A stretch of DNA of 64,000 bases from Limimaricola soesokkakensis. Its GTDB lineage: Bacteria; Pseudomonadota; Alphaproteobacteria; Rhodobacterales; Rhodobacteraceae. This document shows positions 1-64,000 of this stretch, piece by piece. The notes under the pieces were generated by a model. That model was given only the letters and a program-made list of their open reading frames with translations, searched no databases and was not told where the DNA came from. Where the stretch lies: NCBI RefSeq assembly GCF_900172345.1, contig NZ_FWFY01000005.1, positions 1 to 64,000 of the forward strand, given 5' to 3'. Positions within the stretch are counted from its first letter, which is position 1; each line of letters starts with the position of its first letter. The position numbers and the translations under genes are program-made.

Positions 1-180
1 TACCGGACGCCCGACATCAGCGGGCTGATCGAAACGGTGATCGGCGCCGACGGGGCCACGAACGCCGCCCTGGCCTTCATCGTCGCGGGCAGCGGCAGCC
101 GGGTGGCGAGCAGCTTCGACAGCGGCGGCGCGCCAGAGTTGGTCCTCGTGCTCGACGACGGAAGCGCGCTCACACTGTGA
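1..180 (+). CDS. C-terminal end of a secreted or surface beta-rich protein (partial)
   Basis: The frame is open from the window edge to TGA at 178-180 and gives 59 residues. The tail has a pattern I associate with the end of beta-sandwich domains in large secreted proteobacterial proteins: TPDISGLIE, then NAALAFIVAGSGSR, SSFDSGG and APELVLVLDD. That family resemblance is from memory. The rest of the gene is outside the window, so no function can be given. A strong hairpin follows directly, consistent with the end of a transcription unit. Confidence 0.6.
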   Translation, partial: YRTPDISGLIETVIGADGATNAALAFIVAGSGSRVASSFDSGGAPELVLVLDDGSALTL

Positions 181-192
181 GCCCATGCATGC

Positions 193-220
193 GCCCCCGG
201 CCGGAAGAGCGGCCGGGGGC
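193..220 (+). terminator. Hairpin after the first gene, terminator-like
   Basis: A perfect 10-bp stem, GCCCCCGGCC at 193-202 and GGCCGGGGGC at 211-220, has an 8-nt loop. It starts 12 bases after the stop codon of the partial gene. No long T-run follows, so it may be an intrinsic terminator of the T-poor type common in high-GC bacteria, or an mRNA 3' stabiliser. Confidence 0.6.
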
Positions 221-552
221 GTATGGCGGGGCGAGGACGAACAAGGCGGTCCAAAGGGCTAACGGTAGAGCCGCAAGAAGGTGCTGATGACGGCCGCTCT
301 CGGGTGCCCATCTTGATAGCGGTTGGTCGACGTCGGATCCGCTGGCCTTCCTGAAATTCGTCCTGGCCGCCGACGACGGCTCTCGGATCATGGACCCGCT
401 CAGAGTTTTCCAAGCGCTGCGAAAACCCAAGGTAGCACTCGCACAGCTCGAATTGCAGTTGCACGTGCCATCGCGCTTAAAGGGCCGTTTAGCCAATCGG
501 AGCCGTCGCTCCTGAATTTCCGCGGCTATCCGTGCAATGCCATTCGGAAGCG

Positions 553-1449
553 TCACTCCTGCGCGACCACCTGCCTGCCCCGCCACAAGATGAAGGCACC
601 CGACAGAACAATCAGGCCAGATCCAACGAGTATCGAGAGGCTCAATTCCTCGCCGAAGACTGCCATTCCCAATGCCACGCCGAAAAGCAGCCGCGTGTAT
701 CGGAACGGCGTGACGGCAGAGACCTCTCCCGTCCGCATCGCCTTCATGAGAAACGCGTAGGCCGCCACACCAGACAGTAGCGCCCCCGTCAACGAAAGCG
801 ACACCGCAACGCCGGGCAAGGCGAAGGGCGCAGCCTCCCAAATCGAGTACATCGCGCCGGCCACCACGACCGATAGGAACCCGTACAGGCCGAGGATCGA
901 CGTGCTGAGCGATGCCGGCGCCGCTCGGCTGGCCAAATCACGACCTGCGAAGCCGATCATGCCGATGACGGCCAAGATCGAGAGCAGGGAGAATCCCTCG
1001 GTCCCCGGCTGGACGATGACAACGACACCGATCAGGCCGATCGTGATGGCGGCCCACCTGCGCCAGCCGACCTTCTCGCCGAAGATGAGTGCTGCTCCGG
1101 CGACCACGACGACCGGGGTGGCCTGCAGGATCACGGTCGCCGCGGAAAGCGGGATCAGGGAAATAGCCAGGACGTAGAACAGGCGGCCGGCAATCTCGAA
1201 GCAGATACGGATGCGCATCGGCCGCGAAATGGCGTCCGGCGTGAACAACGGCTCGCCGTTCAAAAGCGCGAGACAGGCAAACAAGATTGCGCCGCCCGAT
1301 CCGAAAATGATCAGGATCTCACCGACCGGCAGGACTTCGGACGCGGACTTCACGAATGAATCTTCTACGGCGAACGCCGCCATGGCGGCGACCATCCAGA
1401 CACAGCCGATAAAGTTGGCTGTAGAAGAGGTGTTGGTTTCCGTTTTCAT
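553..1449 (-). CDS. EamA-family (DMT superfamily) membrane transporter
   Basis: This is a 298-residue polytopic membrane protein with two EamA repeats, roughly residues 12-140 and 150-290, and about ten hydrophobic segments. Such proteins export or exchange small metabolites; the substrate cannot be read from sequence. The frame is open upstream to 1617, but the start at 1449 is chosen because GGGA lies 5 bases before that ATG and the upstream residues are polar and unlike the family. An alternative ATG two codons earlier would leave no room for that site. The gene stands alone, with no recognisable partner. Confidence 0.85.
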   Translation of the reverse strand: MKTETNTSSTANFIGCVWMVAAMAAFAVEDSFVKSASEVLPVGEILIIFGSGGAILFACLALLNGEPLFTPDAISRPMRIRICFEIAGRLFYVLAISLIPLSAATVILQATPVVVVAGAALIFGEKVGWRRWAAITIGLIGVVVIVQPGTEGFSLLSILAVIGMIGFAGRDLASRAAPASLSTSILGLYGFLSVVVAGAMYSIWEAAPFALPGVAVSLSLTGALLSGVAAYAFLMKAMRTGEVSAVTPFRYTRLLFGVALGMAVFGEELSLSILVGSGLIVLSGAFILWRGRQVVAQE

Positions 1450-2003
1450 GAACATCCCGCGACAATCACTTAGTGTCCGTTGGATGCTTCGAATTAGACA
1501 GTCAATGGGTTGTCTTTGCCGCTGGTGTCTTGACGGGTTCGGGTAGCAAGTGAGGTCGCTAGAGCTCGCGAAAAGACGGAAGGACAGTCCCAACATCGAT
1601 GGCACTGTCGCTTGCAAGATGTCGATTGCGGCCTCGTCGCGGACCTGTTCGACGCCCTATCGGAGCTTGCCGAAAAGCTGTGAGGCCTTAGCCGATGTGA
1701 AATGGCCCGGCGCGGGAAGCCCCCGCGACGGGCCATTTCACATCGGCTCCGCTGGACTCTGATGAACTTCGTTGCGCTGCTGCCGATCTCGTGGACACGA
1801 CAATCAGGTCGCGACCACGGGACAGAGCCGCGTTCCTGATGGATGCCCCTTGGGCCAAGCTTTGAACTGATGCGCCGTCGGTCCAAGGAGATAGGTTTAA
1901 CGGCTTGAACGCCAGGCTCGGCGCTCAAGCCGCTACCAGCGCGCCAAACTCCCCCATGGATCATCGGGCAGAGCGTCTCCCTTCGACAACGAAGGCTGGG
2001 GGG
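1450..2003. other. Gene-poor gap with a long inverted repeat
   Basis: No complete gene is convincing here. A plus-strand frame ends at a TGA at 1681-1683 with a protein-like tail (DCGLVADLFDALSELAEKL) but has no plausible start, so it may be the remnant of a lost gene. Immediately after it lies the inverted repeat at 1691-1747, listed separately. Confidence 0.5.
1691..1747. repeat. 57-nt near-perfect inverted repeat (giant hairpin)
   Basis: Arms GCCGATGTGAAATGGCCC at 1691-1708 and GGGCCATTTCACATCGGC at 1730-1747 are exact reverse complements over 18 bases. One further G-C pair, one mismatch and an inner 6-bp stem (1711-1716 with 1722-1727) leave a 5-nt loop. No T-run follows. It is much longer than the other hairpins in this window and no gene abuts it on the minus strand. 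It could be a miniature inverted-repeat element, a folded RNA, or the terminator of a decayed gene. Confidence 0.75.
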
Positions 2004-2234
2004 TCAACTCCCTCCGCGAAGGCCATCCTTCGGGCGGTAGAGAACCCGTCTCAAGCGCCCGACCATGCCTGCGTCGCTCTCGCGCTCTTCGGCCAGCATA
2101 CGCTCCCTCGCTTCGTAGATCTCGACCTCTCGTCGGAGATCGGCCACCGCGGCTTCCGCAATCGCGAGCTTGGCTTTCAGGTCGTCGATGTCGTGGCGGT
2201 TCTCCGGTGCCGCCGCCGGACTCCAATGGATCAT
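2004..2234 (-). CDS. Small coiled-coil hypothetical protein (intact copy of a duplicated pair)
   Basis: Not a family I recognise. The 76-residue product has a strongly helical, heptad-like centre at about residues 15-55, rich in A, E, R and L, then a basic C-terminus. GGAG lies 6 bases before the ATG, which supports expression. A second, frameshifted copy sits just upstream at 2362-2569; the two share the ENR-x-DI entry motif, an I(Y/F)EAR motif and a basic tail with R-L-(K/R)-R. Function unknown; the shape suggests an oligomerising or nucleic-acid-associated small protein, which is inference. Confidence 0.55.
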   Translation of the reverse strand: MIHWSPAAAPENRHDIDDLKAKLAIAEAAVADLRREVEIYEARERMLAEERESDAGMVGRLRRVLYRPKDGLRGGS

Positions 2235-2361
2235 CTCGGTCTCCAGCCGCCTCTCGGGCGGTTGCCGAGCGCTGGGTCATTCCGATGCCCGGCATCGAAA
2301 AACCAACCGCCGAGAGCGCGTTTCGATCCCGCCTGCCTGCTGAAATTCAGATGGTCGCGCA

Positions 2362-2569
2362 TCAGCCTCGGCGATGCATAATGCGTTTGAGCCGCGCCAC
2401 GCGCCCAACTTTGCCGTCCCGCGCCTTTTCTTCGGCCTCCGCCGCCGTCCGCGCCTCGAAGATCTTGGTATCGCGATACACATCCGCCGGGGCCTCGACG
2501 ATGCGAAGCCTTTCTGTGAGCAACGGCGATGTCGTTCCGGTTCTCGACCACCGGGGTCGACTCGGTTCG
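2362..2569 (-). pseudogene. Frameshifted second copy of the small coiled-coil gene
   Basis: Read on the minus strand, one frame gives ENRNDIA, matching ENRHDID of the downstream copy. Removing one base near 2520-2527 then moves into a frame that continues L-L-T-E-R-L-R-I-V-E-A through IFEAR to a basic tail and a TGA at 2362-2364. That second part aligns almost gap-free with the intact copy at 2004-2234. No ATG is available in the first frame, which is closed upstream by a TAG at 2570-2572. The simplest reading is a decayed tandem duplicate. Confidence 0.5.
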
Positions 2570-2937
2570 CTATGCCCTCCCCCCTTCAAATACCGGGCTT
2601 ATCGACAGCCACAGGTGCAGTGCAGAGCGCCAGCAAAGCCGCGCCCGAAGCAACCCCAGATTGATATCCGGCACCGATCTGCGAGCGCCTCAACGCCACG
2701 CCCCGGAAATGCCGGGGCAGCCGAACATCGGCCAAAGTCTTCCAACGAACCTGATGGAGGCGATGCAGTCAGGCGCCAAGGATGTGCCGTGGAAATTGCG
2801 CTTCAGCGCGAACTTGCAGAGCCGGGCGAGGTCTTGGCGCCGCGTGAAGCCTCCTCACCATTATCCCGTTCCCCTTTCCAAGCTGACATGGCGCACCATC
2901 TCGAGAATCCAGCCACAAACGAAGTCGGGAACGAATT

Positions 2938-3288
2938 ATGCCGAGCAACCGCGACGAGAAGATCCGCCAACGCGCCTACGAACTCTGGGAGCGCGACGGC
3001 GCCCAACACGGCCGCGATCAGGATTACTGGCACGAAGCTGTCGAACAGATCGACGCGGAGGAACGTGCTGAAAAGAGCCCGAAGAGCGCCCCTGCACGCA
3101 AGCGCAAAGCGGCCAAGGCGCAGGCCGTCGAGGGCGACAAGTCCGACCGAGGATCCGCGCATGCCGACGACGCGTCGGCTGGCGTGGCACCGAAGAAACG
3201 CGGGCGCCCTCGCAAGACCGACGCGGGAGGGAGCATGACCGCTCCGGCCAGGCGCCCACCTCAGGCATCGAAGGCAGGCAAGGAATAG
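2938..3288 (+). CDS. DUF2934 domain protein with a lysine/arginine-rich tail
   Basis: The 116-residue product begins with a DUF2934 motif (residues about 6-38: IRQRAYELWERDG, then a Gly/Asp-rich turn and W-H-E-A-V-E-Q-I). The rest is low-complexity and basic, with an AT-hook-like PKKRGRPRKT near residue 85, so DNA binding is plausible. DUF2934 proteins are widespread in Rhizobiales and Rhodobacterales and have no assigned biochemical role. No typical ribosome site is obvious before the ATG. It is convergent with the DUF2243 gene, whose stop is only 5 bases away. Confidence 0.8.
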   Translation: MPSNRDEKIRQRAYELWERDGAQHGRDQDYWHEAVEQIDAEERAEKSPKSAPARKRKAAKAQAVEGDKSDRGSAHADDASAGVAPKKRGRPRKTDAGGSMTAPARRPPQASKAGKE

Positions 3289-3292
3289 CCCC

Positions 3293-4045
3293 TCAAGCCG
3301 TGCTCCAGCTGAAGCATCCCGCAGGCACGCCAGAGCCGCTGACCAGCATCGCACCGCGCCGGTAGAACCCCCAGCGGTTCTCCGGCGCGACGTCGAGGAT
3401 CACCACGCCCATCGCCGGATCGGCCCAGACCAGCTTTGCATCCAACTCGTCGATCGCGTTGCGCACGGAGAGCGCCTCCACGCCGGGTCGAAAGACGACG
3501 GCCGTCAGCGGCTGGTCCGGCGACGGCCGCATCGACCAGACGCCGGCGCCGGCCGTCGTAGCGGTCAGGGCGAGCATGGCCGCCACCGAGCGTCCGCTGC
3601 CCGGACCGCCCCGCTTCATCACGACCCAGCCCGCCGCCATGGGCGCCAAGCCGAAAACGAAGAACCACATCAGGTCCCAGAGCATCGGGTTCGGACTGTC
3701 GAGCTTGATACGATGGATGCCCAGCACCCAGTGCGAAAGCACGCTGTCGAGCACATGCCAGCCACCGAAGCCGAGGAGCATCGCGCCGACCAGTTGGGCG
3801 CCGGGAACGCCGCTTCCACGCCCGTGGGCCCGCCAGAGGCCCCAGAGCGCCACGGCGGCGAGCACATACATCAGGAGATGGAAATAGCCATCCCAGAGGA
3901 TCTGCAGGCGCATGTCGTCGATGCCCGGCACGAGGCTTAGCAGGTGATGCCATTGCAGGATCTGGTGCAACAGGATGCCATCGAAGAAGCCCCCCAACGC
4001 CAGCCCGAGCAGACTTCCGTATCCGATCCAGTGCCTCGATGGCAT
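3293..4045 (-). CDS. DUF2243 family integral membrane protein
   Basis: The product has 250 residues and several hydrophobic helices. The family signature GFFDGILLHQILQWHH lies near residue 20 and further conserved His/Asp positions occur in GGWHVLDSVLSHW. The His-rich pattern inside membrane helices is typical of DUF2243 and hints at metal or heme binding, though the function is not established. The start at 4045 has GGAGG 6 bases upstream. The last third (after about residue 160) is a less hydrophobic extension without a recognised domain. Confidence 0.8.
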   Translation of the reverse strand: MPSRHWIGYGSLLGLALGGFFDGILLHQILQWHHLLSLVPGIDDMRLQILWDGYFHLLMYVLAAVALWGLWRAHGRGSGVPGAQLVGAMLLGFGGWHVLDSVLSHWVLGIHRIKLDSPNPMLWDLMWFFVFGLAPMAAGWVVMKRGGPGSGRSVAAMLALTATTAGAGVWSMRPSPDQPLTAVVFRPGVEALSVRNAIDELDAKLVWADPAMGVVILDVAPENRWGFYRRGAMLVSGSGVPAGCFSWSTA

Positions 4046-4205
4046 GCGCGGCCTCCGTCCTCTTGTGGCGGGATAACCGGGCCTCACGGGGCCAGTTCCG
4101 TGCGTGGCGAGATCGCCACATATAAGGCGATACTGCGGCGGCGCCCCATTCTGGCCCCATTCCGGCGCTTGGAACGAAGGTGTTCGCACCCGAGGTTTCC
4201 GTCTA

Positions 4206-4526
4206 ATGATCGCACCCGTTTCCGGTCGCCAGAGCTTCTACATGCAGCTGATCGAGCTTCGCCAACTGTTGAACCAAGAGCGGGTCGAACGACTGCGCGA
4301 AGAACGGCTTGAGCAGCTGCGCGCCGACGCGACACGACGGCTCAGGGCAGAGGAGGCGGGGTCGCAGGGAACAAGGCGGAAAGTGGAGGCACCTGACGCG
4401 GTGCATGGCGCCGAGTGGGCATGGGGCGGCCCCCAGATTATCTCCAGCCTGGGCCGGGTCGAGGCAGCATCGCGTGCGACCGCCGCGCAAGTCTACGCGC
4501 TCAATGCCCGGCAGGCCGCGCATTGA
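4206..4526 (+). CDS. Hypothetical helical protein
   Basis: Not recognised. The frame gives 106 residues with a charged helix near residues 13-50 (ELRQLLNQERVERLREERLEQLR) that would form a coiled coil, and a second helical stretch at the C-terminus. GAGG lies about 10 bases before the chosen ATG, a loose spacing; an internal ATG at 4242 would give only the helical part. The opposite strand also has an open frame but with a less protein-like composition. It may belong with the other small helical proteins of this accessory region. Confidence 0.4.
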   Translation: MIAPVSGRQSFYMQLIELRQLLNQERVERLREERLEQLRADATRRLRAEEAGSQGTRRKVEAPDAVHGAEWAWGGPQIISSLGRVEAASRATAAQVYALNARQAAH

Positions 4527-4614
4527 ACTGTCGACGGCGGGATGAAAACCGGCCACGCGGCGAGGTGCTAGGTAACGATAGCCGCTCGGCTACTCTCGCG
4601 CCTATGTCCCGGCG

Positions 4615-4758
4615 GTGCGGGTGGACCGGAAATCCGCCTTGGTCGCGACCGTCGACGAGCTTGTCGGAGCGCTCGATCTAGACCGGACCGAGCGGGTGAA
4701 GCTGCACCAGGCCGCCTTGGATGCGGGTTTCAATCTCGACCTGCCCGACGATTTTTGA
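4615..4758 (+). CDS. Short protein or surviving C-terminus upstream of cutA
   Basis: This 47-residue frame begins at GTG 4615 (GTG 4621 is also possible) and ends at TGA 4756-4758, 12 bases before cutA. The composition is clearly protein-like, with a helix V-A-T-V-D-E-L-V-G-A-L-D-L, an amphipathic second helix and the acidic end DLPDDF. The frame is closed upstream by a TAG around 4578-4580. No good ribosome site precedes either GTG. It is either a genuine small protein co-transcribed with cutA or the 3' remnant of a truncated gene. Confidence 0.45.
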   Translation: MRVDRKSALVATVDELVGALDLDRTERVKLHQAALDAGFNLDLPDDF

Positions 4759-4770
4759 GACGCTTCGATT

Positions 4771-5082
4771 ATGCCCACGTTGATCCACACCGGCTGCGAC
4801 AGCGAGAAGGAGGCGCGCAAGATCGCGCGGGCGCTCCTCGAACGCCGCCTCGCCGCCGCCGTTCATATCCGCAAGATCGACACGCTCTACCGCTGGGAGG
4901 GCGAGATCCACGACCATCTCGAATGGCGGCTGGATATCAAGACGGTCGAGGCGCGCTGGAACGAGGTGGTCGCGGCCATCACCGAGCTGCACAGCTACGA
5001 AGAGCCCGCAATCTTCTCGACCCGCATCCACCGCATCACGACCGGCGCGCTCGACTGGCTCGAAGAGAACTGCGCCGAGTGA
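4771..5082 (+). CDS. cutA: CutA1-family divalent cation tolerance protein
   Basis: The 103-residue length fits CutA1, a small cytoplasmic trimer with a ferredoxin-like fold linked genetically to copper and other divalent-ion tolerance. Family features visible are the S-E-K-E-A-R-K-I-A-R-A-L-L-E-R-R-L-A-A helix, the Y-R-W-E-G-E-I loop, and the H-S-Y-E-E-P-A motif followed by a basic strand. The protein starts directly at the beta strand that begins the fold, so ATG 4771 is the natural start. No partner gene for metal transport is nearby. Its molecular function remains debated in the literature. Confidence 0.88.
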   Translation: MPTLIHTGCDSEKEARKIARALLERRLAAAVHIRKIDTLYRWEGEIHDHLEWRLDIKTVEARWNEVVAAITELHSYEEPAIFSTRIHRITTGALDWLEENCAE

Positions 5083-5451
5083 TCGCGGGCGACGGCCCCC
5101 ATCCATGTCTCCCCTGACAAGTTCGCACCGAACAGGAGCGAGTGGGGCACGGTCAACGTCTCGTAGTTGATATCAGCCGAGGGCGGTGCGCTCGTCGAGA
5201 TGCAGGCAGGGGTAATGAGCGAGGACGGATCACTTCCGATCCGGATGGCACCTGACCGAAGGGAGCACCGCTTCGGTGTAGGTTCCTCTCTCGAACGGTC
5301 AGGAGAGTGGATTCATTGTCGACCCCAGCGCTGCAGCAAAGAAGAATAGCCCGGGCCTAGTGAAGGGCAGGAAGGGCAACTTGGGCTGTCGAGGCCCTCG
5401 CCAATTTCTTCGATCGCGAACTGCGGTCCCACCAGAAAGGAGGCTTCGACG
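5083..5451. other. Intergenic stretch without a supported gene
   Basis: About 370 bases lie between cutA and the DUF3085 gene. I see no convincing coding frame. A hairpin with arms ACCGAAG (5255-5261) and CTTCGGT (5271-5277) and a 9-nt loop is present. The DUF3085 ribosome site (AGGAGG) lies at the right end. Confidence 0.5.
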
Positions 5452-6018
5452 ATGAGGGCGACGTTCGACGCGGACCATCTGCTCGAACTCCTGGCCCTTT
5501 CGGAAACCGCGAGGACACGCCGACCGACCTATGCTCAACTTTTTGATCCCACCCTCTGGCGCGCCGACATGGAGGCCACGGGGCGCGCTGCAGCGGTAGA
5601 GGGGCTTCGCACGGATGAATGTCCAAACCTGACCATCGACGACCTCGACTGCACCAGAATTCCTCCGGGGCTGATGCTCGCTGGTGACGAAGGTATCTAT
5701 TTCATGACGAACGCGGTCTCCGCGGAAATGGAGGCGCTCCGCGCCTATGGCCGTCATGTCGCCTACGCTCGCGAGGCCGATCCCACCTGGATGCCATGCA
5801 AGGAGGTGCGGCATGCCAAGCATGCCATCTTCGGCCAAGAGGACGGGGTCGAGTTCCTCGGAGCGGAGGAACTGCGAAGGGGGCTCGTGCCGGGTTCGCT
5901 CTACGAGGTCCACATTACTGCCAAGGCAATCGTCCTGCCGAGCTCGAAGGGGGCCTATAAGAAAGCGTTTTGCCCTGACCGGCATCTCCAAACAGCGATA
6001 CGCGATACCCGCCGCTAA
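5452..6018 (+). CDS. DUF3085 domain protein
   Basis: The 188-residue soluble protein is preceded by AGGAGG at good spacing. The pattern G-D-E-G-I-Y-F-M-T-N-A, then H-V-A-Y-A-R, then D-P-T-W, then a D-G-V-E-F-L motif matches what I know of DUF3085, a family common on alphaproteobacterial plasmids and islands and of unknown function. This supports the view that the first 9 kb is accessory DNA. The basic C-terminal tail (after about residue 165) is outside the domain. The family assignment is from motif memory, not a search. Confidence 0.65.
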   Translation: MRATFDADHLLELLALSETARTRRPTYAQLFDPTLWRADMEATGRAAAVEGLRTDECPNLTIDDLDCTRIPPGLMLAGDEGIYFMTNAVSAEMEALRAYGRHVAYAREADPTWMPCKEVRHAKHAIFGQEDGVEFLGAEELRRGLVPGSLYEVHITAKAIVLPSSKGAYKKAFCPDRHLQTAIRDTRR

Positions 6019-6290
6019 CCTCCCAACACGAGAAAGTTTCGATTGGGAGAAGCTGGAGGGGCGTGCCGCAGCGACTTCGAACTTCAGGCGTTCGATCCCG
6101 CCAGCTGCAGGGCGTGGATGCAATTATCAAGAGGCAGCGGCAAATGCCGCCCGAAGAGATGAGTCTATCGAGGTGGGCGGAGAATTTCAGCGGGGGCAGG
6201 ACTCTCTCGCCACATGCCGTTCCCTCGAAGGGCAGGGCCAGCCGAATATTGCTCGGCTAGCCCCCATGAACAGCTCAGAGGAAATCCAGA

Positions 6291-7109
6291 TTACTGGGCA
6301 TTCGCCTCGCCGTCAGCGTCGACGTCAGCGTCGGCATCGCCGTTAGCATCGGCATCGACATTGGTATCGGTATCGGCAGACTCGTCTTCCTGACCTTCAG
6401 TATCCAGACCCGTGTCTTGCTCCAGGTCAGTTTCTTGAGTCTCTTCGTCGCCAGCGCCTTCTTCGAGAAGCTCGCCTTCCTCTTCGTTGCCTTCTCCTTC
6501 GGAATCCTCGCCTTCCTCGATGAAGCCTTCGGTTTCCGTATCATTCGGATCGATTGCGGGTTCGTCCTCCTCGACCGCGTCCCGCTCCTCATCGTCCTCC
6601 GAGGCCGAACGGGACTCGGGATCGGCCACATCGGGCGAGGGAATGGGTTCGATGACCACTACACCGTCAGCCACGCCCTCGGGCACGGCGAACATCACCA
6701 TCACCGGCGTCCCGTCGCGCATCACCGGGGCATCCACATCGGTCATCTCCGGTCCGAAATCGAAGGTGCCGTTGTCGTTGCTTTCGACATGCAACATGGC
6801 CATCAACTGAGTTCCGGCAGGCAGCGCCTCCGGAATGGTCACCGCCACATCGGCATTTTCGCCAGCAGTTACCGAGGCATGCCCCAGTGCTTCACCGGCC
6901 GTGCCATCGGCAGCGACGGCATGCACGACGATGTAGCCGTCCTGCAGCGCGGTGATGAGCGGGAAGGTCACGGTGGTCTGTCCGTCCACCATCGACATCT
7001 GCATCATCGCGTCATCGGTGACCACGATCATCGTTTCGTCATCCTGCGCCAGGGCTCCCCCGGCCATAAGGGCGGAGAGGGCGGCAGCGCTTGCAAAGGC
7101 CTTGATCAT
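6291..7109 (-). CDS. Secreted DUF7282-type protein with a long acidic repetitive tail
   Basis: The 272-residue product has a clear Sec signal peptide (residues 1-22, cut after ALA). A folded beta-rich domain at about 25-155 contains the I-V-V-H-A-x-A-D-G-x-x-G-x-x-L-G pattern of DUF7282-like domains. A tail of more than 100 residues is almost entirely D, E, G, A, S and T, ending in DA/DV repeats. GGAGG lies 5 bases before ATG 7109, deciding against two upstream ATGs. It is probably periplasmic or extracellular. Such a tail could bind divalent cations or act as an entropic spacer; that is inference. Confidence 0.75.
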   Translation of the reverse strand: MIKAFASAAALSALMAGGALAQDDETMIVVTDDAMMQMSMVDGQTTVTFPLITALQDGYIVVHAVAADGTAGEALGHASVTAGENADVAVTIPEALPAGTQLMAMLHVESNDNGTFDFGPEMTDVDAPVMRDGTPVMVMFAVPEGVADGVVVIEPIPSPDVADPESRSASEDDEERDAVEEDEPAIDPNDTETEGFIEEGEDSEGEGNEEEGELLEEGAGDEETQETDLEQDTGLDTEGQEDESADTDTNVDADANGDADADVDADGEANAQ

Positions 7110-7181
7110 CGGAACCTCCATGATGAATCTGCGCGCATAACTCGCCACAGCCAGCTTGGTTCATCAGGACGCTCGGCATGG

Positions 7182-7559
7182 TCATCGCCGGCGTGGCGCG
7201 CCGATCAGCAGCGCGCTCGCCTTTCCAAGGGACGTCTGAAGATCAGCGAAGGCTTGCTCCGTCGCCCGCACCGAGGCCTGTCTCTGATCCCGGCTGCGGC
7301 TGCGCCCCGTCTCGCTACCCGGCGACCAAGGCTGGAAACGCCGTTGGCTCAGCACCAGCTCCGCGCCGGGCGGATCCGCGTCCTGGCTTCCATTCTGCGC
7401 GATGCGTGGCGGCAGGTTGCCCTCGGAGATCCGGACGCCCTCGAAACCTGCGCTCGCAACGGCCTCTGCCAGCGCGATCTCCAAGCGCCAGAGGTTGCCA
7501 ACTTCCGGTTCGGGCCGTGCCATGGCTTCCAGTCGCACGGCCAGAACCTCGGCTCGCAT
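7182..7559 (-). CDS. Hypothetical protein, weakly supported
   Basis: The 125-residue frame has a mildly protein-like composition: a helical start (A-E-V-L-A-V-R-L-E-A-M-A), the segment N-L-W-R-L-E-I-A-L-A-E-A-V-A, and a helical, then basic, end. No ribosome binding site is seen upstream of the ATG and the sequence matches no family I know. It sits between the acidic secreted protein and the recombinase. It may be a real small accessory gene or a chance frame in GC-rich DNA. Confidence 0.3.
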   Translation of the reverse strand: MRAEVLAVRLEAMARPEPEVGNLWRLEIALAEAVASAGFEGVRISEGNLPPRIAQNGSQDADPPGAELVLSQRRFQPWSPGSETGRSRSRDQRQASVRATEQAFADLQTSLGKASALLIGAPRRR

Positions 7560-7924
7560 GAAGGTCGAGACAGCGCGTCACACTCTTTCGGCATGGCTGA
7601 AGGCTATCGCCCAAACCCCTGCTCTACCGTATAGTTTTTAGCCTACTTGATGATGAATAGCTCCATTTTCATTTGCCTCGATGGATAGCTGACGTGTTTC
7701 ATCAGACCCTCTCTGGAGAGATTCCGGAACGGTAACCCATCCAATCCGATGTCGCACCAAAAGTGGAATGGAGGCCCCACCTCCCCTCCGCGCCCTTAAG
7801 AACAAAAGGGCTGTCGTCTGTTGCCTCCCCTCCCCTACCGCCTTGGCAAGAGCCGCTCACCCATTGCAGGCGCTTTCAAACGACCGTATTCCAAAGCCTG
7901 ATCTATTTGTAATAGGGGCGTACC
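7560..7924. other. AT-richer gap upstream of the serine recombinase
   Basis: No gene is supported. The stretch 7620-7720 is noticeably AT-rich compared with its surroundings, and the last 60 bases before the recombinase would be the normal place for its promoter and possible recombination sites. I could not identify a clear paired res or att site by eye. Confidence 0.4.
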
Positions 7925-8830
7925 ATGGCGCTTGTGGGCTATGCCCGTGTCTCGACCGACAGCCAGGACACCGCCGGGCAACGACGTGAGCTGAGAGCCG
8001 CCGGCTGCACCGAGATCCACGAGGAGTTCGCCTCGGGCGCCGCCCGCGCCCGCCCGGTCCTCGCGAAACTCGTGGCCAGCCTCGGGCGCGGTGACGTGCT
8101 GGTCGTCGTGCGCATCGACCGCTTGGCGCGCTCGCTGTCGCATCTCTTGGAGGTCATCGAGACGCTGGAGGCCAAGGGCGCGCATTTCCGATCCCTCGGC
8201 GACCCGATCGACACCACCAGCCCGCAGGGCAAGTTCACGCTGCAGATCCTCGGCGCCACGGCGGAGTTCGAACGCGCGCTGATCCGCGAGCGGACGCTGG
8301 CGGGGCTGGCCTCGGCGCGCGAGGAGGGCCGCATTGGCGGCAACCCCGGCCTGCGCGACCGCGACCCCGAGGCGATTGCCAAGGTGCGCCGCGCGCGGGA
8401 CCGCAGCTACTTCGACAAGCTCAATGGCGAGGCGCAGCACTGGCTGCCTGCCGTTCGGCAGTTCCGGCCACGCCTGCCCTGGGAAGACGTCGTGCGGATC
8501 ATCAACAGCCGGCATCCGGGCGCGAAGCCTTGGACAGTCGAGCGGCTGCGGCGCGCGGCGAGGCGCTTCGTGAAGGACGGGCTGCTGGACAGGGCCGTGC
8601 TCGACCGCGCCCCGCCCGCACAGAAAGATGACCGGATCCTCGCGATTATCGCCGGCATCAAGAGCTCGGCGCCCGAGATCACGCTGAAGGAGATCGCAGC
8701 GCGGCTCGAGACGATGCGTGAGCCGACGCCGCGGGGGCGTTCCAAGTGGGCAACGTCCTCGGTCGCGCATCTGCTGGAACGGGCCCGACAGGCGGGGCTG
8801 ATGGACGAAGACATCGGCGACCGTGACTGA
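7925..8830 (+). CDS. Serine recombinase (resolvase/invertase family)
   Basis: The 301-residue protein has an N-terminal resolvase catalytic domain at about 1-140. The nucleophile is Ser10 in GYARVSTDSQ. The basic active-site motif is V-R-I-D-R-L-A-R-S (Arg66 and Arg69), and E-F-E-R-A-L-I-R-E-R near 115-123 starts the long E helix. Residues beyond 140 exceed a classical Tn3 resolvase (about 185 aa) and probably hold an extended helical DNA-binding region with two HTH-like parts. No transposase is adjacent, so it may be a plasmid or island resolvase. It is convergent with the M20 peptidase gene. Confidence 0.88.
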   Translation: MALVGYARVSTDSQDTAGQRRELRAAGCTEIHEEFASGAARARPVLAKLVASLGRGDVLVVVRIDRLARSLSHLLEVIETLEAKGAHFRSLGDPIDTTSPQGKFTLQILGATAEFERALIRERTLAGLASAREEGRIGGNPGLRDRDPEAIAKVRRARDRSYFDKLNGEAQHWLPAVRQFRPRLPWEDVVRIINSRHPGAKPWTVERLRRAARRFVKDGLLDRAVLDRAPPAQKDDRILAIIAGIKSSAPEITLKEIAARLETMREPTPRGRSKWATSSVAHLLERARQAGLMDEDIGDRD

Positions 8831-8908
8831 GACAGTGGTATCTGGATGCTTCGGGTCGACATCCTGTCAAGTTCGGTTAAGCCTCCCAGGCATGGCGTCT
8901 TCTTCGAG

Positions 8909-10324
8909 CTAGGCCTCCATCGCCGCCCTTTTAACATGATCGCTCTTGATCCGACGTGCGCCCACGTCCCAGAAAAGCCCCGTCATGAGCCGCAGCGCAT
9001 CGCGGCAGACCGGCTTGAGCACGTGCTCGTCGGGTGCGTGCTGCGAACACCCGCGATAGGAATGCGGCACCCAGACGGTCGGCAGGTCAAGGATCTCGGA
9101 GAAGCTGTCGTTCGGCAACGAGCCTGCAAGGTTCGGCAGAATATGCGGTGGCTTGCCGGCGGTCCGCTCCAGCGAGGCGGCGGCAAATCGCACCCAGGGA
9201 TGATCCGGATCGAGCCGCGTGGCCCGAAAGAAGCCCCGGTCATGCGTCGTGATCGTCACCGCCTCGAAGCCGTGCCGGTCGAGATGGCGTCGCAGCGCTG
9301 GCAGAATGTCCTCGGGGTCGGTGCCAACGACGTAGCGTAGCTGGCATGTGGCCCGCGCCCGGGCCGAGATCGCGTTCACCGGTGCCTCGGGCACGCCCGA
9401 AGTCATGGCGAGCACCGCGAAGCTGTTCCAGCCATAGGCACGCTCCGCCGGGGTCAGGCCCTCCTCGCCCCACTCCGCGTCGATCGCCGGACCAGCCTCC
9501 ACCTCGACCGGCAGACCGTTAAGCGCGGCACGCACTCGGTCGGTCAAGCTGTCGGGTCGCCATTCGGGGATCTGGATCTGACCGCGACGGTCGCAGATCG
9601 TTGCCAGCGCATGCGACAGGATCATCGCCGGATCGGCTAGCAGCCCTCCCCAGTTGCCGGAGTGATGCGCGCCGTCGCGCAGGTCCAACGAAAGGTCGAA
9701 GCTCACCCCGCCGCGCGAGCCCATGAACAGCGTCGCGGTGTCGGCCTGCAGACGCGGACCGTCGGAAGCAATCAGCACGTCGGCCCTCAACCGCTCCTTA
9801 TGCGCCGCGAAGAACTCGGGCAGCCCGGCCGAGCCGGTCTCTTCGCTCATCTCGATCACAATCTTGGCGTTGAAGCCAAGCGCGCCCTTGGTTGCGATGA
9901 GTGCCTCAAGTGCGGCGATGTTGATCAGGTGCTGCACCTTGTTGTCGGCGGTGCCGCGCCCATAGAGCCGGTCGCCCTCCTCGACGAGCCGGAACGGCTG
10001 CAGCCCCTCGCGCCATTGGTCGGTCTGAGCGCGGATCACGTCGCCATGGCCATAGGTCAGCACCGTTTCGAAAGCCGGGTCCTCGATCCGCTCTCCCACC
10101 AGCAGCGGGCCGCCGCGCGGTTCGGGATTGTCAAAGATATTGCAGGCGAAGCCCGTCGCTTCGAGGCGCGGGCGCATCGCCTCCTCGAGATAGCGGCGCA
10201 GTTCCGGCGCCTGCTCGGGGTTCTGGCTCTCGGTCTCGTAAGCCACGAGTTCGGCGAGGTCGGCCTGAAACCGGCCTCCGTCGAAATACTCTTCGATGTG
10301 GGCGATCGCGGCGTCGCGGGTCAT
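8909..10324 (-). CDS. M20-family metallopeptidase/amidohydrolase
   Basis: The 471-residue cytoplasmic protein has the full di-metal M20 set: H93 and D95 (YGHGDVI), bridging D127 (GRGTADNK), catalytic E161 with E162 (SEETGS), D188 (ASDGP) and a late His in [11 protein letters not shown] dimerisation domain interrupts at about 210-330. It would hydrolyse dipeptides or N-acyl amino acids. The start overlaps the GGT-like stop by ATGA and has GGAGA upstream. As last gene of the import operon it likely finishes off products released from imported gamma-glutamyl or peptide substrates; the exact substrate is inference. Confidence 0.88.
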
Positions 10325-11894
10325 GCGTCTCTCCTTGTCTCGGCGACTGCGTCGCCCCAGGGCGACATGATCTCGGTGCAGCCCGAATTGCGGTCGCCCT
10401 CGCGCATCACCCCGGCCGGGCAGGCGAAGGCATAGGGGAACACGGTGCGCCGCGTCGTGACGACCGGCTGCTCTGTCTCCAGCGCGGCGATCACTTTGGG
10501 CGGCAGGCTGTCGTCGGCGACCACCGTTTCGCCGCCCGAGACGTCGATGCGTGGGTGATGGAAGGCCTCTTCTAGCGACATGTCGTGATCGGTGACGAAG
10601 GCCGAAAGCTGTGCCACCGCGCCGACGATCTTGCGTCCGCCAGAGGCGCCGAAGGCGAAGCGGCGACGCCCGGCCTCGCCGATCACCGGGCAGACATTCA
10701 TCAAGCAGCTCTTGTCGGGGCCGAGCGAATTGGGGCGGCCTTGCACCGGGTCGAACCACATCAGCCCGTTGTTCATCAACAGCCCGGTCGAGGGCGACAC
10801 GACGCGGCTGCCAAAGATCGACAGCAGAGTCTGTGTCATCGCGACCATGTTGCCATGACGATCGACCACCGAGAAATGCGTGGTGCAGGCTGGCGCATCG
10901 GGGCTCTCGCCTTCGTCGCCCATGGTGTCGAGCCGCTTGGCATAGGCCGCCTTCAGCGCGCGCGCATAGGCGCCGAAAGCCTCGGGGCCCGGGCGCGTCT
11001 CCTGCGGCATCGGCAACAGCGCCAGCGCGTCGCGGAAGGTCGGCCCGGCGGTCAGGCGCGGCGTTACGTGAAAGCAAGCGCCGCCACGCTCGAAGACCAG
11101 CGGATCGGCGAATTCGGCACGGTAGGCGCGCAGGTCGTCATGGCGCAGGCAGCCGCCCTTTTCGGCCACGTCGCGCGCCATCGCCGCGCCGACTTCGCCG
11201 TCATAGAGCTCGCGCGGGCCTTTCTCGGCGATCTCGGCGAGGGTGGTGGCCATGGCGTCGAGCGACAACCGCTTGTCCGACAGGCTGGTCCAGCCGGCGA
11301 TGGTCGGCCATTGGCCGTCCTCGAGGAACAGTGCAGCCGCGTCCGGGTCGCGGGCCAACGACCGCGTAGAGGAGGCGATCATCAGCGCAGCGTACCAGTC
11401 GACCGGCAGACCCTCGCGGGCGACTTCCACCGCCGGCGTCACCAAATCGCGCCACGGTATACGGCCGAAGCGGGCATGCGCCTGCCCCACCCCGTCGACC
11501 ACGCCGGGTACGGCGATCGCGGTCGCGCCCTCGACGTTGCGGTCCGCGATCACGGCATCCCAAGGAAACAGGTCCCCCGCCTTGCCGGTTCCGGCGAGCG
11601 GGTAGTCGGCGGGGTCGAGGCCCATCGGGGACCTCATCCCGTAGGTCAGCGCTTGCGCCCGGCCCTCATCGGCGCGCCAGATCATCATCGCGCCACCGCC
11701 CGCCGGACCGCTCATCCATGGCTCGAGCACGCCGATCGCGAAGGAGACGGCTGTGGCCGCGTCGACCGCGTCGCCGCCGGCGGCCAGCACCTCGGCCCCG
11801 ATCTGCGCGGCGCGGCGGTTCTGGGCCGCCACCACGCCATGCTCGGTCTCGACCACCGGTTTTCGAACCAGCTGGCTCCACGAGAGGCTGGAGA

Positions 11895-11898
<4 letters not shown>
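10321..11898 (-). CDS. Gamma-glutamyltransferase-like Ntn hydrolase, cytoplasmic
   Basis: The 525-residue protein belongs to the GGT/cephalosporin acylase family. The self-cleavage nucleophile is Thr339 (C-T-T-H-F-S-V-V-D), N-terminal to the small subunit. No signal peptide is visible, unlike classical periplasmic GGT, so the substrate must be imported. The region equivalent to the E. coli PLSSMSP loop reads C-L-M-N-V-C-P, lacking the two serines, and GSPGGSRI reads G-A-S-G-G-R-K-I, so specificity likely differs from glutathione. ATGA overlaps join it to the ATPase gene upstream and the peptidase gene downstream. Confidence 0.88.
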
Positions 11899-12871
<973 letters not shown>

Positions 12872-12875
<4 letters not shown>

Positions 12876-13876
12876 GCGGGAACCTCGCTTGCGGCGCGCT
12901 GGCCGTCTTCGTGAACACAGAGAATGCGCTGCCGCCCGGCATGCCGGGTCCGCACCGGGATCTCGCCGCGGCAGGCGGGGACCGCCTCGGAGCAGCGGGT
13001 GCGGAACGGGCAGCCCGTGACCTCGCCGACGAGGCTGGGCACGATGCCGGGGATCGTGCCCAGCTTCGCGCCGCGCGCGGTCTTGCCGGGGACCGGGATG
13101 CAGTTAATCAGCCCGCGCGTATAGGGATGGGTCGGCGCGTTGAAGATGTCGGCGGCGGGACCGGTCTCGACCAACTCGCCGGCATACATCACCGCCACCT
13201 TGTCGGCGATGCGGGCGACCACGCCGAGATCATGGGTGATCAGGATCATCGCCATGTTCATCTCGCGCTGCAGATCGACCAGCAGCCGCAGGATCTGGGC
13301 CTGGATGGTGACGTCGAGCGCGGTGGTCGGCTCGTCGGCGATCAGCAGGTCCGGCTCGCACATCAGCGCCATCGCGATCATCACCCGCTGGCGCAGCCCG
13401 CCCGAGAGCTGATGCGGATACTGACCCAGACGGCTTGCCGCCGAGGTGATGCCGACCTTTTCCAGCAGCGCCACCGCACGGTCGCGGGCGGCGGCGCGGC
13501 CGACCTTCTTGTGCAGCAGCAGCGCCTCGATCAGCTGGTCGCCAATCGTGTAGGCGGGGTTGAGCGAGGTCATCGGCTCTTGAAAGATCATCGCCATGCG
13601 GGCGCCGCGCAGCCGCCGCATCTGCCGGTTCGAGGCGGCGATCAGGTCGGTACCGTCGAAATCGGCGCGGCTGGCGCGCCGGCTGATCCGCCCGCCCAGA
13701 AGTCCCATCAGCGCCAGCGAGGTCAACGACTTGCCCGAGCCGCTCTCGCCCACGATGCAGAGCGTCTCGCCCTTCATCAGCTCGAAATCGATGCCGCGCA
13801 CCGCGTGCAGCGTGCCCGAGGCGACGGGGATGTCGATGGTCAGGCCGCGCACCGACAGCAGGGGTTTGTCCGTCAT
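12872..13876 (-). CDS. Peptide-type ABC transporter ATPase (DppD/OppD-like)
   Basis: This 334-residue partner ATPase has Walker A GESGSGKS near residue 41, signature L-S-G-G-L-R-Q-R-V, Walker [13 protein letters not shown], and a C-terminal Cys-containing tail (CPFRTRC). The order permease C, ATPase D, ATPase F is the standard Dpp/Opp layout. Only 3 bases separate it from the upstream permease gene, so translation is probably coupled. Substrate class, peptide or gamma-glutamyl compound, is inferred from the downstream hydrolases. Confidence 0.92.
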
Positions 13877-13879
13877 CGG

Positions 13880-14809
13880 TCAGCTCCGGTTTTCGGGGGC
13901 GGTGACGTCGCGCAGCCCGTCGCCCATCAGGTTGATCGCCAGCACCAGCACGAACAGCACCGCGCCGGGAATGAGCACCAGCCATGGCTCGAACAGCATC
14001 ATGTTCTTGCCCTCGCTCACCATCAGGCCCCAGGAGGGGGTGGGCGGCTGCACGCCGAGGCCGAGGAAGGACAGCGCCGCTTCCAGCAAAATCGCATGCG
14101 CCATCTCCAGCGTGACGACGACGATCAGCGCGTTGAGGATGTTGGGCAGGATCTCGGTCAGCAAGATGCGCGGAGTGGAACAGCCGATGGCCCGGGCGGC
14201 GGCGACGTATTCGCGCCCCCGGACCTGCAGCGTCGAGGCGCGCATCACCACCGCGAAACGGTCCCACAGCAGCAGCCCGAGTACACCGATCACCACTTCG
14301 AGCGACCCGCCCAGCACCGCGACCACGGCGAGCGCCACCAGCGTCACCGGCATGGCGAGCCGGACGTTGATCAGGAAGGTCACGACCATGTCGACCCGGC
14401 CGCCAAAATAGCCGGCGGCGACGCCCATGGCGGTGCCGATCAGCCCGGAAATCAACGCCGCCACACCGCCGATCAGCAGCGAGACGCGGGCGCCGTAGAT
14501 CAGCCGCGACAGGTAGTCCCGGCCCAGATGGTCGGTGCCGAGTACATGGTCCCAATCGCCGCCCATGAAGACCGGACGCTCCATGCGGGACATCAGGTCC
14601 TGCGCATAGGGATCATGGGGCGCGATCAGCGGCGCGACGAGCGCGATGGCGAGCAACACCAGCAGCGTGATGGTGCCGATCAGGAAGCCTTGATGACCGA
14701 AGATCCGACGACGCAGCATCTGTCCCGGCGTCGGGCCGGTGATCTCCTCGAGCAGCGGGTCGCGCGGGGCGGCTGCGGTCGCGGTGGCGCGGGGCATTGC
14801 GGCGCTCAT
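13880..14809 (-). CDS. Peptide-type ABC transporter permease (DppC-like)
   Basis: The 309-residue inner-membrane permease has an N-terminal OppC-like segment (H-D-P-Y-A-Q-D motif near 70), then the binding-protein-dependent permease domain with about six helices. The coupling EAA-like motif R-A-I-G-C-S-T-P-R-I-L-L lies near residue 205. It ends in N-L-M-G-D-G-L-R-D, typical of DppC. Its ATG shares one base with the TGA of the DppB-like gene (TGATG), so the two permeases are translated together. Confidence 0.92.
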   Translation of the reverse strand: MSAAMPRATATAAAPRDPLLEEITGPTPGQMLRRRIFGHQGFLIGTITLLVLLAIALVAPLIAPHDPYAQDLMSRMERPVFMGGDWDHVLGTDHLGRDYLSRLIYGARVSLLIGGVAALISGLIGTAMGVAAGYFGGRVDMVVTFLINVRLAMPVTLVALAVVAVLGGSLEVVIGVLGLLLWDRFAVVMRASTLQVRGREYVAAARAIGCSTPRILLTEILPNILNALIVVVTLEMAHAILLEAALSFLGLGVQPPTPSWGLMVSEGKNMMLFEPWLVLIPGAVLFVLVLAINLMGDGLRDVTAPENRS

Positions 14810-15726
14810 CAGCTGCTCCTCATGCGGGGATCGAGCCAGGCGTTCAGCACGTCGGCCAGAAAGGTGAAGACGATGTAGAAAAGCGAGAAGACCAGGATCA
14901 GCGCCTGCACCGTCGGCAGGTCGTTTCGGCCGATCGATTCCCAGGCGAGATAGCCCGCGCCGTGCAGCGCGAAGATGCTCTCGACCACGATCGAGCCGCC
15001 CAGCATGAAGCCCATCTGCACCGCCGCGAGGCTGACCACCGGGATGATCGCGTTCCTGAGCGCGTGCTTGAACAGCACCAGCCCCTCTGGCGCGCCCTTG
15101 GCCCGCGCGGTGCGCACGTAATCGGCGGAGAGCACCTCGAGCATCCCGGCGCGGGTCAGCCGCATGATCGCGGGCATCGCGTAGTAGCCCAACACGATCG
15201 TTGGCAGGATGAAGTGACGCCAGCTCTCGGCGCCCGAGGCGGGCAGCCAGCGCAGGTTGATCGAAAAGACGACGATCAGGATCAGTCCGAACCAGAAGCT
15301 CGGCATCGCCTGCCCCGCCACCGACAGGAACAGCGCGACCCGGTCGATGATCGAGTTGGGGCGGATCGCGGCGAGCACGCCGAGCGGCACCGCCAGCAGC
15401 AGCGCGAAGCTGATGCCGCAGACCCCGAGGATCATCGTCACCGACAGGCGGTCGGCGATCAGGTCGGCCACCGGCAGGCGGAAGTAGTAGCTTTCACCGA
15501 AATCGAAGCGCAGCGCCGAGGACAGCCAGTCCCAGTATTGCAGGAGCATCGGCCGATCGAAGCCGTAGAGCTTGCGGATCGCGGCGATGTCGTTCTCGTT
15601 CGCGCCTTCCCCGGCGATGGCGATCGCGGGATCGCCCGACAGGAACAGCAGGCTGAAGCTGATGAAGGAGACGGTCAGCGCGACGAGCACCGCCAGGCCG
15701 AGCCTTCGCAGGATGAAGCGGAGCAC
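14809..15726 (-). CDS. Peptide-type ABC transporter permease (DppB-like)
   Basis: The 305-residue permease starts M-L-R-F-I-L-R-R-L, the usual DppB opening. It has an external loop with G-D-P-A-I-A-I-A-G and N-x-x-D, six predicted helices and the coupling motif Y-V-R-T-A-R-A-K-G. It forms the channel with the DppC-like protein. About 60 bases containing a hairpin separate it from the solute-binding-protein gene. Confidence 0.92.
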   Translation of the reverse strand: MLRFILRRLGLAVLVALTVSFISFSLLFLSGDPAIAIAGEGANENDIAAIRKLYGFDRPMLLQYWDWLSSALRFDFGESYYFRLPVADLIADRLSVTMILGVCGISFALLLAVPLGVLAAIRPNSIIDRVALFLSVAGQAMPSFWFGLILIVVFSINLRWLPASGAESWRHFILPTIVLGYYAMPAIMRLTRAGMLEVLSADYVRTARAKGAPEGLVLFKHALRNAIIPVVSLAAVQMGFMLGGSIVVESIFALHGAGYLAWESIGRNDLPTVQALILVFSLFYIVFTFLADVLNAWLDPRMRSS

Positions 15727-15751
15727 AGGGGGGCACCTTTCGGATATGCGG

Positions 15752-15779
15752 GCGCGACCGGACTGGGGTCCGGCCGCGC
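15752..15779 (-). promoter_or_regulatory. Intercistronic hairpin after the solute-binding-protein gene
   Basis: Arms GCGCG-a-CCGGA (15752-15762) and TCCGG-c-CGCGC (15769-15779) pair over 10 bp with one A-C mismatch. The hairpin lies between the SBP stop and the DppB start. Similar hairpins occupy the same place in the other two transporter operons of this window. The likely role is protecting the SBP message or partly terminating transcription. Confidence 0.55.
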
Positions 15780-15787
15780 GGGAGAGG

Positions 15788-17299
15788 TTACTTCCAGCTC
15801 ATCTCGTGGAAGCGCAGCACCTCGTCGGCGGTGGGCGCGTAGCTCACCTCGTCGGTGAAGACATAGTTGGTGTTGTAGGAGAACATCGGTGCCCAGTAGG
15901 CCTGATCGGCAATCCGCTGCAGCGCCAGCGCGTAATGCTCCTTGCGTACCGCCGGGTCGGTCGAGCTGTCGGCGATGTCGAGATCGGCCAGCACCTCGTC
16001 GTCACGGGCGTCGTCGAGCTCGCCATGCTTGAAGAACTGGCTCACCATCGCCGAGGCGTCGTTGACCGAGAACGACCCCCAGGTCTGGAACGAGATCGGC
16101 ACCTCGCCCTTCATGTTGAGATCGCGCAGCGCCGAGTATTGCAGCATCTTGAAGTCGGTCTCGATGCCCACGGCGTTGAGGTAGCTCGCGATCGCCTCGG
16201 CGAATTCGCGGTCGCGATAGGCGTAGAACTCGGTCTTGAAGCCGTCGGGATAGCCCGCCTCGGCCAGCAGCGCCTTGGCCTTCTCGGGGTCGTACTCGTA
16301 TTCGGTCACGTCCTGCGCGCAGCCGAATTGCGACGGGAAGCAGGCGGTGTGAATCGGCGTCGACTTGCCCTTGAGCAGCGCGTCGACCAGCGTCTCGCGG
16401 TCGAGCGCGTGATTGACCGCCTGGCGCACCTTGAGATCGGTAAAGGGATTGTCGGCGCCGGAGCGACCGGCCGCGTCCATCGCCAAGTAGCCGACCCGCA
16501 TCGTGCTCTCGTTGGAGACCACGAAATCGCCCATCTGCTCGATCCGCTCGGCCTGGTCGGACGGCACCTGCCAGATCAGGTCGAGCGTGCCGTTGAACAG
16601 CTCGGCAAGCTGGGTGTTCACCTCGGGGATCGTGCGGATGTCGATCCGGCCGATCTCGGGCTGACCCTTGGGTCCGTCGTGATACTCGGTATTCGCCTCA
16701 AGCACGAAATGCTTGCCCGGATCGACGCTGACCACCTTGTAGGGGCCGGTGCCGATTGGCGCGGTGCCCATGCCGGTCGGCCCGACCTCGGCATAATACT
16801 CGTTCGGGTACATCGATACCGGGCCCGAGAGATACTCGATCGCCGCCGGATAGGGCGCCTTGGTGTGGATGCGGACAGTATAGTCGTCGATCTTCTCGGC
16901 GCTCTCCATCCAGTTGACGTTGTTCTGGGTGACGGCACCGTTGGCCTCGTCGGCAACGAAGTTCACCGTGTAGACCACGTCGTCGGCGTTGAAGGGCTCG
17001 CCATTGTGGAAGCTCACGCCTTCGCGCAGCTTCAGCTCGAGCGTGGTGTCGTCGATCCATTCCCACGAGGTGGCGAGGTTACCAACATACTCGTTGGTGA
17101 CCGGGTCGCGGTAGATCAGTCCGTCCCAGATTGCGCGTTGCAGCACCACGCCCTCGCGAGCCGAGTTGTAGTAGCTGTCGACGCTTTCGAGTTCCTTGGT
17201 GAAGGCGACCCGCAGCGTGTCGTCGGACTTGTCGGCGAAGGCGCCTCCGGCGGAAAGCGTCAGCGCCGCGACGGCGGTCCCGAGAAGATAGCGATTCAT
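15788..17299 (-). CDS. ABC transporter solute-binding protein, family 5
   Basis: The 503-residue protein has a Sec signal peptide (cut near residue 22 after AFA) followed by an SBP_bac_5 domain: L-A-T-S-W-E-W, then L-R-E-G-V-S-F-H-N-G-E-P-F-N-A-D-D-V-V-Y-T. It captures peptides or peptide-like solutes in the periplasm for the DppBCDF-like complex. It is the first gene of the seven-gene operon running down to 8909 and faces a divergent IclR regulator. Confidence 0.92.
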   Translation of the reverse strand: MNRYLLGTAVAALTLSAGGAFADKSDDTLRVAFTKELESVDSYYNSAREGVVLQRAIWDGLIYRDPVTNEYVGNLATSWEWIDDTTLELKLREGVSFHNGEPFNADDVVYTVNFVADEANGAVTQNNVNWMESAEKIDDYTVRIHTKAPYPAAIEYLSGPVSMYPNEYYAEVGPTGMGTAPIGTGPYKVVSVDPGKHFVLEANTEYHDGPKGQPEIGRIDIRTIPEVNTQLAELFNGTLDLIWQVPSDQAERIEQMGDFVVSNESTMRVGYLAMDAAGRSGADNPFTDLKVRQAVNHALDRETLVDALLKGKSTPIHTACFPSQFGCAQDVTEYEYDPEKAKALLAEAGYPDGFKTEFYAYRDREFAEAIASYLNAVGIETDFKMLQYSALRDLNMKGEVPISFQTWGSFSVNDASAMVSQFFKHGELDDARDDEVLADLDIADSSTDPAVRKEHYALALQRIADQAYWAPMFSYNTNYVFTDEVSYAPTADEVLRFHEMSWK

Positions 17300-17349
17300 C
17301 AGTGTCTCCCTGTGACGCGGCGTTTGCGCTTGCGCACGGCCGCTTATAA

Positions 17350-17366
17350 GTATTACATTGTGATAC
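17350..17366. promoter_or_regulatory. Palindromic operator candidate between IclR gene and import operon
   Basis: The 17-base site GTATTACATTGTGATAC has two 8-base arms around a central T, with one mismatched position. It sits in a conspicuously AT-rich island (17343-17399) inside otherwise GC-rich DNA, between divergent genes, where an IclR-type regulator would control both. IclR operators are often short palindromes of this size; binding is inferred. Confidence 0.55.
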
Positions 17367-17454
17367 TTTTTATCTTATTATGATTTAGATAACCAAATGC
17401 TCGGATGGCCCGTCAAGCCCCTTGTGGCCAGGCCGGCGTAACCTCGGGGACGGA

Positions 17455-18228
17455 ATGACTAGAAAGACGGACACGCTCTACGTGAACGCGCTCGCCAAGG
17501 GGCTGCAGGTGCTGCGCGCCTTCGACGAAGCGAACAGCGAGATGTCGCTGAGCCAGATTGCAGCGCGCACCGGTCTCGACAAGAGCGCGGTGCAGCGGCT
17601 CGCCAACACGCTGCATCTCGAGGGGTTTCTCGAGAAGGACTCCGGTACGAGGCGGTTTCGGCCCTCGCATGCATGGCTCGAACTGGCCTATGCCTATTAC
17701 TGGTCGGACCCGCTGGTCCCGCAGGCGATGCCCAAGCTGATCGAACTGTCGCAGCAGATCGGCGAGACCATCAACATGGCCGAGCTGTCCGGCGAGCACA
17801 TCATCTACGTCTCCCGCCTGCCGACCAAGCGCAGCTACTTCGCCGCCACGATCATTGGCCGCAAGCTGCCGGCGCTCTCGACCTCGGCGGGTCGTGCGAT
17901 CCTGTCGACATGGCCCGAGGCGGAATGGCGCGCGGCGGTGGCGGACTGGCCGCTCAAATCCTTCACCCCGCGCACCACGCTGGACCGCGACGAGATCGCC
18001 GACAGCATCGCGCGCATCGCGCAGGATGGCTACGCCATTTCATGCAACCAGATGATCCTCAACGAAATCGGCCTCGCCGCGCCGATCTGGGGCCCGGACG
18101 GCCGAGCGCGGGCAGCAGTGCAATGCTCAGTCTCCTCCTATCGCTGGGACGAGGACATGCTCCGCGAGAAGGTGCTGCCGGTTCTGCTCGAAACCGCGAA
18201 CGCCATTTCGCCCATGGGACAGGGCTGA
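17455..18228 (+). CDS. IclR-family transcriptional regulator
   Basis: The 257-residue protein has an N-terminal winged HTH at about 8-65 (M-S-L-S-Q-I-A-A-R-T-G-L-D-K-S-A-V-Q-R recognition helix region) and a C-terminal IclR effector domain at about 80-250 (G-R-K-L-P-A-L-S-T-S-A-G-R-A-I-L, late M-I-L-N-E-I-G-L-A-A-P-I). The start at 17455 has GGGGACGG upstream. Divergent orientation to the peptide-import/GGT operon makes that operon its probable target, with autoregulation. Confidence 0.9.
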   Translation: MTRKTDTLYVNALAKGLQVLRAFDEANSEMSLSQIAARTGLDKSAVQRLANTLHLEGFLEKDSGTRRFRPSHAWLELAYAYYWSDPLVPQAMPKLIELSQQIGETINMAELSGEHIIYVSRLPTKRSYFAATIIGRKLPALSTSAGRAILSTWPEAEWRAAVADWPLKSFTPRTTLDRDEIADSIARIAQDGYAISCNQMILNEIGLAAPIWGPDGRARAAVQCSVSSYRWDEDMLREKVLPVLLETANAISPMGQG

Positions 18229-18748
18229 CCGCAGCGTTAAGCAACGCGGGAAACAGGTCGGAGAACCTGATTTCCGAAACAACATGGCACACCGGCTCTA
18301 GAGCGCTTTGCATCTAGTACCAGCGCTTCGACCCCAGCTTTCGCGCCAGAACTGCCACCTCCTTCTGTGTGCTGATGCCGAAGCGCAATTTTGGATGGCT
18401 CCCTCTATTCGCCTGACTGCACCGCCTCGATCGGCTTTTCCCGAATGACGTCAGTCGGGGTCCGGTAGCGCCGGCCTGTCGGAGGCTTTGGCTAATGCGG
18501 CGCGAAGCCATCAGCAAAGGGTGGTCCGTGGACTTGGATGCGACGAGGGTGGCGGTCACCGACCAGTTGCAGGCCGCAGCAGGCTTCGGATCGGCATTGG
18601 CGACGGCAATCCCTTACGCCCGAGGGCCGGGTACGAGAAACACCCGTTCAGCTTTCGAAATGCCTCCTCACCACGGCCCGCATCGACATCGACGCTGCGG
18701 CCGTTTACCTCTTGTTTTCAACTATAATAGCGCGGAACGACCGCGAAT
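18229..18748. other. Gap without a supported gene
   Basis: About 520 bases lie between the convergent IclR and DUF882 genes. A plus-strand frame from 18495 starts with a moderately protein-like stretch but runs into unlikely sequence and across the DUF882 gene. A minus-strand frame ending at 18314 has only a short plausible tail. I do not call either. No clear terminator or repeat was found beyond a weak 5-bp hairpin just after the IclR stop. Confidence 0.4.
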
Positions 18749-19375
18749 TCAGCCGCGCCAGGTCCGGATGGGCCCCGAGTCGATATGGGTGAAATCCGAG
18801 CCGTGGTAGCGCCCCACGCCACCGACCTGCAGCCATTCCGCGATGTTCGCCACCTCTTCCGTCGGAATGCCCGCAAACTGGATGTCTGCGGCCCGCCGCC
18901 TCATGTGATAGCTGTTGGATGCGGCGCCGCCCCCCCGGCTTTGCAGAAGCCGCGTGGTTTGCGGCGTGCGGAAACCCGAGAGCAGGGTGATCTGGCCCGA
19001 ATGCCCCTGCCGCCGCACCGCATCCGAGAGCGCTGCCAGCCCCCAGTAGATCCTCGGGTCGATGCTCGGGGCCTCCCCGTCGCGCCAGTCCCGGAACAGC
19101 CAGTCCAGCCGCTGCAGGGCGCGCCGATCGGTGCGGCCGTTCTTCATGAACCGCAGGGCCGTCCGCTCCCCGGTATGCGCATTCGAGATGTCGAGGTAAC
19201 TGTCCCCTTTGGGAAACACGAAATCCAGCCGGGAGCCGGAACGCGTGGGCGGGGGGAGCTTCTCATAGCCGCGGGCGGCACAGCCTGACAGGAGCGGCGT
19301 GGCAAGGCCCGCCCCAAGAGCGCAGACAAGCTTGCGCCGTGTGACGCGGCCCGCGGGCGGGCTTACTGTGTTCAT
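18749..19375 (-). CDS. DUF882 / peptidase M15-like exported lipoprotein
   Basis: The 208-residue protein starts with a TRRKL twin-Arg-like segment and a lipobox L-L-S-G-C, so it is probably exported and lipid-anchored. The DUF882 domain (about 45-208) shows S-G-F-R-T-P-Q-T, then S-Y-H-M-R-R-R-A-A-D-I-Q, then G-V-G-R-Y-H-G-S-D-F-T-H-I-D-S-G-P-I-R-T-W. Those His and Asp residues match the zinc and catalytic set of D,D-carboxypeptidase-like M15 folds. A role in cell-wall trimming is likely; E. coli YcbK (MepK) is a relative that cleaves 3-3 crosslinks. Confidence 0.88.
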   Translation of the reverse strand: MNTVSPPAGRVTRRKLVCALGAGLATPLLSGCAARGYEKLPPPTRSGSRLDFVFPKGDSYLDISNAHTGERTALRFMKNGRTDRRALQRLDWLFRDWRDGEAPSIDPRIYWGLAALSDAVRRQGHSGQITLLSGFRTPQTTRLLQSRGGGAASNSYHMRRRAADIQFAGIPTEEVANIAEWLQVGGVGRYHGSDFTHIDSGPIRTWRG

Positions 19376-19952
19376 GGTTCCTCATCACTGCTCGGCCCCG
19401 TTTCCCGGGGTCTCGAAGGCGACGCTGTTGAGAGCGCCTCCCATATGCAAAGCATGCGACAGGCCATGACGCCGAGCAAGACCGATTTGGGGAGGTCGGG
19501 CCGAGACGATGCCGGATCGCAGCGGCGGTCTCGTCCTCGGGGCAGGACACTGCCCGGACACTCCCTCGTTCAAGCAGGCGCTGGCCCCGCCGGCGACATT
19601 TTTTGCAAACCCGACATCGGAGAAACCGTTGGTGACGTCGTCCTTCCGTGGCCTTGGAAGCTCGAAAGCAAGGCTCCCGCACATCGCGGCCTCGTTCAAC
19701 TGTTCCACGAAATATCAGCTCAACCGGTCGTTTGCCCGGTCCTGTCTCCATACGCTGTCAACGAAATTTACTAGGCTTGAAAGGGTGAGTAAAATCTTTT
19801 ACTAAATCCCGCGACTTCTCTCCAGGTTGTGTGACTTCTCACCGGAAATCCGTATTCCAGAGATGAGGAGATGTGCGCTGGGACGTTTTGGCCAATGAGC
19901 CAGCCGGTCTTGGAGGAGACCCGCAGCGCACCCGAACCGGAGGAAAAAGCTC
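19376..19952. other. Regulatory gap upstream of acs
   Basis: About 575 bases lie between divergent genes. I see no supported coding sequence. The last 200 bases are AT-richer and hold a symmetric AGTAAAA/TTTTACT element (listed separately) and the acs ribosome site GGAGG near 19939. Both genes presumably have their promoters here. Confidence 0.45.
19788..19803. promoter_or_regulatory. Inverted-repeat operator candidate upstream of acs
   Basis: AGTAAAA (19788-19794) and TTTTACT (19797-19803) are exact reverse complements separated by TC. A related half site, TTTACTA, occurs about 25 bases upstream. The element lies about 150 bases before the acs start, a normal place for a regulator of acetate or short-chain-acid metabolism. 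The binding protein is unknown. Confidence 0.45.
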
Positions 19953-21923
<1,971 letters not shown>

Positions 21924-21928
21924 GGCCG

Positions 21929-22618
21929 ATGGATGGCAGGAACACCCCTTTGAAAGCCCCCGCCTTCATCCTTCTCGGCCCCCCGGGCGCCGGGAAGGGC
22001 ACGCAGGCGCGTAGGCTCGAAGAGCGCTTCGGCCTCGTCCAGCTTTCCACCGGCGACCTGCTGCGCGCCGCCGTGGCCGCGGGCAGCGAGGCCGGGGCAC
22101 GGGCGAAAGAGGTGATGGACGCGGGCGGGCTCGTCTCGGACGAAATCGTCATCGCCATCCTCGACGACCGGCTTGATCGTCCCGACACGGCCCAGGGTGT
22201 CATCCTCGACGGTTTTCCGCGCACCACGACGCAGGCCGCGGCGCTCGACGGGCTGCTCGCCCGCCGGGGGCAGTCGGTCTCGGCGGTGATCAGCCTCGAG
22301 GTCGATGACGCGGCGATGGTCGAGCGGATCTCGGGCCGCTACACCTGCGCCACCTGCGGCGAAGGCTGGCACGACAGCTTCAAGCGCCCGGCCACCCCTG
22401 GCATCTGCGACGCCTGCGGCGGCACCGAGTTCAAGCGCCGCGCCGACGACACCGCCGAGACGGTGGCCTCGCGACTCGCCGCCTACCACGCCGAGACCGC
22501 GCCGCTGATCGACCATTACCGCGCCCGCGGCACGCTGGAACGCGTGCCCGCGATGGGCGCGATTGACGACGTCGCACAGGCCCTGTCGGAGATCGTCCGG
22601 CGACACGAGACGGCCTGA
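21929..22618 (+). CDS. adk: Adenylate kinase, zinc-LID type
   Basis: The 229-residue protein has the nucleotide loop G-P-P-G-A-G-K-G-T-Q near residues 17-26, the AMP-site S-T-G-D-L-L-R, the D-G-F-P-R-T motif, and a LID with four Cys (C-A-T-C then C-D-A-C), a zinc-binding version. It converts AMP plus ATP to 2 ADP. It starts 5 bases after acs, so it is almost certainly co-translated with it. The AMP made by Acs is its substrate, a direct metabolic reason for the pairing. It may not be the housekeeping copy, which usually lies among ribosomal protein genes. Confidence 0.93.
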   Translation: MDGRNTPLKAPAFILLGPPGAGKGTQARRLEERFGLVQLSTGDLLRAAVAAGSEAGARAKEVMDAGGLVSDEIVIAILDDRLDRPDTAQGVILDGFPRTTTQAAALDGLLARRGQSVSAVISLEVDDAAMVERISGRYTCATCGEGWHDSFKRPATPGICDACGGTEFKRRADDTAETVASRLAAYHAETAPLIDHYRARGTLERVPAMGAIDDVAQALSEIVRRHETA

Positions 22619-22689
22619 GCGACGACCAAGACCGGCGGCCGGAGGAACGCGTGAGGGCCGCCATCCACGCAACGACGGGAGGAGCCCGC

Positions 22690-22977
22690 ATGTCGGATCA
22701 TACGACACATCCACCAACGACGATGACCAAGGATGACAAGGCCTATTGGTCCGCGAATGTGCGGATCATCACCATCTGCCTCGTCATCTGGGCCACCGTT
22801 TCATTCGGCTTCGGCATCATCCTGCGGCCGCTGATCAGCTGGATCGGCGTCGGCGGCACCGATCTGGGCTTCTGGTTCGCGCAGCAGGGGTCGATCCTCG
22901 TCTTCCTGGCGCTGATCTTCTTTTATGCCTGGCGGATGAACCGGCTCGACCGGCAATACGGCGTCGAGGAGGAATAA
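22690..22977 (+). CDS. DUF4212 small membrane subunit of a solute symporter
   Basis: The 95-residue protein has two transmembrane helices (about 20-42 and 58-80) and a charged C-terminus. DUF4212 proteins are encoded directly before VC_2705-type sodium:solute symporters and are thought to be their small subunit. GGAGGAG lies 7 bases before the ATG at 22690, and only 5 bases separate the stop from the symporter start. Confidence 0.9.
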   Translation: MSDHTTHPPTTMTKDDKAYWSANVRIITICLVIWATVSFGFGIILRPLISWIGVGGTDLGFWFAQQGSILVFLALIFFYAWRMNRLDRQYGVEEE

Positions 22978-22982
22978 GCGCC

Positions 22983-24764
22983 ATGGACCAGTTCACCCTC
23001 AACCTGATTTTCGTCGGCGCCTCATTCGCGCTCTATATCGGCATCGCGATCTGGGCCCGCGCCGGATCGACCTCGGAGTTCTACGCCGCCGGGCGTGGCG
23101 TCCATCCCGTGACCAACGGCATGGCCACCGCGGCCGACTGGATGTCGGCGGCCTCCTTCATCTCGATGGCGGGCCTGATCGCCTTCACCGGCTACGACAA
23201 CTCCACTTACCTGATGGGCTGGACCGGCGGCTACGTGCTGCTGGCGCTGCTGCTCGCCCCCTACCTCCGCAAGTTCGGCAAGTTCACCGTGCCCGAATTC
23301 ATCGGTGACCGGTTCTACAGCCCGACCGCGCGGCTCGTGGCCGTGATCAGCCTGCTGGTGGCCTCGCTCACCTACGTGATCGGCCAGATGACCGGCGTCG
23401 GCGTGGCCTTCGGCCGCTTCCTCGAGGTCGACAACACCACCGGCCTGCTGATCGGCGCCGTCGTCGTCTTCGCCTATGCGGTGTTCGGCGGCATGAAGGG
23501 CGTCACCTACACCCAGGTCGCGCAGTACTGCGTGCTGATCGCCGCCTACACGATCCCGGCGGTCTTCATCTCGCTGCAGCTCACCGGTAACCCGATCCCG
23601 GCGTTCGGCCTCTTTGCCGAAACCGGCTCCGGCGAGCCGCTGCTGCAGACCCTCGACCAGATCGTCACCGATCTCGGCTTCAAGGCCTATACCGAGCATC
23701 ACGGCGACACCTTCAACATGCTGCTCTTCACGCTCAGCCTGATGATCGGCACCGCCGGCCTGCCGCACGTGATCATGCGCTTCTTCACCGTGCCCAAGGT
23801 TTCCGATGCGCGCTGGTCGGCCGGCTGGACGCTGGTCTTCATCGCGCTGCTCTATCTCACGGCCCCCGCCGTGGGCGCGATGGCGCGGCTCAACATCACC
23901 CAGCAGTTCTGGCCGCAGGGCACGAACGCCGAAGCCGTCTCGGTCGAGACGATTGAGAGCGACCCGGCCTACGACTGGATGGCGACCTGGCAGCAGACCG
24001 GCCTTCTGGGCTGGGAGGACAAGAACGGCGACGGCCGGATCCAGTACTACAACGACGCCGCGCCCGAGATGCAGGAGCGCGCCGCCGCTGCCGGCTGGGA
24101 AGGCAACGAGCTCGTCAACTTCAACAACGACATCCTCGTCCTCGCCAACCCCGAGATCGCCAACCTGCCGGGTTGGGTGATCGGCCTCGTCGCCGCCGGC
24201 GGTCTCGCCGCCGCGCTGTCGACGGCCGCCGGCCTGCTGCTCGCCATCTCTTCGGCGGTCAGCCACGACCTGGTGAAGGGCCGCATCGCGCCGAACATCT
24301 CCGAGAAGGGCGAACTGCTGTCGGCGCGGATCGCGATGGCCGCCGCCATCGCCGTGGCGACCTATCTCGGGATCAACCCGCCGGGCTTTGCCGCGCAGAC
24401 CGTGGCGCTCGCCTTCGGCCTCGCCGCCGCGTCGATCTTCCCGGCGCTGATGATGGGCATCTTCTCCAAGCGGGTGAACAACACCGGCGCCGTGGCGGGG
24501 ATGCTCGTGGGCCTCGGCGTGACGGTGGTCTACATCTTCCTGCACAAGGGCTGGTTCTTCGTCCCGGGCACCAACTCCTTCGACGATTCGGACCCGCTCC
24601 TGTTCACCGTGAAGTCGACCTCCTTCGGCGCGGTGGGTGCGGTCCTGAACTTCGCCACGGCCATCCTGGTCAGCCGCGCGACGCAGGAGCCGCCGCAGGA
24701 GATCCAGGAGCTCGTCGAAAGCGTCCGCATCCCGCGCGGCGCCGGGGCGGCCACCGCCCACTGA
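22983..24764 (+). CDS. Sodium:solute symporter (VC_2705/ActP-like)
   Basis: The 593-residue membrane protein of the SSS family has about 13 helices. The N-terminal conserved block A-A-G-R-G-V-H-P-V-T-N-G-M-A-T-A-A-D-W-M-S-A-A-S-F is typical of acetate/short-chain carboxylate symporters. A soluble loop of about 75 residues (around 320-395) carries a D-K-N-G-D-G-R-I-Q EF-hand-like calcium loop, common in this subgroup. With DUF4212 and acs it most likely brings in acetate or a similar acid. Confidence 0.92.
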   Translation: MDQFTLNLIFVGASFALYIGIAIWARAGSTSEFYAAGRGVHPVTNGMATAADWMSAASFISMAGLIAFTGYDNSTYLMGWTGGYVLLALLLAPYLRKFGKFTVPEFIGDRFYSPTARLVAVISLLVASLTYVIGQMTGVGVAFGRFLEVDNTTGLLIGAVVVFAYAVFGGMKGVTYTQVAQYCVLIAAYTIPAVFISLQLTGNPIPAFGLFAETGSGEPLLQTLDQIVTDLGFKAYTEHHGDTFNMLLFTLSLMIGTAGLPHVIMRFFTVPKVSDARWSAGWTLVFIALLYLTAPAVGAMARLNITQQFWPQGTNAEAVSVETIESDPAYDWMATWQQTGLLGWEDKNGDGRIQYYNDAAPEMQERAAAAGWEGNELVNFNNDILVLANPEIANLPGWVIGLVAAGGLAAALSTAAGLLLAISSAVSHDLVKGRIAPNISEKGELLSARIAMAAAIAVATYLGINPPGFAAQTVALAFGLAAASIFPALMMGIFSKRVNNTGAVAGMLVGLGVTVVYIFLHKGWFFVPGTNSFDDSDPLLFTVKSTSFGAVGAVLNFATAILVSRATQEPPQEIQELVESVRIPRGAGAATAH

Positions 24765-24770
24765 GCCTCG

Positions 24771-24801
24771 GCAAGAGGCGGCGCCATCCGCCGCCCCTTG
24801 C
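24771..24801 (+). terminator. Hairpin between symporter and DUF294 genes
   Basis: GCAAG-a-GGCGGC (24771-24782) pairs with GCCGCC-c-CTTGC (24790-24801) over 11 bp with one mismatch and a 7-nt loop. It may separate the highly expressed acs-adk-transporter part from the regulatory genes downstream, by partial termination or processing. Confidence 0.5.
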
Positions 24802-24856
24802 GACCCCTGCGTCCCGCGCCCACCATGGCGCGGGACGACACCGATCGGAGCTTCCG

Positions 24857-26683
24857 ATGTCCCAGCCCCTCGACGATTTCTTCGCGCGCCAGCCCCCTTG
24901 GGACCGGCTGCCCGACGCGACGCGCCACCGGATCGCCGTCGCCGCCCAACCGATCGAAGCCGCCGATGGCCAGATCCTCACGCAGGTCGGTACGCCGCAG
25001 CCCGGCCTTTTCGTGATCCGCGCCGGCGCCGTCACCACGACCGATGCGCGCGGCGCCATCGTCTCGCGTCTGGGCCCCGGCAACAGCTTCGGCGAACGCG
25101 CGCTGCAGCGCGGCGGCACCGCGCTGGTCACCGCCCGCGCCGATACCGACAGCGAGCTGCTGCTGCTGTCCCCCGACCTCTTCGCCGAATTGATGCGCGA
25201 GCACGACCTCGTGCGCCGCTTCTTCGACCGCTCCAACCCGCTCGGCGATCGCCCCCGCACCCGCGCCGAAGAGCTCACCTCCACCCGCGTCGCCGATCTC
25301 ATGGCGACCGATCCGGTAACCTGCGCCCCCGGCGCGAGCCTCCTCGATGCCGCCCGCCTGATGCGCGATCACCGCATATCCTCTCTTTGCGTGACCGAGG
25401 ATGGCCGCCTGCGTGGCATCCTCACGCTGCGCGACATGGTGAACAAGGCGATGGCCGCGCCACTGCCGCCCGACACCCCGGTGGCACGGGTGATGACCGA
25501 AGCGCCGATCACCCTGCCCTCGGCGGCCATCGGCTCCGACGTGCTGCACCGGATGATGGAGCGCCATCTCGGCCATCTGCCGATCGTCGATGACGGGAGG
25601 CTGGTGGGCATGGTCACCCAGACCGACCTCACCCGGTTCCTCGCCTCGACCTCCGCCGGTCTCGTGGGCGACATGGCCCGCGCCGGCTCGCCGGAAGAAC
25701 TGGCCCGCGTCACCGCCCGGATCCCCGAACTGCTCGTTCAGCTCACCGCCGCCGGCAACCGCCACGAGGTCGTCACCCGGCTCGTCACCGACATGGCCGA
25801 CGGCGCGACGCGTCGGCTGATCCGCCTCTACGAGAAGGCGCAGGGCGCGGCGCCCGTCCCCTTCGCCTGGGTCGCCTGCGGCAGTCAGGGGCGGCAGGAA
25901 CAGACCGGCATCTCGGATCAGGACAACGCGCTGATCATCTCTGACGCGGCCACGGATGAGGACATGGAATGGTTCGCCGGTCTCGCCCGCTTCGTCTCGG
26001 ACGGGCTCGACGCCGCCGGCTATTTCTTCTGCCCCGGCGACATGATGGCGACCAATCCGCGCTGGCGGCAGCGCGCCTCGGTCTGGGCGGGCTATTTCCG
26101 CGACTGGATCGCCCAGCCATCGAAAGAGGCGCAGATGCTCGCTTCGGTCATGTTCGACCTGCGGGTGATCGCGGGCGAAGAGGGTCTCTTCGCGCCGCTC
26201 CACCATGACACGCTGCGCGCGGCGAGCGGAAACTCGATCTTCACCGCCCACATGGCCTCGAACGCCCTCGGCCACGTGCCGCCGCTGGGCCTGCTGCGCG
26301 GCTTCGCGACGCTGCGCTCGGGGGAGCACCGCAACCATATCGACCTCAAGCTGAACGGCGTCGTGCCGGTCGTGGACCTCGCCCGGATGTACGCCCTCGA
26401 GGGCCGGCTGCTGCCCGCGAACACCCGCGCCCGGATCGAGGCGGCGGGCGAGGCCGGCGTCATCAGCCTTCATGGCGCGCGCGATCTGCTCAACGCCTAC
26501 GACGTGATCGCCCAGACCCGGATCGAGCATCAGACCCGCCAGATCCGGCGCGGAGAGGCACCCGACAACTTCATGCAGCCAAGGGAGCTTTCGGATTTCG
26601 AACGCTCCCACCTGCGCGACGCCTTTGTGGTCGTGAAGACGATGCAGGCCGCGATGATGCAGGGGCGGCGTCTATTGGGATAG
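24857..26683 (+). CDS. cNMP-binding/CBS/DUF294 nucleotidyltransferase-like signalling protein
   Basis: The 608-residue cytosolic protein has a cyclic-nucleotide-binding fold at about 10-125, two CBS domains at about 140-260, a DUF294 domain with G-S-Q-G-R-Q-E-Q-T near 340 and S-D-Q-D-N-A (GlnD-like nucleotidyltransferase centre), and a DUF294 C-terminal helical part. CBS domains often sense AMP/ATP. Its constant neighbourhood with acs and symporters in proteobacteria suggests control of acetate uptake or energy charge. GGAG sits 7 bases before ATG 24857. The target of any nucleotidyl transfer is unknown. Confidence 0.9.
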   Translation: MSQPLDDFFARQPPWDRLPDATRHRIAVAAQPIEAADGQILTQVGTPQPGLFVIRAGAVTTTDARGAIVSRLGPGNSFGERALQRGGTALVTARADTDSELLLLSPDLFAELMREHDLVRRFFDRSNPLGDRPRTRAEELTSTRVADLMATDPVTCAPGASLLDAARLMRDHRISSLCVTEDGRLRGILTLRDMVNKAMAAPLPPDTPVARVMTEAPITLPSAAIGSDVLHRMMERHLGHLPIVDDGRLVGMVTQTDLTRFLASTSAGLVGDMARAGSPEELARVTARIPELLVQLTAAGNRHEVVTRLVTDMADGATRRLIRLYEKAQGAAPVPFAWVACGSQGRQEQTGISDQDNALIISDAATDEDMEWFAGLARFVSDGLDAAGYFFCPGDMMATNPRWRQRASVWAGYFRDWIAQPSKEAQMLASVMFDLRVIAGEEGLFAPLHHDTLRAASGNSIFTAHMASNALGHVPPLGLLRGFATLRSGEHRNHIDLKLNGVVPVVDLARMYALEGRLLPANTRARIEAAGEAGVISLHGARDLLNAYDVIAQTRIEHQTRQIRRGEAPDNFMQPRELSDFERSHLRDAFVVVKTMQAAMMQGRRLLG

Positions 26684-26719
26684 CCCCGCGCCACCCGGCG
26701 CGGACAAGGGAGGAATGCG

Positions 26720-27241
26720 ATGTTTCTGGAACTTCTCGGCGTGATCTTCGCGGGCGTGACCGGCGCTCTCGTCGTCTACGCCGCGAACCGCGCGACGGGC
26801 GGACGGTTGCCGCGCTGGCTGATGCCCGCCGTGGCGGGACTGGCGATGATCGGCGCCACGATCAGCCTCGAATACAGCTGGTACGATCGGACCGCCGCCG
26901 CGCTTCCCGAAGGTCTTGTGGTCGCGGACACGGTCGAAGAGCGCGCGGTCTACCGCCCCTGGACCTATCTGGTGCCCTACACCGACCGCTTCGTCGCCAT
27001 CGACCGCACGAGCCTTCAGACCAATCCCGACCGCCCTGGCGAACGCATCGCCAATATCTACTTCTTCGGCAGGTGGGCGCCGCTGCGGCAGGTGCCGGTT
27101 GCCTTCGACTGCACGCAGGGCCGCCGCGCCGCGCTGGTCGAGGGGGCCGGCATCGCCGCCGACGGCCGCATCGAGGGCGCAGACTGGACGCAGGCATCGC
27201 CCGGCGATCCGCTGCTCGCCGCCGCCTGCGCCGGAACCTGA
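26720..27241 (+). CDS. Hypothetical membrane-anchored protein
   Basis: Not recognised. The 173-residue protein has two N-terminal hydrophobic helices (about 2-22 and 31-52), then an extracytoplasmic-looking domain with Y-R-P-W-T-Y-L-V-P, Y-F-F-G-R-W-A-P and a lone C-T-Q/C pair near residues 133 and 170 that could form a disulfide. GGAGG lies 6 bases before the ATG. It is sandwiched between the DUF294 gene and the exonuclease gene with a 1-base gap to the latter, so it belongs to the same operon. Confidence 0.75.
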   Translation: MFLELLGVIFAGVTGALVVYAANRATGGRLPRWLMPAVAGLAMIGATISLEYSWYDRTAAALPEGLVVADTVEERAVYRPWTYLVPYTDRFVAIDRTSLQTNPDRPGERIANIYFFGRWAPLRQVPVAFDCTQGRRAALVEGAGIAADGRIEGADWTQASPGDPLLAAACAGT

Positions 27242-27242
27242 G

Positions 27243-28622
27243 ATGAAGCGGCGGGGCCTGCGCCAGCGCGTCGCGTTCTTCTTCGCGCTGGTCGCCGCGG
27301 GGGGGCTCGCCGCGATCGCCGCGGGCCTCGCCCTCGGCTACCGGCAGGCCGCGCCGACCGACATCGCGCCGTTCGTCACCGCCGGCGTGGTGGCCGGGTT
27401 CGGCCTCGTCGCGATCACCGCCGGGATCTGGCTGCTGTTCGACGAGAACGTGGCCAAGCCGGTCATCGCTCTCGCCGCCCGGCTGCGGGCCCATGCCCAT
27501 GGCGGCGCGGAGATATCGCTCGACCTCGAGAGCGCCCGCTGGCTGGACGACCTCGTCCCCGCCGCCGCCGCCGTCGCCGACAAGCTCGGCCGCTCCACCC
27601 TCGACGCCGCCGAGGCGCTGGCCGAACGCACCGCCGAGCTTGCCGCCGAGAAGGACCGTCTCGCCGCCGTGCTCACCGGCATGCCGGTCGCCGTCAGCAT
27701 CATGGAGCCCGGGCACAAGCTCGTCCTCTATGACGGGCAGTCCGCCGATCTCCTCGGACAGGAGGGGCCGGTGCGGCTCAACGCCTCGATCTTCGAGTAT
27801 CTCCGCCCCGGCCCGATCGAAGCCGCGCTCGACGAACTCCACCGCCGAAGCGCCCGTCGCGCCCCCCTCGTGGCCGAAACGCTGTCAGGCCGGGTCTGCG
27901 CCGGCCATATCCGGCTGATGGGCGAGGAGGCGGGCTACATGCTCATGCTCGAGCCGCTGGACCCCGAGGCCGAGCGCCCGCTCACATACGATTTCGCCCT
28001 GCTGGCGGGCCGGGCCGCCGCCGCCCGCGACACCCCGCTGCGCGAGCTGAGCTTCGTGGTCTTCGACACCGAGACGACCGGCCTCGACCCCGCCTCGGAC
28101 GCGATCGTGCAGATCGGCGCCGTGCGCGTCCTGGGCGGTCGGATCGTCCCGGGCGAGGTCTTCGAGACGCTGGTCGATCCCGGACGGCCGATCCCCGCCG
28201 CCGCCGCCCGCGTCCATCGCATCACCACCGAGGCGGTCGCAGGCGCGCCCGACCCGGCCAGTGCGGCCGAAGCCTTCCGCCGCTTTGCCCGAGGCTCGAT
28301 CCCGGTGGCGCATAACGCGCCTTTCGACATGGCCATGCTGCGTCGCGCCGGTGCCGCGCCCGCGCCGCCCATCCTCGACACGGTGCTGATCTCGGCCGTC
28401 GTCTATGGCGGCCACGAGACGCATACGCTCGACGCGCTCGTCGATAGGCTCGGCGTCGCGCTGTCCGAGGCCGAGCGCCACACCGCGCTCGGAGATGCGC
28501 GCGCGACGGCCGAGGTCTTGGTCCGCCTGCTCGCCATCTGCGAGGGCCGCGGCCTCACAACACTCGGGGCGCTGATCGACGAGATGCGCCGCCATGAACG
28601 GCTCGTCGAAGCCCTCGTCTGA
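27243..28622 (+). CDS. Membrane-anchored 3'-5' exonuclease (DnaQ/DEDDh) with PAS-like linker
   Basis: The 459-residue protein has two transmembrane helices (about 10-32 and 42-66), a HAMP-like and coiled segment (75-140), a PAS-like region (about 142-245), then a complete DEDDh exonuclease at 268-435. Catalytic residues visible are D275 and E277 (FDTETTG), D362 (NAPFD), H413 and D418 (H-T-A-L-G-D). The nuclease should face the cytoplasm. Sensor architecture joined to an exonuclease rather than a kinase is unusual. It ends the acs cluster; its substrate, DNA, RNA or small nucleotides, is unknown. Confidence 0.88.
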   Translation: MKRRGLRQRVAFFFALVAAGGLAAIAAGLALGYRQAAPTDIAPFVTAGVVAGFGLVAITAGIWLLFDENVAKPVIALAARLRAHAHGGAEISLDLESARWLDDLVPAAAAVADKLGRSTLDAAEALAERTAELAAEKDRLAAVLTGMPVAVSIMEPGHKLVLYDGQSADLLGQEGPVRLNASIFEYLRPGPIEAALDELHRRSARRAPLVAETLSGRVCAGHIRLMGEEAGYMLMLEPLDPEAERPLTYDFALLAGRAAAARDTPLRELSFVVFDTETTGLDPASDAIVQIGAVRVLGGRIVPGEVFETLVDPGRPIPAAAARVHRITTEAVAGAPDPASAAEAFRRFARGSIPVAHNAPFDMAMLRRAGAAPAPPILDTVLISAVVYGGHETHTLDALVDRLGVALSEAERHTALGDARATAEVLVRLLAICEGRGLTTLGALIDEMRRHERLVEALV

Positions 28623-28642
28623 AGGCCAAAGCGCGCGCCGGA

Positions 28643-28746
28643 CAGGCTGCCCGTCCAAGGCTCCGACCGGGGCGACGACAGGAGCCCCGGTGATCTGACC
28701 CGCCGGAGGCTGCACGACTCGAGAACGGGCAGCCTGCCGAGGCGCG
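28643..28746. repeat. Nested inverted repeats with alternative pairings
   Basis: Outer arms CAGGCTGCCCGT (28643-28654) and ACGGGCAGCCTG (28735-28746) are perfect complements 80 bases apart. Inside, ACCGGGGC (28666-28673) pairs with GCCCCGGT (28684-28691), while GGCTCC (28659-28664) could instead pair with GGAGCC (28681-28686). A second AGGCTGC at 28707-28713 competes for the right outer arm. Mutually exclusive stems of this sort are seen in attenuators, but no leader peptide or T-run is apparent. Confidence 0.55.
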
Positions 28747-29184
28747 TCGCCGCAATCGGCCCCCTTAGCCAAGGTAGACCGAGCGGAGGCTTGCGCTTCG
28801 CCCTACGCGTTTAGGGACGCCACTTTTCACACTTCGTTAGGGCGCACAGGTCGCTCCATGTCGATTTGGGCCAAAAATTGCCAAAAATCTTCAGGTCGCG
28901 GAGCTTTTCGAAAATTGCGCGCGCATGCGCGACCGCGCAGCGGCACGAGCACTGCCGCATTTCGGAATACATCAAGATTGCCACCGGCCGTCGAAGGGAC
29001 GCTAAGCCCCTAAAGCCAGCGCTCCGCCCCCCTCGACCGGCTGCTGGACCCCGGCTTTTCGCCGCCTTAATGGGCCAGCGAGTCGGGCGCGCATGGCGCG
29101 CTCGCCGGAATGCCGGTCTTGGGAGAGGCCGGCGAGGAGGACAAGGCGGCGGCGACGCCGCGATCATTCTGGGAGGAATACAAC
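28747..29184. other. Gap upstream of the AGCS symporter
   Basis: No gene is supported in these 438 bases. The stretch 28820-28990 is AT-richer and includes two closely spaced CCAAAAAT(T/C) blocks (about 28870-28890) and a self-complementary CGCGCATGCGCG near 28919-28931. The symporter ribosome site GGGAGGA lies at the right end. Confidence 0.4.
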
Positions 29185-30543
29185 ATGGAAATGCTGACGG
29201 CGTTTCTGTCCGCCGTGAACGGGTTCGTCTGGGGACCGCCGATGCTGGTGCTGATCCTCGGCTCCGGTCTCTTCTTGCAAATCCGCCTGAAGCTGATGCC
29301 GATCCGGCGGGTGCCGACCGGCTTCCGCATGGTCTGGGCTGGCCGCACGCCCGATGCGGATGCCAAGGGCGAGATCAGCCCCTATGCCGCGTTGATGACC
29401 GCGCTTGCCGCCACGGTGGGCACCGGCAACATCGCCGGCGTCGCCACCGCCATCGCGCTTGGCGGGCCGGGCGCTCTGTTCTGGATGTGGATGACGGCGC
29501 TGGTCGGCATGGCCACCAAATACGCCGAAGTGCTGCTCTCGGTGCATTTCCGCGAGGTCGACGACAAGGGCGAGCATGTCGGCGGCCCCATGTTCGCGAT
29601 CAAGAACGGGCTCGGCCCGCGCTGGCGCTGGCTCGGCGCGGCCTTCGCGCTGTTCGGCGGGCTCGCGGGCTTCGGCATCGGCAACATGGTCCAGTCCAAC
29701 AGCATCTCGCAGGTGATGACCGAGAGCTTCGGCGTCCCGGCCTGGGTGTCGGGCGTGATCCTGGCCCTGCTGACCGGCCTCGTGCTGCTGGGCGGCATCA
29801 GGCGCATCGGCGCGGTGGCGCAGAAGCTCGTGCCGACCATGTGCATCGCCTACATGGCGGTCGCGGCGATTGTTCTGGTGATCCACGCGAGCGATGTTCC
29901 CGCGGCCTTCGCGCTGATCATCGACCACGCCTTCAACCCGGTCGCGGCCTCGGGCGGTTTTGCCGGCGCGACGATCATGCTGGCGATGCGCTACGGCGTG
30001 GCGCGCGGCATCTTCTCCAACGAGGCGGGCCTCGGCACCGCCGGCATCGCGCAGGCGGCAGGCCAGTCGAAGGACGCGGCGCAGGCCGGCCTGATCGGCA
30101 TGATGGGCACCTTCATCGACACGCTGGTCGTCTGCACCATGACGGGCCTGATCATCATCGTGACCGGCCTGTGGGACAGCGGCGATTCCGGTGCGGCGCT
30201 GACCTCGCTGGCCTTCGACGCGGCGCTGCCGGGCTTCGGCCAGTACTTCCTCGCGATCGCTCTGGCCGTGTTCGCCTTCACGACGATCCTGGGCTGGGCC
30301 TATTTCGGTGAGAAGTGCTGGGAGTACCTCGCCGGGACCAAGGTGCAGATCCCCTACCGGATGCTCTGGACCGGCTTCGTCCTGATCGGCGCGGTGACGC
30401 AGCTCGACTTCGTCTGGCTGGTGGCCGACACGCTAAACGCCTTCATGGCGTTCCCGAACCTCGTCTCGCTTCTGCTGCTGTCGCCGGTCGTGGTGCGGGT
30501 GACGAACGACTACTTCGAACGCCGCCGGACGGTGTTCGGCTGA
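29185..30543 (+). CDS. Alanine/glycine:cation symporter (AGCS family)
   Basis: The 452-residue membrane protein has about 11 helices. Family motifs are A-L-A-A-T-V-G-T-G-N-I-A-G-V-A-T-A-I near residue 73 (sodium/substrate site), W-M-T-A-L-V-G-M-A-T-K-Y-A-E, and F-S-N-E-A-G-L-G-T-A near 279. It imports alanine or glycine with Na+ or H+. GGGAGGA lies 9-10 bases before ATG 29185; upstream ATG 29110 would add a non-membrane extension without a site. It is monocistronic, followed by a strong hairpin. Confidence 0.93.
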   Translation: MEMLTAFLSAVNGFVWGPPMLVLILGSGLFLQIRLKLMPIRRVPTGFRMVWAGRTPDADAKGEISPYAALMTALAATVGTGNIAGVATAIALGGPGALFWMWMTALVGMATKYAEVLLSVHFREVDDKGEHVGGPMFAIKNGLGPRWRWLGAAFALFGGLAGFGIGNMVQSNSISQVMTESFGVPAWVSGVILALLTGLVLLGGIRRIGAVAQKLVPTMCIAYMAVAAIVLVIHASDVPAAFALIIDHAFNPVAASGGFAGATIMLAMRYGVARGIFSNEAGLGTAGIAQAAGQSKDAAQAGLIGMMGTFIDTLVVCTMTGLIIIVTGLWDSGDSGAALTSLAFDAALPGFGQYFLAIALAVFAFTTILGWAYFGEKCWEYLAGTKVQIPYRMLWTGFVLIGAVTQLDFVWLVADTLNAFMAFPNLVSLLLLSPVVVRVTNDYFERRRTVFG

Positions 30544-30550
30544 TCCACGC

Positions 30551-30582
30551 GCGGTCGGGGACGAAACGACGTTCCCGACCGC
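30551..30582 (+). terminator. Terminator hairpin after the AGCS gene
   Basis: GCGGTCGGG (30551-30559) pairs with CCCGACCGC (30574-30582). A G-T pair and three further pairs extend the stem to 13 bp around a 6-nt loop. It lies 8 bases after the stop codon. Confidence 0.65.
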
Positions 30583-31275
30583 CACCACGAATTCATCGTT
30601 ACGATGTGGGCCTGCGGCCTCCGTGCTCGATACAGCTACATGGCGCTATATCCGGCGAGAGCGAGTGGAGGCGCGTAGGACTCACCCGGAAAATCCGCGA
30701 GGGTGGCCGGGCGATCCGAACCTCCTTCGCCGCCGATCTAGCCCAGCAGGGGGGCTGGCCTGTCAGATGAGACACCGGCCCGTCCGCGCCCACGCCAGTC
30801 GAATTTCGACTGCCTACGGGGGCTTGGCGGCAAGCTTCGACAGGACGGCGGCGCTCGGCCCTGTCCTGCAATTCCTCTCGGTCTCCGAACGGGCACGCGA
30901 CAGCGTCCCCGCAATCCGTTCTTCGGCCTGAGACCGGAATTGCCAGATGGCAATTTCGACCGGATCGTAGACATGACCACCTGTCACGGCGCGATGAATG
31001 TGCGAGCATGCTCCCGATGGCGCGAGGGGGTCGCATGTCCCGCTATCTGGCCGCACCGTGTAGATGGACCGATGTCTGATTACCCCGATCGGGCCAAGCC
31101 GGCCTCGTCTAGGGGACGCTGCATCGCAACCCTCGGTGGGAAACTGCGACAGCGCCAGAAGGAGCCGCCCGGAAACGCGGCACACCCACTCGACCCTGAG
31201 CTGCCGCGCGAGGCGTTCATGCGCTCCGGCCCCCGTTCCATGGCTTGCCCGAGGCTCCAGCCACAAGACGAGCCC
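30583..31275. other. Gene-poor gap containing a perfect 8+8 inverted repeat
   Basis: About 690 bases show no gene I can defend. A minus-strand frame across 30814-31266 has a partly protein-like stretch but no start with a ribosome site. AATTGCCA (30938-30945) and TGGCAATT (30948-30955) form an operator-like inverted repeat with a 2-base centre. It is not close to any called start, so a missed small gene or a decayed regulator target is possible. Confidence 0.4.
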
Positions 31276-33273
31276 TCAGTCGCAGGCCTCGTCGCAGGGA
31301 CCGTCCTGCACCGCCGAAAGCGGGCAGCGCAGTTGCCAGACGAGTCCTTCGCGCGCGTAGTCGATGCTGACCTCTCCCGACATCGACGATGCGGTCAGCT
31401 GGTCGAGCACGGTGGTGCCGAAGCCCACCCTCTCGGGCGGGACCACCGGTGGCCCACCGATCTCCCGCCAGCTCATGCGGAAGCTGTCCTCCTCGATGTC
31501 CCAAGAGATCTCGACGCGGCCCGCCTCGCTGCTCAGGCTTCCGTATTTGGCGGCATTCGTGGCCAGCTCGTGCAGGGCCATCCCGAGCGCCTGGGCCACG
31601 GCGGGCGGCACCGTGACGGGAGGTCCGGATAGCACGACACGCTGCCCGAGCGCGCCGAAATGCCCCACCTGCCCCTGCACAAGATCGGCGAGGCTGACAC
31701 GACGCCACTCGTTGTTCACGAGGAGATCCTGGTTCGCGGCGAGCGCCTGCAGACGCTCGCGGAAGGTCTCGACGAAATCGCGCGGGGAACGCGACGCGGT
31801 CTGCCGCGCGATCACCTGGACGATCGAGAGCAGGTTCTTGCTGCGGTGGTTCACCTCGCGCATGAGCATGTGCCGCAGCGCCTCGGAGCGCTTGCGCTCG
31901 GTGATGTCCTGGATGACCTTGATCAGGTAATCGATCCGACCATCGGCATCGCGCACGCAGCTGACCGTGGTGTGCCCCCAGACGGGCTGGCTGTCCTTGT
32001 GGAGATAGCGCTTCTCCATCTCGTATTCCTCGGCCTTTCCGGCCGCGAGCTGGCTCCGGGCCGCTTCGCCCTTGGCCCGATCGGCCGGGTGGGTGAATTC
32101 GTCGAGCGGATGACCCTCCATCTCCCCCACCTCATGACCGAGCATCCGGGCCAGGCTGTCATTGACCCGCACCAGCGTCCCGTCCCCGCCGACGATGCTG
32201 ATGCCGACGCCCGCGTTCTGGAACGTTGCCTTGAAACGGCGCTCCGCCGCCTCGATGGCGCGGGTCCGCTCCACCACACGGGCTTCGAGCTCGTCATTGA
32301 CGCGCGCCAGTTCGCGAAGCGCCTGCCGCTGCTGCCGGATGATCGCCGCCACGATGAGCCCGGTCGAAGCGGCGACGAGGATGAGCGCCTGCAGCTTGGC
32401 GTTCAGCATGGCGATGCCCGAGGCCGAAAGCGGCGCGTTCTGGAAGTTCTGCGCATACATGCCGATGGCCAGCGTCAGCAGCAGCACGGCGAGCGCGACG
32501 CCGCGGAACTCGAACCGCAACGCCGCCCAGAGGATCGGGACCGGCAGGAGAAAGGCGAACTCGGCGCCGTTCGACAGCACCCACAGGCTCAGCCCCGACA
32601 GGACGACCGCGATGGCTGCGGCCTCGATGGCCTGCCTTGCCCTCGGCCACGCCTTTTCGCGCCATGCATTGGCGGCCGAGATGACCAGCGGGGTCGCGAT
32701 CAGGATGCCGGTCGCGTCGCCCAGCCACCAGACCGGCCAGGTCGTGGTGAACGGGTTGGTTCCCGCGGCCGCGCCGACCGCGCTGCCCAATGTCGCGCTG
32801 ATGACCGGCGCCGCCAACACGCCGATGGCAAGGAAGGACAGCACCTGTCGCAGCGTGGCAAATCGACGGATCGGCGCCTTCAGTTCCGGTGCGAGCAAAA
32901 GCGCGGCCGTGACGACCGCCGCCGCGTTCGCCACGATGTATCCCAACGCCCAGATCAGCGGGTTCTGGTACCAGAGCGCGTTGCCGGTCAGCTCGCCCAA
33001 GGCGCCGATCCCGATCCACCAGCCCCAGCTCTGTCGCGGCTGCGTCAGCAGCATCGCGAGAACGACGCCGTTCGGCGGCCAGAGGGTGATCGGCATGTCC
33101 GGGATGACCATCATCCAGCGGCCGAAGGCCGCCGACAGCATGTAGGCAAGGTAATAAAGAACCAGCTTCGCGGCACCGGGGGTGCCGGAAAACAGGGTCG
33201 ACCTCATTCGCAGCAATCCGCCGCGATGCCCGTGGCCCCCGTGGCCGTTCGACGTGTCGGTAGCGGACGCCAT
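31276..33273 (-). CDS. MASE1-PAS-HWE sensor histidine kinase
   Basis: The 665-residue inner-membrane kinase has a MASE1-type sensor (residues about 35-315, eight or more helices, with L-W-P-P-N-G near 64), a short coiled linker, a PAS domain with PAC end (345-460: R-F-K-A-T-F-Q-N-A-G-V-G, D-I-T-E-R-K-R), and a HWE/HisKA_2 transmitter. The phospho-acceptor is His476 (E-V-N-H-R-S-K-N) and the ATP-site box is H-E-L-A-T-N-A-A-K-Y-G near 568. HWE kinases often feed the alphaproteobacterial general stress response. No response regulator is adjacent, so it is an orphan. Confidence 0.9.
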   Translation of the reverse strand: MASATDTSNGHGGHGHRGGLLRMRSTLFSGTPGAAKLVLYYLAYMLSAAFGRWMMVIPDMPITLWPPNGVVLAMLLTQPRQSWGWWIGIGALGELTGNALWYQNPLIWALGYIVANAAAVVTAALLLAPELKAPIRRFATLRQVLSFLAIGVLAAPVISATLGSAVGAAAGTNPFTTTWPVWWLGDATGILIATPLVISAANAWREKAWPRARQAIEAAAIAVVLSGLSLWVLSNGAEFAFLLPVPILWAALRFEFRGVALAVLLLTLAIGMYAQNFQNAPLSASGIAMLNAKLQALILVAASTGLIVAAIIRQQRQALRELARVNDELEARVVERTRAIEAAERRFKATFQNAGVGISIVGGDGTLVRVNDSLARMLGHEVGEMEGHPLDEFTHPADRAKGEAARSQLAAGKAEEYEMEKRYLHKDSQPVWGHTTVSCVRDADGRIDYLIKVIQDITERKRSEALRHMLMREVNHRSKNLLSIVQVIARQTASRSPRDFVETFRERLQALAANQDLLVNNEWRRVSLADLVQGQVGHFGALGQRVVLSGPPVTVPPAVAQALGMALHELATNAAKYGSLSSEAGRVEISWDIEEDSFRMSWREIGGPPVVPPERVGFGTTVLDQLTASSMSGEVSIDYAREGLVWQLRCPLSAVQDGPCDEACD

Positions 33274-33483
33274 GCGATCTCGTTCCCCTCCAGGAAAGAA
33301 CCCAACGCCCGTGACACGGGGCACATGCAATCCGGCTCGTGAAAACCGGCAATGACCGGCGGCCCGATATGGATCGGCATCCTTCTGTCTTAGGGCCGAG
33401 AGATCAAGAGCGGAAGCCTGTGCCGCCTTGACTGCGCGGTATCGAACCGCGGAAGTTGAAACTTCCCTGAATGCGGTGATGCG

Positions 33484-35037
33484 ATGACCCAGCTCGTTCA
33501 GCCTCGTCTCGTGAACCCGCCCGAGGGCGATCCCGGCCTCTATCTCGATTTCCGCTTCGGCCGCCGTGCCCTGCTGTTCGACCTTGGCGACCTCGCGCCG
33601 CTCACGCCGCGCGAGCTGCTGCGCGTCAGCCACGCCTTCGTTTCGCATGCCCATATGGATCATGTCGCGGGCTTCGACCGCCTGCTGCGGCTGCGCCTGC
33701 ATCGGCCGCGCCCGCTCACCATCATCGGCCCCGAGGGGTTCCTGCGGCAGACCGAGAACCGGCTGGGCGCCTTCACCTGGAACCTGCTCGACGAAAGCTC
33801 CGTCGATTTCCGCCTCACGGTGCAGGAGTTCGACGGCAGCCATATCTCGGCGGCGGCGGAATTCCGCGCGCGCGAGGCGTTTCGCCGCCGCGACTTGCCA
33901 CCGCCCGCCCTCGATCCCGGCATCGTTCTTGCCGAGACCGATTTCACCGTCGAGTCGACGGCGCTCGACCACAAGGTGCCCTCGCTCGGTTTCGCCCTGC
34001 AGGAGCGGCTGCGCGTCAATGTCTGGCGCAGCGCGCTCGACGCGCGCGGCCTGCCGGTGGGGCCTTGGATCGACGCGGCCAAGACCGCCATTCGCGCCGG
34101 TGCACCGGATGAACGGTGCATCGAGATCCCCGGCCACGGACCCATGCGGCTCGGCGATCTGTGCGGCAGCGTCCTGCAGGTCGGCGCCGGGCAGCGGGTG
34201 GCCTATGTGACGGACGCCGCCGACACCGCCGCGAACCGCGACCGGATCGTCGGGCTGGCCCGCGATGCCGACCAGCTCTTCATCGAAGCCGCGTTTCTCG
34301 AAGCCGACCGCGACCTCGCCACGGCCACGGCGCACCTGACCGCCCGCAGTGCCGGCGAGCTGGCCCGCGCCGCCGGGGCCCGCAGGGTGTCCGGCTTTCA
34401 CCACTCGGCCCGCTACAGCGAAGACGCGGGGCTGCTCGCCGCCGAACTCGCCGCCGCGGCCGATCCCGATGCGGCGACCGATGCTGATAACCCGCCCGCA
34501 TCCGTGGCGAATGGAGAGCCGAACTGGGTTCGGCGGTGGCGGCGAAGCGGTCTTTCGACCGAGGCCGCGCTCATCCGTTTCGATGGGCTGCCGAGCATCG
34601 ACACGGGCGAGCTCATCGGCAGCTGGCAGGGCGTGGGACTGCCGACCGGCCACCCGCTCGACGGCCTGCTCGAACGCCTCGGCTGGCGGGGCAAGCGCTT
34701 CGAGAGCGAGGACCGCGTCGATCCGCTGATCTTCGAGCCCGGGGTGAGGCTCGACCCCGCGCGACTGCCGATGAAGACGGCACTACGCTGGCCCCGGCTC
34801 GCGCAAAGCCCGTTGAGCCGCGCGGGCTTCTCTCTGCTGCGTCCCGCACTGCGCGCGCATGGCCCGGCGGCGCATCTCGCCCCGATCCGGTTTCGCGGCT
34901 GCACCAGCGCGGCGATGATCTATGACCGCCAGCCGATCACCGACCATTTCCGCCGGATCGACGCGACCCGCGTGCTCGGCCTGATGCAGACGCGCATGGC
35001 ACCCCCGTATTTCTTCCTGCTCAGGGCCGAGGAATGA
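33484..35037 (+). CDS. RNase Z-like metallo-beta-lactamase fused to GXWXG/DUF4334
   Basis: The 517-residue protein has residues 1-325 as an MBL-fold hydrolase of the RNase Z group: H55-x-H57-x-D59-H60, H163, D244 and late H284 and H306 (F-H-H-S-A-R-Y). Residues 355-517 form a GXWXG domain (G-S-W-Q-G at 379-383) plus DUF4334 (R-F-R-G-C-T-S-A-A-M-I-Y-D ... L-G-L-M-Q-T-R). The reading frame is continuous across a short Ala/Asp/Pro linker (326-345). The two halves are normally separate proteins. It is divergent from the kinase gene and convergent with two SDR genes. Confidence 0.88.
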   Translation: MTQLVQPRLVNPPEGDPGLYLDFRFGRRALLFDLGDLAPLTPRELLRVSHAFVSHAHMDHVAGFDRLLRLRLHRPRPLTIIGPEGFLRQTENRLGAFTWNLLDESSVDFRLTVQEFDGSHISAAAEFRAREAFRRRDLPPPALDPGIVLAETDFTVESTALDHKVPSLGFALQERLRVNVWRSALDARGLPVGPWIDAAKTAIRAGAPDERCIEIPGHGPMRLGDLCGSVLQVGAGQRVAYVTDAADTAANRDRIVGLARDADQLFIEAAFLEADRDLATATAHLTARSAGELARAAGARRVSGFHHSARYSEDAGLLAAELAAAADPDAATDADNPPASVANGEPNWVRRWRRSGLSTEAALIRFDGLPSIDTGELIGSWQGVGLPTGHPLDGLLERLGWRGKRFESEDRVDPLIFEPGVRLDPARLPMKTALRWPRLAQSPLSRAGFSLLRPALRAHGPAAHLAPIRFRGCTSAAMIYDRQPITDHFRRIDATRVLGLMQTRMAPPYFFLLRAEE

Positions 35038-35065
35038 CGGCGGGTGGTCGCGGCCGTTTGGCTCA

Positions 35066-35839
35066 TCACTCCCGGCGCTTCGCACCCAGCTCGTGCAGCC
35101 GGGTCGTGATCGCCTTGGGGGTCACGCCCGAGAACAGGCTGACGAGCTTGCTCTCCGGGCCGGGCACCACGTCCACCTTGCCTGCCATCATCGCATCCCA
35201 GCCCTCGCGCGCCACCATGGCCGCGTCCCGTTTGGGCATGTCGTGCAGCAATGTGCCCTTCAGCCCCTTGTCGTAGATCGGCGTGTCGACCGGCCCCGGC
35301 ATCAGGCAGGTGATCGTCACCCCGGTCTCCCTGAACTCGTCCGACAGCCCCCAGGCCAGCCCGTTCACATAGGCCTTGGTCGCGTTGTAGACGGCGTTGT
35401 ACGGCCCCGGCACCTGCCCCGCGATCGAACCGGTGACGAGGATCCGCCCCCTGCCCTGCACCCGCATCACGCGCCCGACCCTGTGGATCATCGAGGTGGT
35501 CTGCTTGACGTTGAGGTCGATGCGCTCGGCGATGTCCTCCCATCTCTGTTCGACGAAGGGATCGCCAAGCGCCAGCCCGGCATTGGCGAAGAACAACTCG
35601 ATCTCCCGCCCTTCCAAATGCGCCCAAAGCGCCTCCACCCCTTGGCGTGTCGAGAGATCGGCGCGCACCGCCTCTACCTCTCCGCCAAGACGGCGCAGCT
35701 GCTCGGCGGCCTGCTCCAATTCCTCGCCATGGGCGCAGATGACGAGGGCATGGCCCTCCTCGACCGCGATCCGGGCGAGCTGATAGCCGATCCCCGAAGA
35801 GCCACCGGTGATGACCGCCAGTCCCTTGCCTGCCATCAT
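35066..35839 (-). CDS. Short-chain dehydrogenase/reductase (second of a tandem pair)
   Basis: The 257-residue NAD(P)-dependent enzyme has the cofactor motif T-G-G-S-S-G-I-G near residue 12, N-A-G near 90, catalytic Ser in V-T-G-S-I-A-G and Y-x-x-x-K in Y-N-A-T-K. The C-terminal P-G-P-V-D-T follows. Its ATG overlaps the stop of the upstream SDR (ATGA), so the two are co-translated. The blocks I-L-V-T-G-S-I-A-G, A-V-Y-N-A-T-K-A-Y and G-V-T-I-T-C-L-x-P-G-P-V-D-T are nearly identical in both, indicating duplication. The substrate is unknown. Confidence 0.9.
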   Translation of the reverse strand: MMAGKGLAVITGGSSGIGYQLARIAVEEGHALVICAHGEELEQAAEQLRRLGGEVEAVRADLSTRQGVEALWAHLEGREIELFFANAGLALGDPFVEQRWEDIAERIDLNVKQTTSMIHRVGRVMRVQGRGRILVTGSIAGQVPGPYNAVYNATKAYVNGLAWGLSDEFRETGVTITCLMPGPVDTPIYDKGLKGTLLHDMPKRDAAMVAREGWDAMMAGKVDVVPGPESKLVSLFSGVTPKAITTRLHELGAKRRE

Positions 35840-36621
35840 TTCTCTCCTTCGGGCTTGGCCATGCGGCGATGCAGTTGCGCCAGCACGGCTTCGGGCAGCA
35901 CGCCGGTCAGCGCCGCTTGCACCTTGTTCATGAAGCCCGAGGTGAGGCCGGACTCCCCTCTCATCATCGCGTCGTAGCCGTCGCGCGCGACCTTGGCCGG
36001 ATCGGCCTTGTTCTCGTCCTGCCCGACCGGCGTGTCCTCCATATGGGCCCGTTCGAAAAAGCGCGTGTCGACGGGGCCGGGGCGCAGGCAGGTGATCGTG
36101 ACGCCGCTGTCCTCGATCTCCGACCCCAGCCCCAGCGACAGGTTGTCGAGATAGGCCTTGGTGGCGTTGTAGACGGCCTGGTAGCTGCCCGGGATCATCC
36201 CGGCGATCGAGCCGGTGACCAGCACCCGTCCCTCGCCCCGCGCCACCATGTCCCGCAGCACCCGGTGCAGCGTCGCGGTGGTGCCCTTGACGTTCAGGTC
36301 GATCACCCGCGCGATCTCATCCCATTCCTGATCGAGAAAAGCGTGGCCGAGGCCGACACCGGCATTGGCCATGAAATAGTCGACCCGGCGCGTGCCGATC
36401 CGCTCGAACAGCTCCGCCACCCCGCGCCCGGTCGCAAGATCGGCGCACAGCGTCTCGACCGGGGCTCCGGAGGTCGAGAGCTTTGCCCCTGCCGCCTCGA
36501 TCCCGGCCTCCTCGGCCACGATCAGCACGTCGTGCCCGTCCTCCGCCGCCAGCCGCGCCAGTTCAAAGCCGATCCCGGACGAGGCACCGGTGACGACCGC
36601 GAAACGACCCGTCCGTTTCAT
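35836..36621 (-). CDS. Short-chain dehydrogenase/reductase (first of a tandem pair)
   Basis: The 261-residue SDR has T-G-A-S-S-G-I-G near residue 13, N-A-G-V-G, V-T-G-S-I-A-G and Y-N-A-T-K, a complete classical catalytic set. The start at 36621 is set by a G-rich site (GGGGGA) upstream; a longer frame back to 36702 adds residues without SDR character. The pair is convergent with the MBL fusion gene. DltE/YqjQ-like SDRs of this type often act on keto groups of lipids or small aromatics, which is only a family-level guess. Confidence 0.9.
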   Translation of the reverse strand: MKRTGRFAVVTGASSGIGFELARLAAEDGHDVLIVAEEAGIEAAGAKLSTSGAPVETLCADLATGRGVAELFERIGTRRVDYFMANAGVGLGHAFLDQEWDEIARVIDLNVKGTTATLHRVLRDMVARGEGRVLVTGSIAGMIPGSYQAVYNATKAYLDNLSLGLGSEIEDSGVTITCLRPGPVDTRFFERAHMEDTPVGQDENKADPAKVARDGYDAMMRGESGLTSGFMNKVQAALTGVLPEAVLAQLHRRMAKPEGEK

Positions 36622-36952
36622 GCCATCCCCCGGCAGGTAACTGGCGCGACCCTGCGCATACGACGGAAAGGGCTGCTCTTTCGGTGCCGCCGCTCCCCGC
36701 ATCGGGGCGCGTTACCCGGACGGTCCGTGGCGCGCGCCTTATCGGGACGATTGCAGGTCATGACCGGTTCTCCTCCTTCGCCATGGGCCTGCGAGCCGAA
36801 CCGCAGAGCGGGAACGCGGTTCCGCGTCGGAACGGTACCGCGCAAAACCCCCCGGCTGCCGGCGAGGGTCATGATCGAGGCGCATGCTCGCCGCAGGGCC
36901 ACCCCTACGGTGTTGTGAGCCAACGGCGCTAGACAGCCACGCGGAGCGCCCG
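36622..36952. other. Divergent promoter region between SDR pair and beta-lactamase-like gene
   Basis: No gene is seen in these 331 bases. They must hold the promoters for both the SDR operon and the beta-lactamase-like gene. I saw no clear palindrome. Confidence 0.4.
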
Positions 36953-37942
36953 ATGATTCAACGCATGACAACCCGCCGAACATTCCTCCTCGCCGGCAGC
37001 GCGGCACTGGCCGCGCCGCGACTCGTTCGCGCGCAATCAGGCGAACTGCGATCCCTCATCCAGGGCATGCCACAGCTCCACTCGCTGCAGATCGCGCGCG
37101 GCGACGATGTTATCTTCGCCGAGGCCCTGCGCGGCGGCGGTCTCGACGCCTTCGCGAACATCAAGTCCTGCTCGAAGAGCATCGTCGCGCTGCTGCTCGG
37201 TGTGGCGATCGATCGCGGCGACGTGCCGGCGGTGACCGCGACTCTCGATCAGGTGGCGCCTAGCATCGTGCCGCCGGACGCGACCGAGGGGGTGGCCGAT
37301 ATCACGATGGAAGACCTCGTGACGCTGCGCGCCGGGCTGGAACGCACCTCGGGCGCGAATTACGGCGAGTGGATCAATTCCCGAAACTGGCTGGCGGACG
37401 CGATGACTCGTCCGATGGTCGCCGCGCCGGGAACCCGGATGCTGTATTCCACCGGGTCGACACATATCCTCGGTGCCGCCCTCGCCGAGGCGACCGGTCA
37501 GTCCCTGCTCCGACAGGCGCGCGATCGGCTCGGAGCGCCCCTCGGCATCGAAATCCCGCCATGGACCCGCGATCCGCAAGGCTTCTATCTGGGCGGAAAC
37601 GAAATGGCGCTTCGTCCGCGGGACATGTTGAAGATCGCGATGCTCCTGCGTGACGAAGGGCGCTATGGCGGCAAGCGCGTCATCCCCGAGGGCTGGATCG
37701 CGGCCTCGACCGAACCGCGCGCCCGTTCGCCCTGGTCAGGGCTGTCCTATGGCTATGGCTGGTTCCTCTCGTCTTCGGGCTACGTGCTCGGCCGCGGCTA
37801 TGGGGGCCAGATCATCGCGGCCCAACCGGGCCGGGATCTGGCCGTGGCGATCACGTCGGACCCGACCCTTCCGGCACGATCTGACGGCTATTTCGGGCAG
37901 CTGATGCGGCTCCTCGATGGACCGGTTCTGGAGGCCGCATAG
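36953..37942 (+). CDS. Tat-exported class C beta-lactamase-like serine hydrolase
   Basis: The 329-residue protein has a twin-arginine signal (T-T-R-R-T-F-L-L, cleavage near residue 27 after VRAQ). The penicillin-binding fold shows the SxxK motif S72-C-S-K75, a Y-S-T variant of the usual Y-x-N near 163, and G-R-G-Y-G-G in place of K-T-G/H-x-G. These fit the broad beta-lactamase/esterase EstB-like family, so it may be a periplasmic esterase or peptidase rather than a drug-resistance enzyme. GGAG 6-7 bases before ATG 36953 sets the start; ATG 36965 lies inside the signal. Confidence 0.85.
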   Translation: MIQRMTTRRTFLLAGSAALAAPRLVRAQSGELRSLIQGMPQLHSLQIARGDDVIFAEALRGGGLDAFANIKSCSKSIVALLLGVAIDRGDVPAVTATLDQVAPSIVPPDATEGVADITMEDLVTLRAGLERTSGANYGEWINSRNWLADAMTRPMVAAPGTRMLYSTGSTHILGAALAEATGQSLLRQARDRLGAPLGIEIPPWTRDPQGFYLGGNEMALRPRDMLKIAMLLRDEGRYGGKRVIPEGWIAASTEPRARSPWSGLSYGYGWFLSSSGYVLGRGYGGQIIAAQPGRDLAVAITSDPTLPARSDGYFGQLMRLLDGPVLEAA

Positions 37943-38185
37943 GCCGACCGACACGTCCCCGACAGCCATTCGACCATTCGGGCACGAGCGTTCCGAGGCG
38001 CCCCGAACACGCAGGCAGTCCCGGCCTGCCCGCATACCAAGAGTCGCAGGACGCCCCATTCGGAAACAGCCATATACGGGTGTGTAGGGTGCATTGCATG
38101 AGAATAGGTCCGACCCAACTGCCCCATTCCCGCCACAAACGGATCGGAGTTGGGAGGCCTAACTTGCAACAAACGGTCCATTGCT

Positions 38186-38401
38186 ATGAAGAACTCTAGC
38201 TTCTCCAAACCCGCCATCGCTCTTCTCGCCTTCGCAGGCGCGATGATGGCCGTCGTCTCTCTGATCGACAAGACCAAGGCAGAGGCCCAAGCCTCGGCCG
38301 AGGCCTCCTCGTTCAAATGGACTACGGTGGAGATCGACGGAGAAACCGTCTCGGTCATGGTCCGCAAGGATGATCTCGCGCCGAACGAAAGCCTGAGCTG
38401 A
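38186..38401 (+). CDS. Small exported or membrane-anchored protein
   Basis: Not recognised. The 71-residue product has a positively charged start, one hydrophobic helix (about 9-28) ending near A-E-A-Q that looks like a signal peptide or anchor, and a short soluble domain with W-T-T-V-E-I-D-G-E-T-V-S-V-M-V. The ribosome site is weak. A perfect terminator-type hairpin begins 22 bases after the stop, which supports a real, independently transcribed small gene. Confidence 0.5.
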   Translation: MKNSSFSKPAIALLAFAGAMMAVVSLIDKTKAEAQASAEASSFKWTTVEIDGETVSVMVRKDDLAPNESLS

Positions 38402-38422
38402 CATCGGACCGAATGACCATTC

Positions 38423-38450
38423 CGGCGGCGCATCTTCGGAAGCGCCGCCG
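38423..38450 (+). terminator. Terminator hairpin after the small exported protein gene
   Basis: CGGCGGCGC (38423-38431) and GCGCCGCCG (38442-38450) form a perfect 9-bp stem with a 10-nt loop. It ends in ATTGG with no long T-run. Confidence 0.6.
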
Positions 38451-38656
38451 ATTGGCACGAGAGGGCTCCGCCTCCCTTGGAAGGGCGAAATTGCCTCAGG
38501 CTTGGCCCGAACACGAGATGCAGCGTATCTAGACCTACTTACGTACGCCCCATGCTTCTCGACAGTGCGCGCGAGAATTTCTCGTCCAGTAGCACGACAT
38601 TTACCGGTCGCTGCCGGACCGGCTGCAATGTTCCATTGACTTCGGTCTGCCGCTGA

Positions 38657-38896
38657 CTAATGCCGAAGGTGATCTGCTGTCGGAATGCTCATAGCTTTCC
38701 GGTCGAGCATCATGCCGGCTACTTTGGGCACAATGCCGTCGCGCCGGGCTTCCCTGAAGGTAAAGCCTGACCGACGCGCCTCGGACAAAAGAAGTGTCGC
38801 TTTCCGGCCGCCGCCGACCTGCATGAATTTCCGGGATGCGGGATCGTAGGGATATCGGGCGAAATGGCCGAGGCGCGAAAAGATGCGGCGGTTCAT
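38657..38896 (-). CDS. Hypothetical protein, weakly supported
   Basis: This 79-residue frame has some protein-like content (Y-P-Y-D-P-A-S-R-K-F, then R-K-A-T-L-L-L-S-E-A-R-R-S-G-F-T-F-R-E-A) but no ribosome site and no family I know. It lies in a gap of about 660 bases (38451-39111) that otherwise has no candidate gene. It may be a decayed or orphan accessory gene. Confidence 0.3.
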   Translation of the reverse strand: MNRRIFSRLGHFARYPYDPASRKFMQVGGGRKATLLLSEARRSGFTFREARRDGIVPKVAGMMLDRKAMSIPTADHLRH

Positions 38897-39111
38897 GGCC
38901 AGCCGATGACGGCTGGCAGGATCGGATTCATGTCGCCCGAGACGACGATCCGACAAACTCGATCAACTCGCTGCAAATAGCATCGGGCGCCTGCAGAAGA
39001 AAAACCTCTGCAATTTCAGTCAAGCACCCCGAGGCCAGATGATCAGGCGGCCCTGATCACCGGGTGCGTCGCGATCCGGCGATGCGCACGGCGCACCGCC
39101 GGGGTTATATT

Positions 39112-39438
39112 TTACCGAGCGATCAGGAGGTCATCGAGAGACTTGTTCGCCGCCAGCGCATCCTTGACCCACTGCGGCTGGCGTCCGCGCCCGCTCCAGG
39201 TCTGGTCTTGATCATCGGGGTTGCGGTATTTCGGCGGGTTGATCGACTTGGTGGGTTTCCCGGCCGACATTCCGACGAGATCCTTCAGCGAATACCCCGC
39301 GGATTTGGCCGCGGCTTCCGCAGCCGCAAGCGCTTCCTGCCGACGGCGCGTCTCGTAATTCTGAATCGCCGCGGCGGTCTCTTTGTGAAGCTTCTTCAGC
39401 TCGTCGAGATCAAGATCGCTCAGGTCGAAGTCGTTCAT
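39112..39438 (-). CDS. H-NS family (HvrA-like) nucleoid protein
   Basis: The 108-residue protein has an N-terminal oligomerisation helix region (about 5-50: L-D-E-L-K-K-L-H-K-E-T-A-A-A-I) and a C-terminal DNA-binding domain with Y-R-N-P-D-D-Q-D-Q-T-W-S-G-R-G-R-Q-P-x-W, the AT-selective minor-groove loop of H-NS/HvrA proteins. It silences AT-rich, often foreign, DNA. ATG 39438 is chosen for GGAAG upstream. It lies at the edge of the AT-richest stretch in the window, which it may bind, including its own promoter. Confidence 0.9.
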   Translation of the reverse strand: MNDFDLSDLDLDELKKLHKETAAAIQNYETRRRQEALAAAEAAAKSAGYSLKDLVGMSAGKPTKSINPPKYRNPDDQDQTWSGRGRQPQWVKDALAANKSLDDLLIAR

Positions 39439-40328
39439 TTGATGTCTTCCAAACATGGCATTGCTGCTCCGGCGTTAGCCTTCGACAGAGTTATTATCCA
39501 TCCAAAATCGCAGCTGGACCATAGATTTTCTCGGCGTGATGTTGATTTTCACACGCCTGAAATACGCGAAGATGAGGCAAGGACCGATATATTCAACTGC
39601 GGGTTGGCAGGATTTTTCGTTTTTATCTAGGAGGCGAGCACCGGCGGGAGTCCCGTCTGGGCCGGAGATCTTCGGGCCCTTTCGGATGGCGCGGATAGAG
39701 ATTTCGATATGAGCAAGCCACGTAACGCCTGCGAAGACGTCAATTTCGAGCACGCCTTTTCGTATGGCTCGTGATCATCGGTGGCGATGCGGATCGAGAG
39801 GCGGCGGCTGACATATTCCCGACGGCAAGCGCCTCGGCCTCCCCCGCAATAAAGGCAAAGTGTTTCATAACCGGTCCGATGAAATGCGCATGAATGTGCA
39901 TCGAACCAAATCAACATCATTTCTAAGGCCCTATGGCGGGGCGAATGGTAGCCGACATATGGGGCGTCCCAATCATCGCCCATGGGGCGCTACGACGCGT
40001 CTTCTAAACATTGAGCGGCTCGCCGTCCACCGGCTTTCACCGTGTCCCGGCTAGTCGCTTCCGCCGAGCGCAGCCGGCCCCGCAAACGCAATGCACTCTA
40101 CGTCGGTCATTCCCTCCCCTACGGCAGCCAGGCTGGCTGGACTGCCAGGACGAAAAGCCCTCTGACCACTGGCGCCAGTTCACGCCGGGCCGAGAGCTTC
40201 CGGTGGGCACCGGTCCGGCACGGGGGACCGCCCAGACATGAGCGAGATGTTCGGCGACGGACCCGGCTACCGGCCCCGGGGGAGCCCGCAGCAAGGCTTT
40301 CAGAGCCGATCAGTTCCTTGCCCGAAGC
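39439..40328. other. AT-rich gene-poor stretch upstream of the H-NS gene
   Basis: Nearly 900 bases have no supported gene. From 39480 to 39960 the sequence is visibly AT-richer than the rest of the window and its open frames lack the GC-biased third positions of neighbouring genes. It holds the H-NS promoter and could be a silencing target or a landing site of foreign DNA. Confidence 0.5.
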
Positions 40329-40511
40329 TCAGAGACAATAGCTCAGGGCCAGCGCGCAGATGATTGCCAGGCCAAGCACCATGAGATTGGCCCCCGCATC
40401 GCGATCGGCCCAGAGCCTGTCCCATACCCGGGTCAGCCCCAACCAGAGGATCGGGATCGACAGGAAAGCCCACACGCCGACGCCGACATAATCGTAAAAA
40501 TCTACTGACAC
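40329..40511 (-). CDS. Small two-helix membrane protein with GTG start
   Basis: The 60-residue product starts at GTG 40511, with GAGG 9 bases upstream. Two hydrophobic helices (about 8-24 and 42-58) flank a loop containing R-V-W-D-R-L-W-A-D-R. An open frame continues upstream to 40844, but that part lacks protein character. Similar tiny membrane proteins are common in alphaproteobacteria and mostly uncharacterised. No partner gene is adjacent. Confidence 0.55.
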   Translation of the reverse strand: MSVDFYDYVGVGVWAFLSIPILWLGLTRVWDRLWADRDAGANLMVLGLAIICALALSYCL

Positions 40512-41095
40512 TTGCGTATACCTCGGAATACCGGGACTACGTGCCGACGAAATGCGGCAATCTGAAGAGAAAACCGGGCGGCTTGCTGACATTTTGTAGC
40601 AAATGGAATGCGCCCTCGGCCAAATCTGGGCGATATCGCCTTGATCGGTCTCCCTCCAGCTTCCTCTCTTGATGTCAGTCGGTTGGAGTGAAGCCACCCA
40701 TGCGGGATCGAGCGCGTGATCTCCGCCGCGCATAACGTCGGTGGCGTTGCTCCGATCACGGACGCGGCAATCGCAACTGACCTGCTCAGTCCCGTGCCGC
40801 TGGCAAAAGCGCTCGCGCAGATCGGGGGTACCATCGCCTAGCACGCGTTCGACGGCTCCTTCCGGCGGTCAACAACGCTGATGGTTAAGAAGACCCATGA
40901 ATTCGCCATGGCCGCGTCGATACCATGCGCTGCTCGCCGGATCGCAGATCGACGATCCGTTCGGCTCTCTTACTTTCGAGGCTGGGGGTACGAAGCGGAA
41001 GGGGGGCAGCGGTCCGCCTCCCTTTCCTAGCATACACAAACCGTCCAAGCCGGGATGGCAGGGCAGTTGCCCCGCCACGCACACTGCCCGGCAGC
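40512..41095. other. Gap without a supported gene
   Basis: About 580 bases show no coding frame I trust and no striking repeat. It receives the end of the GntR operon on its right side and the promoter of the small membrane protein on its left. Confidence 0.4.
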
Positions 41096-41788
41096 TCAAC
41101 CGACCTGCAGCTCGGCCTCGTGGCGGCGCTGCCGCAGCATGGCACTCGACACCGTGACGAGGTGGCGCTCCATTTCGGCGGCCGCTTCGGCCGGGCGCCG
41201 CGCGGCGATGTGCTCGAACAGCGCCTCGTGCTGCTGCCCGAGCAACAGGATGCGGTCGGGCGACAGCGCCTCGCGGCGGCGCTCGGTCCACTGGGCATGC
41301 CGGCGCACCGAGCGGATCGTCTGGTGGATCGCGAGGATCAGCGGGTTGTGCGCCAGCTCGGCGATCTTGAAGTGGAAAATGTCGTCGGCGGTCTCGTAGC
41401 CGCGCGCATCGTCGGGCGAGAGCGTGGCGCGCATCAGCCGCTCCAGCACCACCAGCTCATCGGCGGTGGCGCGCTGCGCGGCCAGCGCCGCGAGGGCGGG
41501 CTCGATCTCGAGCCGGACCTCCATGAGGTTGTGCGGCGTCACCTGCCGCACCAGCATGTCGAGGCTTGCCCCCGCCGGTGGCGGCGCCGCGAATGTGCCT
41601 TGCCCCTGTCGCCTGAAGATCGTGCCCTCGGCTTCCAGCACGTCGAGCAGCCGGCGCAGGCGCGCCCGCCCCAGCCCCAGCGCCTCGGCGAGTTGCCGCT
41701 CCGGCAGCACCCGACCGTTCGAGAGCAGGCTCTCGTCGCTGAGCCCGGCGCGCAGCCGCCCGAGAAGGTCTTCGTCGCTACGGTCCAT
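41096..41788 (-). CDS. GntR-family regulator, FadR/FCD type
   Basis: The 230-residue protein has an N-terminal winged HTH (about 5-70; R-V-L-P-E-R-Q-L-A-E-A-L-G-L-G-R-A-R-L-R) and an all-helical FCD ligand domain (about 85-215) with metal-type residues D-x-x-F-H and late H-x-x-x-x-x-x-I. It is the last gene of a nine-gene operon, its ATG sharing a base with the TSUP stop (TGATG). It probably represses the operon until the imported substrate or a product is present. Confidence 0.9.
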   Translation of the reverse strand: MDRSDEDLLGRLRAGLSDESLLSNGRVLPERQLAEALGLGRARLRRLLDVLEAEGTIFRRQGQGTFAAPPPAGASLDMLVRQVTPHNLMEVRLEIEPALAALAAQRATADELVVLERLMRATLSPDDARGYETADDIFHFKIAELAHNPLILAIHQTIRSVRRHAQWTERRREALSPDRILLLGQQHEALFEHIAARRPAEAAAEMERHLVTVSSAMLRQRRHEAELQVG

Positions 41789-42621
41789 CACGCCACCCCC
41801 ATCGCCCCCGCAAGATCCCAAAGCATGCGCCCCGAGGTCAAGGCCAGGAACAGGCCGAAGCTGAGCCGCAGCGCGCGCTGCGGGATCGCATGGGCGAGCC
41901 TGACGCCCACTCCCGCGAAGCTGGTGGTCAGCGGAATGATCACCGCCACCGCGACGAGGTTGACGTAGCCCACCGAGAAGGGTGGCAGTCCTTCGGTGCC
42001 AAGCCCGGTGAGCATGTAGATGATCGCGCCCGGCAGGCCGATCACGAAACCGATCGCGGCCGAGGTCCCGACCGCCCGGCGGATGTCGTAGCCAAGAAAG
42101 TTCAGGAGCGGCACGCAGACCGTGCCACCGCCGATCCCCATCATCGAGGACACGGTCCCGGCGAAGACGCCGAAGCCCGCCCATGCCGGCTTCGAGAACC
42201 CCTTGGGGGTGATCTCACCATTGCGGCCGCGCAGCACCATGTCGGCGGCCACCGCCGCCGCCACCAGCGCGAAGACGGCGATCATGATCCGCCCGTCGAT
42301 CAGCCCGCCGGTGAAGCTGCCCAGCACCACGCCGACGAGGATCGACGGGGCCCAGAGCCGCAGCAGCGCGCCGTCGATCGCGCCCTTCTTGTGATGCCCC
42401 CAAGCCGATGAGACCGAGGTGAAGACGATGGTGGCGAGCGAAGTGCCGACGGCCAGCTGCATGGTCAGCCCCGGCTCCATGCCGGTCAGCGACAGCGCGA
42501 AGTAGAGCGCGGGCACGATGACGATGCCGCCGCCGACGCCCAGAAGTCCGGCGAGGATGCCGCCCGCGACGCCCGCGCCGACCGCGACGCCCAGAAGGGT
42601 GAGGATGGTCCCGAGATCCAT
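41788..42621 (-). CDS. TSUP-family (TauE/SafE) membrane permease
   Basis: The 277-residue protein has about eight helices in two halves. The family glycine motifs are G-G-I-L-A-G-L-L-G-V-G-G-G near residue 21 and M-M-G-I-G-G-G-T near 155. TSUP proteins move sulfonates, sulfite, thiosulfate or organic acids, often outward. One base separates it from the DUF1028 gene. Its presence among peptide-import and GGT-like genes suggests export of a sulfur-containing or acidic by-product, which is inference. Confidence 0.9.
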   Translation of the reverse strand: MDLGTILTLLGVAVGAGVAGGILAGLLGVGGGIVIVPALYFALSLTGMEPGLTMQLAVGTSLATIVFTSVSSAWGHHKKGAIDGALLRLWAPSILVGVVLGSFTGGLIDGRIMIAVFALVAAAVAADMVLRGRNGEITPKGFSKPAWAGFGVFAGTVSSMMGIGGGTVCVPLLNFLGYDIRRAVGTSAAIGFVIGLPGAIIYMLTGLGTEGLPPFSVGYVNLVAVAVIIPLTTSFAGVGVRLAHAIPQRALRLSFGLFLALTSGRMLWDLAGAMGVA

Positions 42622-42622
42622 G

Positions 42623-43372
42623 TCAGGCGCCCGTTTCGGTCGCGCGGGACCGCGAGGCGCGGCCCTCGGCGGCGCGGCGCGCCTCGGCCTCGGTGATGGC
42701 GCGGTCGATCGGGGCGCGATCCGAGAGGCCCGAGAAGTTCTCGGCGGTCGGCATCGCCTCGGCCACGTGCAGATAACGTTCCCCCGCCACGTCGAGCAGG
42801 CGGCGCAGCTCAAGGAGCGGGTCGGCGTCGTCATCGACCCTGAGCGAGAGATAGGGGTAGTCCTGGCCGCGATGCACCGTGAGCCCGGCCGCTTGCCGGC
42901 CTCTCTTGTCGCCACCCGCCGCCTCGCCCGCCTCCATCGCGGCCAGGAGCCGCTCGGCCATGGTACCCTCGGCGCGCAGATAGGCCGAGAAGCAGGCCTC
43001 GATCACCTCGCCCGAGACCAGCATGTTGCCCGCCACCGAATGCCGCGCCCCGACCAGATGCCCGGCCCAGTCGACGCAACCCGCCCCCGTATGGGCGGCG
43101 AAGCGGCCCTGCGCATCCATCATGTGGCACTGGCGGATCGCGCGGCCCTCGTCGCGCGCCACCAGATCGGCCAGCACCGTCTCGGCGCTCTCGCCAGCCG
43201 CGAGCCGCGCGCGCCCCTCGACGCCCCAGATCGGGTTGACGAAGGCCTGCGTGGCGACGGCGCAGCGCGCGCCGAGATAGGGCACGGCGGCGCCGCAGGC
43301 GAAGAAGCGCGAGGCGACCGCGACGCCGATTTCGCCGGTCCGGGGGTCATGCGCGATGATCGAATAGGTCAT
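42623..43372 (-). CDS. DUF1028 Ntn-hydrolase-like protein
   Basis: The 249-residue protein begins T-Y-S-I-I-A-H-D-P-R-T-G-E-I-G-V-A-V-A-S, the DUF1028 start, and has Q-A-F-V-N-P and T-G-x-x-C-V-D-W-A-G-H blocks. DUF1028 folds like Ntn hydrolases and recurs beside GGT-like and peptide-transport genes, but no reaction is established. It starts 2 bases beyond the GGT-like stop. The C-terminal 50 residues are charged and helical. It may process the same imported compound as the GGT. Confidence 0.9.
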   Translation of the reverse strand: MTYSIIAHDPRTGEIGVAVASRFFACGAAVPYLGARCAVATQAFVNPIWGVEGRARLAAGESAETVLADLVARDEGRAIRQCHMMDAQGRFAAHTGAGCVDWAGHLVGARHSVAGNMLVSGEVIEACFSAYLRAEGTMAERLLAAMEAGEAAGGDKRGRQAAGLTVHRGQDYPYLSLRVDDDADPLLELRRLLDVAGERYLHVAEAMPTAENFSGLSDRAPIDRAITEAEARRAAEGRASRSRATETGA

Positions 43373-43374
43373 GC

Positions 43375-45159
43375 TCAGCGCCCCACCGCATAGGCCTGCA
43401 TCAGCCGCGGCGTGGCGGCGGCGCGCAGCAACCCGTCTGGCTCGCGCAGCGCCGCCGTGAGACGCCCGACGCTCCAAGGCTCGGCCACCGTCACCTTGTG
43501 GCCCCGCGCGCGCAGTTCCGCGATGGTGTCCTCGCCGACCGAGGGCTCGATCATCATCTCGCCGGGCTTGCATTCGCGCGGGTAGAACGAGCCCTGGAAA
43601 TGCATCGAGTGGAACAGGGCCGCGTCCATGCCCGCCTGCAGGTCGAGACCGTGATGCACGAAGCGCAGGAACCACACCAGCTGCCACTGGTCCTGCTGAT
43701 CGCCGCCGGGCGTGCCGAAGACGAGGCCGCGCCCGTCCTTCTCCGCGAGCGTCGGCGTCAGCGTGGTGCGCGGCCGGCGGCCCGGGGCGAGCGAGGTGGG
43801 CAGCCCCTCGTCGAGCCAGAACATCTGGGCCCGGGAATTGAGCGGAAAGCCAAGTCCGGGGATGACGGGCGAGCTTTGTAGCCAGCCGCCCGACGGGGTC
43901 GCGGCAACCATGTTGCCCCAGCGGTCGATCACGTCGAGGTGCACCGTGTCGCCGCGCTTTTCCGACAGATGCGCCATGGTCGGTTCCTGCGGCGCGGCGT
44001 CGGGGTTGCGGTCGAAATCGCGGCCCGCGCGCTCGATCGCGGCATCGGCGAGATGCTCGAAGCCCGGCACCCGGCCCGGCCGCTGCTCGGTCGAGGCGGT
44101 GCCCGAGATCAGCTTGGCGCGCTCGGCGCCGAATTGGTCCGAGAGAAGCGTGTCGAGCGGGATGTCGCTGTGCCGGGGGTCGCCGTAATAGGCCTCGCGA
44201 TCGGCATAGGCGAGCTTCATCGCCTCGATGACGGTGTGCACGAAGTCCGGCCCGTTCGGATCCATCGCGGCGAGGTCGAAATTCTTCAGGATCGACAAGG
44301 CCTGCAACAGCACCGGTCCCTGCCCCCATGGGCCGGTCTTGTGCACGGTCCAGCCGTGGTAGTCGATCGAGACCGGCGCCTCGTAGCTGGCGCGCCAGCC
44401 CGCCATGTCATCCTTGGTCAGCACGCCGCGATTGCGGCGCTCCGAGACGTCGTGCACCTCGGCGTCCTTCAGGTAGTCGGCGATCGCCTCGGCCACGAAG
44501 CCCTCGGCCCACATCTCGCGCGCGGCGTCGATCCGCGCCTCGCGGGTCGCGCCCTCGGCTTGGCTCAGCCGCTCATAGGTGGCGGCGAGGTCGGGATTGC
44601 GGAACAGCTCATGCGCCTGCGGCGCCCGGCCGCCCAGCGCCCAGACCGCGGCGGATGTCGGCCACTCGGCCTCGAAATATTCGACCAGCCCCTGCATCGT
44701 CGCCGCCACGCGCGGCAGCACCGGGTGGCCGTCGCGGGCATAGCCGATGGCCGGGGCCATGATGTCGGCGATCTCCATGCTGCCGTGATCGCGCAGCATC
44801 AGCATCCAGCCGTCGAAGGCGCCGGGAATGACCGTCGCCAGAAGCCCGGTGCCCGGGATCAGGTCGAGGCCCTGCGCCTTGTAATGCTCGATCGTCGCGC
44901 CCGCCGGCGCCGGGCCCTGCCCGCAGATCACCTCCACCTTGCCGGTCGCCGCCGGGCGGAAGATCACCGGCAGGTCGCCCGCCGGGCCGTTGAGATGCGG
45001 CTCGACCACCTGCAGCACGAGGCCGGTGGCGACGGCGGCATCGAAGGCGTTGCCGCCGCGCTCGAGGATGCCCATGCCGACGGCGGAGGCGATCCAGTGG
45101 GTCGAGGCGACGGCGCCGAAGGTGCCGCGGATCTCGGGGCGGGTGGTGAAACCGGTCAT
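43375..45159 (-). CDS. Gamma-glutamyltransferase-like Ntn hydrolase, cytoplasmic (second copy)
   Basis: The 594-residue GGT/acylase-family enzyme has probable nucleophile Thr405 (R-G-D-T-V-H-L-D-V-I-D-R-W-G-N). No signal peptide is present, so it acts on imported substrate. The later loop reads T-T-L-T-P-T and F-G-T-P-G-G-D-Q-Q-D-Q-W, a signature of GGT-like proteins distinct from E. coli Ggt and from the copy at 10321-11898. The two copies therefore come from different subfamilies, not a recent duplication. It lies directly downstream of the DppC-like permease. Confidence 0.9.
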   Translation of the reverse strand: MTGFTTRPEIRGTFGAVASTHWIASAVGMGILERGGNAFDAAVATGLVLQVVEPHLNGPAGDLPVIFRPAATGKVEVICGQGPAPAGATIEHYKAQGLDLIPGTGLLATVIPGAFDGWMLMLRDHGSMEIADIMAPAIGYARDGHPVLPRVAATMQGLVEYFEAEWPTSAAVWALGGRAPQAHELFRNPDLAATYERLSQAEGATREARIDAAREMWAEGFVAEAIADYLKDAEVHDVSERRNRGVLTKDDMAGWRASYEAPVSIDYHGWTVHKTGPWGQGPVLLQALSILKNFDLAAMDPNGPDFVHTVIEAMKLAYADREAYYGDPRHSDIPLDTLLSDQFGAERAKLISGTASTEQRPGRVPGFEHLADAAIERAGRDFDRNPDAAPQEPTMAHLSEKRGDTVHLDVIDRWGNMVAATPSGGWLQSSPVIPGLGFPLNSRAQMFWLDEGLPTSLAPGRRPRTTLTPTLAEKDGRGLVFGTPGGDQQDQWQLVWFLRFVHHGLDLQAGMDAALFHSMHFQGSFYPRECKPGEMMIEPSVGEDTIAELRARGHKVTVAEPWSVGRLTAALREPDGLLRAAATPRLMQAYAVGR

Positions 45160-45181
45160 TTGGTAACTCTTTTCTTGGTAT

Positions 45182-46084
45182 TCAGTGTTCGCGCGGGTCG
45201 AGCGCGTCGCGCAGCCCGTCGCCCAGCAGGTTGAAGCCCAGCACCACGAGGAAGATCGCGATGCCCGGCCACATCGCCATCCAGGGCGCCTGGCTCAGGA
45301 AGTTCTTGGCGGTGTTGAGCATCGACCCCCAGCTCGGCGCCGGCGGCTGCTGGCCGAGGCCGAGGAACGACAGCGACGCCTCGGCGATGATCGCGGTGGC
45401 GATGGTCAGCGTCGCCTGCACCAGCACCGGGGGCAGGATGTTGGGAAAGATGTAGCGGCTCAGGATCTTGGGCGTCGACAGGCCGATCGCATGCGCGCCC
45501 TCGACGAAATCCTCGGCCTTGACCGAGATCACCTGGCCGCGCGTCAGCCGCACGAAGACCGGCGTGGCCGAGAGGCCGATGGCGATCATCGCGTTGGTGA
45601 GCGAGGGCCCGAGGAACGCCGCGAGCGCGATGGCGAGGATCAGGAAGGGGACAGCGAGCAGCGCCTCGGTGCAGCGCGAGATGATGCCATCCGTCCAGCC
45701 GCCGAAATACCCCGCGAGGATGCCCATCGGCACCCCGAAGGCGACCGCGATGCCGACCGAAATCACGCCCGCCAGCAGCGAGGCCTGCGCCCCCCAGACG
45801 AGGCGCGAGAGCACGTCGCGGCCGATCTCGTCGGTGCCGAGCCAATGCGCCGCCGACGGCGCCTGCCGCACCGCGCCCCAATCGGTGGCGGTCGGGTCGG
45901 GGATCGGCAGGATCGGCGCGAAGACCGCCATGAGGACGAACAGCCCCACCAGCAGGCCGCCCAGCATCGCCGACCGGTGGCTGCGGAACTTCTTCCAGAC
46001 GCGGTTCTCGGGGCGCTTTTGCAGCACCGGGTCGGTCATGAGCTGCGGCTTGAGCGTGGCGGGGGTCGCGGGCTGGGCCATCAT
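45182..46084 (-). CDS. Peptide-type ABC transporter permease (DppC-like, second operon)
   Basis: The 300-residue permease has an OppC N-terminal segment (F-R-S-H-R-S-A-M-L-G), six helices, coupling motif H-A-I-G-L-S-T-P-K-I-L near 200, and the ending F-N-L-L-G-D-G-L-R-D-A-L-D-P. The first of two consecutive ATGs overlaps the DppB stop (ATGA). It forms the membrane channel with the DppB-like partner. Confidence 0.92.
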   Translation of the reverse strand: MMAQPATPATLKPQLMTDPVLQKRPENRVWKKFRSHRSAMLGGLLVGLFVLMAVFAPILPIPDPTATDWGAVRQAPSAAHWLGTDEIGRDVLSRLVWGAQASLLAGVISVGIAVAFGVPMGILAGYFGGWTDGIISRCTEALLAVPFLILAIALAAFLGPSLTNAMIAIGLSATPVFVRLTRGQVISVKAEDFVEGAHAIGLSTPKILSRYIFPNILPPVLVQATLTIATAIIAEASLSFLGLGQQPPAPSWGSMLNTAKNFLSQAPWMAMWPGIAIFLVVLGFNLLGDGLRDALDPREH

Positions 46085-47025
46085 TGCTTCCTCAGGCGCG
46101 GATTCAGGACGAAATAGGCGGCGTCGGCGAGGATGTTCATGACGATGAAGCCCATCGCCGTGACCAGCACGATGCCCTGCACCACCGCGTAGTCCCGGTT
46201 GAACACGGCATCGACCACCAGCTTGCCGAAGCCCGGAATGGTGAAGATCTGCTCGGTCAGCACCGCGCCCGCGATCAGCTCGCCGAACAAGAGCGCGGTG
46301 AGGGTGACGATCGGGGTGAGCGCGTTGCGAAAGGCGTGGCGCAGGATCACCCGGCGCTCGGCCAGCCCCTTGGCCCGCGCGGTGCGCACGTAGTCGGATT
46401 TCAGCACGCCGAGCATGGCGGAGCGGGTATGGCGCATCAGCGTCGCGGCGAGTGCGGTACCCAGAACGAAGGCGGGCATCAGCATGGTCTTGAGCGACAG
46501 CCACAGATCCTCGCCGGGCGGCACGTAGCCCGAGGCGGGCAGCGCCTGCCATTTCACCGCGACCAAGAGGATCAGCATGATGCCGAGCCAGAAGTTCGGG
46601 ATCGACAGGCCCGACAGCGCCACGACGTTGGCGACGTAGTCGGTGATCGTGCCTTTCTTCACCGCCGAGAGGATGCCCGCGGGGATGCCGATCACCAGAG
46701 CGAAGACCAGCGCCATCAGCGCCAGCTGGATCGTCACCGGGAGCTTCTGCGCGATCAGCTCGGTCACCGGCTGGTTGGTCCTGAGCGAGATGCCGAGATT
46801 GCCGGTGACCACGCCCTTGATCCAGGTCGCGTACTGCACCCAGACCGGGTCGTTCATGCGGTATTTCTCGCGCAGGAAGGCGATGGTCTCGGGGTCGCGT
46901 TCCTCGCCCGCCATGGCGAGGATCGGATCGCCCGGCAGCAGCTTCTGCAGGCCGAAGACGAAGATCGAGATCAGGATGACGGTCGGGATCGCGATGACGA
47001 TCCGGCGCGCGACGAAGCTGAGCAT
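46081..47025 (-). CDS. Peptide-type ABC transporter permease (DppB-like, second operon)
   Basis: The 314-residue permease opens M-L-S-F-V-A-R-R-I, then L-L-P-G-D-P-I-L-A-M-A-G-E, and carries the coupling motif Y-V-R-T-A-R-A-K-G-L near 222. ATG 47025 is preferred over an in-frame GTG 9 bases upstream because DppB proteins begin with this Arg-Arg helix. A strong hairpin separates it from the binding-protein gene. Confidence 0.92.
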   Translation of the reverse strand: MLSFVARRIVIAIPTVILISIFVFGLQKLLPGDPILAMAGEERDPETIAFLREKYRMNDPVWVQYATWIKGVVTGNLGISLRTNQPVTELIAQKLPVTIQLALMALVFALVIGIPAGILSAVKKGTITDYVANVVALSGLSIPNFWLGIMLILLVAVKWQALPASGYVPPGEDLWLSLKTMLMPAFVLGTALAATLMRHTRSAMLGVLKSDYVRTARAKGLAERRVILRHAFRNALTPIVTLTALLFGELIAGAVLTEQIFTIPGFGKLVVDAVFNRDYAVVQGIVLVTAMGFIVMNILADAAYFVLNPRLRKQ

Positions 47026-47047
47026 CAGGGGCACCCGGTGGGTTCGG

Positions 47048-47077
47048 GGCCGCGCCGCCCGATCAGGCGGCGCGGCC
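47048..47077 (-). promoter_or_regulatory. Intercistronic hairpin after the second binding-protein gene
   Basis: GGCCGCGCCGCC (47048-47059) and GGCGGCGCGGCC (47066-47077) form a perfect 12-bp stem with a 6-nt loop. It begins 8 bases after the SBP stop codon and precedes the DppB start. It likely tunes SBP mRNA above permease mRNA. Confidence 0.65.
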
Positions 47078-47084
47078 GGTCAGG

Positions 47085-48596
47085 TCACTCAGACTTGGTC
47101 ACGCCGGCGAGGCGGAACATGCCGTCGGGATAGGGGACGAAGCCCTCGATGGCATCGTCCAGCGCCCAGATCCAGGTCTCGTGGTAGAGATAGATGATCG
47201 GCTTGTCCTCGTTGAGGATCTTGGCCGCGGCATCGTAGCTCTCCTTGCGCGCCGCCATGTCGGTCGTCACCCGCGCCTCGTCGAGCAGGCGGTCGACCTC
47301 CTCGTTCGAATACTTGGCGTCGTTGAGCCCCGCATCGGTGGTCATGAACTGGTGGATGTTGCCATCGGGATCGACCCGGCCCGACCAGCCGACCTGGCTC
47401 GCGGTGAAGTCGCCCGCGGTCTGGTCCGACAGCATGGTGGCGAATTCCTTGGAGGTGATCGAAATGTTGATCCCCGCCTCGGCGGCCATCGACTGGATCA
47501 CCTGCATGAGCTGCAGGTTGACCGGCGTGTTGGGCGCCTGCACCTCGAGATCGATGCCGTTCTCGTAGCCCGCCTCGGCTAGGAGCGCCTTGGCGGCCTC
47601 GACGTCGCGCTCGGGCACCGGCAGGCTGGTGTCGTACCAGGGCGAGTTCGGCGGGAAGGCCTGGTTGCCCGCGGGCGCGGTGCCCTCGAACACCACCTGG
47701 TTGATGGCGTTGCGGTCGATCGCCAGCTCCAGCGCCTTGCGCAGCCGCGCGTCATTGCCCCACGGGTTGTCGCCGCGCTCGCCATTGCCGATGTTGAAGG
47801 TGATGCCCTGATAGCCCAGCGACACGGCCTCCTCGACCTTTAGCGAGGGATCGTTGCGGACCTGCGCCACGTCGGTGGCGGCAAGCCGGTTGATCGCGTC
47901 CACGTCGCCCGACTGCAGGTTGGCCAGACGCACGGTGCTGTCGGGGATCGGCAGGTAGGTCACGGTGTCGAAGTGGAACTCGCCGGCGTTCCAGTACTCG
48001 GCGAATTTCGACAGCACGATCTTGTCCTGCGCCACCCGCTCCTCGAACTTGTAGGGGCCCGAGCAGACCGGGGCGAGACCGAAATCGGCGCCCGCCTCGG
48101 CGGCGGCGGTGGGCGAGACCATCATGCCGGCGCGGTCGGCCAGCTGCGCCAGCAGCGTCGCGTCGGGCTGGGCGAGATCGATGCGGATCTGGTGCGGGCC
48201 CAGCACCTCGGTGCCGGTGATCGAGGCGACCTCGGACTTGCGGCGGCTCTCCTCCATGGTCTGCGACCGCTCGATATTGGCGGCCACGGCCTCGGCGTCG
48301 AAGGGGGTGCCATCATGGAAGGTCACGCCCTCGCGCAGCGTCATGGTGAGCGCGGTGCCCTCGTCGTTCCAGCTCCACTCGGTCGCGAGCTGCGGCACGA
48401 TTTCCAGATCGGGCGTGATGTCGACGAGCTTGTCGCACAGCGCGGTATAGACGATGCGGCCCACGAAGGTGCGCGACTGGTCGGGGTCGAGGATGTCCGG
48501 ATCGCTTTCGAGCGCGAAACGGAAATCGGCCGCCTGCGCCGAGAGCGCGGTGGCGCTCAGCAGCGCCGCGAGCAGCGTGGTCTTGCGGAAGGTCAT
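47085..48596 (-). CDS. ABC transporter solute-binding protein, family 5 (second operon)
   Basis: The 503-residue protein has a Sec signal peptide (cut near residue 22 after AQA) and an SBP_bac_5 domain with L-A-T-E-W-S-W, L-R-E-G-V-T-F-H-D-G-T-P-F-D-A-E-A-V, and a C-terminal Y-L-Y-H-E-T-W. It is periplasmic. It has the same length and architecture as the SBP at 15788-17299 but little identity by eye, so the two operons probably take up different compounds. It lies 21 bases after the ATPase gene. Confidence 0.92.
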   Translation of the reverse strand: MTFRKTTLLAALLSATALSAQAADFRFALESDPDILDPDQSRTFVGRIVYTALCDKLVDITPDLEIVPQLATEWSWNDEGTALTMTLREGVTFHDGTPFDAEAVAANIERSQTMEESRRKSEVASITGTEVLGPHQIRIDLAQPDATLLAQLADRAGMMVSPTAAAEAGADFGLAPVCSGPYKFEERVAQDKIVLSKFAEYWNAGEFHFDTVTYLPIPDSTVRLANLQSGDVDAINRLAATDVAQVRNDPSLKVEEAVSLGYQGITFNIGNGERGDNPWGNDARLRKALELAIDRNAINQVVFEGTAPAGNQAFPPNSPWYDTSLPVPERDVEAAKALLAEAGYENGIDLEVQAPNTPVNLQLMQVIQSMAAEAGINISITSKEFATMLSDQTAGDFTASQVGWSGRVDPDGNIHQFMTTDAGLNDAKYSNEEVDRLLDEARVTTDMAARKESYDAAAKILNEDKPIIYLYHETWIWALDDAIEGFVPYPDGMFRLAGVTKSE

Positions 48597-48617
48597 GCGT
48601 TTACCTCTGTCTGTCGG

Positions 48618-49729
<1,112 letters not shown>

Positions 49730-49733
<4 letters not shown>

Positions 49734-50716
49734 GCGCTGCGCTCCAGCGTCTGTTCGAGGGGGGCGAAGTGGCAGGCGACGCGGTGGCCGGGATCCTGCT
49801 CCGCGAGATCGGGCCGCGCCGCGCAGACCGGTGCCGCGAAGGGACAACGCGAGGAAAAGCGGCAACCCTCCGGCATCTGGCCGATCGCCGGGACCACGCC
49901 GGGCACGGTCGAGAGCCTGCGGCGCGGACCGGTCAGGGACGGGACCGAGGCCATCAGCCCGATGGTATAGGGGTGCTGCGGGTTCTCGAAGATCGACCGG
50001 GCCGAGCCGTATTCGACCACCTGCCCCGCATACATGACGGCGACGTTGGTCGCGATCTCGGCCACGACGCCGAGGTCGTGGGTGATCATGATCGTCCCCA
50101 TGCCGGTCTCGGCCTGCAACTCCGCGATCAGCTCGAGGATCTGCGCCTGCACGGTGACGTCGAGCGCGGTGGTCGGCTCGTCCGCGATCAGCAGTTCGGG
50201 ATCGTTGGCCAGCGCCATGGCGATCATCACCCGCTGCCGCATGCCGCCCGAAAGCTGGTGCGGATAGGCGTCGAACCGCTGCTCCGGCGCCGGGATGCCG
50301 ACCTTGCCGAGCATCTCCAGCGCCCGTGCCCGGGCCGCCGCGTGGCCGCAGTTCCGATGCCGCTCGACCGCTTCGGCGATCTGGTCGCCGATCCGGAAGG
50401 CCGGGTTGAGCGAGGTCATCGGCTCCTGGAAGATCATCGCCATGCGGTCGCCGCGCATCTTCGCGATGCGGTCGTGGTCGCCCGGCGCGAAGGTCTCGCC
50501 GTCGAAGCGGATCCGCCCGGCGCCGAATTGCACCGAGTCCTGCGGCAGCAGCCCCATCAGCGCCAGCGCGGTCACGCTCTTGCCGCAACCGGACTCGCCA
50601 ACGATGCAGAGCGTTTCGTTGCGGCCAAGCCGGAACGACACGTCCTGCACCACGTCCTGCTCCTGCCCGCGAAAGCGGAAGCGCAGGTTCTCGACCTCCA
50701 AGAGCGGCTGGTTCAT
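49730..50716 (-). CDS. Peptide-type ABC transporter ATPase (DppD/OppD-like, second operon)
   Basis: This 328-residue ATPase is the first gene of the second import operon, with GGAGG 6 bases before ATG 50716. It has Walker A GESGCGKS, signature L-S-G-G-M-R-Q-R-V, Walker [13 protein letters not shown] and a C-terminal C-R-F-S-S-R-C-P-F. Here the ATPases come before the SBP and permeases, the reverse of the first operon's order, showing independent origin of the two operons. Confidence 0.92.
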
Positions 50717-51371
50717 GGCGCGCCTCCCGCGTTCCGGTGACCTCGGGGTCACCGCGGCTTCAACCTATTTCAAAACCAATGCCGGATTGGTGGCAGACCT
50801 GTCGCGGCCTGGCAACCCACTTTCGGAAAAGTTTCGAAAGGCATGTGCCGCGGCGGAACCGAGGCGCCGACGAGACCGCTCAAAGCTATGTTAAGATTAG
50901 GATTTTAGAGACAAGGCAGTGTCGCTCACGACGTCAACACCTCCACCGCCGGTACGGAAACTGGGCACTCATGTCCGCTGTTTCGCCAGCTACGATCCGT
51001 CCGATGCGATCGGCACGGCGCATCCTGGTATCGCCGGGTGATCCACGAAGCGACCAATCGCGGCCGCGGCATCCACGCTTCGACGCCGATGACACCGGTT
51101 CATGCTTCGTCGAAGCAACCGTCGAAACCCCGCCCCCCGCCTCGCGAGATCGGGCAGCCAAGGCTCGGCGTTCATAAACGGACCGGAATTGAATTCGACT
51201 TGCGCCGCGATATGCGCATCAATTTCCAAATAGGCCGATTGCAAATCGCATCAAACTCAATTCCCGATTTTCTTTTTATTTTTTCCCAAAGGGTGACGCC
51301 CTTCAGTCGCGGCGCAATACTCGACCCGGAGGCGCGGTTATTGCGCGCCAGCGTCATACGGAGGGACAGAG
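50717..51371. other. Divergent regulatory region between second import operon and amine oxidase cluster
   Basis: About 655 bases have no supported gene. The right part (51190-51290) is AT-rich with a run of T-rich sequence, fitting a promoter for the amine oxidase genes; the left edge carries the operon's ribosome site. The divergent layout lets one regulator, perhaps the GntR encoded at the far end of the operon, act on both sides. I did not find a clean palindrome. Confidence 0.45.
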
Positions 51372-52961
51372 ATGAGCATGTCACGTCGCAGCTTGCTGCA
51401 GATGGTCGGCCTCGCCGCCGGGACCACCGCCATGTACCAGGCGATGACCACGCTCGGTTTCGCGCAGGAATCGAGCTATGCGGGCCCGATCCGGCTCGAG
51501 GGCGATCCGCAGGGGGCCAAGGTGCTGATCCTCGGCGCCGGCCTCGCCGGCATGACCGCCGCGCTCGAGATGCGCGCCGCGGGCTACGAGGTCGAGATCA
51601 TCGAATACCGCGAGAAGGCCGGCGGCCGCTGCTGGACCCTGCGCGGCGGCGACAGCTATACCGAGCTGGGCGGCGCCACGCAGGAGGTGGGCTTCGCCGA
51701 GGGCAATTACCTCAACCCCGGCCCGTGGCGCATCCCGCATCACCACCACGCGGTGCTCGACTACTGCAAGCGGCTCGGCGTGAAGCTCGAACCCTTCATC
51801 CAGAAGAACCACAACGCCTACCTGCATCGCGCGGAGGCCTTCGACGGCACGCCGCAGCGCTTCCGCGAGATCGCAACCGATTACCGCGGCCAGATCTCCG
51901 AGCTTCTCGCCAAGGTGACCAACCAAGGCGCGCTCGACGAGGAGGTGACCGAGGAGGACAAGCAGAAGCTGCTCGACAGCCTCGTCGAATACGGGATGCT
52001 CGACGAGAATTACCGCTACGTGAAATCGGACCACACCTCGGAATATCGCGGCTATCAGACATGGCCCGGCGGCGGTTTGAACGCCGCGCCCGAGCCCTCC
52101 GAGGCGATCTCGCTCGACCAGATCCTGCAATCGGAACTCTGGACCTGGCTGGTCGAGGCCGAGACCACGCATCACCAATCGACGATGTTCCAGCCGGTCG
52201 GCGGCATGGACATGATCGCCCAAGGCTTCGAGCGCGAGGTGGGCGACCTGATCACCTACAACGCCAAGGTCGTCTCGATGATCCAGGACGAGAATGGCGT
52301 GACGGTGGAGTACGAGGATCTCGCGGATGGCGGCGGGATGGTGACCCGAACCGGCGATTGCTGCGTCTGCACCATCCCCTTCTCGATCCTCGGGCAGATC
52401 GAGCACAATCTCTCGGGCGACAAGACCGCGGTCATCGATTCCATGTATTACGCGGGATCGGTGAAATTCGGTCTCGAATTCAAGCGCCGCTTCTGGGAGC
52501 AGGACGAGCATATCTATGGCGGCATCAGCTATACCGACCTGCCGATCGCGCTGATCTCCTACCCCTCGCACGACTATCTGAGCGACGGGCCCGGGGTGCT
52601 TCTGGGCGGCTATGCATGGGGCGCGACCGCCTACCAGTTCAACGCCATGCAGCCGGAGGAGCGGACCAAATGGGCGGTCGAATATGGCAGCCGGATCCAT
52701 CCCCAATACACCGAGGAGTTCGACAACGGCGTCTCGGTGACATGGCACAAGGTGCCATGGGTGCTCGGCTGCTACGGCATCTGGAAGGACCGCGAGGCCG
52801 ATTACGAGATCGCCGCGACGCGCGACAACCGCATCGTTCTGGCCGGCGAGCACATCTCCTACCTGCCCGGCTGGCAGGAGGGCGCGATCCTGTCCTCGCT
52901 CGACGCGATCCAGAGGCTGCATGACCACGTGACCAATTCCAACGCGGGAGAGACGCAATGA
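51372..52961 (+). CDS. Tat-exported flavin amine oxidase/dehydrogenase
   Basis: The 529-residue FAD enzyme of the monoamine/L-amino-acid oxidase family has a Tat signal with S-R-R-S-L-L-Q at residues 4-10 and probable cleavage after F-A near 31. The FAD Rossmann motif is G-A-G-L-A-G (55-60), then A-G-G-R-C-W-T and G-D-S-Y-T-E-L-G-G; the C-terminal flavin motif is L-A-G-E-H-I-S-Y-L-P-G-W-Q-E-G-A. GGAGG precedes the ATG. It oxidises an amine or amino acid in the periplasm to an imine. The adjacent cytochrome gene suggests electrons go to cytochrome c rather than O2. Confidence 0.9.
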   Translation: MSMSRRSLLQMVGLAAGTTAMYQAMTTLGFAQESSYAGPIRLEGDPQGAKVLILGAGLAGMTAALEMRAAGYEVEIIEYREKAGGRCWTLRGGDSYTELGGATQEVGFAEGNYLNPGPWRIPHHHHAVLDYCKRLGVKLEPFIQKNHNAYLHRAEAFDGTPQRFREIATDYRGQISELLAKVTNQGALDEEVTEEDKQKLLDSLVEYGMLDENYRYVKSDHTSEYRGYQTWPGGGLNAAPEPSEAISLDQILQSELWTWLVEAETTHHQSTMFQPVGGMDMIAQGFEREVGDLITYNAKVVSMIQDENGVTVEYEDLADGGGMVTRTGDCCVCTIPFSILGQIEHNLSGDKTAVIDSMYYAGSVKFGLEFKRRFWEQDEHIYGGISYTDLPIALISYPSHDYLSDGPGVLLGGYAWGATAYQFNAMQPEERTKWAVEYGSRIHPQYTEEFDNGVSVTWHKVPWVLGCYGIWKDREADYEIAATRDNRIVLAGEHISYLPGWQEGAILSSLDAIQRLHDHVTNSNAGETQ

Positions 52962-53464
52962 AACCGCTTCCCCTTACGCTGATCCTCTCGGGTCTCGCGC
53001 TCGGCGCGTCACTGCCGGTCCTCTCGCAGACCCAAGACCAGCCCGATGCCGGGGCCGAGACCGGCGAGATCGCGGAATCCGGCCAACGCGAGGCATTCCG
53101 CACATTCGAGCCCTCGGACGAGGAGCAGGCCTATTTCGCCGAGACCGCGAAGCTGACGCAGCAAGGCGGCGAGGCGATCTATCGCGCCGTCTGCTCGGGC
53201 TGCCACATGCCCGAGGGCGAAGGCGCGGTGGGCGCGGGCATGTATCCGGCCTTGGCCGATAACGAGATGCTCGAATTCCCCGAATACCCGATCTACGTCA
53301 TCGTCCACGGGCAAAAGGCGATGCCGCCGCTCGGCGGCATTCTCGACGACGAGCAGGTCGCCGAGGTCACCAACTACATCCGTTCGAATTTCGGCAATGA
53401 TTACGTCGAGGGCGAGGAGGGCATCGCGGCCACGCCCGAGGATGTCGCGGGGGTACGGCCATGA
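52958..53464 (+). CDS. Secreted mono-heme c-type cytochrome
   Basis: The 168-residue protein has a Sec signal (about 1-23), an acidic linker, then one class I cytochrome c domain with heme motif C79-S-G-C82-H83 and axial Met122 in A-M-P-P-L-G-G. Its ATG overlaps the amine oxidase stop (ATGA), so the two are made in parallel. It is the natural electron acceptor for the flavoenzyme. A comparable partnership is documented for the nicotine dehydrogenase NicA2 and its cytochrome CycN. Confidence 0.92.
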   Translation: MKPLPLTLILSGLALGASLPVLSQTQDQPDAGAETGEIAESGQREAFRTFEPSDEEQAYFAETAKLTQQGGEAIYRAVCSGCHMPEGEGAVGAGMYPALADNEMLEFPEYPIYVIVHGQKAMPPLGGILDDEQVAEVTNYIRSNFGNDYVEGEEGIAATPEDVAGVRP

Positions 53465-53955
53465 CCGCGCGCCGCATCGCCGCCGCCTCGGGGCTGGCGC
53501 TGATCTGCGTCGCACCCGTCGCGGCGCAGGAACTGACCCGGCACCCGCTGCCCGACAGCGACTTTCCGATCTCGATGGCGGTCGAACTGCCCGCCGATGC
53601 GCAGCTGGTCTATCTCAGCGGCACCGTGCCGAGCGTCACCGATCCCGAGGCCGAACAGGGCAGCCGCGCCTCCTATGGCGACACCGAGGCGCAAACCGTC
53701 TCGGTCCTGCAGACCATCGAAGCCAATCTCGCACGGCTCGACCTCGCCATGTCGGACGTGGTGAAGATGACCGTGTTCCTGACCGCGACCGAGGATGGCG
53801 GCGCGATGGATTTCGCGGGCTTCATGGCGGGCTACACGCAGTTCTTCGGCACCGAGGATCAGCCCAATCTTCCGACCCGCTCGGTGGTCGAGGTGGCGGG
53901 GCTGGCGAACCCGGCCTGGCTGGTGGAGATCGAGGTGGTGGCGGTCCGGCCCTGA
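53461..53955 (+). CDS. Exported RidA (YjgF/UK114)-family imine deaminase
   Basis: The 164-residue RidA-fold protein carries a signal peptide (about 1-22, ending V-A-A-Q), unusual because RidA proteins are normally cytosolic. The key arginine is present (R140 in L-P-T-R-S-V-V-E-V), as is the acidic residue in V-E-I-E-V-V-A-V. RidA hydrolyses enamines/imines formed by amine oxidation. Its start overlaps the cytochrome stop (ATGA). It would release the carbonyl compound and ammonia from the amine oxidase product in the same compartment. Confidence 0.9.
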   Translation: MTARRIAAASGLALICVAPVAAQELTRHPLPDSDFPISMAVELPADAQLVYLSGTVPSVTDPEAEQGSRASYGDTEAQTVSVLQTIEANLARLDLAMSDVVKMTVFLTATEDGGAMDFAGFMAGYTQFFGTEDQPNLPTRSVVEVAGLANPAWLVEIEVVAVRP

Positions 53956-53997
53956 GCCGCCCGTCCAATCGGCCCGGGATTTGCCGGGCGCCACATG

Positions 53998-54025
53998 CGA
54001 AGGCCGCCCGAAGGGGCGGCCTTCG
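53998..54025. terminator. Bidirectional terminator hairpin
   Basis: CGAAGGCCGCCC (53998-54009) and GGGCGGCCTTCG (54014-54025) form a perfect 12-bp stem with a GAAG loop. It lies between the convergent RidA and CsbD genes and can serve both. Confidence 0.75.
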
Positions 54026-54037
54026 TTCCGGGCCGGA

Positions 54038-54220
54038 TCAGCCCTTGTCCTTGAGCGCACCCTTGGCCTCGCCCTTGATGTCCTGGCCGTGACCCTTGAG
54101 CTTCTGGGCCTTGCCTTCGTTTTGCAGGTCCTTGTCGCCGGTCGCGTCGCCGATGGCATCCTTCGCGGCGCCGGCGGCCTTGTTCATCGCGCCCTTGGCC
54201 TTGTCTTCATGCTCGCTCAT
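54038..54220 (-). CDS. CsbD-family stress protein
   Basis: The 60-residue highly charged helical protein has the CsbD pattern K-A-K-G-A-M-N-K-A-A-G-A-A-K-D-A-I-G-D-A-T-G-D. CsbD proteins accumulate under general stress, with no known activity. AGGAG lies 4 bases before ATG 54220; upstream in-frame sequence to 54316 lacks the family's character. It is monocistronic. Confidence 0.88.
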   Translation of the reverse strand: MSEHEDKAKGAMNKAAGAAKDAIGDATGDKDLQNEGKAQKLKGHGQDIKGEAKGALKDKG

Positions 54221-54574
54221 GTCGCGCTCCTGTAGATCTCGGATCGCAGCCCGTGACGCCAGTCCGGCATCTGGCTGCTCGCGCGACAAACAATCAGGGC
54301 GGGTATCCGTTTCCATAGGCAGCGCAATCGTGATCGCGGCGCGATGAGGCAGTTCGGCGGCTCTTCCATAATGGGCGAGGGCTGGCGGGTCCGGTGACAG
54401 CCCGCGTCACGCTGTCCACGGATGCTGCTTCGAACCTCATCCGGAATGCTTCGGCTCGCCTGCTCACCCCAACCCTCCCGAAGAGATTTTCGACGTAGGC
54501 CTTTGCAGACGCGCCTCCGGCGTTCGAGAGGCCCAAGCCGGAATACCGCCAGCAATCACGAAACTTATGCACTC
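54221..54574. other. Gap between CsbD and ArsR genes
   Basis: About 350 bases show no supported gene. It carries the promoters of the divergent csbD-like and arsR-like genes. Confidence 0.4.
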
Positions 54575-54620
54575 GCCTAACTTTTGCTTGCGCCGAATCC
54601 TCGCCGGTGTTTAGTTAGGC
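54575..54620. promoter_or_regulatory. Inverted-repeat operator candidate upstream of the ArsR gene
   Basis: GCCTAACT (54575-54582) and AGTTAGGC (54613-54620) are exact reverse complements 30 bases apart, and the right arm ends 2 bases before the ArsR start codon. That spacing brackets a core promoter, so the encoded ArsR-type repressor could bind both arms and block its own transcription. Confidence 0.5.
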
Positions 54621-54622
54621 AC

Positions 54623-54964
54623 ATGGCTAAGCTTGATGCACGTCTCGACCTGCACTTTGCCGCGCTCGGCGATCCGACCCGGCGCGCCATACTGTCCCGC
54701 CTCGCGCGGGGCCCGGCGAGCGTCAGCGAACTGGCCGCGCCCCATGACATGGCCCTGCCGTCCTTCATGGGGCATCTGAAGAAGCTCGAGGATGCGGGGC
54801 TGATCACCACGGTCAAGGAAGGCCGGGTGCGCCACTGCCAGCTCGCGCCGGACGCCTTCGCGCCGGTGCAGGACTGGCTCGGCGAACAGCGCGCGCTCTG
54901 GAACGGCAGGCTCGACCGTTTCGACGATTACGTCGCCAACCTGATGAAGGACCGCAACAGATGA
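54623..54964 (+). CDS. ArsR-family transcriptional repressor
   Basis: The 113-residue winged-helix protein has A-A-L-G-D-P-T-R-R-A-I-L-S-R-L near residue 10 and the recognition region V-S-E-L-A-A-P-H-D-M-A-L-P-S-F-M-G-H-L-K-K-L-E. It has no Cys pair for metal sensing, fitting the non-metal subgroup paired with SRPBCC proteins. ATG 54623 starts the conserved part. Its stop overlaps the next start (ATGA). Confidence 0.9.
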   Translation: MAKLDARLDLHFAALGDPTRRAILSRLARGPASVSELAAPHDMALPSFMGHLKKLEDAGLITTVKEGRVRHCQLAPDAFAPVQDWLGEQRALWNGRLDRFDDYVANLMKDRNR

Positions 54965-55449
54965 CCCTCGATCCATCGACCGATCTCAGCTTCACCCGCA
55001 AGATCGACGCGCCGCGCGAGCTGCTGTGGGAATGCTGGACCACGCCCGAGCACATAAAGCAGTTCTTCGTGCCGAAACCGCACCAGGTCACGGATTGCGA
55101 GATCGACCTGCGCCCGGGCGGCCGCTTCAACACCACCTTCAACGTCGAAGGCCACGAGATGCGCAATGACGGCGTCTGCCTCGAGGTGGTCGAGGGCCGG
55201 CGCCTCGTCTTCACCGATGCCTATACCGAGGGCTGGAAGCCCAACCCCGACCCCTTCATGACCGCGATCATCGAGTTCGAGGATCACCCCGACGGCGGCA
55301 CGCGCTACACCGCGACCGCGCGGCACCGCTCGGCCGAGGCCCGGCAGCGGCACGAGGAGATGGGCTTCCATGACGGCTGGGGCACCGTCGCCACGCAGCT
55401 CGAGGACTATGCGAAATCACTGCGGACCGGGGCCGACGCCAGCTCGTGA
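54961..55449 (+). CDS. SRPBCC (AHSA1/CalC-type) ligand-binding protein
   Basis: The 162-residue START-like hydrophobic-cavity protein starts with I-D-A-P-R-E-L-L-W-E-C-W-T-T-P-E-H-I-K-Q-F-F, the AHSA1 opening, followed by D-L-R-P-G-G-R-F, and ends with G-W-G-T-V-A-T-Q-L-E-D-Y. ArsR plus SRPBCC pairs are common two-gene operons in which the ligand is unknown. A long hairpin follows the stop. Confidence 0.9.
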   Translation: MTLDPSTDLSFTRKIDAPRELLWECWTTPEHIKQFFVPKPHQVTDCEIDLRPGGRFNTTFNVEGHEMRNDGVCLEVVEGRRLVFTDAYTEGWKPNPDPFMTAIIEFEDHPDGGTRYTATARHRSAEARQRHEEMGFHDGWGTVATQLEDYAKSLRTGADASS

Positions 55450-55457
55450 TCAAGGGC

Positions 55458-55505
55458 CGAGGAAGGCAAGCGCCGGGTCTCCACGACCCGCGCTCGCCTT
55501 CCTCG
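55458..55505 (+). terminator. Long terminator hairpin after the ArsR/SRPBCC operon
   Basis: The 21-base arm at 55458-55478 pairs with the 20-base arm at 55486-55505, interrupted by one mismatch and one bulge, around a 7-nt loop. A second small hairpin, CCGGTCG with CGACCGG (55511-55530), follows. Together they separate this operon from the convergent catabolic operon. Confidence 0.65.
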
Positions 55506-55649
55506 ATCTACCGGTCGTCCCCGCGACCGGGTCTCCCGACTTGCCGCCGCCGTCCAAGCCCACCGGCATCGACCCGGACCACTGGCACCGATGACGCAAA
55601 GCCTCTCCCCCTTCCGGACCGACCAGAGGGGAAAGCGCGCCGCGCCGGG

Positions 55650-56642
55650 TCATTGCCAGTTGGCAACCATGTCGCAGGCGATGTCGAAGGCCTGCCGCAT
55701 CGCGTCGACCCGCGCCCTGCCCTGCCCCGCGATGTCGAAGGCGGTGCCATGCGCCGGCGTCGTCACCGGGTATGGCAGCCCGCCCTGCACCGTGACGCCG
55801 CGCTCGAAGCCCAGGAGCTTGAGCGCGATCTGGCCCTGATCGTGATACATCGTCACCACCGCGTCGATCTCGCCATCCCGCAGCTTCAGGAACACCGTGT
55901 CCGAGGGCCAGGGCCCGTCCACCGGCATCTGCCGCTTCTGCATCGCCTCGATCGCCGGGCGCAGCACGTCGATCTCCTCGCGGCCGAAATTGCCGCCATC
56001 CCCCGCATGCGGGTTCAGCGCCGCGACCGAGATCCGCGGCCGCGCGATCCCTGAGCGCCGCAGCGTCCGGTCGATCAGATCGACCGCCTCCTCCAGCCGC
56101 TCGGGCGTGATCGCATCGGCCACGTCGCGCAGCGCGATATGGCTGGTGGTGCGCGAGGTCCACATGCCGTCGAGCACGTTGAGCTCGGACAAATACTCCG
56201 TCACCCCGAGCCGCTCGCCCATGTGGTGCAGCTCGTCGGCATGGGCGAGACCCGCCATGTGCATCGCCGCCTTGTTGAAGGGCGCGAAGACGAAGCCGTC
56301 GATATGCCCGGCCTGCAAGAGTTCCAGCGCCCGGTCCATGGTCGCAAGCGCCGAGCGTCCCGAGGCCTCGGTCTCGACCGCCACCTCGATCTCCGAGGCG
56401 GCGATGGTCTCGGTCTCGTGCCATGCGATGCCCTCGGGGGGCGCGCGCCAATCCTCAGGATCAACCGGCACGAGGGCATACTCCGCGCCCGCCTGACGCA
56501 TGCCCTGCTCGAACACGCAGCGATCGCCGATCAGCAGGATCTCGGCGGCCTCGCGGACACCCTCCGCCGCCATCAGCTTCGCAATCAGCTCGGGGCCGAT
56601 GCCGCTGGGATCGCCGGGGATGATGCCGATACGGGGTGTCAT
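55650..56642 (-). CDS. PdxA-family dehydrogenase (4-hydroxythreonine-4-phosphate dehydrogenase-like)
   Basis: The 330-residue NAD-dependent enzyme has G-D-P-S-G-I-G-P-E-L at residues 9-18, and metal-binding His in T-S-H-I-A-L-R-D-V, N-P-H-A-G-D-G-G and P-A-H-G-T-A-F-D-I-A-G, as in PdxA. The catabolic setting argues for a PdxA2-type role on a phosphorylated sugar acid rather than vitamin B6 synthesis. The DUF1537 kinase that normally accompanies PdxA2 is not encoded here. It is the last gene of the operon, ATGA-overlapping the GntR stop. Confidence 0.9.
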   Translation of the reverse strand: MTPRIGIIPGDPSGIGPELIAKLMAAEGVREAAEILLIGDRCVFEQGMRQAGAEYALVPVDPEDWRAPPEGIAWHETETIAASEIEVAVETEASGRSALATMDRALELLQAGHIDGFVFAPFNKAAMHMAGLAHADELHHMGERLGVTEYLSELNVLDGMWTSRTTSHIALRDVADAITPERLEEAVDLIDRTLRRSGIARPRISVAALNPHAGDGGNFGREEIDVLRPAIEAMQKRQMPVDGPWPSDTVFLKLRDGEIDAVVTMYHDQGQIALKLLGFERGVTVQGGLPYPVTTPAHGTAFDIAGQGRARVDAMRQAFDIACDMVANWQ

Positions 56643-57355
56643 GTCTTGCGGCCCTCCTCGGCCTGTTCGGATCGGGTCTTGGCGATGTTCTCCACCGCGG
56701 TCTCGAGATGCTGGCGCAGCGCCGCCGCCGTGGCGACCGCGTCGCGCGCCTTGAGGGCGAGGACCACCTCCTCGTGCTGGCGCAGCGTGCGCGGCCGGTC
56801 CGGCTTGCGCTGCGAGGAGATGAAGCGCGCGCGCCAGAGCCGCGCGTTGTACTGCCGCTGGGTCTGCGCCAGCGGCCGGTTGCGGCTGGCGGTCACGATG
56901 GCCTCGTGAAAGGCCATGTCGCGGCGAAAGAAGGTCAGCGGCTCGTCGGTCTCGGAGCCCTCGACCATCTCCTGGCAGATCCGCTCGATCTCGGCGATCT
57001 CCTCGTCGGTGGCGTTGCGGCAGGCCTGCTCGCCGGCCAGCGCCTCGATCGCGCCGAGCACCGAGAGGTTCTGCTCCAGCGTCTCCAGATCCGGATCGGC
57101 CACGAAGGGCCGGCGGGTCGGCGAATAGACCACCAGCTCCTCGGCCTCGAGGATGCGCAGCGCCTCGCGCAGCGGCGTGCGGCTGATCCCCATCGCCTCC
57201 GCGAGGTCGCGCTCGCGGATCGGGGCGCCGGGGGCCAGCTTGGCCAGCAGGATCAGCTCGCGCAGCCGTTCGGCCACCTCGTCGCACAGCGTCTTGCGCC
57301 CCGAGATCGGCGCCATTTCGGCGAGGCTTTTCGACAGGTTGGACTCGTCGGTCAT
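56639..57355 (-). CDS. GntR-family regulator, FadR/FCD type
   Basis: The 238-residue protein has a winged HTH at about 20-85 (I-R-E-R-D-L-A-E-A-M-G-I-S-R-T-P-L-R-E-A-L-R) and an FCD domain at about 95-220 with D-M-A-F-H and late Q-H-E-E-V and R-Q-H-L. It is embedded in the sugar-acid operon and probably represses it through the palindrome upstream of the binding-protein gene. Metal and a sugar acid are the usual effectors in this family. Confidence 0.92.
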   Translation of the reverse strand: MTDESNLSKSLAEMAPISGRKTLCDEVAERLRELILLAKLAPGAPIRERDLAEAMGISRTPLREALRILEAEELVVYSPTRRPFVADPDLETLEQNLSVLGAIEALAGEQACRNATDEEIAEIERICQEMVEGSETDEPLTFFRRDMAFHEAIVTASRNRPLAQTQRQYNARLWRARFISSQRKPDRPRTLRQHEEVVLALKARDAVATAAALRQHLETAVENIAKTRSEQAEEGRKT

Positions 57356-57369
57356 GGTCGTGTTTCCTT

Positions 57370-58296
57370 TCAGCGCCCCCAGCGCAGCACGATGGGGTCG
57401 AGGGGCCGCAGCAGCCCGATCAGCTCGGCGCGCGTCTCGGGCGGCAGCGGCGGCACCGGGTGGCGGCAGAAGTCGGAGCGGATCACGCCGCCCTCGACCA
57501 TCGCCGCCTTGGCGGCGCGAAAGCCGCATTGCTGGTTCTCGTGGTTGATCGCGGGCAGGATCCTCGTATAGCCCGCGACCGCCCGCTCGCGATCGCCCGC
57601 GTGATGCGCCGTCACCACCTCGCGGATCAGCTCCGGGATCATCGCCGAACACATGGTGCCGGTCGCGCCCGCGTCGAGATCGGCGAGCATGGTGATCCCC
57701 TCCTCGCCGTCGAGCGGGCTGACGATGGCCTCGCCGCCCTCGGCGATCAGCGCCCGCAGCTTGGCCGCGGCACCGGCGCATTCGATCTTGAAATGCTGCA
57801 CCATCTCGATCTCGCGCGCCATCCGCACCAGAAGCGGTACCGGCAGCTCGACCCCCGAGAGCGGCGCGTCCTGCACCATGATCGGGATGCCGACCTCGCC
57901 CACCTGGGCGAACTGCTCGTAGCATTGCTCGGCCGTGCCCTTCAGCAGCGCCCCGTGATAGGGCGGCATCATCATCACCGCGACCGCGCCCAGATCGCGC
58001 GCCAGCCGGGCCCGCGCCACCACGATCGGCGTCGCGTAATGCGAGATGGTGACGATCACCGGCAGCCGGCCCGCGAGATGCGCGAGGCAGTGCCGGGTCA
58101 GCGTCTCGCGCTCTGCGTCCGAGATCAGGAACTGCTCGGAAAAGTTGGCGAGGATACAGACGCCGTCGGCGCCCTGCTCCATGGTGCAGTCGAGCACCCG
58201 TGTCATGCCCGGCAGGTCGAGCGTGCCATCCTCGTTGAAGGGGGTCGGCGCGACCGGCCATGCGCCGGTCAGGGTCTGGGGCCTCATGGCGGTCAT
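57370..58296 (-). CDS. DapA-family aldolase/dehydratase with altered active site
   Basis: The 308-residue class I aldolase barrel has Schiff-base Lys170 (H-F-K-I-E) and the strand M-M-M-P-P-Y. The Tyr of the usual L-Y-N-x-P motif is replaced: the sequence reads M-V-Q-D-A-P, giving Gln142 and Asp143. So it is not a true dihydrodipicolinate synthase. In context it should cleave or dehydrate a 2-keto-3-deoxy sugar acid made by the enolase-family enzyme. Its start overlaps that gene's stop (ATGA at 58296). Confidence 0.88.
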
Positions 58297-59468
58297 TCCT
58301 CGATCCGGAAGTTGTCGAGATGCCGGTCGCTGATCGAGATACCCAGTCCCGGCGTTTCGTCGTCGAGCTGCAGGAAGCCGCCCTGTGCCTCCGGATCGCC
58401 CTCGAAGATGTAGTAGAACAGCTCGTTGCCGACCTCGACGTCGAAGACCGGGAAGTATTCGGCGATGGGGCAGTTCGCATTGGCCATGGTCAGGTGGTAG
58501 TTGTGCATCTGCCCGGCATGCGGGATCACCGGCACCTGGAACGCCTCGGCGATGGCGTTGATCTTCTGCGCGGCCGTGATGCCGCCGACCCGGTTGGTGT
58601 CGTATTGCAGCACGCTGACCGCACCGCGGCGCAGCAGGTCGGCGCAGCCCATCACCGAGAACTCGTGCTCGCCGCCCGAGATCGGCACGATGTTCATGGC
58701 ATTCAGCTCGGCATAGCCCGCCACGTCGTCGGCGATCACCGGCTCCTCGAGCCAGCGCGGCTCGTATTTGGCGAGCTTGGGCAGCATCCGCTTGGCGTAG
58801 TCGAGGTTCCAGCCCATGTAGCATTCGAGCATGAGATCGTTGTCGTAGCCGATCACCTCGCGCAGCGCCTCGACCCGCTTGAGGTTCTCGCGCATGCCCG
58901 GCATGCCGTCCTTGGGGCCGTAGCCGAAGCGCGACTTGTAGGCGGTATAGCCGTTCGCCATGGCCTCTTCGGCCTCTGCCTGCATCTCGCGAATGTCGCG
59001 GGCATAGAGCTTGGAGTAGTAGACCGGGATCTTCTCCTTGGTGCGGCCGCCCAGGAGCTTGAAGACCGGCTTGCCGACGAGCTTGCCCATCGCGTCCCAG
59101 ATCGCGATGTCGATCGCCGAGATCGCGGTCATGCCGATGCCCTTGCGGCCCCAGGCATGGGTGCGGCGATACATCTTCTCCCAGATATAGGCGTAGTCGA
59201 ACGGGTCCTCGCCGATCACCAGCGGCGCGTACCAGTCGTCGATCGCCTGCTTGACCACGCTGGGCGCCAGCGCGGCGTTGCCGATGCCGATTGTGCCGTC
59301 GTCGCATTCCACCTCGCAGGTCAGCCACTGGTGGAACCGGAAGGAGGACATCGCGTCGCCCTTCTCGTAGAGCGCGTCCGAGGCGTTGGTGCAGAAATTG
59401 CCCTGCGGCGGAACGGTGGGGCCGGTCCAGTGCCAGACGCGGGTGCGGATCGAGGTGATCTTGGTCAC
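58293..59468 (-). CDS. Enolase-superfamily sugar-acid dehydratase (rhamnonate-dehydratase-like)
   Basis: The 391-residue protein has the mandelate racemase/muconate lactonizing fold. Metal ligands appear as E215 (L-M-L-E-C-Y-M-G), E241 (W-L-E-E-P) and E267 (S-G-G-E-H-E-F); the base is H317 (V-I-P-H-A-G). The [15 protein letters not shown] and [11 protein letters not shown] blocks point to the L-rhamnonate dehydratase group, where the first ligand is usually Asp. It would turn a sugar acid into its 2-keto-3-deoxy form. GTG start with GGAG upstream; GTGA overlap with TctA. Confidence 0.9.
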
Positions 59469-60958
59469 GACGCGATCTCCTTTCGTGTGATTTTGCGAAT
59501 GAGGTGGGTGGTCGGCGCCCCGAAGAGCGCGAGCAGGGTCAGCGCGAAGAAGGTCAGCGCGATCGGCCGGGTGAAGAGCATCCACCATTCGCCCCGGAAC
59601 ATCGCGACCGACTGGCCGAGCCGCTGCTCGACCATGGCGCCCAGCACCAGCCCGATGGCCAGCGAGACCACCGAGAAGCCGTGGCGGATCATCAGGTGGC
59701 CGATCACCCCGAAGGCCAGCGCGATGATCACGTCGACCTGCGATTGCCGGATCGCATAGGCGCCGACGATCGAGAACAGGAACACCAGCGGCCACAGGAT
59801 CCGCACCGGGATGGTGGTGATCCGCGCGAAGATCGGCGCGCCGCCCAGCCCCACGGCGATGAACAGCAGGTTGGCCACGAGCAGCGCCGCGAAGATCACG
59901 CCCAGGAACTCGCCCTGCTCGGCGAAGAGCATCGGCCCGGGCTGCAAGCCTTGGGTCAGGAGCCCCGCGAGGATGATCGCCGCGGTCGGGCTGCCAGGGA
60001 TGCCGAGCGCCAGCGTCGGCACCAGCGAGCCGCCGATGGCCGAGTTGTTGGCCGCCTCCGAGGCGGCGATGCCCTCGATCTCGCCATTGCCGAAATTGTC
60101 GCGGTTCGGCGACCAGCGCCGCGCCTCGTTGTAGGAGATCATCGAAGCGATGGTCGCGCCCTCGGCCGGCAGCACGCCGATGAAAGTGCCGATGCCGGTG
60201 GAGCGCAGCACCGTGGTGCGGATGCGCCGAATGTCGGCCCAGCTGGGCAGCTTGACCGCGCGCATGGCGATGAGGCGCCGCTCGGTGCCGAGCTGGGTCG
60301 ACTGGCGCAGCAGTTCGGCGATGCCGAAGATGCCGATCATCACCGGCACGAAGCCGATGCCGTCATAGAGCGCGTGGGTGCCGAAGGTATAGCGCTCCAC
60401 GCCCGTGAGCAGGTCGACGCCGATGGTGGCGAGCAGCACGCCGAAGGCGCCCGCGATCAGGTTCTTCACCGCCGATCCGCCGCCGATCGTGGCCAGCATC
60501 GACAGGCCGAACAGCGTCAGCGCGAAATATTCCGGCGGCCCGAAATCATAGGCCAGCCTCGCCATCAGCGGCGCCGCCACGAACAGGAACACGATCGAGA
60601 CCAGCCCGCCGAAGGTCGAGGCGATGGTCGCGACGCCGAGCGCGCGCCCGGCCTCGCCGCGCAGCGCCAGGGGGTAGCCGTCGAGGCAGGTGGTGGCCGA
60701 GGCCGAGGTGCCCGGCGTGTTGATCAGGATCGCGGTGATCGATCCCGCGAAGGTGGCCGATCCGTAGATCGTCGCCAGCACCACAGTGGCCGAGATCGGG
60801 TCCATGGTCAGGGTGAAGGGCAGCATCAGCGCCGCGCCGGTGGTGGCGTTGAGCCCCGGCAAAACCCCGATCACCGTGCCCGCCAGCGTCGTGGCGACGA
60901 TGAGCAGCAAAAGCTTCGGGTCGCCGAGGGCCAGAAGCCCCGAGAGGATATCGCCCAT
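59465..60958 (-). CDS. Tripartite tricarboxylate transporter large membrane subunit (TctA-like)
   Basis: The 497-residue protein has about 11-12 helices. It carries the family motif [18 protein letters not shown] near residue 31, its symmetric partner in the second half ([11 protein letters not shown]), and I-L-I-N-T-P-G-T. It moves the solute captured by TctC, driven by ion gradient. It starts 7 bases after TctB. Confidence 0.93.
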
Positions 60959-60965
60959 GTCGCGC

Positions 60966-61430
60966 CTACCCGTAATAGAGGTTGATGAGAAAGCCGCGCG
61001 GGAAGCGGACCTGGAAGGCGGCGTCGAAGAACAGAACCACCGCGACCGGCGCCACGAGGCCGAGGCCGATCAGCACGAGGGGCCGTCTTTCGCCCCAGCA
61101 CCATGCGAGGCCGGCGCAGCCGATCATCAGCGCGAACAGGAAATCGCCGATCAGCGCCAGCCCTCCGAACAGGCCGAGCATCAGCACCGAGAGATGGAAC
61201 TCGCGCGGCAGCGCGCCGGGGCGATCTTCTCCGGCATGGCGCGCCTGCCACAGGCCGATCAGCGACAGCGCGATGATGATGCCGGCCACCAGCCGCGGAA
61301 ACGCGCCCGGCTGAAAGCCGCGGATCAGCATCGGCGGCACGTCCTTGAAGGTGTAGGACCAGCCATAGGCGAAGCCGGCGATCAACGCGCAGACGATCAA
61401 CGGCAGGAATGACGAATATCGGGCCCTCAT
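60966..61430 (-). CDS. Tripartite tricarboxylate transporter small membrane subunit (TctB-like)
   Basis: The 154-residue protein has four predicted helices and the usual TctB opening loop with G-F-Q-P-G-A-F-P-R-L after the first helix. TctB is poorly conserved in sequence; position between TctC and TctA and topology make the call. GGAG lies before the ATG. Confidence 0.9.
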   Translation of the reverse strand: MRARYSSFLPLIVCALIAGFAYGWSYTFKDVPPMLIRGFQPGAFPRLVAGIIIALSLIGLWQARHAGEDRPGALPREFHLSVLMLGLFGGLALIGDFLFALMIGCAGLAWCWGERRPLVLIGLGLVAPVAVVLFFDAAFQVRFPRGFLINLYYG

Positions 61431-61463
61431 GCGGGTACTCCTCCCCGGGGGTGAACGGAGCGC

Positions 61464-61490
61464 GACGGCCGCCCCTCCCGGGCGGCCGTC
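61464..61490 (-). promoter_or_regulatory. Intercistronic hairpin between tctC-like and tctB-like genes
   Basis: GACGGCCGCC (61464-61473) and GGCGGCCGTC (61481-61490) pair perfectly, with one further C-G pair and a 5-nt loop. It starts 12 bases after the TctC stop and probably reduces expression of the membrane subunits relative to the binding protein. Confidence 0.65.
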
Positions 61491-61502
61491 CGTCGGGCCG
61501 GC

Positions 61503-62450
61503 TCAGCCGCCGATATAGCCGAGCTCGACCAGCGCCTCGCGCATCCGGGCGACGGAGTTGTTCATCTGCGCGCCCCAGACCTCGGCATCCGCGACCGAGC
61601 TTTCGTCGAGACCCTGGCTTTCGAGGAACTCGAGATATTCGGGCGATGTCATGCCCTCCATCATCGCCGCGCGGATCTGCTCGACCACGGCCTCGGGCGT
61701 GCCCTCCTTGACGGCGAAGCCGCGCACGGTGGCGAAATCGGCGTCGATGCCGAGATCGGCGGTGGTCGGGGTGTCGGGCGCGGTGGCAAGGCGCTCCGCG
61801 CCCATCACCACCATCGGGCAGACCTCGCCCGCCTCGATCTGCGCCACCGCCTCGCCGTAGTTCAGCACGCCCACGTCGACATTGCCGCCGACGAGGTTGG
61901 TCAGCAGGTCGCCGCCGCCCTCGAAGGGAATGATGTCGGGCTGTGCCAGACCCGCCGCCTTGGCGAACATGAAGGCCGAAACGTCGTCGATATTGGCGAC
62001 GTGGGTGACGCCGTAGGACATCGAGTCCTGCTTCTGGGCGTCGATGAAGGCCTGGGTATCCTCGTGGACGCCGCATTTGGCCATCAGCACCTGCGGGTCA
62101 TTGGTGCCGCGCGCGATCGGGATCAGGCCCTCGGCGCCGCTGGCGCCGTTCTTGGCCTGAGTCACGGCATGACCGGTGGTCCAGACGAGGATGGTGTGAC
62201 CATCGGCGGGCTGACGGTCCAGATACTCCATCGACACCGCGCCCGAGCCGCCCTGCCGGCTGGCGATGACCATGTCGGTGCCCAGCACCGGCGCCACCGA
62301 GGCGATCATCATGCGGGCGGTCGTGTCGGTGCCGCCACCGGCGCCCGAATGGGTCACCACCTCGATGGTGCCGTCCGGATAGGCATCCTGCGCAAGCGCT
62401 GCGACGGGGGTCGTGATGGCGGCAAGGATCGCCACGGTTTTCATCAGCAT
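61503..62450 (-). CDS. Tripartite tricarboxylate transporter substrate-binding protein (TctC/BugT-like)
   Basis: The 315-residue protein has a Sec signal peptide (about 1-21, ending A-L-A) and a Bug fold with T-H-S-G-A-G-G-G-T-D near residue 34 and the ligand loop V-A-N-I-D-D-V. Two Cys near residues 122 and 207 may pair. The start at 62450 is supported by GGAGGAG upstream. It is the first gene of a seven-gene operon and binds a carboxylated solute, likely a sugar acid given the enzymes downstream. Confidence 0.92.
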   Translation of the reverse strand: MLMKTVAILAAITTPVAALAQDAYPDGTIEVVTHSGAGGGTDTTARMMIASVAPVLGTDMVIASRQGGSGAVSMEYLDRQPADGHTILVWTTGHAVTQAKNGASGAEGLIPIARGTNDPQVLMAKCGVHEDTQAFIDAQKQDSMSYGVTHVANIDDVSAFMFAKAAGLAQPDIIPFEGGGDLLTNLVGGNVDVGVLNYGEAVAQIEAGEVCPMVVMGAERLATAPDTPTTADLGIDADFATVRGFAVKEGTPEAVVEQIRAAMMEGMTSPEYLEFLESQGLDESSVADAEVWGAQMNNSVARMREALVELGYIGG

Positions 62451-62531
62451 CTTCAAGTCTCCTCCCTGATTCCCACTGCACCAAGCCGGGTGCACCCCAA
62501 TCGTTAAACCGCCGAAATCGACATGTCAAAG

Positions 62532-62547
62532 TTTTGGCATGCCAAAA
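62532..62547. promoter_or_regulatory. Perfect 16-bp palindrome, probable GntR operator
   Basis: TTTTGGCATGCCAAAA is exactly self-complementary and lies 82 bases upstream of the TctC-like start, in the operon's promoter region. FadR-subfamily GntR regulators commonly bind short palindromes of the TTGG-type with a two-to-four base centre. The GntR encoded within this operon is the obvious candidate. Confidence 0.65.
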
Positions 62548-62691
62548 TACCGGAAAGTGGTCGATCGGTTAAATTATGGAGGAAAAGCCGCGGGCTCTCA
62601 CCCGACGAGGGCGCAAGCGATTGCGGGAGGGCGGTCCGAGCCGCCGAGAGGCGCATACGATCGGAGGCGGCCTATCGGGTGTGTCCGCGGA

Positions 62692-63435
62692 CTAGCTTCG
62701 AGACCGGGCGTCGCGATTCCGCTCCACCCAGCGAGGGCCGGATCTCCGGCTGTCTTCGCCCGACAGATCGGCAAGATACTGGCGCAGGAGCCGCGCGCGG
62801 TTCGGGCGGAAGCTCTCGCGCGTCGGCTGGACCGACACGATCCGCGCGACGCGGAACTTCCGGAAATCCTGTCTAAGGCAGCAAAACGCCAGCACCCCGA
62901 TGCCCGTGTCGAGATAGACGATGGCGATGGGATGAATGCGCCGCTCGCTCGGTGCCCCCTGCGCGTCGCGATTCGAGATGTCGAGCGCGCGTTCGTCCCA
63001 GCAGGCCGCCCGGATCACCGAGAGGTCTGGCACCTGCTGCACCTGCGCTTGGTGGCGATGCACCATGTGGGTCGCGTGAAGCACCTGCCGCTGCAGGCGT
63101 TGCGGCAGGGTCGCGGCGATCTTGGCAAGCGCGGAATCGGCGGCCCGGGCCATCTGCGGATCGCCACGCTGGCGCACATCGCCGAGGCCGAGCACCAGCG
63201 CCTCCAACTCGATCCGGTCAAAGCTCTGCGGCGGCAGCGCCGGGTCCTCGGTCAGGGTGTAGCCCAGCCCCGGCGCGCCGTCGATCAGCGCGCCACTGGC
63301 CCGGAGGCTGGCGATGTCCCGATACAGCGTCCGAAGCGACACCTCAGTCTCGCCTGCTAGCCGTTCGGCGGTTACCGGGCCCGGCAGGACCCGCAGGGCA
63401 TTCAGCAGGCGCAACAGGCGGTCGGAGCGGCTCAT
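62692..63435 (-). CDS. YafY-type HTH/WYL domain transcriptional regulator
   Basis: The 247-residue protein has an N-terminal HTH_11 domain (about 3-60; S-L-R-T-L-Y-R-D-I-A-S-L-R-A-S-G) and a C-terminal WYL-type sensing domain (about 135-235). The canonical W-Y-L is replaced by I-V-Y-L-D, and R-x-F-R-V-A-R-I-V-S is conserved. Divergent from the GST gene, 78 bases apart, which is the usual target layout. The start at 63435 begins the conserved R-S-D-R-L-L-R-L-L motif. Confidence 0.88.
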   Translation of the reverse strand: MSRSDRLLRLLNALRVLPGPVTAERLAGETEVSLRTLYRDIASLRASGALIDGAPGLGYTLTEDPALPPQSFDRIELEALVLGLGDVRQRGDPQMARAADSALAKIAATLPQRLQRQVLHATHMVHRHQAQVQQVPDLSVIRAACWDERALDISNRDAQGAPSERRIHPIAIVYLDTGIGVLAFCCLRQDFRKFRVARIVSVQPTRESFRPNRARLLRQYLADLSGEDSRRSGPRWVERNRDARSRS

Positions 63436-63513
63436 GGGATCCTGACGGAAACTGGCAGTAGGGTGAGCATATGATGGCAGCCGGATCGACACCACATCGA
63501 GAGGATCTTCACC

Positions 63514-64000
63514 ATGCTCACCCTCTACCACGCGCCACTCAGCCGGTCGTCGCGTATCATACACCTGATCGAGGAGCTGGGGATCCACGACCGGATCGAG
63601 ATCCGGATCGTGCCGATCCTGCGCAATGACGGGTCGCTCAGCCCGGGCGAGGCGCACAACCCCCACCCGGAGGGAAAGGTGCCGCTGCTCGTACATGACA
63701 GCGTCGAAATCTGGGAATCCAACGCCATTATCCTCTACCTTACCGACCTGTTTCCGCAGGCGGGGATGGGACCGGTGGCGGGCGATCCGATGCGCGGACG
63801 CTACCTGAGCTGGCTGGCCTGATACGGCAACGTGGTCGAACCGGTGCTGGTCTTCGGCGCTGCCGAGCTGTCGCACCCCTATCTCGACCGCACCTTCCGG
63901 GGCCGGACCGAGATGATTGCGCGGCTGGCGGGCGCGCTGCAGGACGCGCCCTTCCTGATGGGCGAAGCCTTTACAGCGGCGGACCTGCTGCTCGTCTCGC
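63514..64000 (+). pseudogene. Glutathione S-transferase-like gene interrupted by in-frame TGA (also cut by window end)
   Basis: Residues 1-102 give a GST N-terminal thioredoxin-like domain (M-L-T-L-Y-H-A-P-L-S-R-S-S-R, then G-K-V-P-L-L-V-H-D and the E-S-N-A-I glutathione motif). TGA at 63820-63822 stops it at L-S-W-L-A. The same frame then continues without interruption to 64000 with a typical GST C-terminal domain (Y-G-N-V-V-E-P-V-L through G-E-A-F-T-A-A-D-L-L). One codon change (for example TGG to TGA) explains it: a nonsense mutation, sequencing error or readthrough. Confidence 0.75.

Follow-up and report, generated by a model that had tools for sequence, protein, structure and literature searches.

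A lao-cccA-ridA-type operon of Limimaricola soesokkakensis predicted to encode a periplasmic L-amino acid dehydrogenase with an exported Rid partner

In the 64,000-nucleotide stretch analysed here (the window) from the marine bacterium Limimaricola soesokkakensis, three adjacent open reading frames on the plus strand encode a flavoenzyme, a cytochrome c, and a Rid protein, raising the question of what this set of apparently exported proteins oxidizes, where the electrons go, and what the Rid protein does outside the cytoplasm.

Operon anatomy, precedent, and distribution

The flavoenzyme gene (positions 51372–52961; 529 amino acids; homologous to lao of Gluconacetobacter diazotrophicus, as assigned by ORF calling, Pfam, fold search, and homology) shares an ATGA start/stop overlap at 52958–52961 with the gene for a monohaem cytochrome c (52958–53464; 168 amino acids; cccA homologue by ORF, Pfam, and homology), which in turn shares an ATGA overlap at 53461–53464 with the gene for a Rid3-like protein (53461–53955; 164 amino acids; ridA homologue by Pfam, PDB matches, and homology), all on the plus strand. 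The Pfam matches all lie above the cut-off (Amino_oxidase, 195 bits; Cytochrome_CBB3, 51.9 bits; Ribonuc_L-PSP, 71.4 bits). The flavoenzyme N-terminus, MSMSRRSLLQM, contains the twin-arginine motif SRRSLL (51381–51398, plus strand), the cytochrome has a single CxxCH haem motif, CSGCH (residues 79–83; 53192–53206, plus strand), and a Sec signal peptide is predicted for the Rid protein by hydropathy (53461–53526, plus strand). Export of all three proteins was judged from motif, hydropathy, and conservation, the Sec signal of the cytochrome being recognized by eye and hydropathy. ORF coordinates, Pfam matches, Tat motif, CxxCH motif, and Rid hydropathy thus agree with the sequence-only reading of three genes, two ATGA overlaps, and export signals on every product.

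A hairpin 3′ of the Rid gene (53997–54026, plus strand), identified by folding energy (−35.4 kcal/mol over a 46-nt stretch; z, −5.5), probably ends the operon; it was absent from the list of a terminator scan in which a T-run is required. The scan for a sigma-70-type promoter found none and is uninformative. A peptide-type ABC transporter encoded divergently upstream (45182–50752, minus strand) was considered as a further member of the unit and rejected, because its binding-protein gene, kept in one relative (L015), has no match in the 6 kb of upstream sequence of the congener L. pyoseonensis (L014).

The sequence-only reading knew of no description of an exported RidA in such a unit, but the unit is on record: the lao-cccA-ridA operon of G. 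diazotrophicus PAL5 (GDI2456–2454) was reported in 2016, and the available part of that report already proposes cooperation of the three proteins and cites a periplasmic LAAO/RidA complex of Chlamydomonas (PMC5053998). The PAL5 reference locus was located by exact matches of six published primers, and the window products are 51.9% (lao, over 518 amino acids), 47.9% (cccA, over 117), and 49.3% (ridA, over 146) identical to those of PAL5. Although the two bacteria differ in genus and family, the three homologous genes are adjacent on one strand in the same order, and the oxidase is of Tat type in both. The PAL5 Rid protein, as read from its sequence in this analysis, has, like the window Rid, an export-like N-terminus; the accessible text of PMC5053998 names a signal for the oxidase only. 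In a tree of 86 rows, PAL5 lao falls inside the set on a long branch and belongs to no smaller well-supported group. Judged by homology and gene order, the window operon is a new copy of the gene set described in 2016, not an undescribed one. A unit of this type was not found in the accessible parts of an Asaia released-protein catalogue (PMC12502724) and an amino-acid-oxidase review (PMC4699246).

The cytochrome gene adjoins the oxidase gene in 79 of the 80 closest relatives and Rid is the third gene in 51 of the 80, so the arrangement is far beyond chance; its absence from related genomes, which would have counted against the sequence-only reading, was thus not observed. An even sample of Pseudomonadota gave a similar picture, with an adjacent cytochrome in 17/17 oxidase copies and Rid in 11/17; the LAAO-like lineage occurs in 16 of the 398 genomes of this sample (~4%) and is also present in Deinococcus. 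A linked Rid gene is missing in the other 29 closest relatives (two with contigs that end too early to tell), 28 of which have oxidase and cytochrome, and three of four related genomes without a linked Rid contain weak Rid matches at most; imine hydrolysis can therefore run without Rid. We consequently rejected Rid as an obligatory member. As an optional gene it often takes third place and, as this analysis adds, was repeatedly gained or lost across relatives. The idea of a self-contained three-gene pathway accordingly stands for the conserved, exported unit, but not for Rid as its fixed component. Cytochrome oxidase, TonB-receptor, or peptidase genes lie near the unit in some relatives.

The flavoenzyme and its likely substrate

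The best PDB match of the flavoenzyme is the L-amino acid oxidase (LAAO) of Rhodococcus opacus (2jae, 2jb1; E, 3.5e-87), which also leads the fold search with a Z of 44 and is 34% identical across the 468 residues aligned; the next protein is snake LAAO (Z, 35). Arg120, Lys365, Tyr414, and Trp501 are invariant in 81/81 aligned sequences, and the carboxylate-site residues align with their counterparts in the R. opacus enzyme, which is named an oxidase. Arg120 (codon, 51729–51731, plus strand), aligned with the carboxylate-binding arginine of LAAO, is presumably equivalent by numbering to Arg90 of the snake enzyme. In snake LAAO, Arg90 and Tyr372 bind the substrate carboxylate (PMC6149928). The twin-arginine pair is likewise retained (first Arg, 80/81; second Arg, 81/81 aligned sequences), and a stricter pattern of RRx plus two hydrophobic residues is found in 75/80 relatives. 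Since R. opacus LAAO is the best fold match and the Arg/Tyr carboxylate site is kept throughout, the flavoenzyme, having the LAAO fold, this site, and the Tat motif, is by these comparisons L-amino-acid-oxidase-like, and not the generic amine enzyme of the sequence-only reading. NCBIfam models (best 25 of 35) matched mostly the N-terminal FAD-binding part of the oxidase, all far under the cut-off. The name NicA2 does not appear among the best 60 PDB matches listed, where entry codes are incomplete, or among the best 50 fold matches listed, which shows nothing either way.

That the substrate is an amine, a peptide, or an opine instead of a free L-amino acid would be compatible with the breadth of the Pfam Amino_oxidase family, with the many plasmid records that label relatives 'flavin monoamine oxidase family protein', and with the peptide-type transporter upstream; it is made quite unlikely by the invariant Arg120 and Tyr414, by the lead of ~9 Z units of R. 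opacus LAAO among the fold matches, by the transporter binding protein not being found beside the unit in L. pyoseonensis, and by the requirement for the homologue in tryptophan use by G. diazotrophicus. According to the available part of PMC5053998, lao mutants of that bacterium metabolise little of the tryptophan and do not produce indole-3-acetic acid (IAA), and lao insertions abolish IAA in vivo. Periplasmic amino acid oxidation is a route to bacterial auxin in G. diazotrophicus. The cccA and ridA transcripts were also lowered in the IAA mutant tested there, so that the roles of the three genes are not separated (PMC5053998, same part).

The cytochrome c and the route of electrons

CxxCH and a methionine are present in 80/80 aligned cytochromes, and the axial haem ligand is probably Met at residue 122, as far as the alignment indicates. 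Signal hydropathy of the relatives' cytochromes, at starts chosen by script, is weak (<1.5) in at least 8 of 79. Components for export, haem attachment, and terminal oxidation are at hand in the Limimaricola genome, which contains TatC, three Cytochrom_C_asm matches, and four COX1 genes; coxB and ctaD are encoded upstream of the unit on the same strand in D. shibae, and ctaD lies near it on the opposite strand in two further genomes (L049 and L061).

Comparable pairs are known from NicA2/CycN/Pnao and other cytochrome-c flavoprotein amine dehydrogenases, in which, as in the window, a Tat FAO is accompanied by an adjacent Sec monohaem cytochrome c, with a proposed electron route common to both (PMC12224317; PMC9396064, the latter as far as available). 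NicA2-related enzymes act on nicotine, pseudooxynicotine, and other amines, whereas the window enzyme is LAAO-like; the window unit also has a Rid protein, a word with 0 occurrences in the accessible text of PMC12224317. In that stopped-flow study of NicA2-related clades, the combination of a Tat signal on the FAO and a Sec cytochrome encoded next to it predicted cytochrome-c dehydrogenases well: most of the tested enzymes of this kind preferred cytochrome over O2, and most of those lacking an adjacent cytochrome were fast with O2, but the B. anthina enzyme, with both features, reacted alike with O2 and cytochrome, and clade 1 enzymes reacted poorly with either (PMC12224317). From the operon anatomy, these related enzymes, and the reported mutants, we infer that electrons pass from the flavoenzyme to the cytochrome. 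Within the literature surveyed for this LAAO-like lineage, we found no direct test of electron delivery or imine hydrolysis and no purified member compared for O2 versus cytochrome c.

Lys365 is taken here to be the family active-site lysine, the residue linked to O2 reactivity. Its invariance could point to a genuine oxidase of L-amino acids in the periplasm, passing electrons to O2 and forming H2O2 while the cytochrome acts as peroxidase partner or as a side acceptor, as could the name of the nearest solved relatives and the term oxidase used for the lao product in the accessible text of PMC5053998. The lysine does not settle the matter, because nearly all dehydrogenases of the stopped-flow study retain it too (PMC12224317). 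We regard a true oxidase as unlikely, given the adjacent cytochrome in 79/80 and 17/17 cases, the acceptor preference of most enzymes so arranged (B. anthina using both), and the cytochrome c maturation mutants of G. diazotrophicus, reported at only 5% of wild-type IAA (Lee 2004, cited in the available part of PMC5053998).

The exported Rid protein and the proposed pathway

The first 35 residues of the Rid protein include the hydrophobic stretch MTARRIAAASGLALICVAPVAAQE, with an 11-residue mean hydropathy of 2.6. Corresponding values of the relatives' third-gene Rids, with the start set by script at the ATG closest to the preceding stop, are 1.65–2.75, export-like in 51/51, against ≤1.46 at any candidate start in a small control set of 13 Rids, three of them from Limimaricola's own genome (a 14th control locus, L005, being left out for lack of a usable model match; E, 4.6). 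Arg140 (codon, 53878–53880, plus strand), equated by motif with the catalytic arginine of RidA, is present in 52/52 third-gene Rids including that of the window, bearing out the initial description of a RidA with a signal peptide and an intact key arginine. Export signal and catalytic arginine are general across the operon type, a point added by this analysis. Ile37 is also found in 52/52 and may correspond to the isoleucine that replaces the active-site tyrosine of RidA in Rid3 proteins (PMC4433059). The nearest solved relatives are the imine deaminases PSPTO_3006 (9bka; 130.9 bits) and PFL_1385 (9bkc; 100.9 bits), with the next match at 42.1 bits; both belong to the Rid3 subfamily and clear LAAO-made imines in vitro (PMC5619798). 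They were studied as recombinant proteins, and the words 'signal' and 'periplasm' are absent from that paper. The N-terminus of PFL_1385 also aligns with the window Rid signal.

Altogether, it is rather probable that the three genes specify a periplasmic dehydrogenase that passes electrons from L-amino acids to cytochrome c, together with a dedicated imine deaminase. The FAD enzyme would fold in the cytoplasm and leave via Tat, and would hold an L-amino acid by its carboxylate at Arg120 and Tyr414; hydride transfer to FAD would then release an imino acid. FADH2 would be re-oxidized by the monohaem cytochrome c of the operon, from which the electrons would go on to a terminal oxidase for cytochrome c, so that little or no H2O2 should form. 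Still in the periplasm, the exported Rid3-type protein would hydrolyse the imino acid, giving a keto acid and ammonia. Chlamydomonas likewise has an extracytoplasmic LAAO with a RidA-like partner, periplasmic LAO1 with LAO2/RIDA, but this system is eukaryotic and H2O2-forming, and the available part of its description mentions no partner cytochrome (PMC10805672; Vallon 1993 and Merchant 2007, via the accessible text of PMC5053998).

There is perhaps an even chance that all members of the LAAO-like lineage, for the most part named oxidases, are periplasmic dehydrogenases acting between L-amino acids and cytochrome c, apparently separate from the NicA2 type, with exported Rid3-like proteins as dedicated partners. 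Should cytochrome c be the acceptor throughout the lineage, many enzymes entered in databases as oxidases would be dehydrogenases of the respiratory chain, and the oxidation of amino acids in the periplasm would be energy-conserving, without H2O2; amino acids could feed the respiratory chain without import, and keto acids such as indole-3-pyruvate would stay outside the cytoplasm. Bacterial Rid proteins would then work extracytoplasmically, on an imine that is formed beside them and that would be an in vivo substrate for the Rid3 subfamily. As of 2015 no in vivo substrate was known for any of Rid1–Rid3 (PMC4433059); an exported protein of Rid3-like type that is tied to a single amino-acid-oxidizing enzyme provides a candidate for Rid3.

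Some Rid proteins have chaperone activity, and the exported Rid might have a role other than imine hydrolysis, for example as part of the oxidase structure or as a holdase in the periplasm. Such a role would accord with the dispensability of Rid in many lineages and with the RidA-like non-catalytic subunit of the Chlamydomonas LAAO complex (cited in the available part of PMC5053998), but is quite unlikely, since a scaffold would not need the catalytic arginine that is kept in 52/52, and imines formed by LAAO are hydrolysed in vitro by the Rid3 relatives (PMC5619798). Of the 9 non-self Rids of the window type in the class sample, 8 lie near such a flavoenzyme, an association that fits a shared substrate and a shared complex alike.

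Gene organization and relation to the lao-cccA-ridA operon

The oxidase (51372–52961; Pfam Amino_oxidase), cytochrome (52958–53464; Cytochrome_CBB3), and Rid (53461–53955; Ribonuc_L-PSP) genes lie on the forward strand and are joined by two ATGA overlaps, confirming the three-gene arrangement claimed in the sequence-only reading. A stable hairpin (53997–54026) is located 3' of the Rid stop codon, and the first gene downstream of the operon encodes a CsbD-like stress protein (54038–54316, reverse strand). Divergent from the unit, a peptide/dipeptide-type ABC transporter (45182–50752, reverse strand) consists of SBP_bac_5, a DppB-like permease, and an Opp/Dpp-type ATPase; its binding-protein gene also adjoins the unit in locus L015, with no match beside the unit in L. 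pyoseonensis (L014). A reverse-strand cluster (55650–60958) with PdxA-like and sugar-acid-dehydratase-like enzymes is probably involved in sugar-acid or related catabolism. GntR-, DHDPS-, and TctA-like ORFs were recognized in it by eye, and a family search with the ORF at 59468–60958 gave no match.

The operon is a sound observation but of a known kind: the proposal that an exported RidA in such a unit was undescribed fails, since the three-gene unit was already reported in PMC5053998. In Gluconacetobacter diazotrophicus PAL5, lao-cccA-ridA encodes a Tat L-amino acid oxidase (LAAO), a cytochrome c, and RidA, for which joint action has been proposed, and the cluster is described as conserved in Caulobacter and Xanthomonas (PMC5053998). 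Indole-3-acetic acid (IAA) was undetected by HPLC in two Tn5 lao mutants of this bacterium, and the lao mutant examined by RT-qPCR showed lower transcripts of lao, cccA, and ridA alike (PMC5053998); cytochrome c maturation mutants had IAA at the 5% level (Lee 2004, as cited in PMC5053998). Of 397 genomes from the family to which the Belnapia locus (L046) belongs, five match the published lao primer with at most one mismatch, two of them exactly, and the PAL5 reference locus (L103) matches all six published primers exactly. The window oxidase, cytochrome, and Rid are 51.9, 47.9, and 49.3% identical to the PAL5 products, respectively. The PAL5 Rid has an export-like N-terminal signal, like the window Rid, a feature unmentioned in the available portion of PMC5053998. 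The operon is also cited in PMC10805672, where the Chlamydomonas periplasmic LAO1 is paired with LAO2/RIDA. Among the open-licence literature matches listed, only these two papers were seen to treat the three-gene cluster; a narrower search from 2016 on returned PMC5053998 as the sole match. The mechanism that the sequence-only reading proposes for the operon is a plausible hypothesis.

Probable substrate class and electron path of the oxidase

The best solved relative of the window oxidase is Rhodococcus opacus LAAO (E = 3.5e-87, versus 2.1e-42 for the next). The predicted oxidase model (mean pLDDT, 79) superposed on this enzyme with a Z-score of 44 (rmsd, 2.3 over 468 residues), followed by snake LAAOs (Z = 35–33) and a bacterial monoamine oxidase (33). 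In the alignment, Arg120 and Tyr414 of the oxidase correspond to the Arg and Tyr of the LAAO carboxylate site, and we take the aligned letters opposite them to be Arg90 and Tyr372 of the snake enzyme. Carboxylate-site roles are described for snake Arg90 and Tyr372 (PMC6149928). Arg120, Tyr414, Lys365, and Trp501 are invariant in 81/81 oxidases (the window and the best 80 of at least 582 relatives). Together, the predicted fold and the conserved carboxylate-site residues point to an L-amino acid as the most likely substrate.

Several neighbours are consistent with envelope scavenging of amino acids or peptides as a possible role. A TonB-dependent receptor lies between the exported Rid and the flavoenzyme in L130, L131, and L133, and receptor homologues occur in the flanking sequence examined for L106 and for three of the best 80 (L056, L060, and L085). 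An M20 peptidase homologue adjoins the unit in seven Bradyrhizobium-type loci (L040, L043, L044, L045, L048, L051, and L063), with an N-terminal signal visible by eye in five of the six examined (L040, L043, L048, L051, and L063; the sixth was L045).

Among NicA2-related enzymes, the combination of a Tat signal and a neighbouring cytochrome predicts cytochrome-c dehydrogenases well (PMC12224317), and the window lineage shows both features. Clades 2 and 3 show rate constants of 10^4–10^6 M-1 s-1 with cytochrome versus 24–6600 with O2; the exceptions are B. anthina, with partly comparable rates for cytochrome and O2, and clade 1, sluggish with both (PMC12224317). No member of the window oxidase lineage was seen in the available tables of that paper. 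In Dinoroseobacter shibae pDSHI02, coxB and ctaD lie upstream of the unit on the same strand, and ctaD is nearby on the other strand in two of the 80 relatives (L049 and L061; best 80 of at least 582). D. radiodurans has a cytochrome gene directly upstream instead, and five Psychrobacter loci have an additional cytochrome gene upstream, that of L081 with three CxxCH motifs. These neighbours, and the TatC, three Cytochrom_C_asm matches, and four COX1 genes in the window's own genome, support the proposed electron path through cytochrome. The pDSHI02 locus (L140, 1–6036) forms a same-strand run of cytochrome c oxidase subunits, an assembly protein, the flavoenzyme, and cytochrome c, a candidate complete amino-acid-to-O2 chain carried by a plasmid.

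Conservation of the unit and linkage of Rid

A genome scan found at least 582 oxidase relatives, of which the best 80 were analysed; the nearest named ones are Limimaricola oxidases (97 and 90% identity). Co-occurrence of the three genes, a check suggested by the sequence-only reading, was found in 51 of these 80 (oxidase–cytochrome–Rid), with oxidase–cytochrome in 28 (the contig stops within 800 bases in two, L082 and L087) and the oxidase alone in one (L092). The haem CxxCH and a probable axial Met are present in 80/80 cytochromes, including that of the window. The two-overlap layout is not general, being found among relatives only in L014, L015, and L046 with script-chosen starts.

Even samples at phylum and family level share genomes and may overlap with the best-80 set. 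Phylum-wide, the oxidase was found at E ≤ 1e-120 in 16/398 genomes, including the window's own; the other 15 carry 17 copies, all with a same-strand adjacent cytochrome gene and 11 also with a linked Rid (11/15 genomes have one or more such copies); the gene order is reversed in L156. In one genome (G969 C5), two divergent oxidase–cytochrome units (L151 and L156), on opposite strands, occur within 5 kb, one with Rid and the other without. In the same-family sample, the oxidase was found at E ≤ 1e-60 in 8/149 genomes (the window's counted), and no cytochrome was seen by eye in the listed downstream reading frames of two of these (L012 and L013; 39 and 34% identity).

Conversely, this Rid type was found at E ≤ 1e-15 in 10/289 genomes of the class sample, and besides the window's, 8/9 lie near such a flavoenzyme; none was found in the 9.5 kb read around the ninth (L129). 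The eight show the full order (two), Rid–oxidase–cytochrome (one), Rid divergent from oxidase and cytochrome (one), oxidase–Rid without a cytochrome match (one), and oxidase and Rid separated by a TonB receptor (three: L130, L131, and L133, with no cytochrome seen in sequence that stops at one end of the oxidase). On the oxidase tree, built by a quick method with SH-aLRT support only, 17 changes in Rid presence are needed, of which well-supported branches impose 11 or more. A search of four family members without linked Rid revealed an unlinked export-like relative (57% identity) in G047 and weak matches only (E = 6.7e-7 or worse) in G065, G035, and G037, the G037 contig stopping ~400 bases beyond the oxidase. 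The tree changes and these unlinked or weak Rids argue that the oxidase and cytochrome are the core and Rid is an accessory, gained or lost repeatedly.

Predicted export signal and putative function of Rid

The N-terminus is hydrophobic in 51/51 third-gene Rids (best 80 of at least 582 relatives); the best 11-residue mean hydropathy within the first 35 residues is 1.65–2.75 (window, 2.6), versus at most 1.46 for control Rids of other kinds (n = 13). All ten class-sample Rids have hydrophobic, export-like N-termini by eye, that of L114 resembling a membrane anchor more. From these N-terminal signals, we infer that Rid acts in the periplasm. Arg140 is Arg in 52/52 third-gene Rids, including the window's. 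Among solved proteins, the window Rid is nearest to PSPTO3006 and PFL1385, which are classed as Rid3 and act in vitro on LAAO-made imines of Leu, Gln, Phe, Met, and His (PMC5619798), and clustering of Rid genes, sometimes Rid3, with FAD amine oxidases has been noted (PMC4433059). The Alteromonas-group Rids contain a lipobox-like LLSAVFATTGC or near variant; such motifs (LLSAVFATTGC or LAAALTAC, and variants) were observed in L066, L068, L070, L075, L076, L078, and L080 of this group, and in L110 and L111, in all of which the exported Rid appears, by its sequence, to be a lipoprotein.
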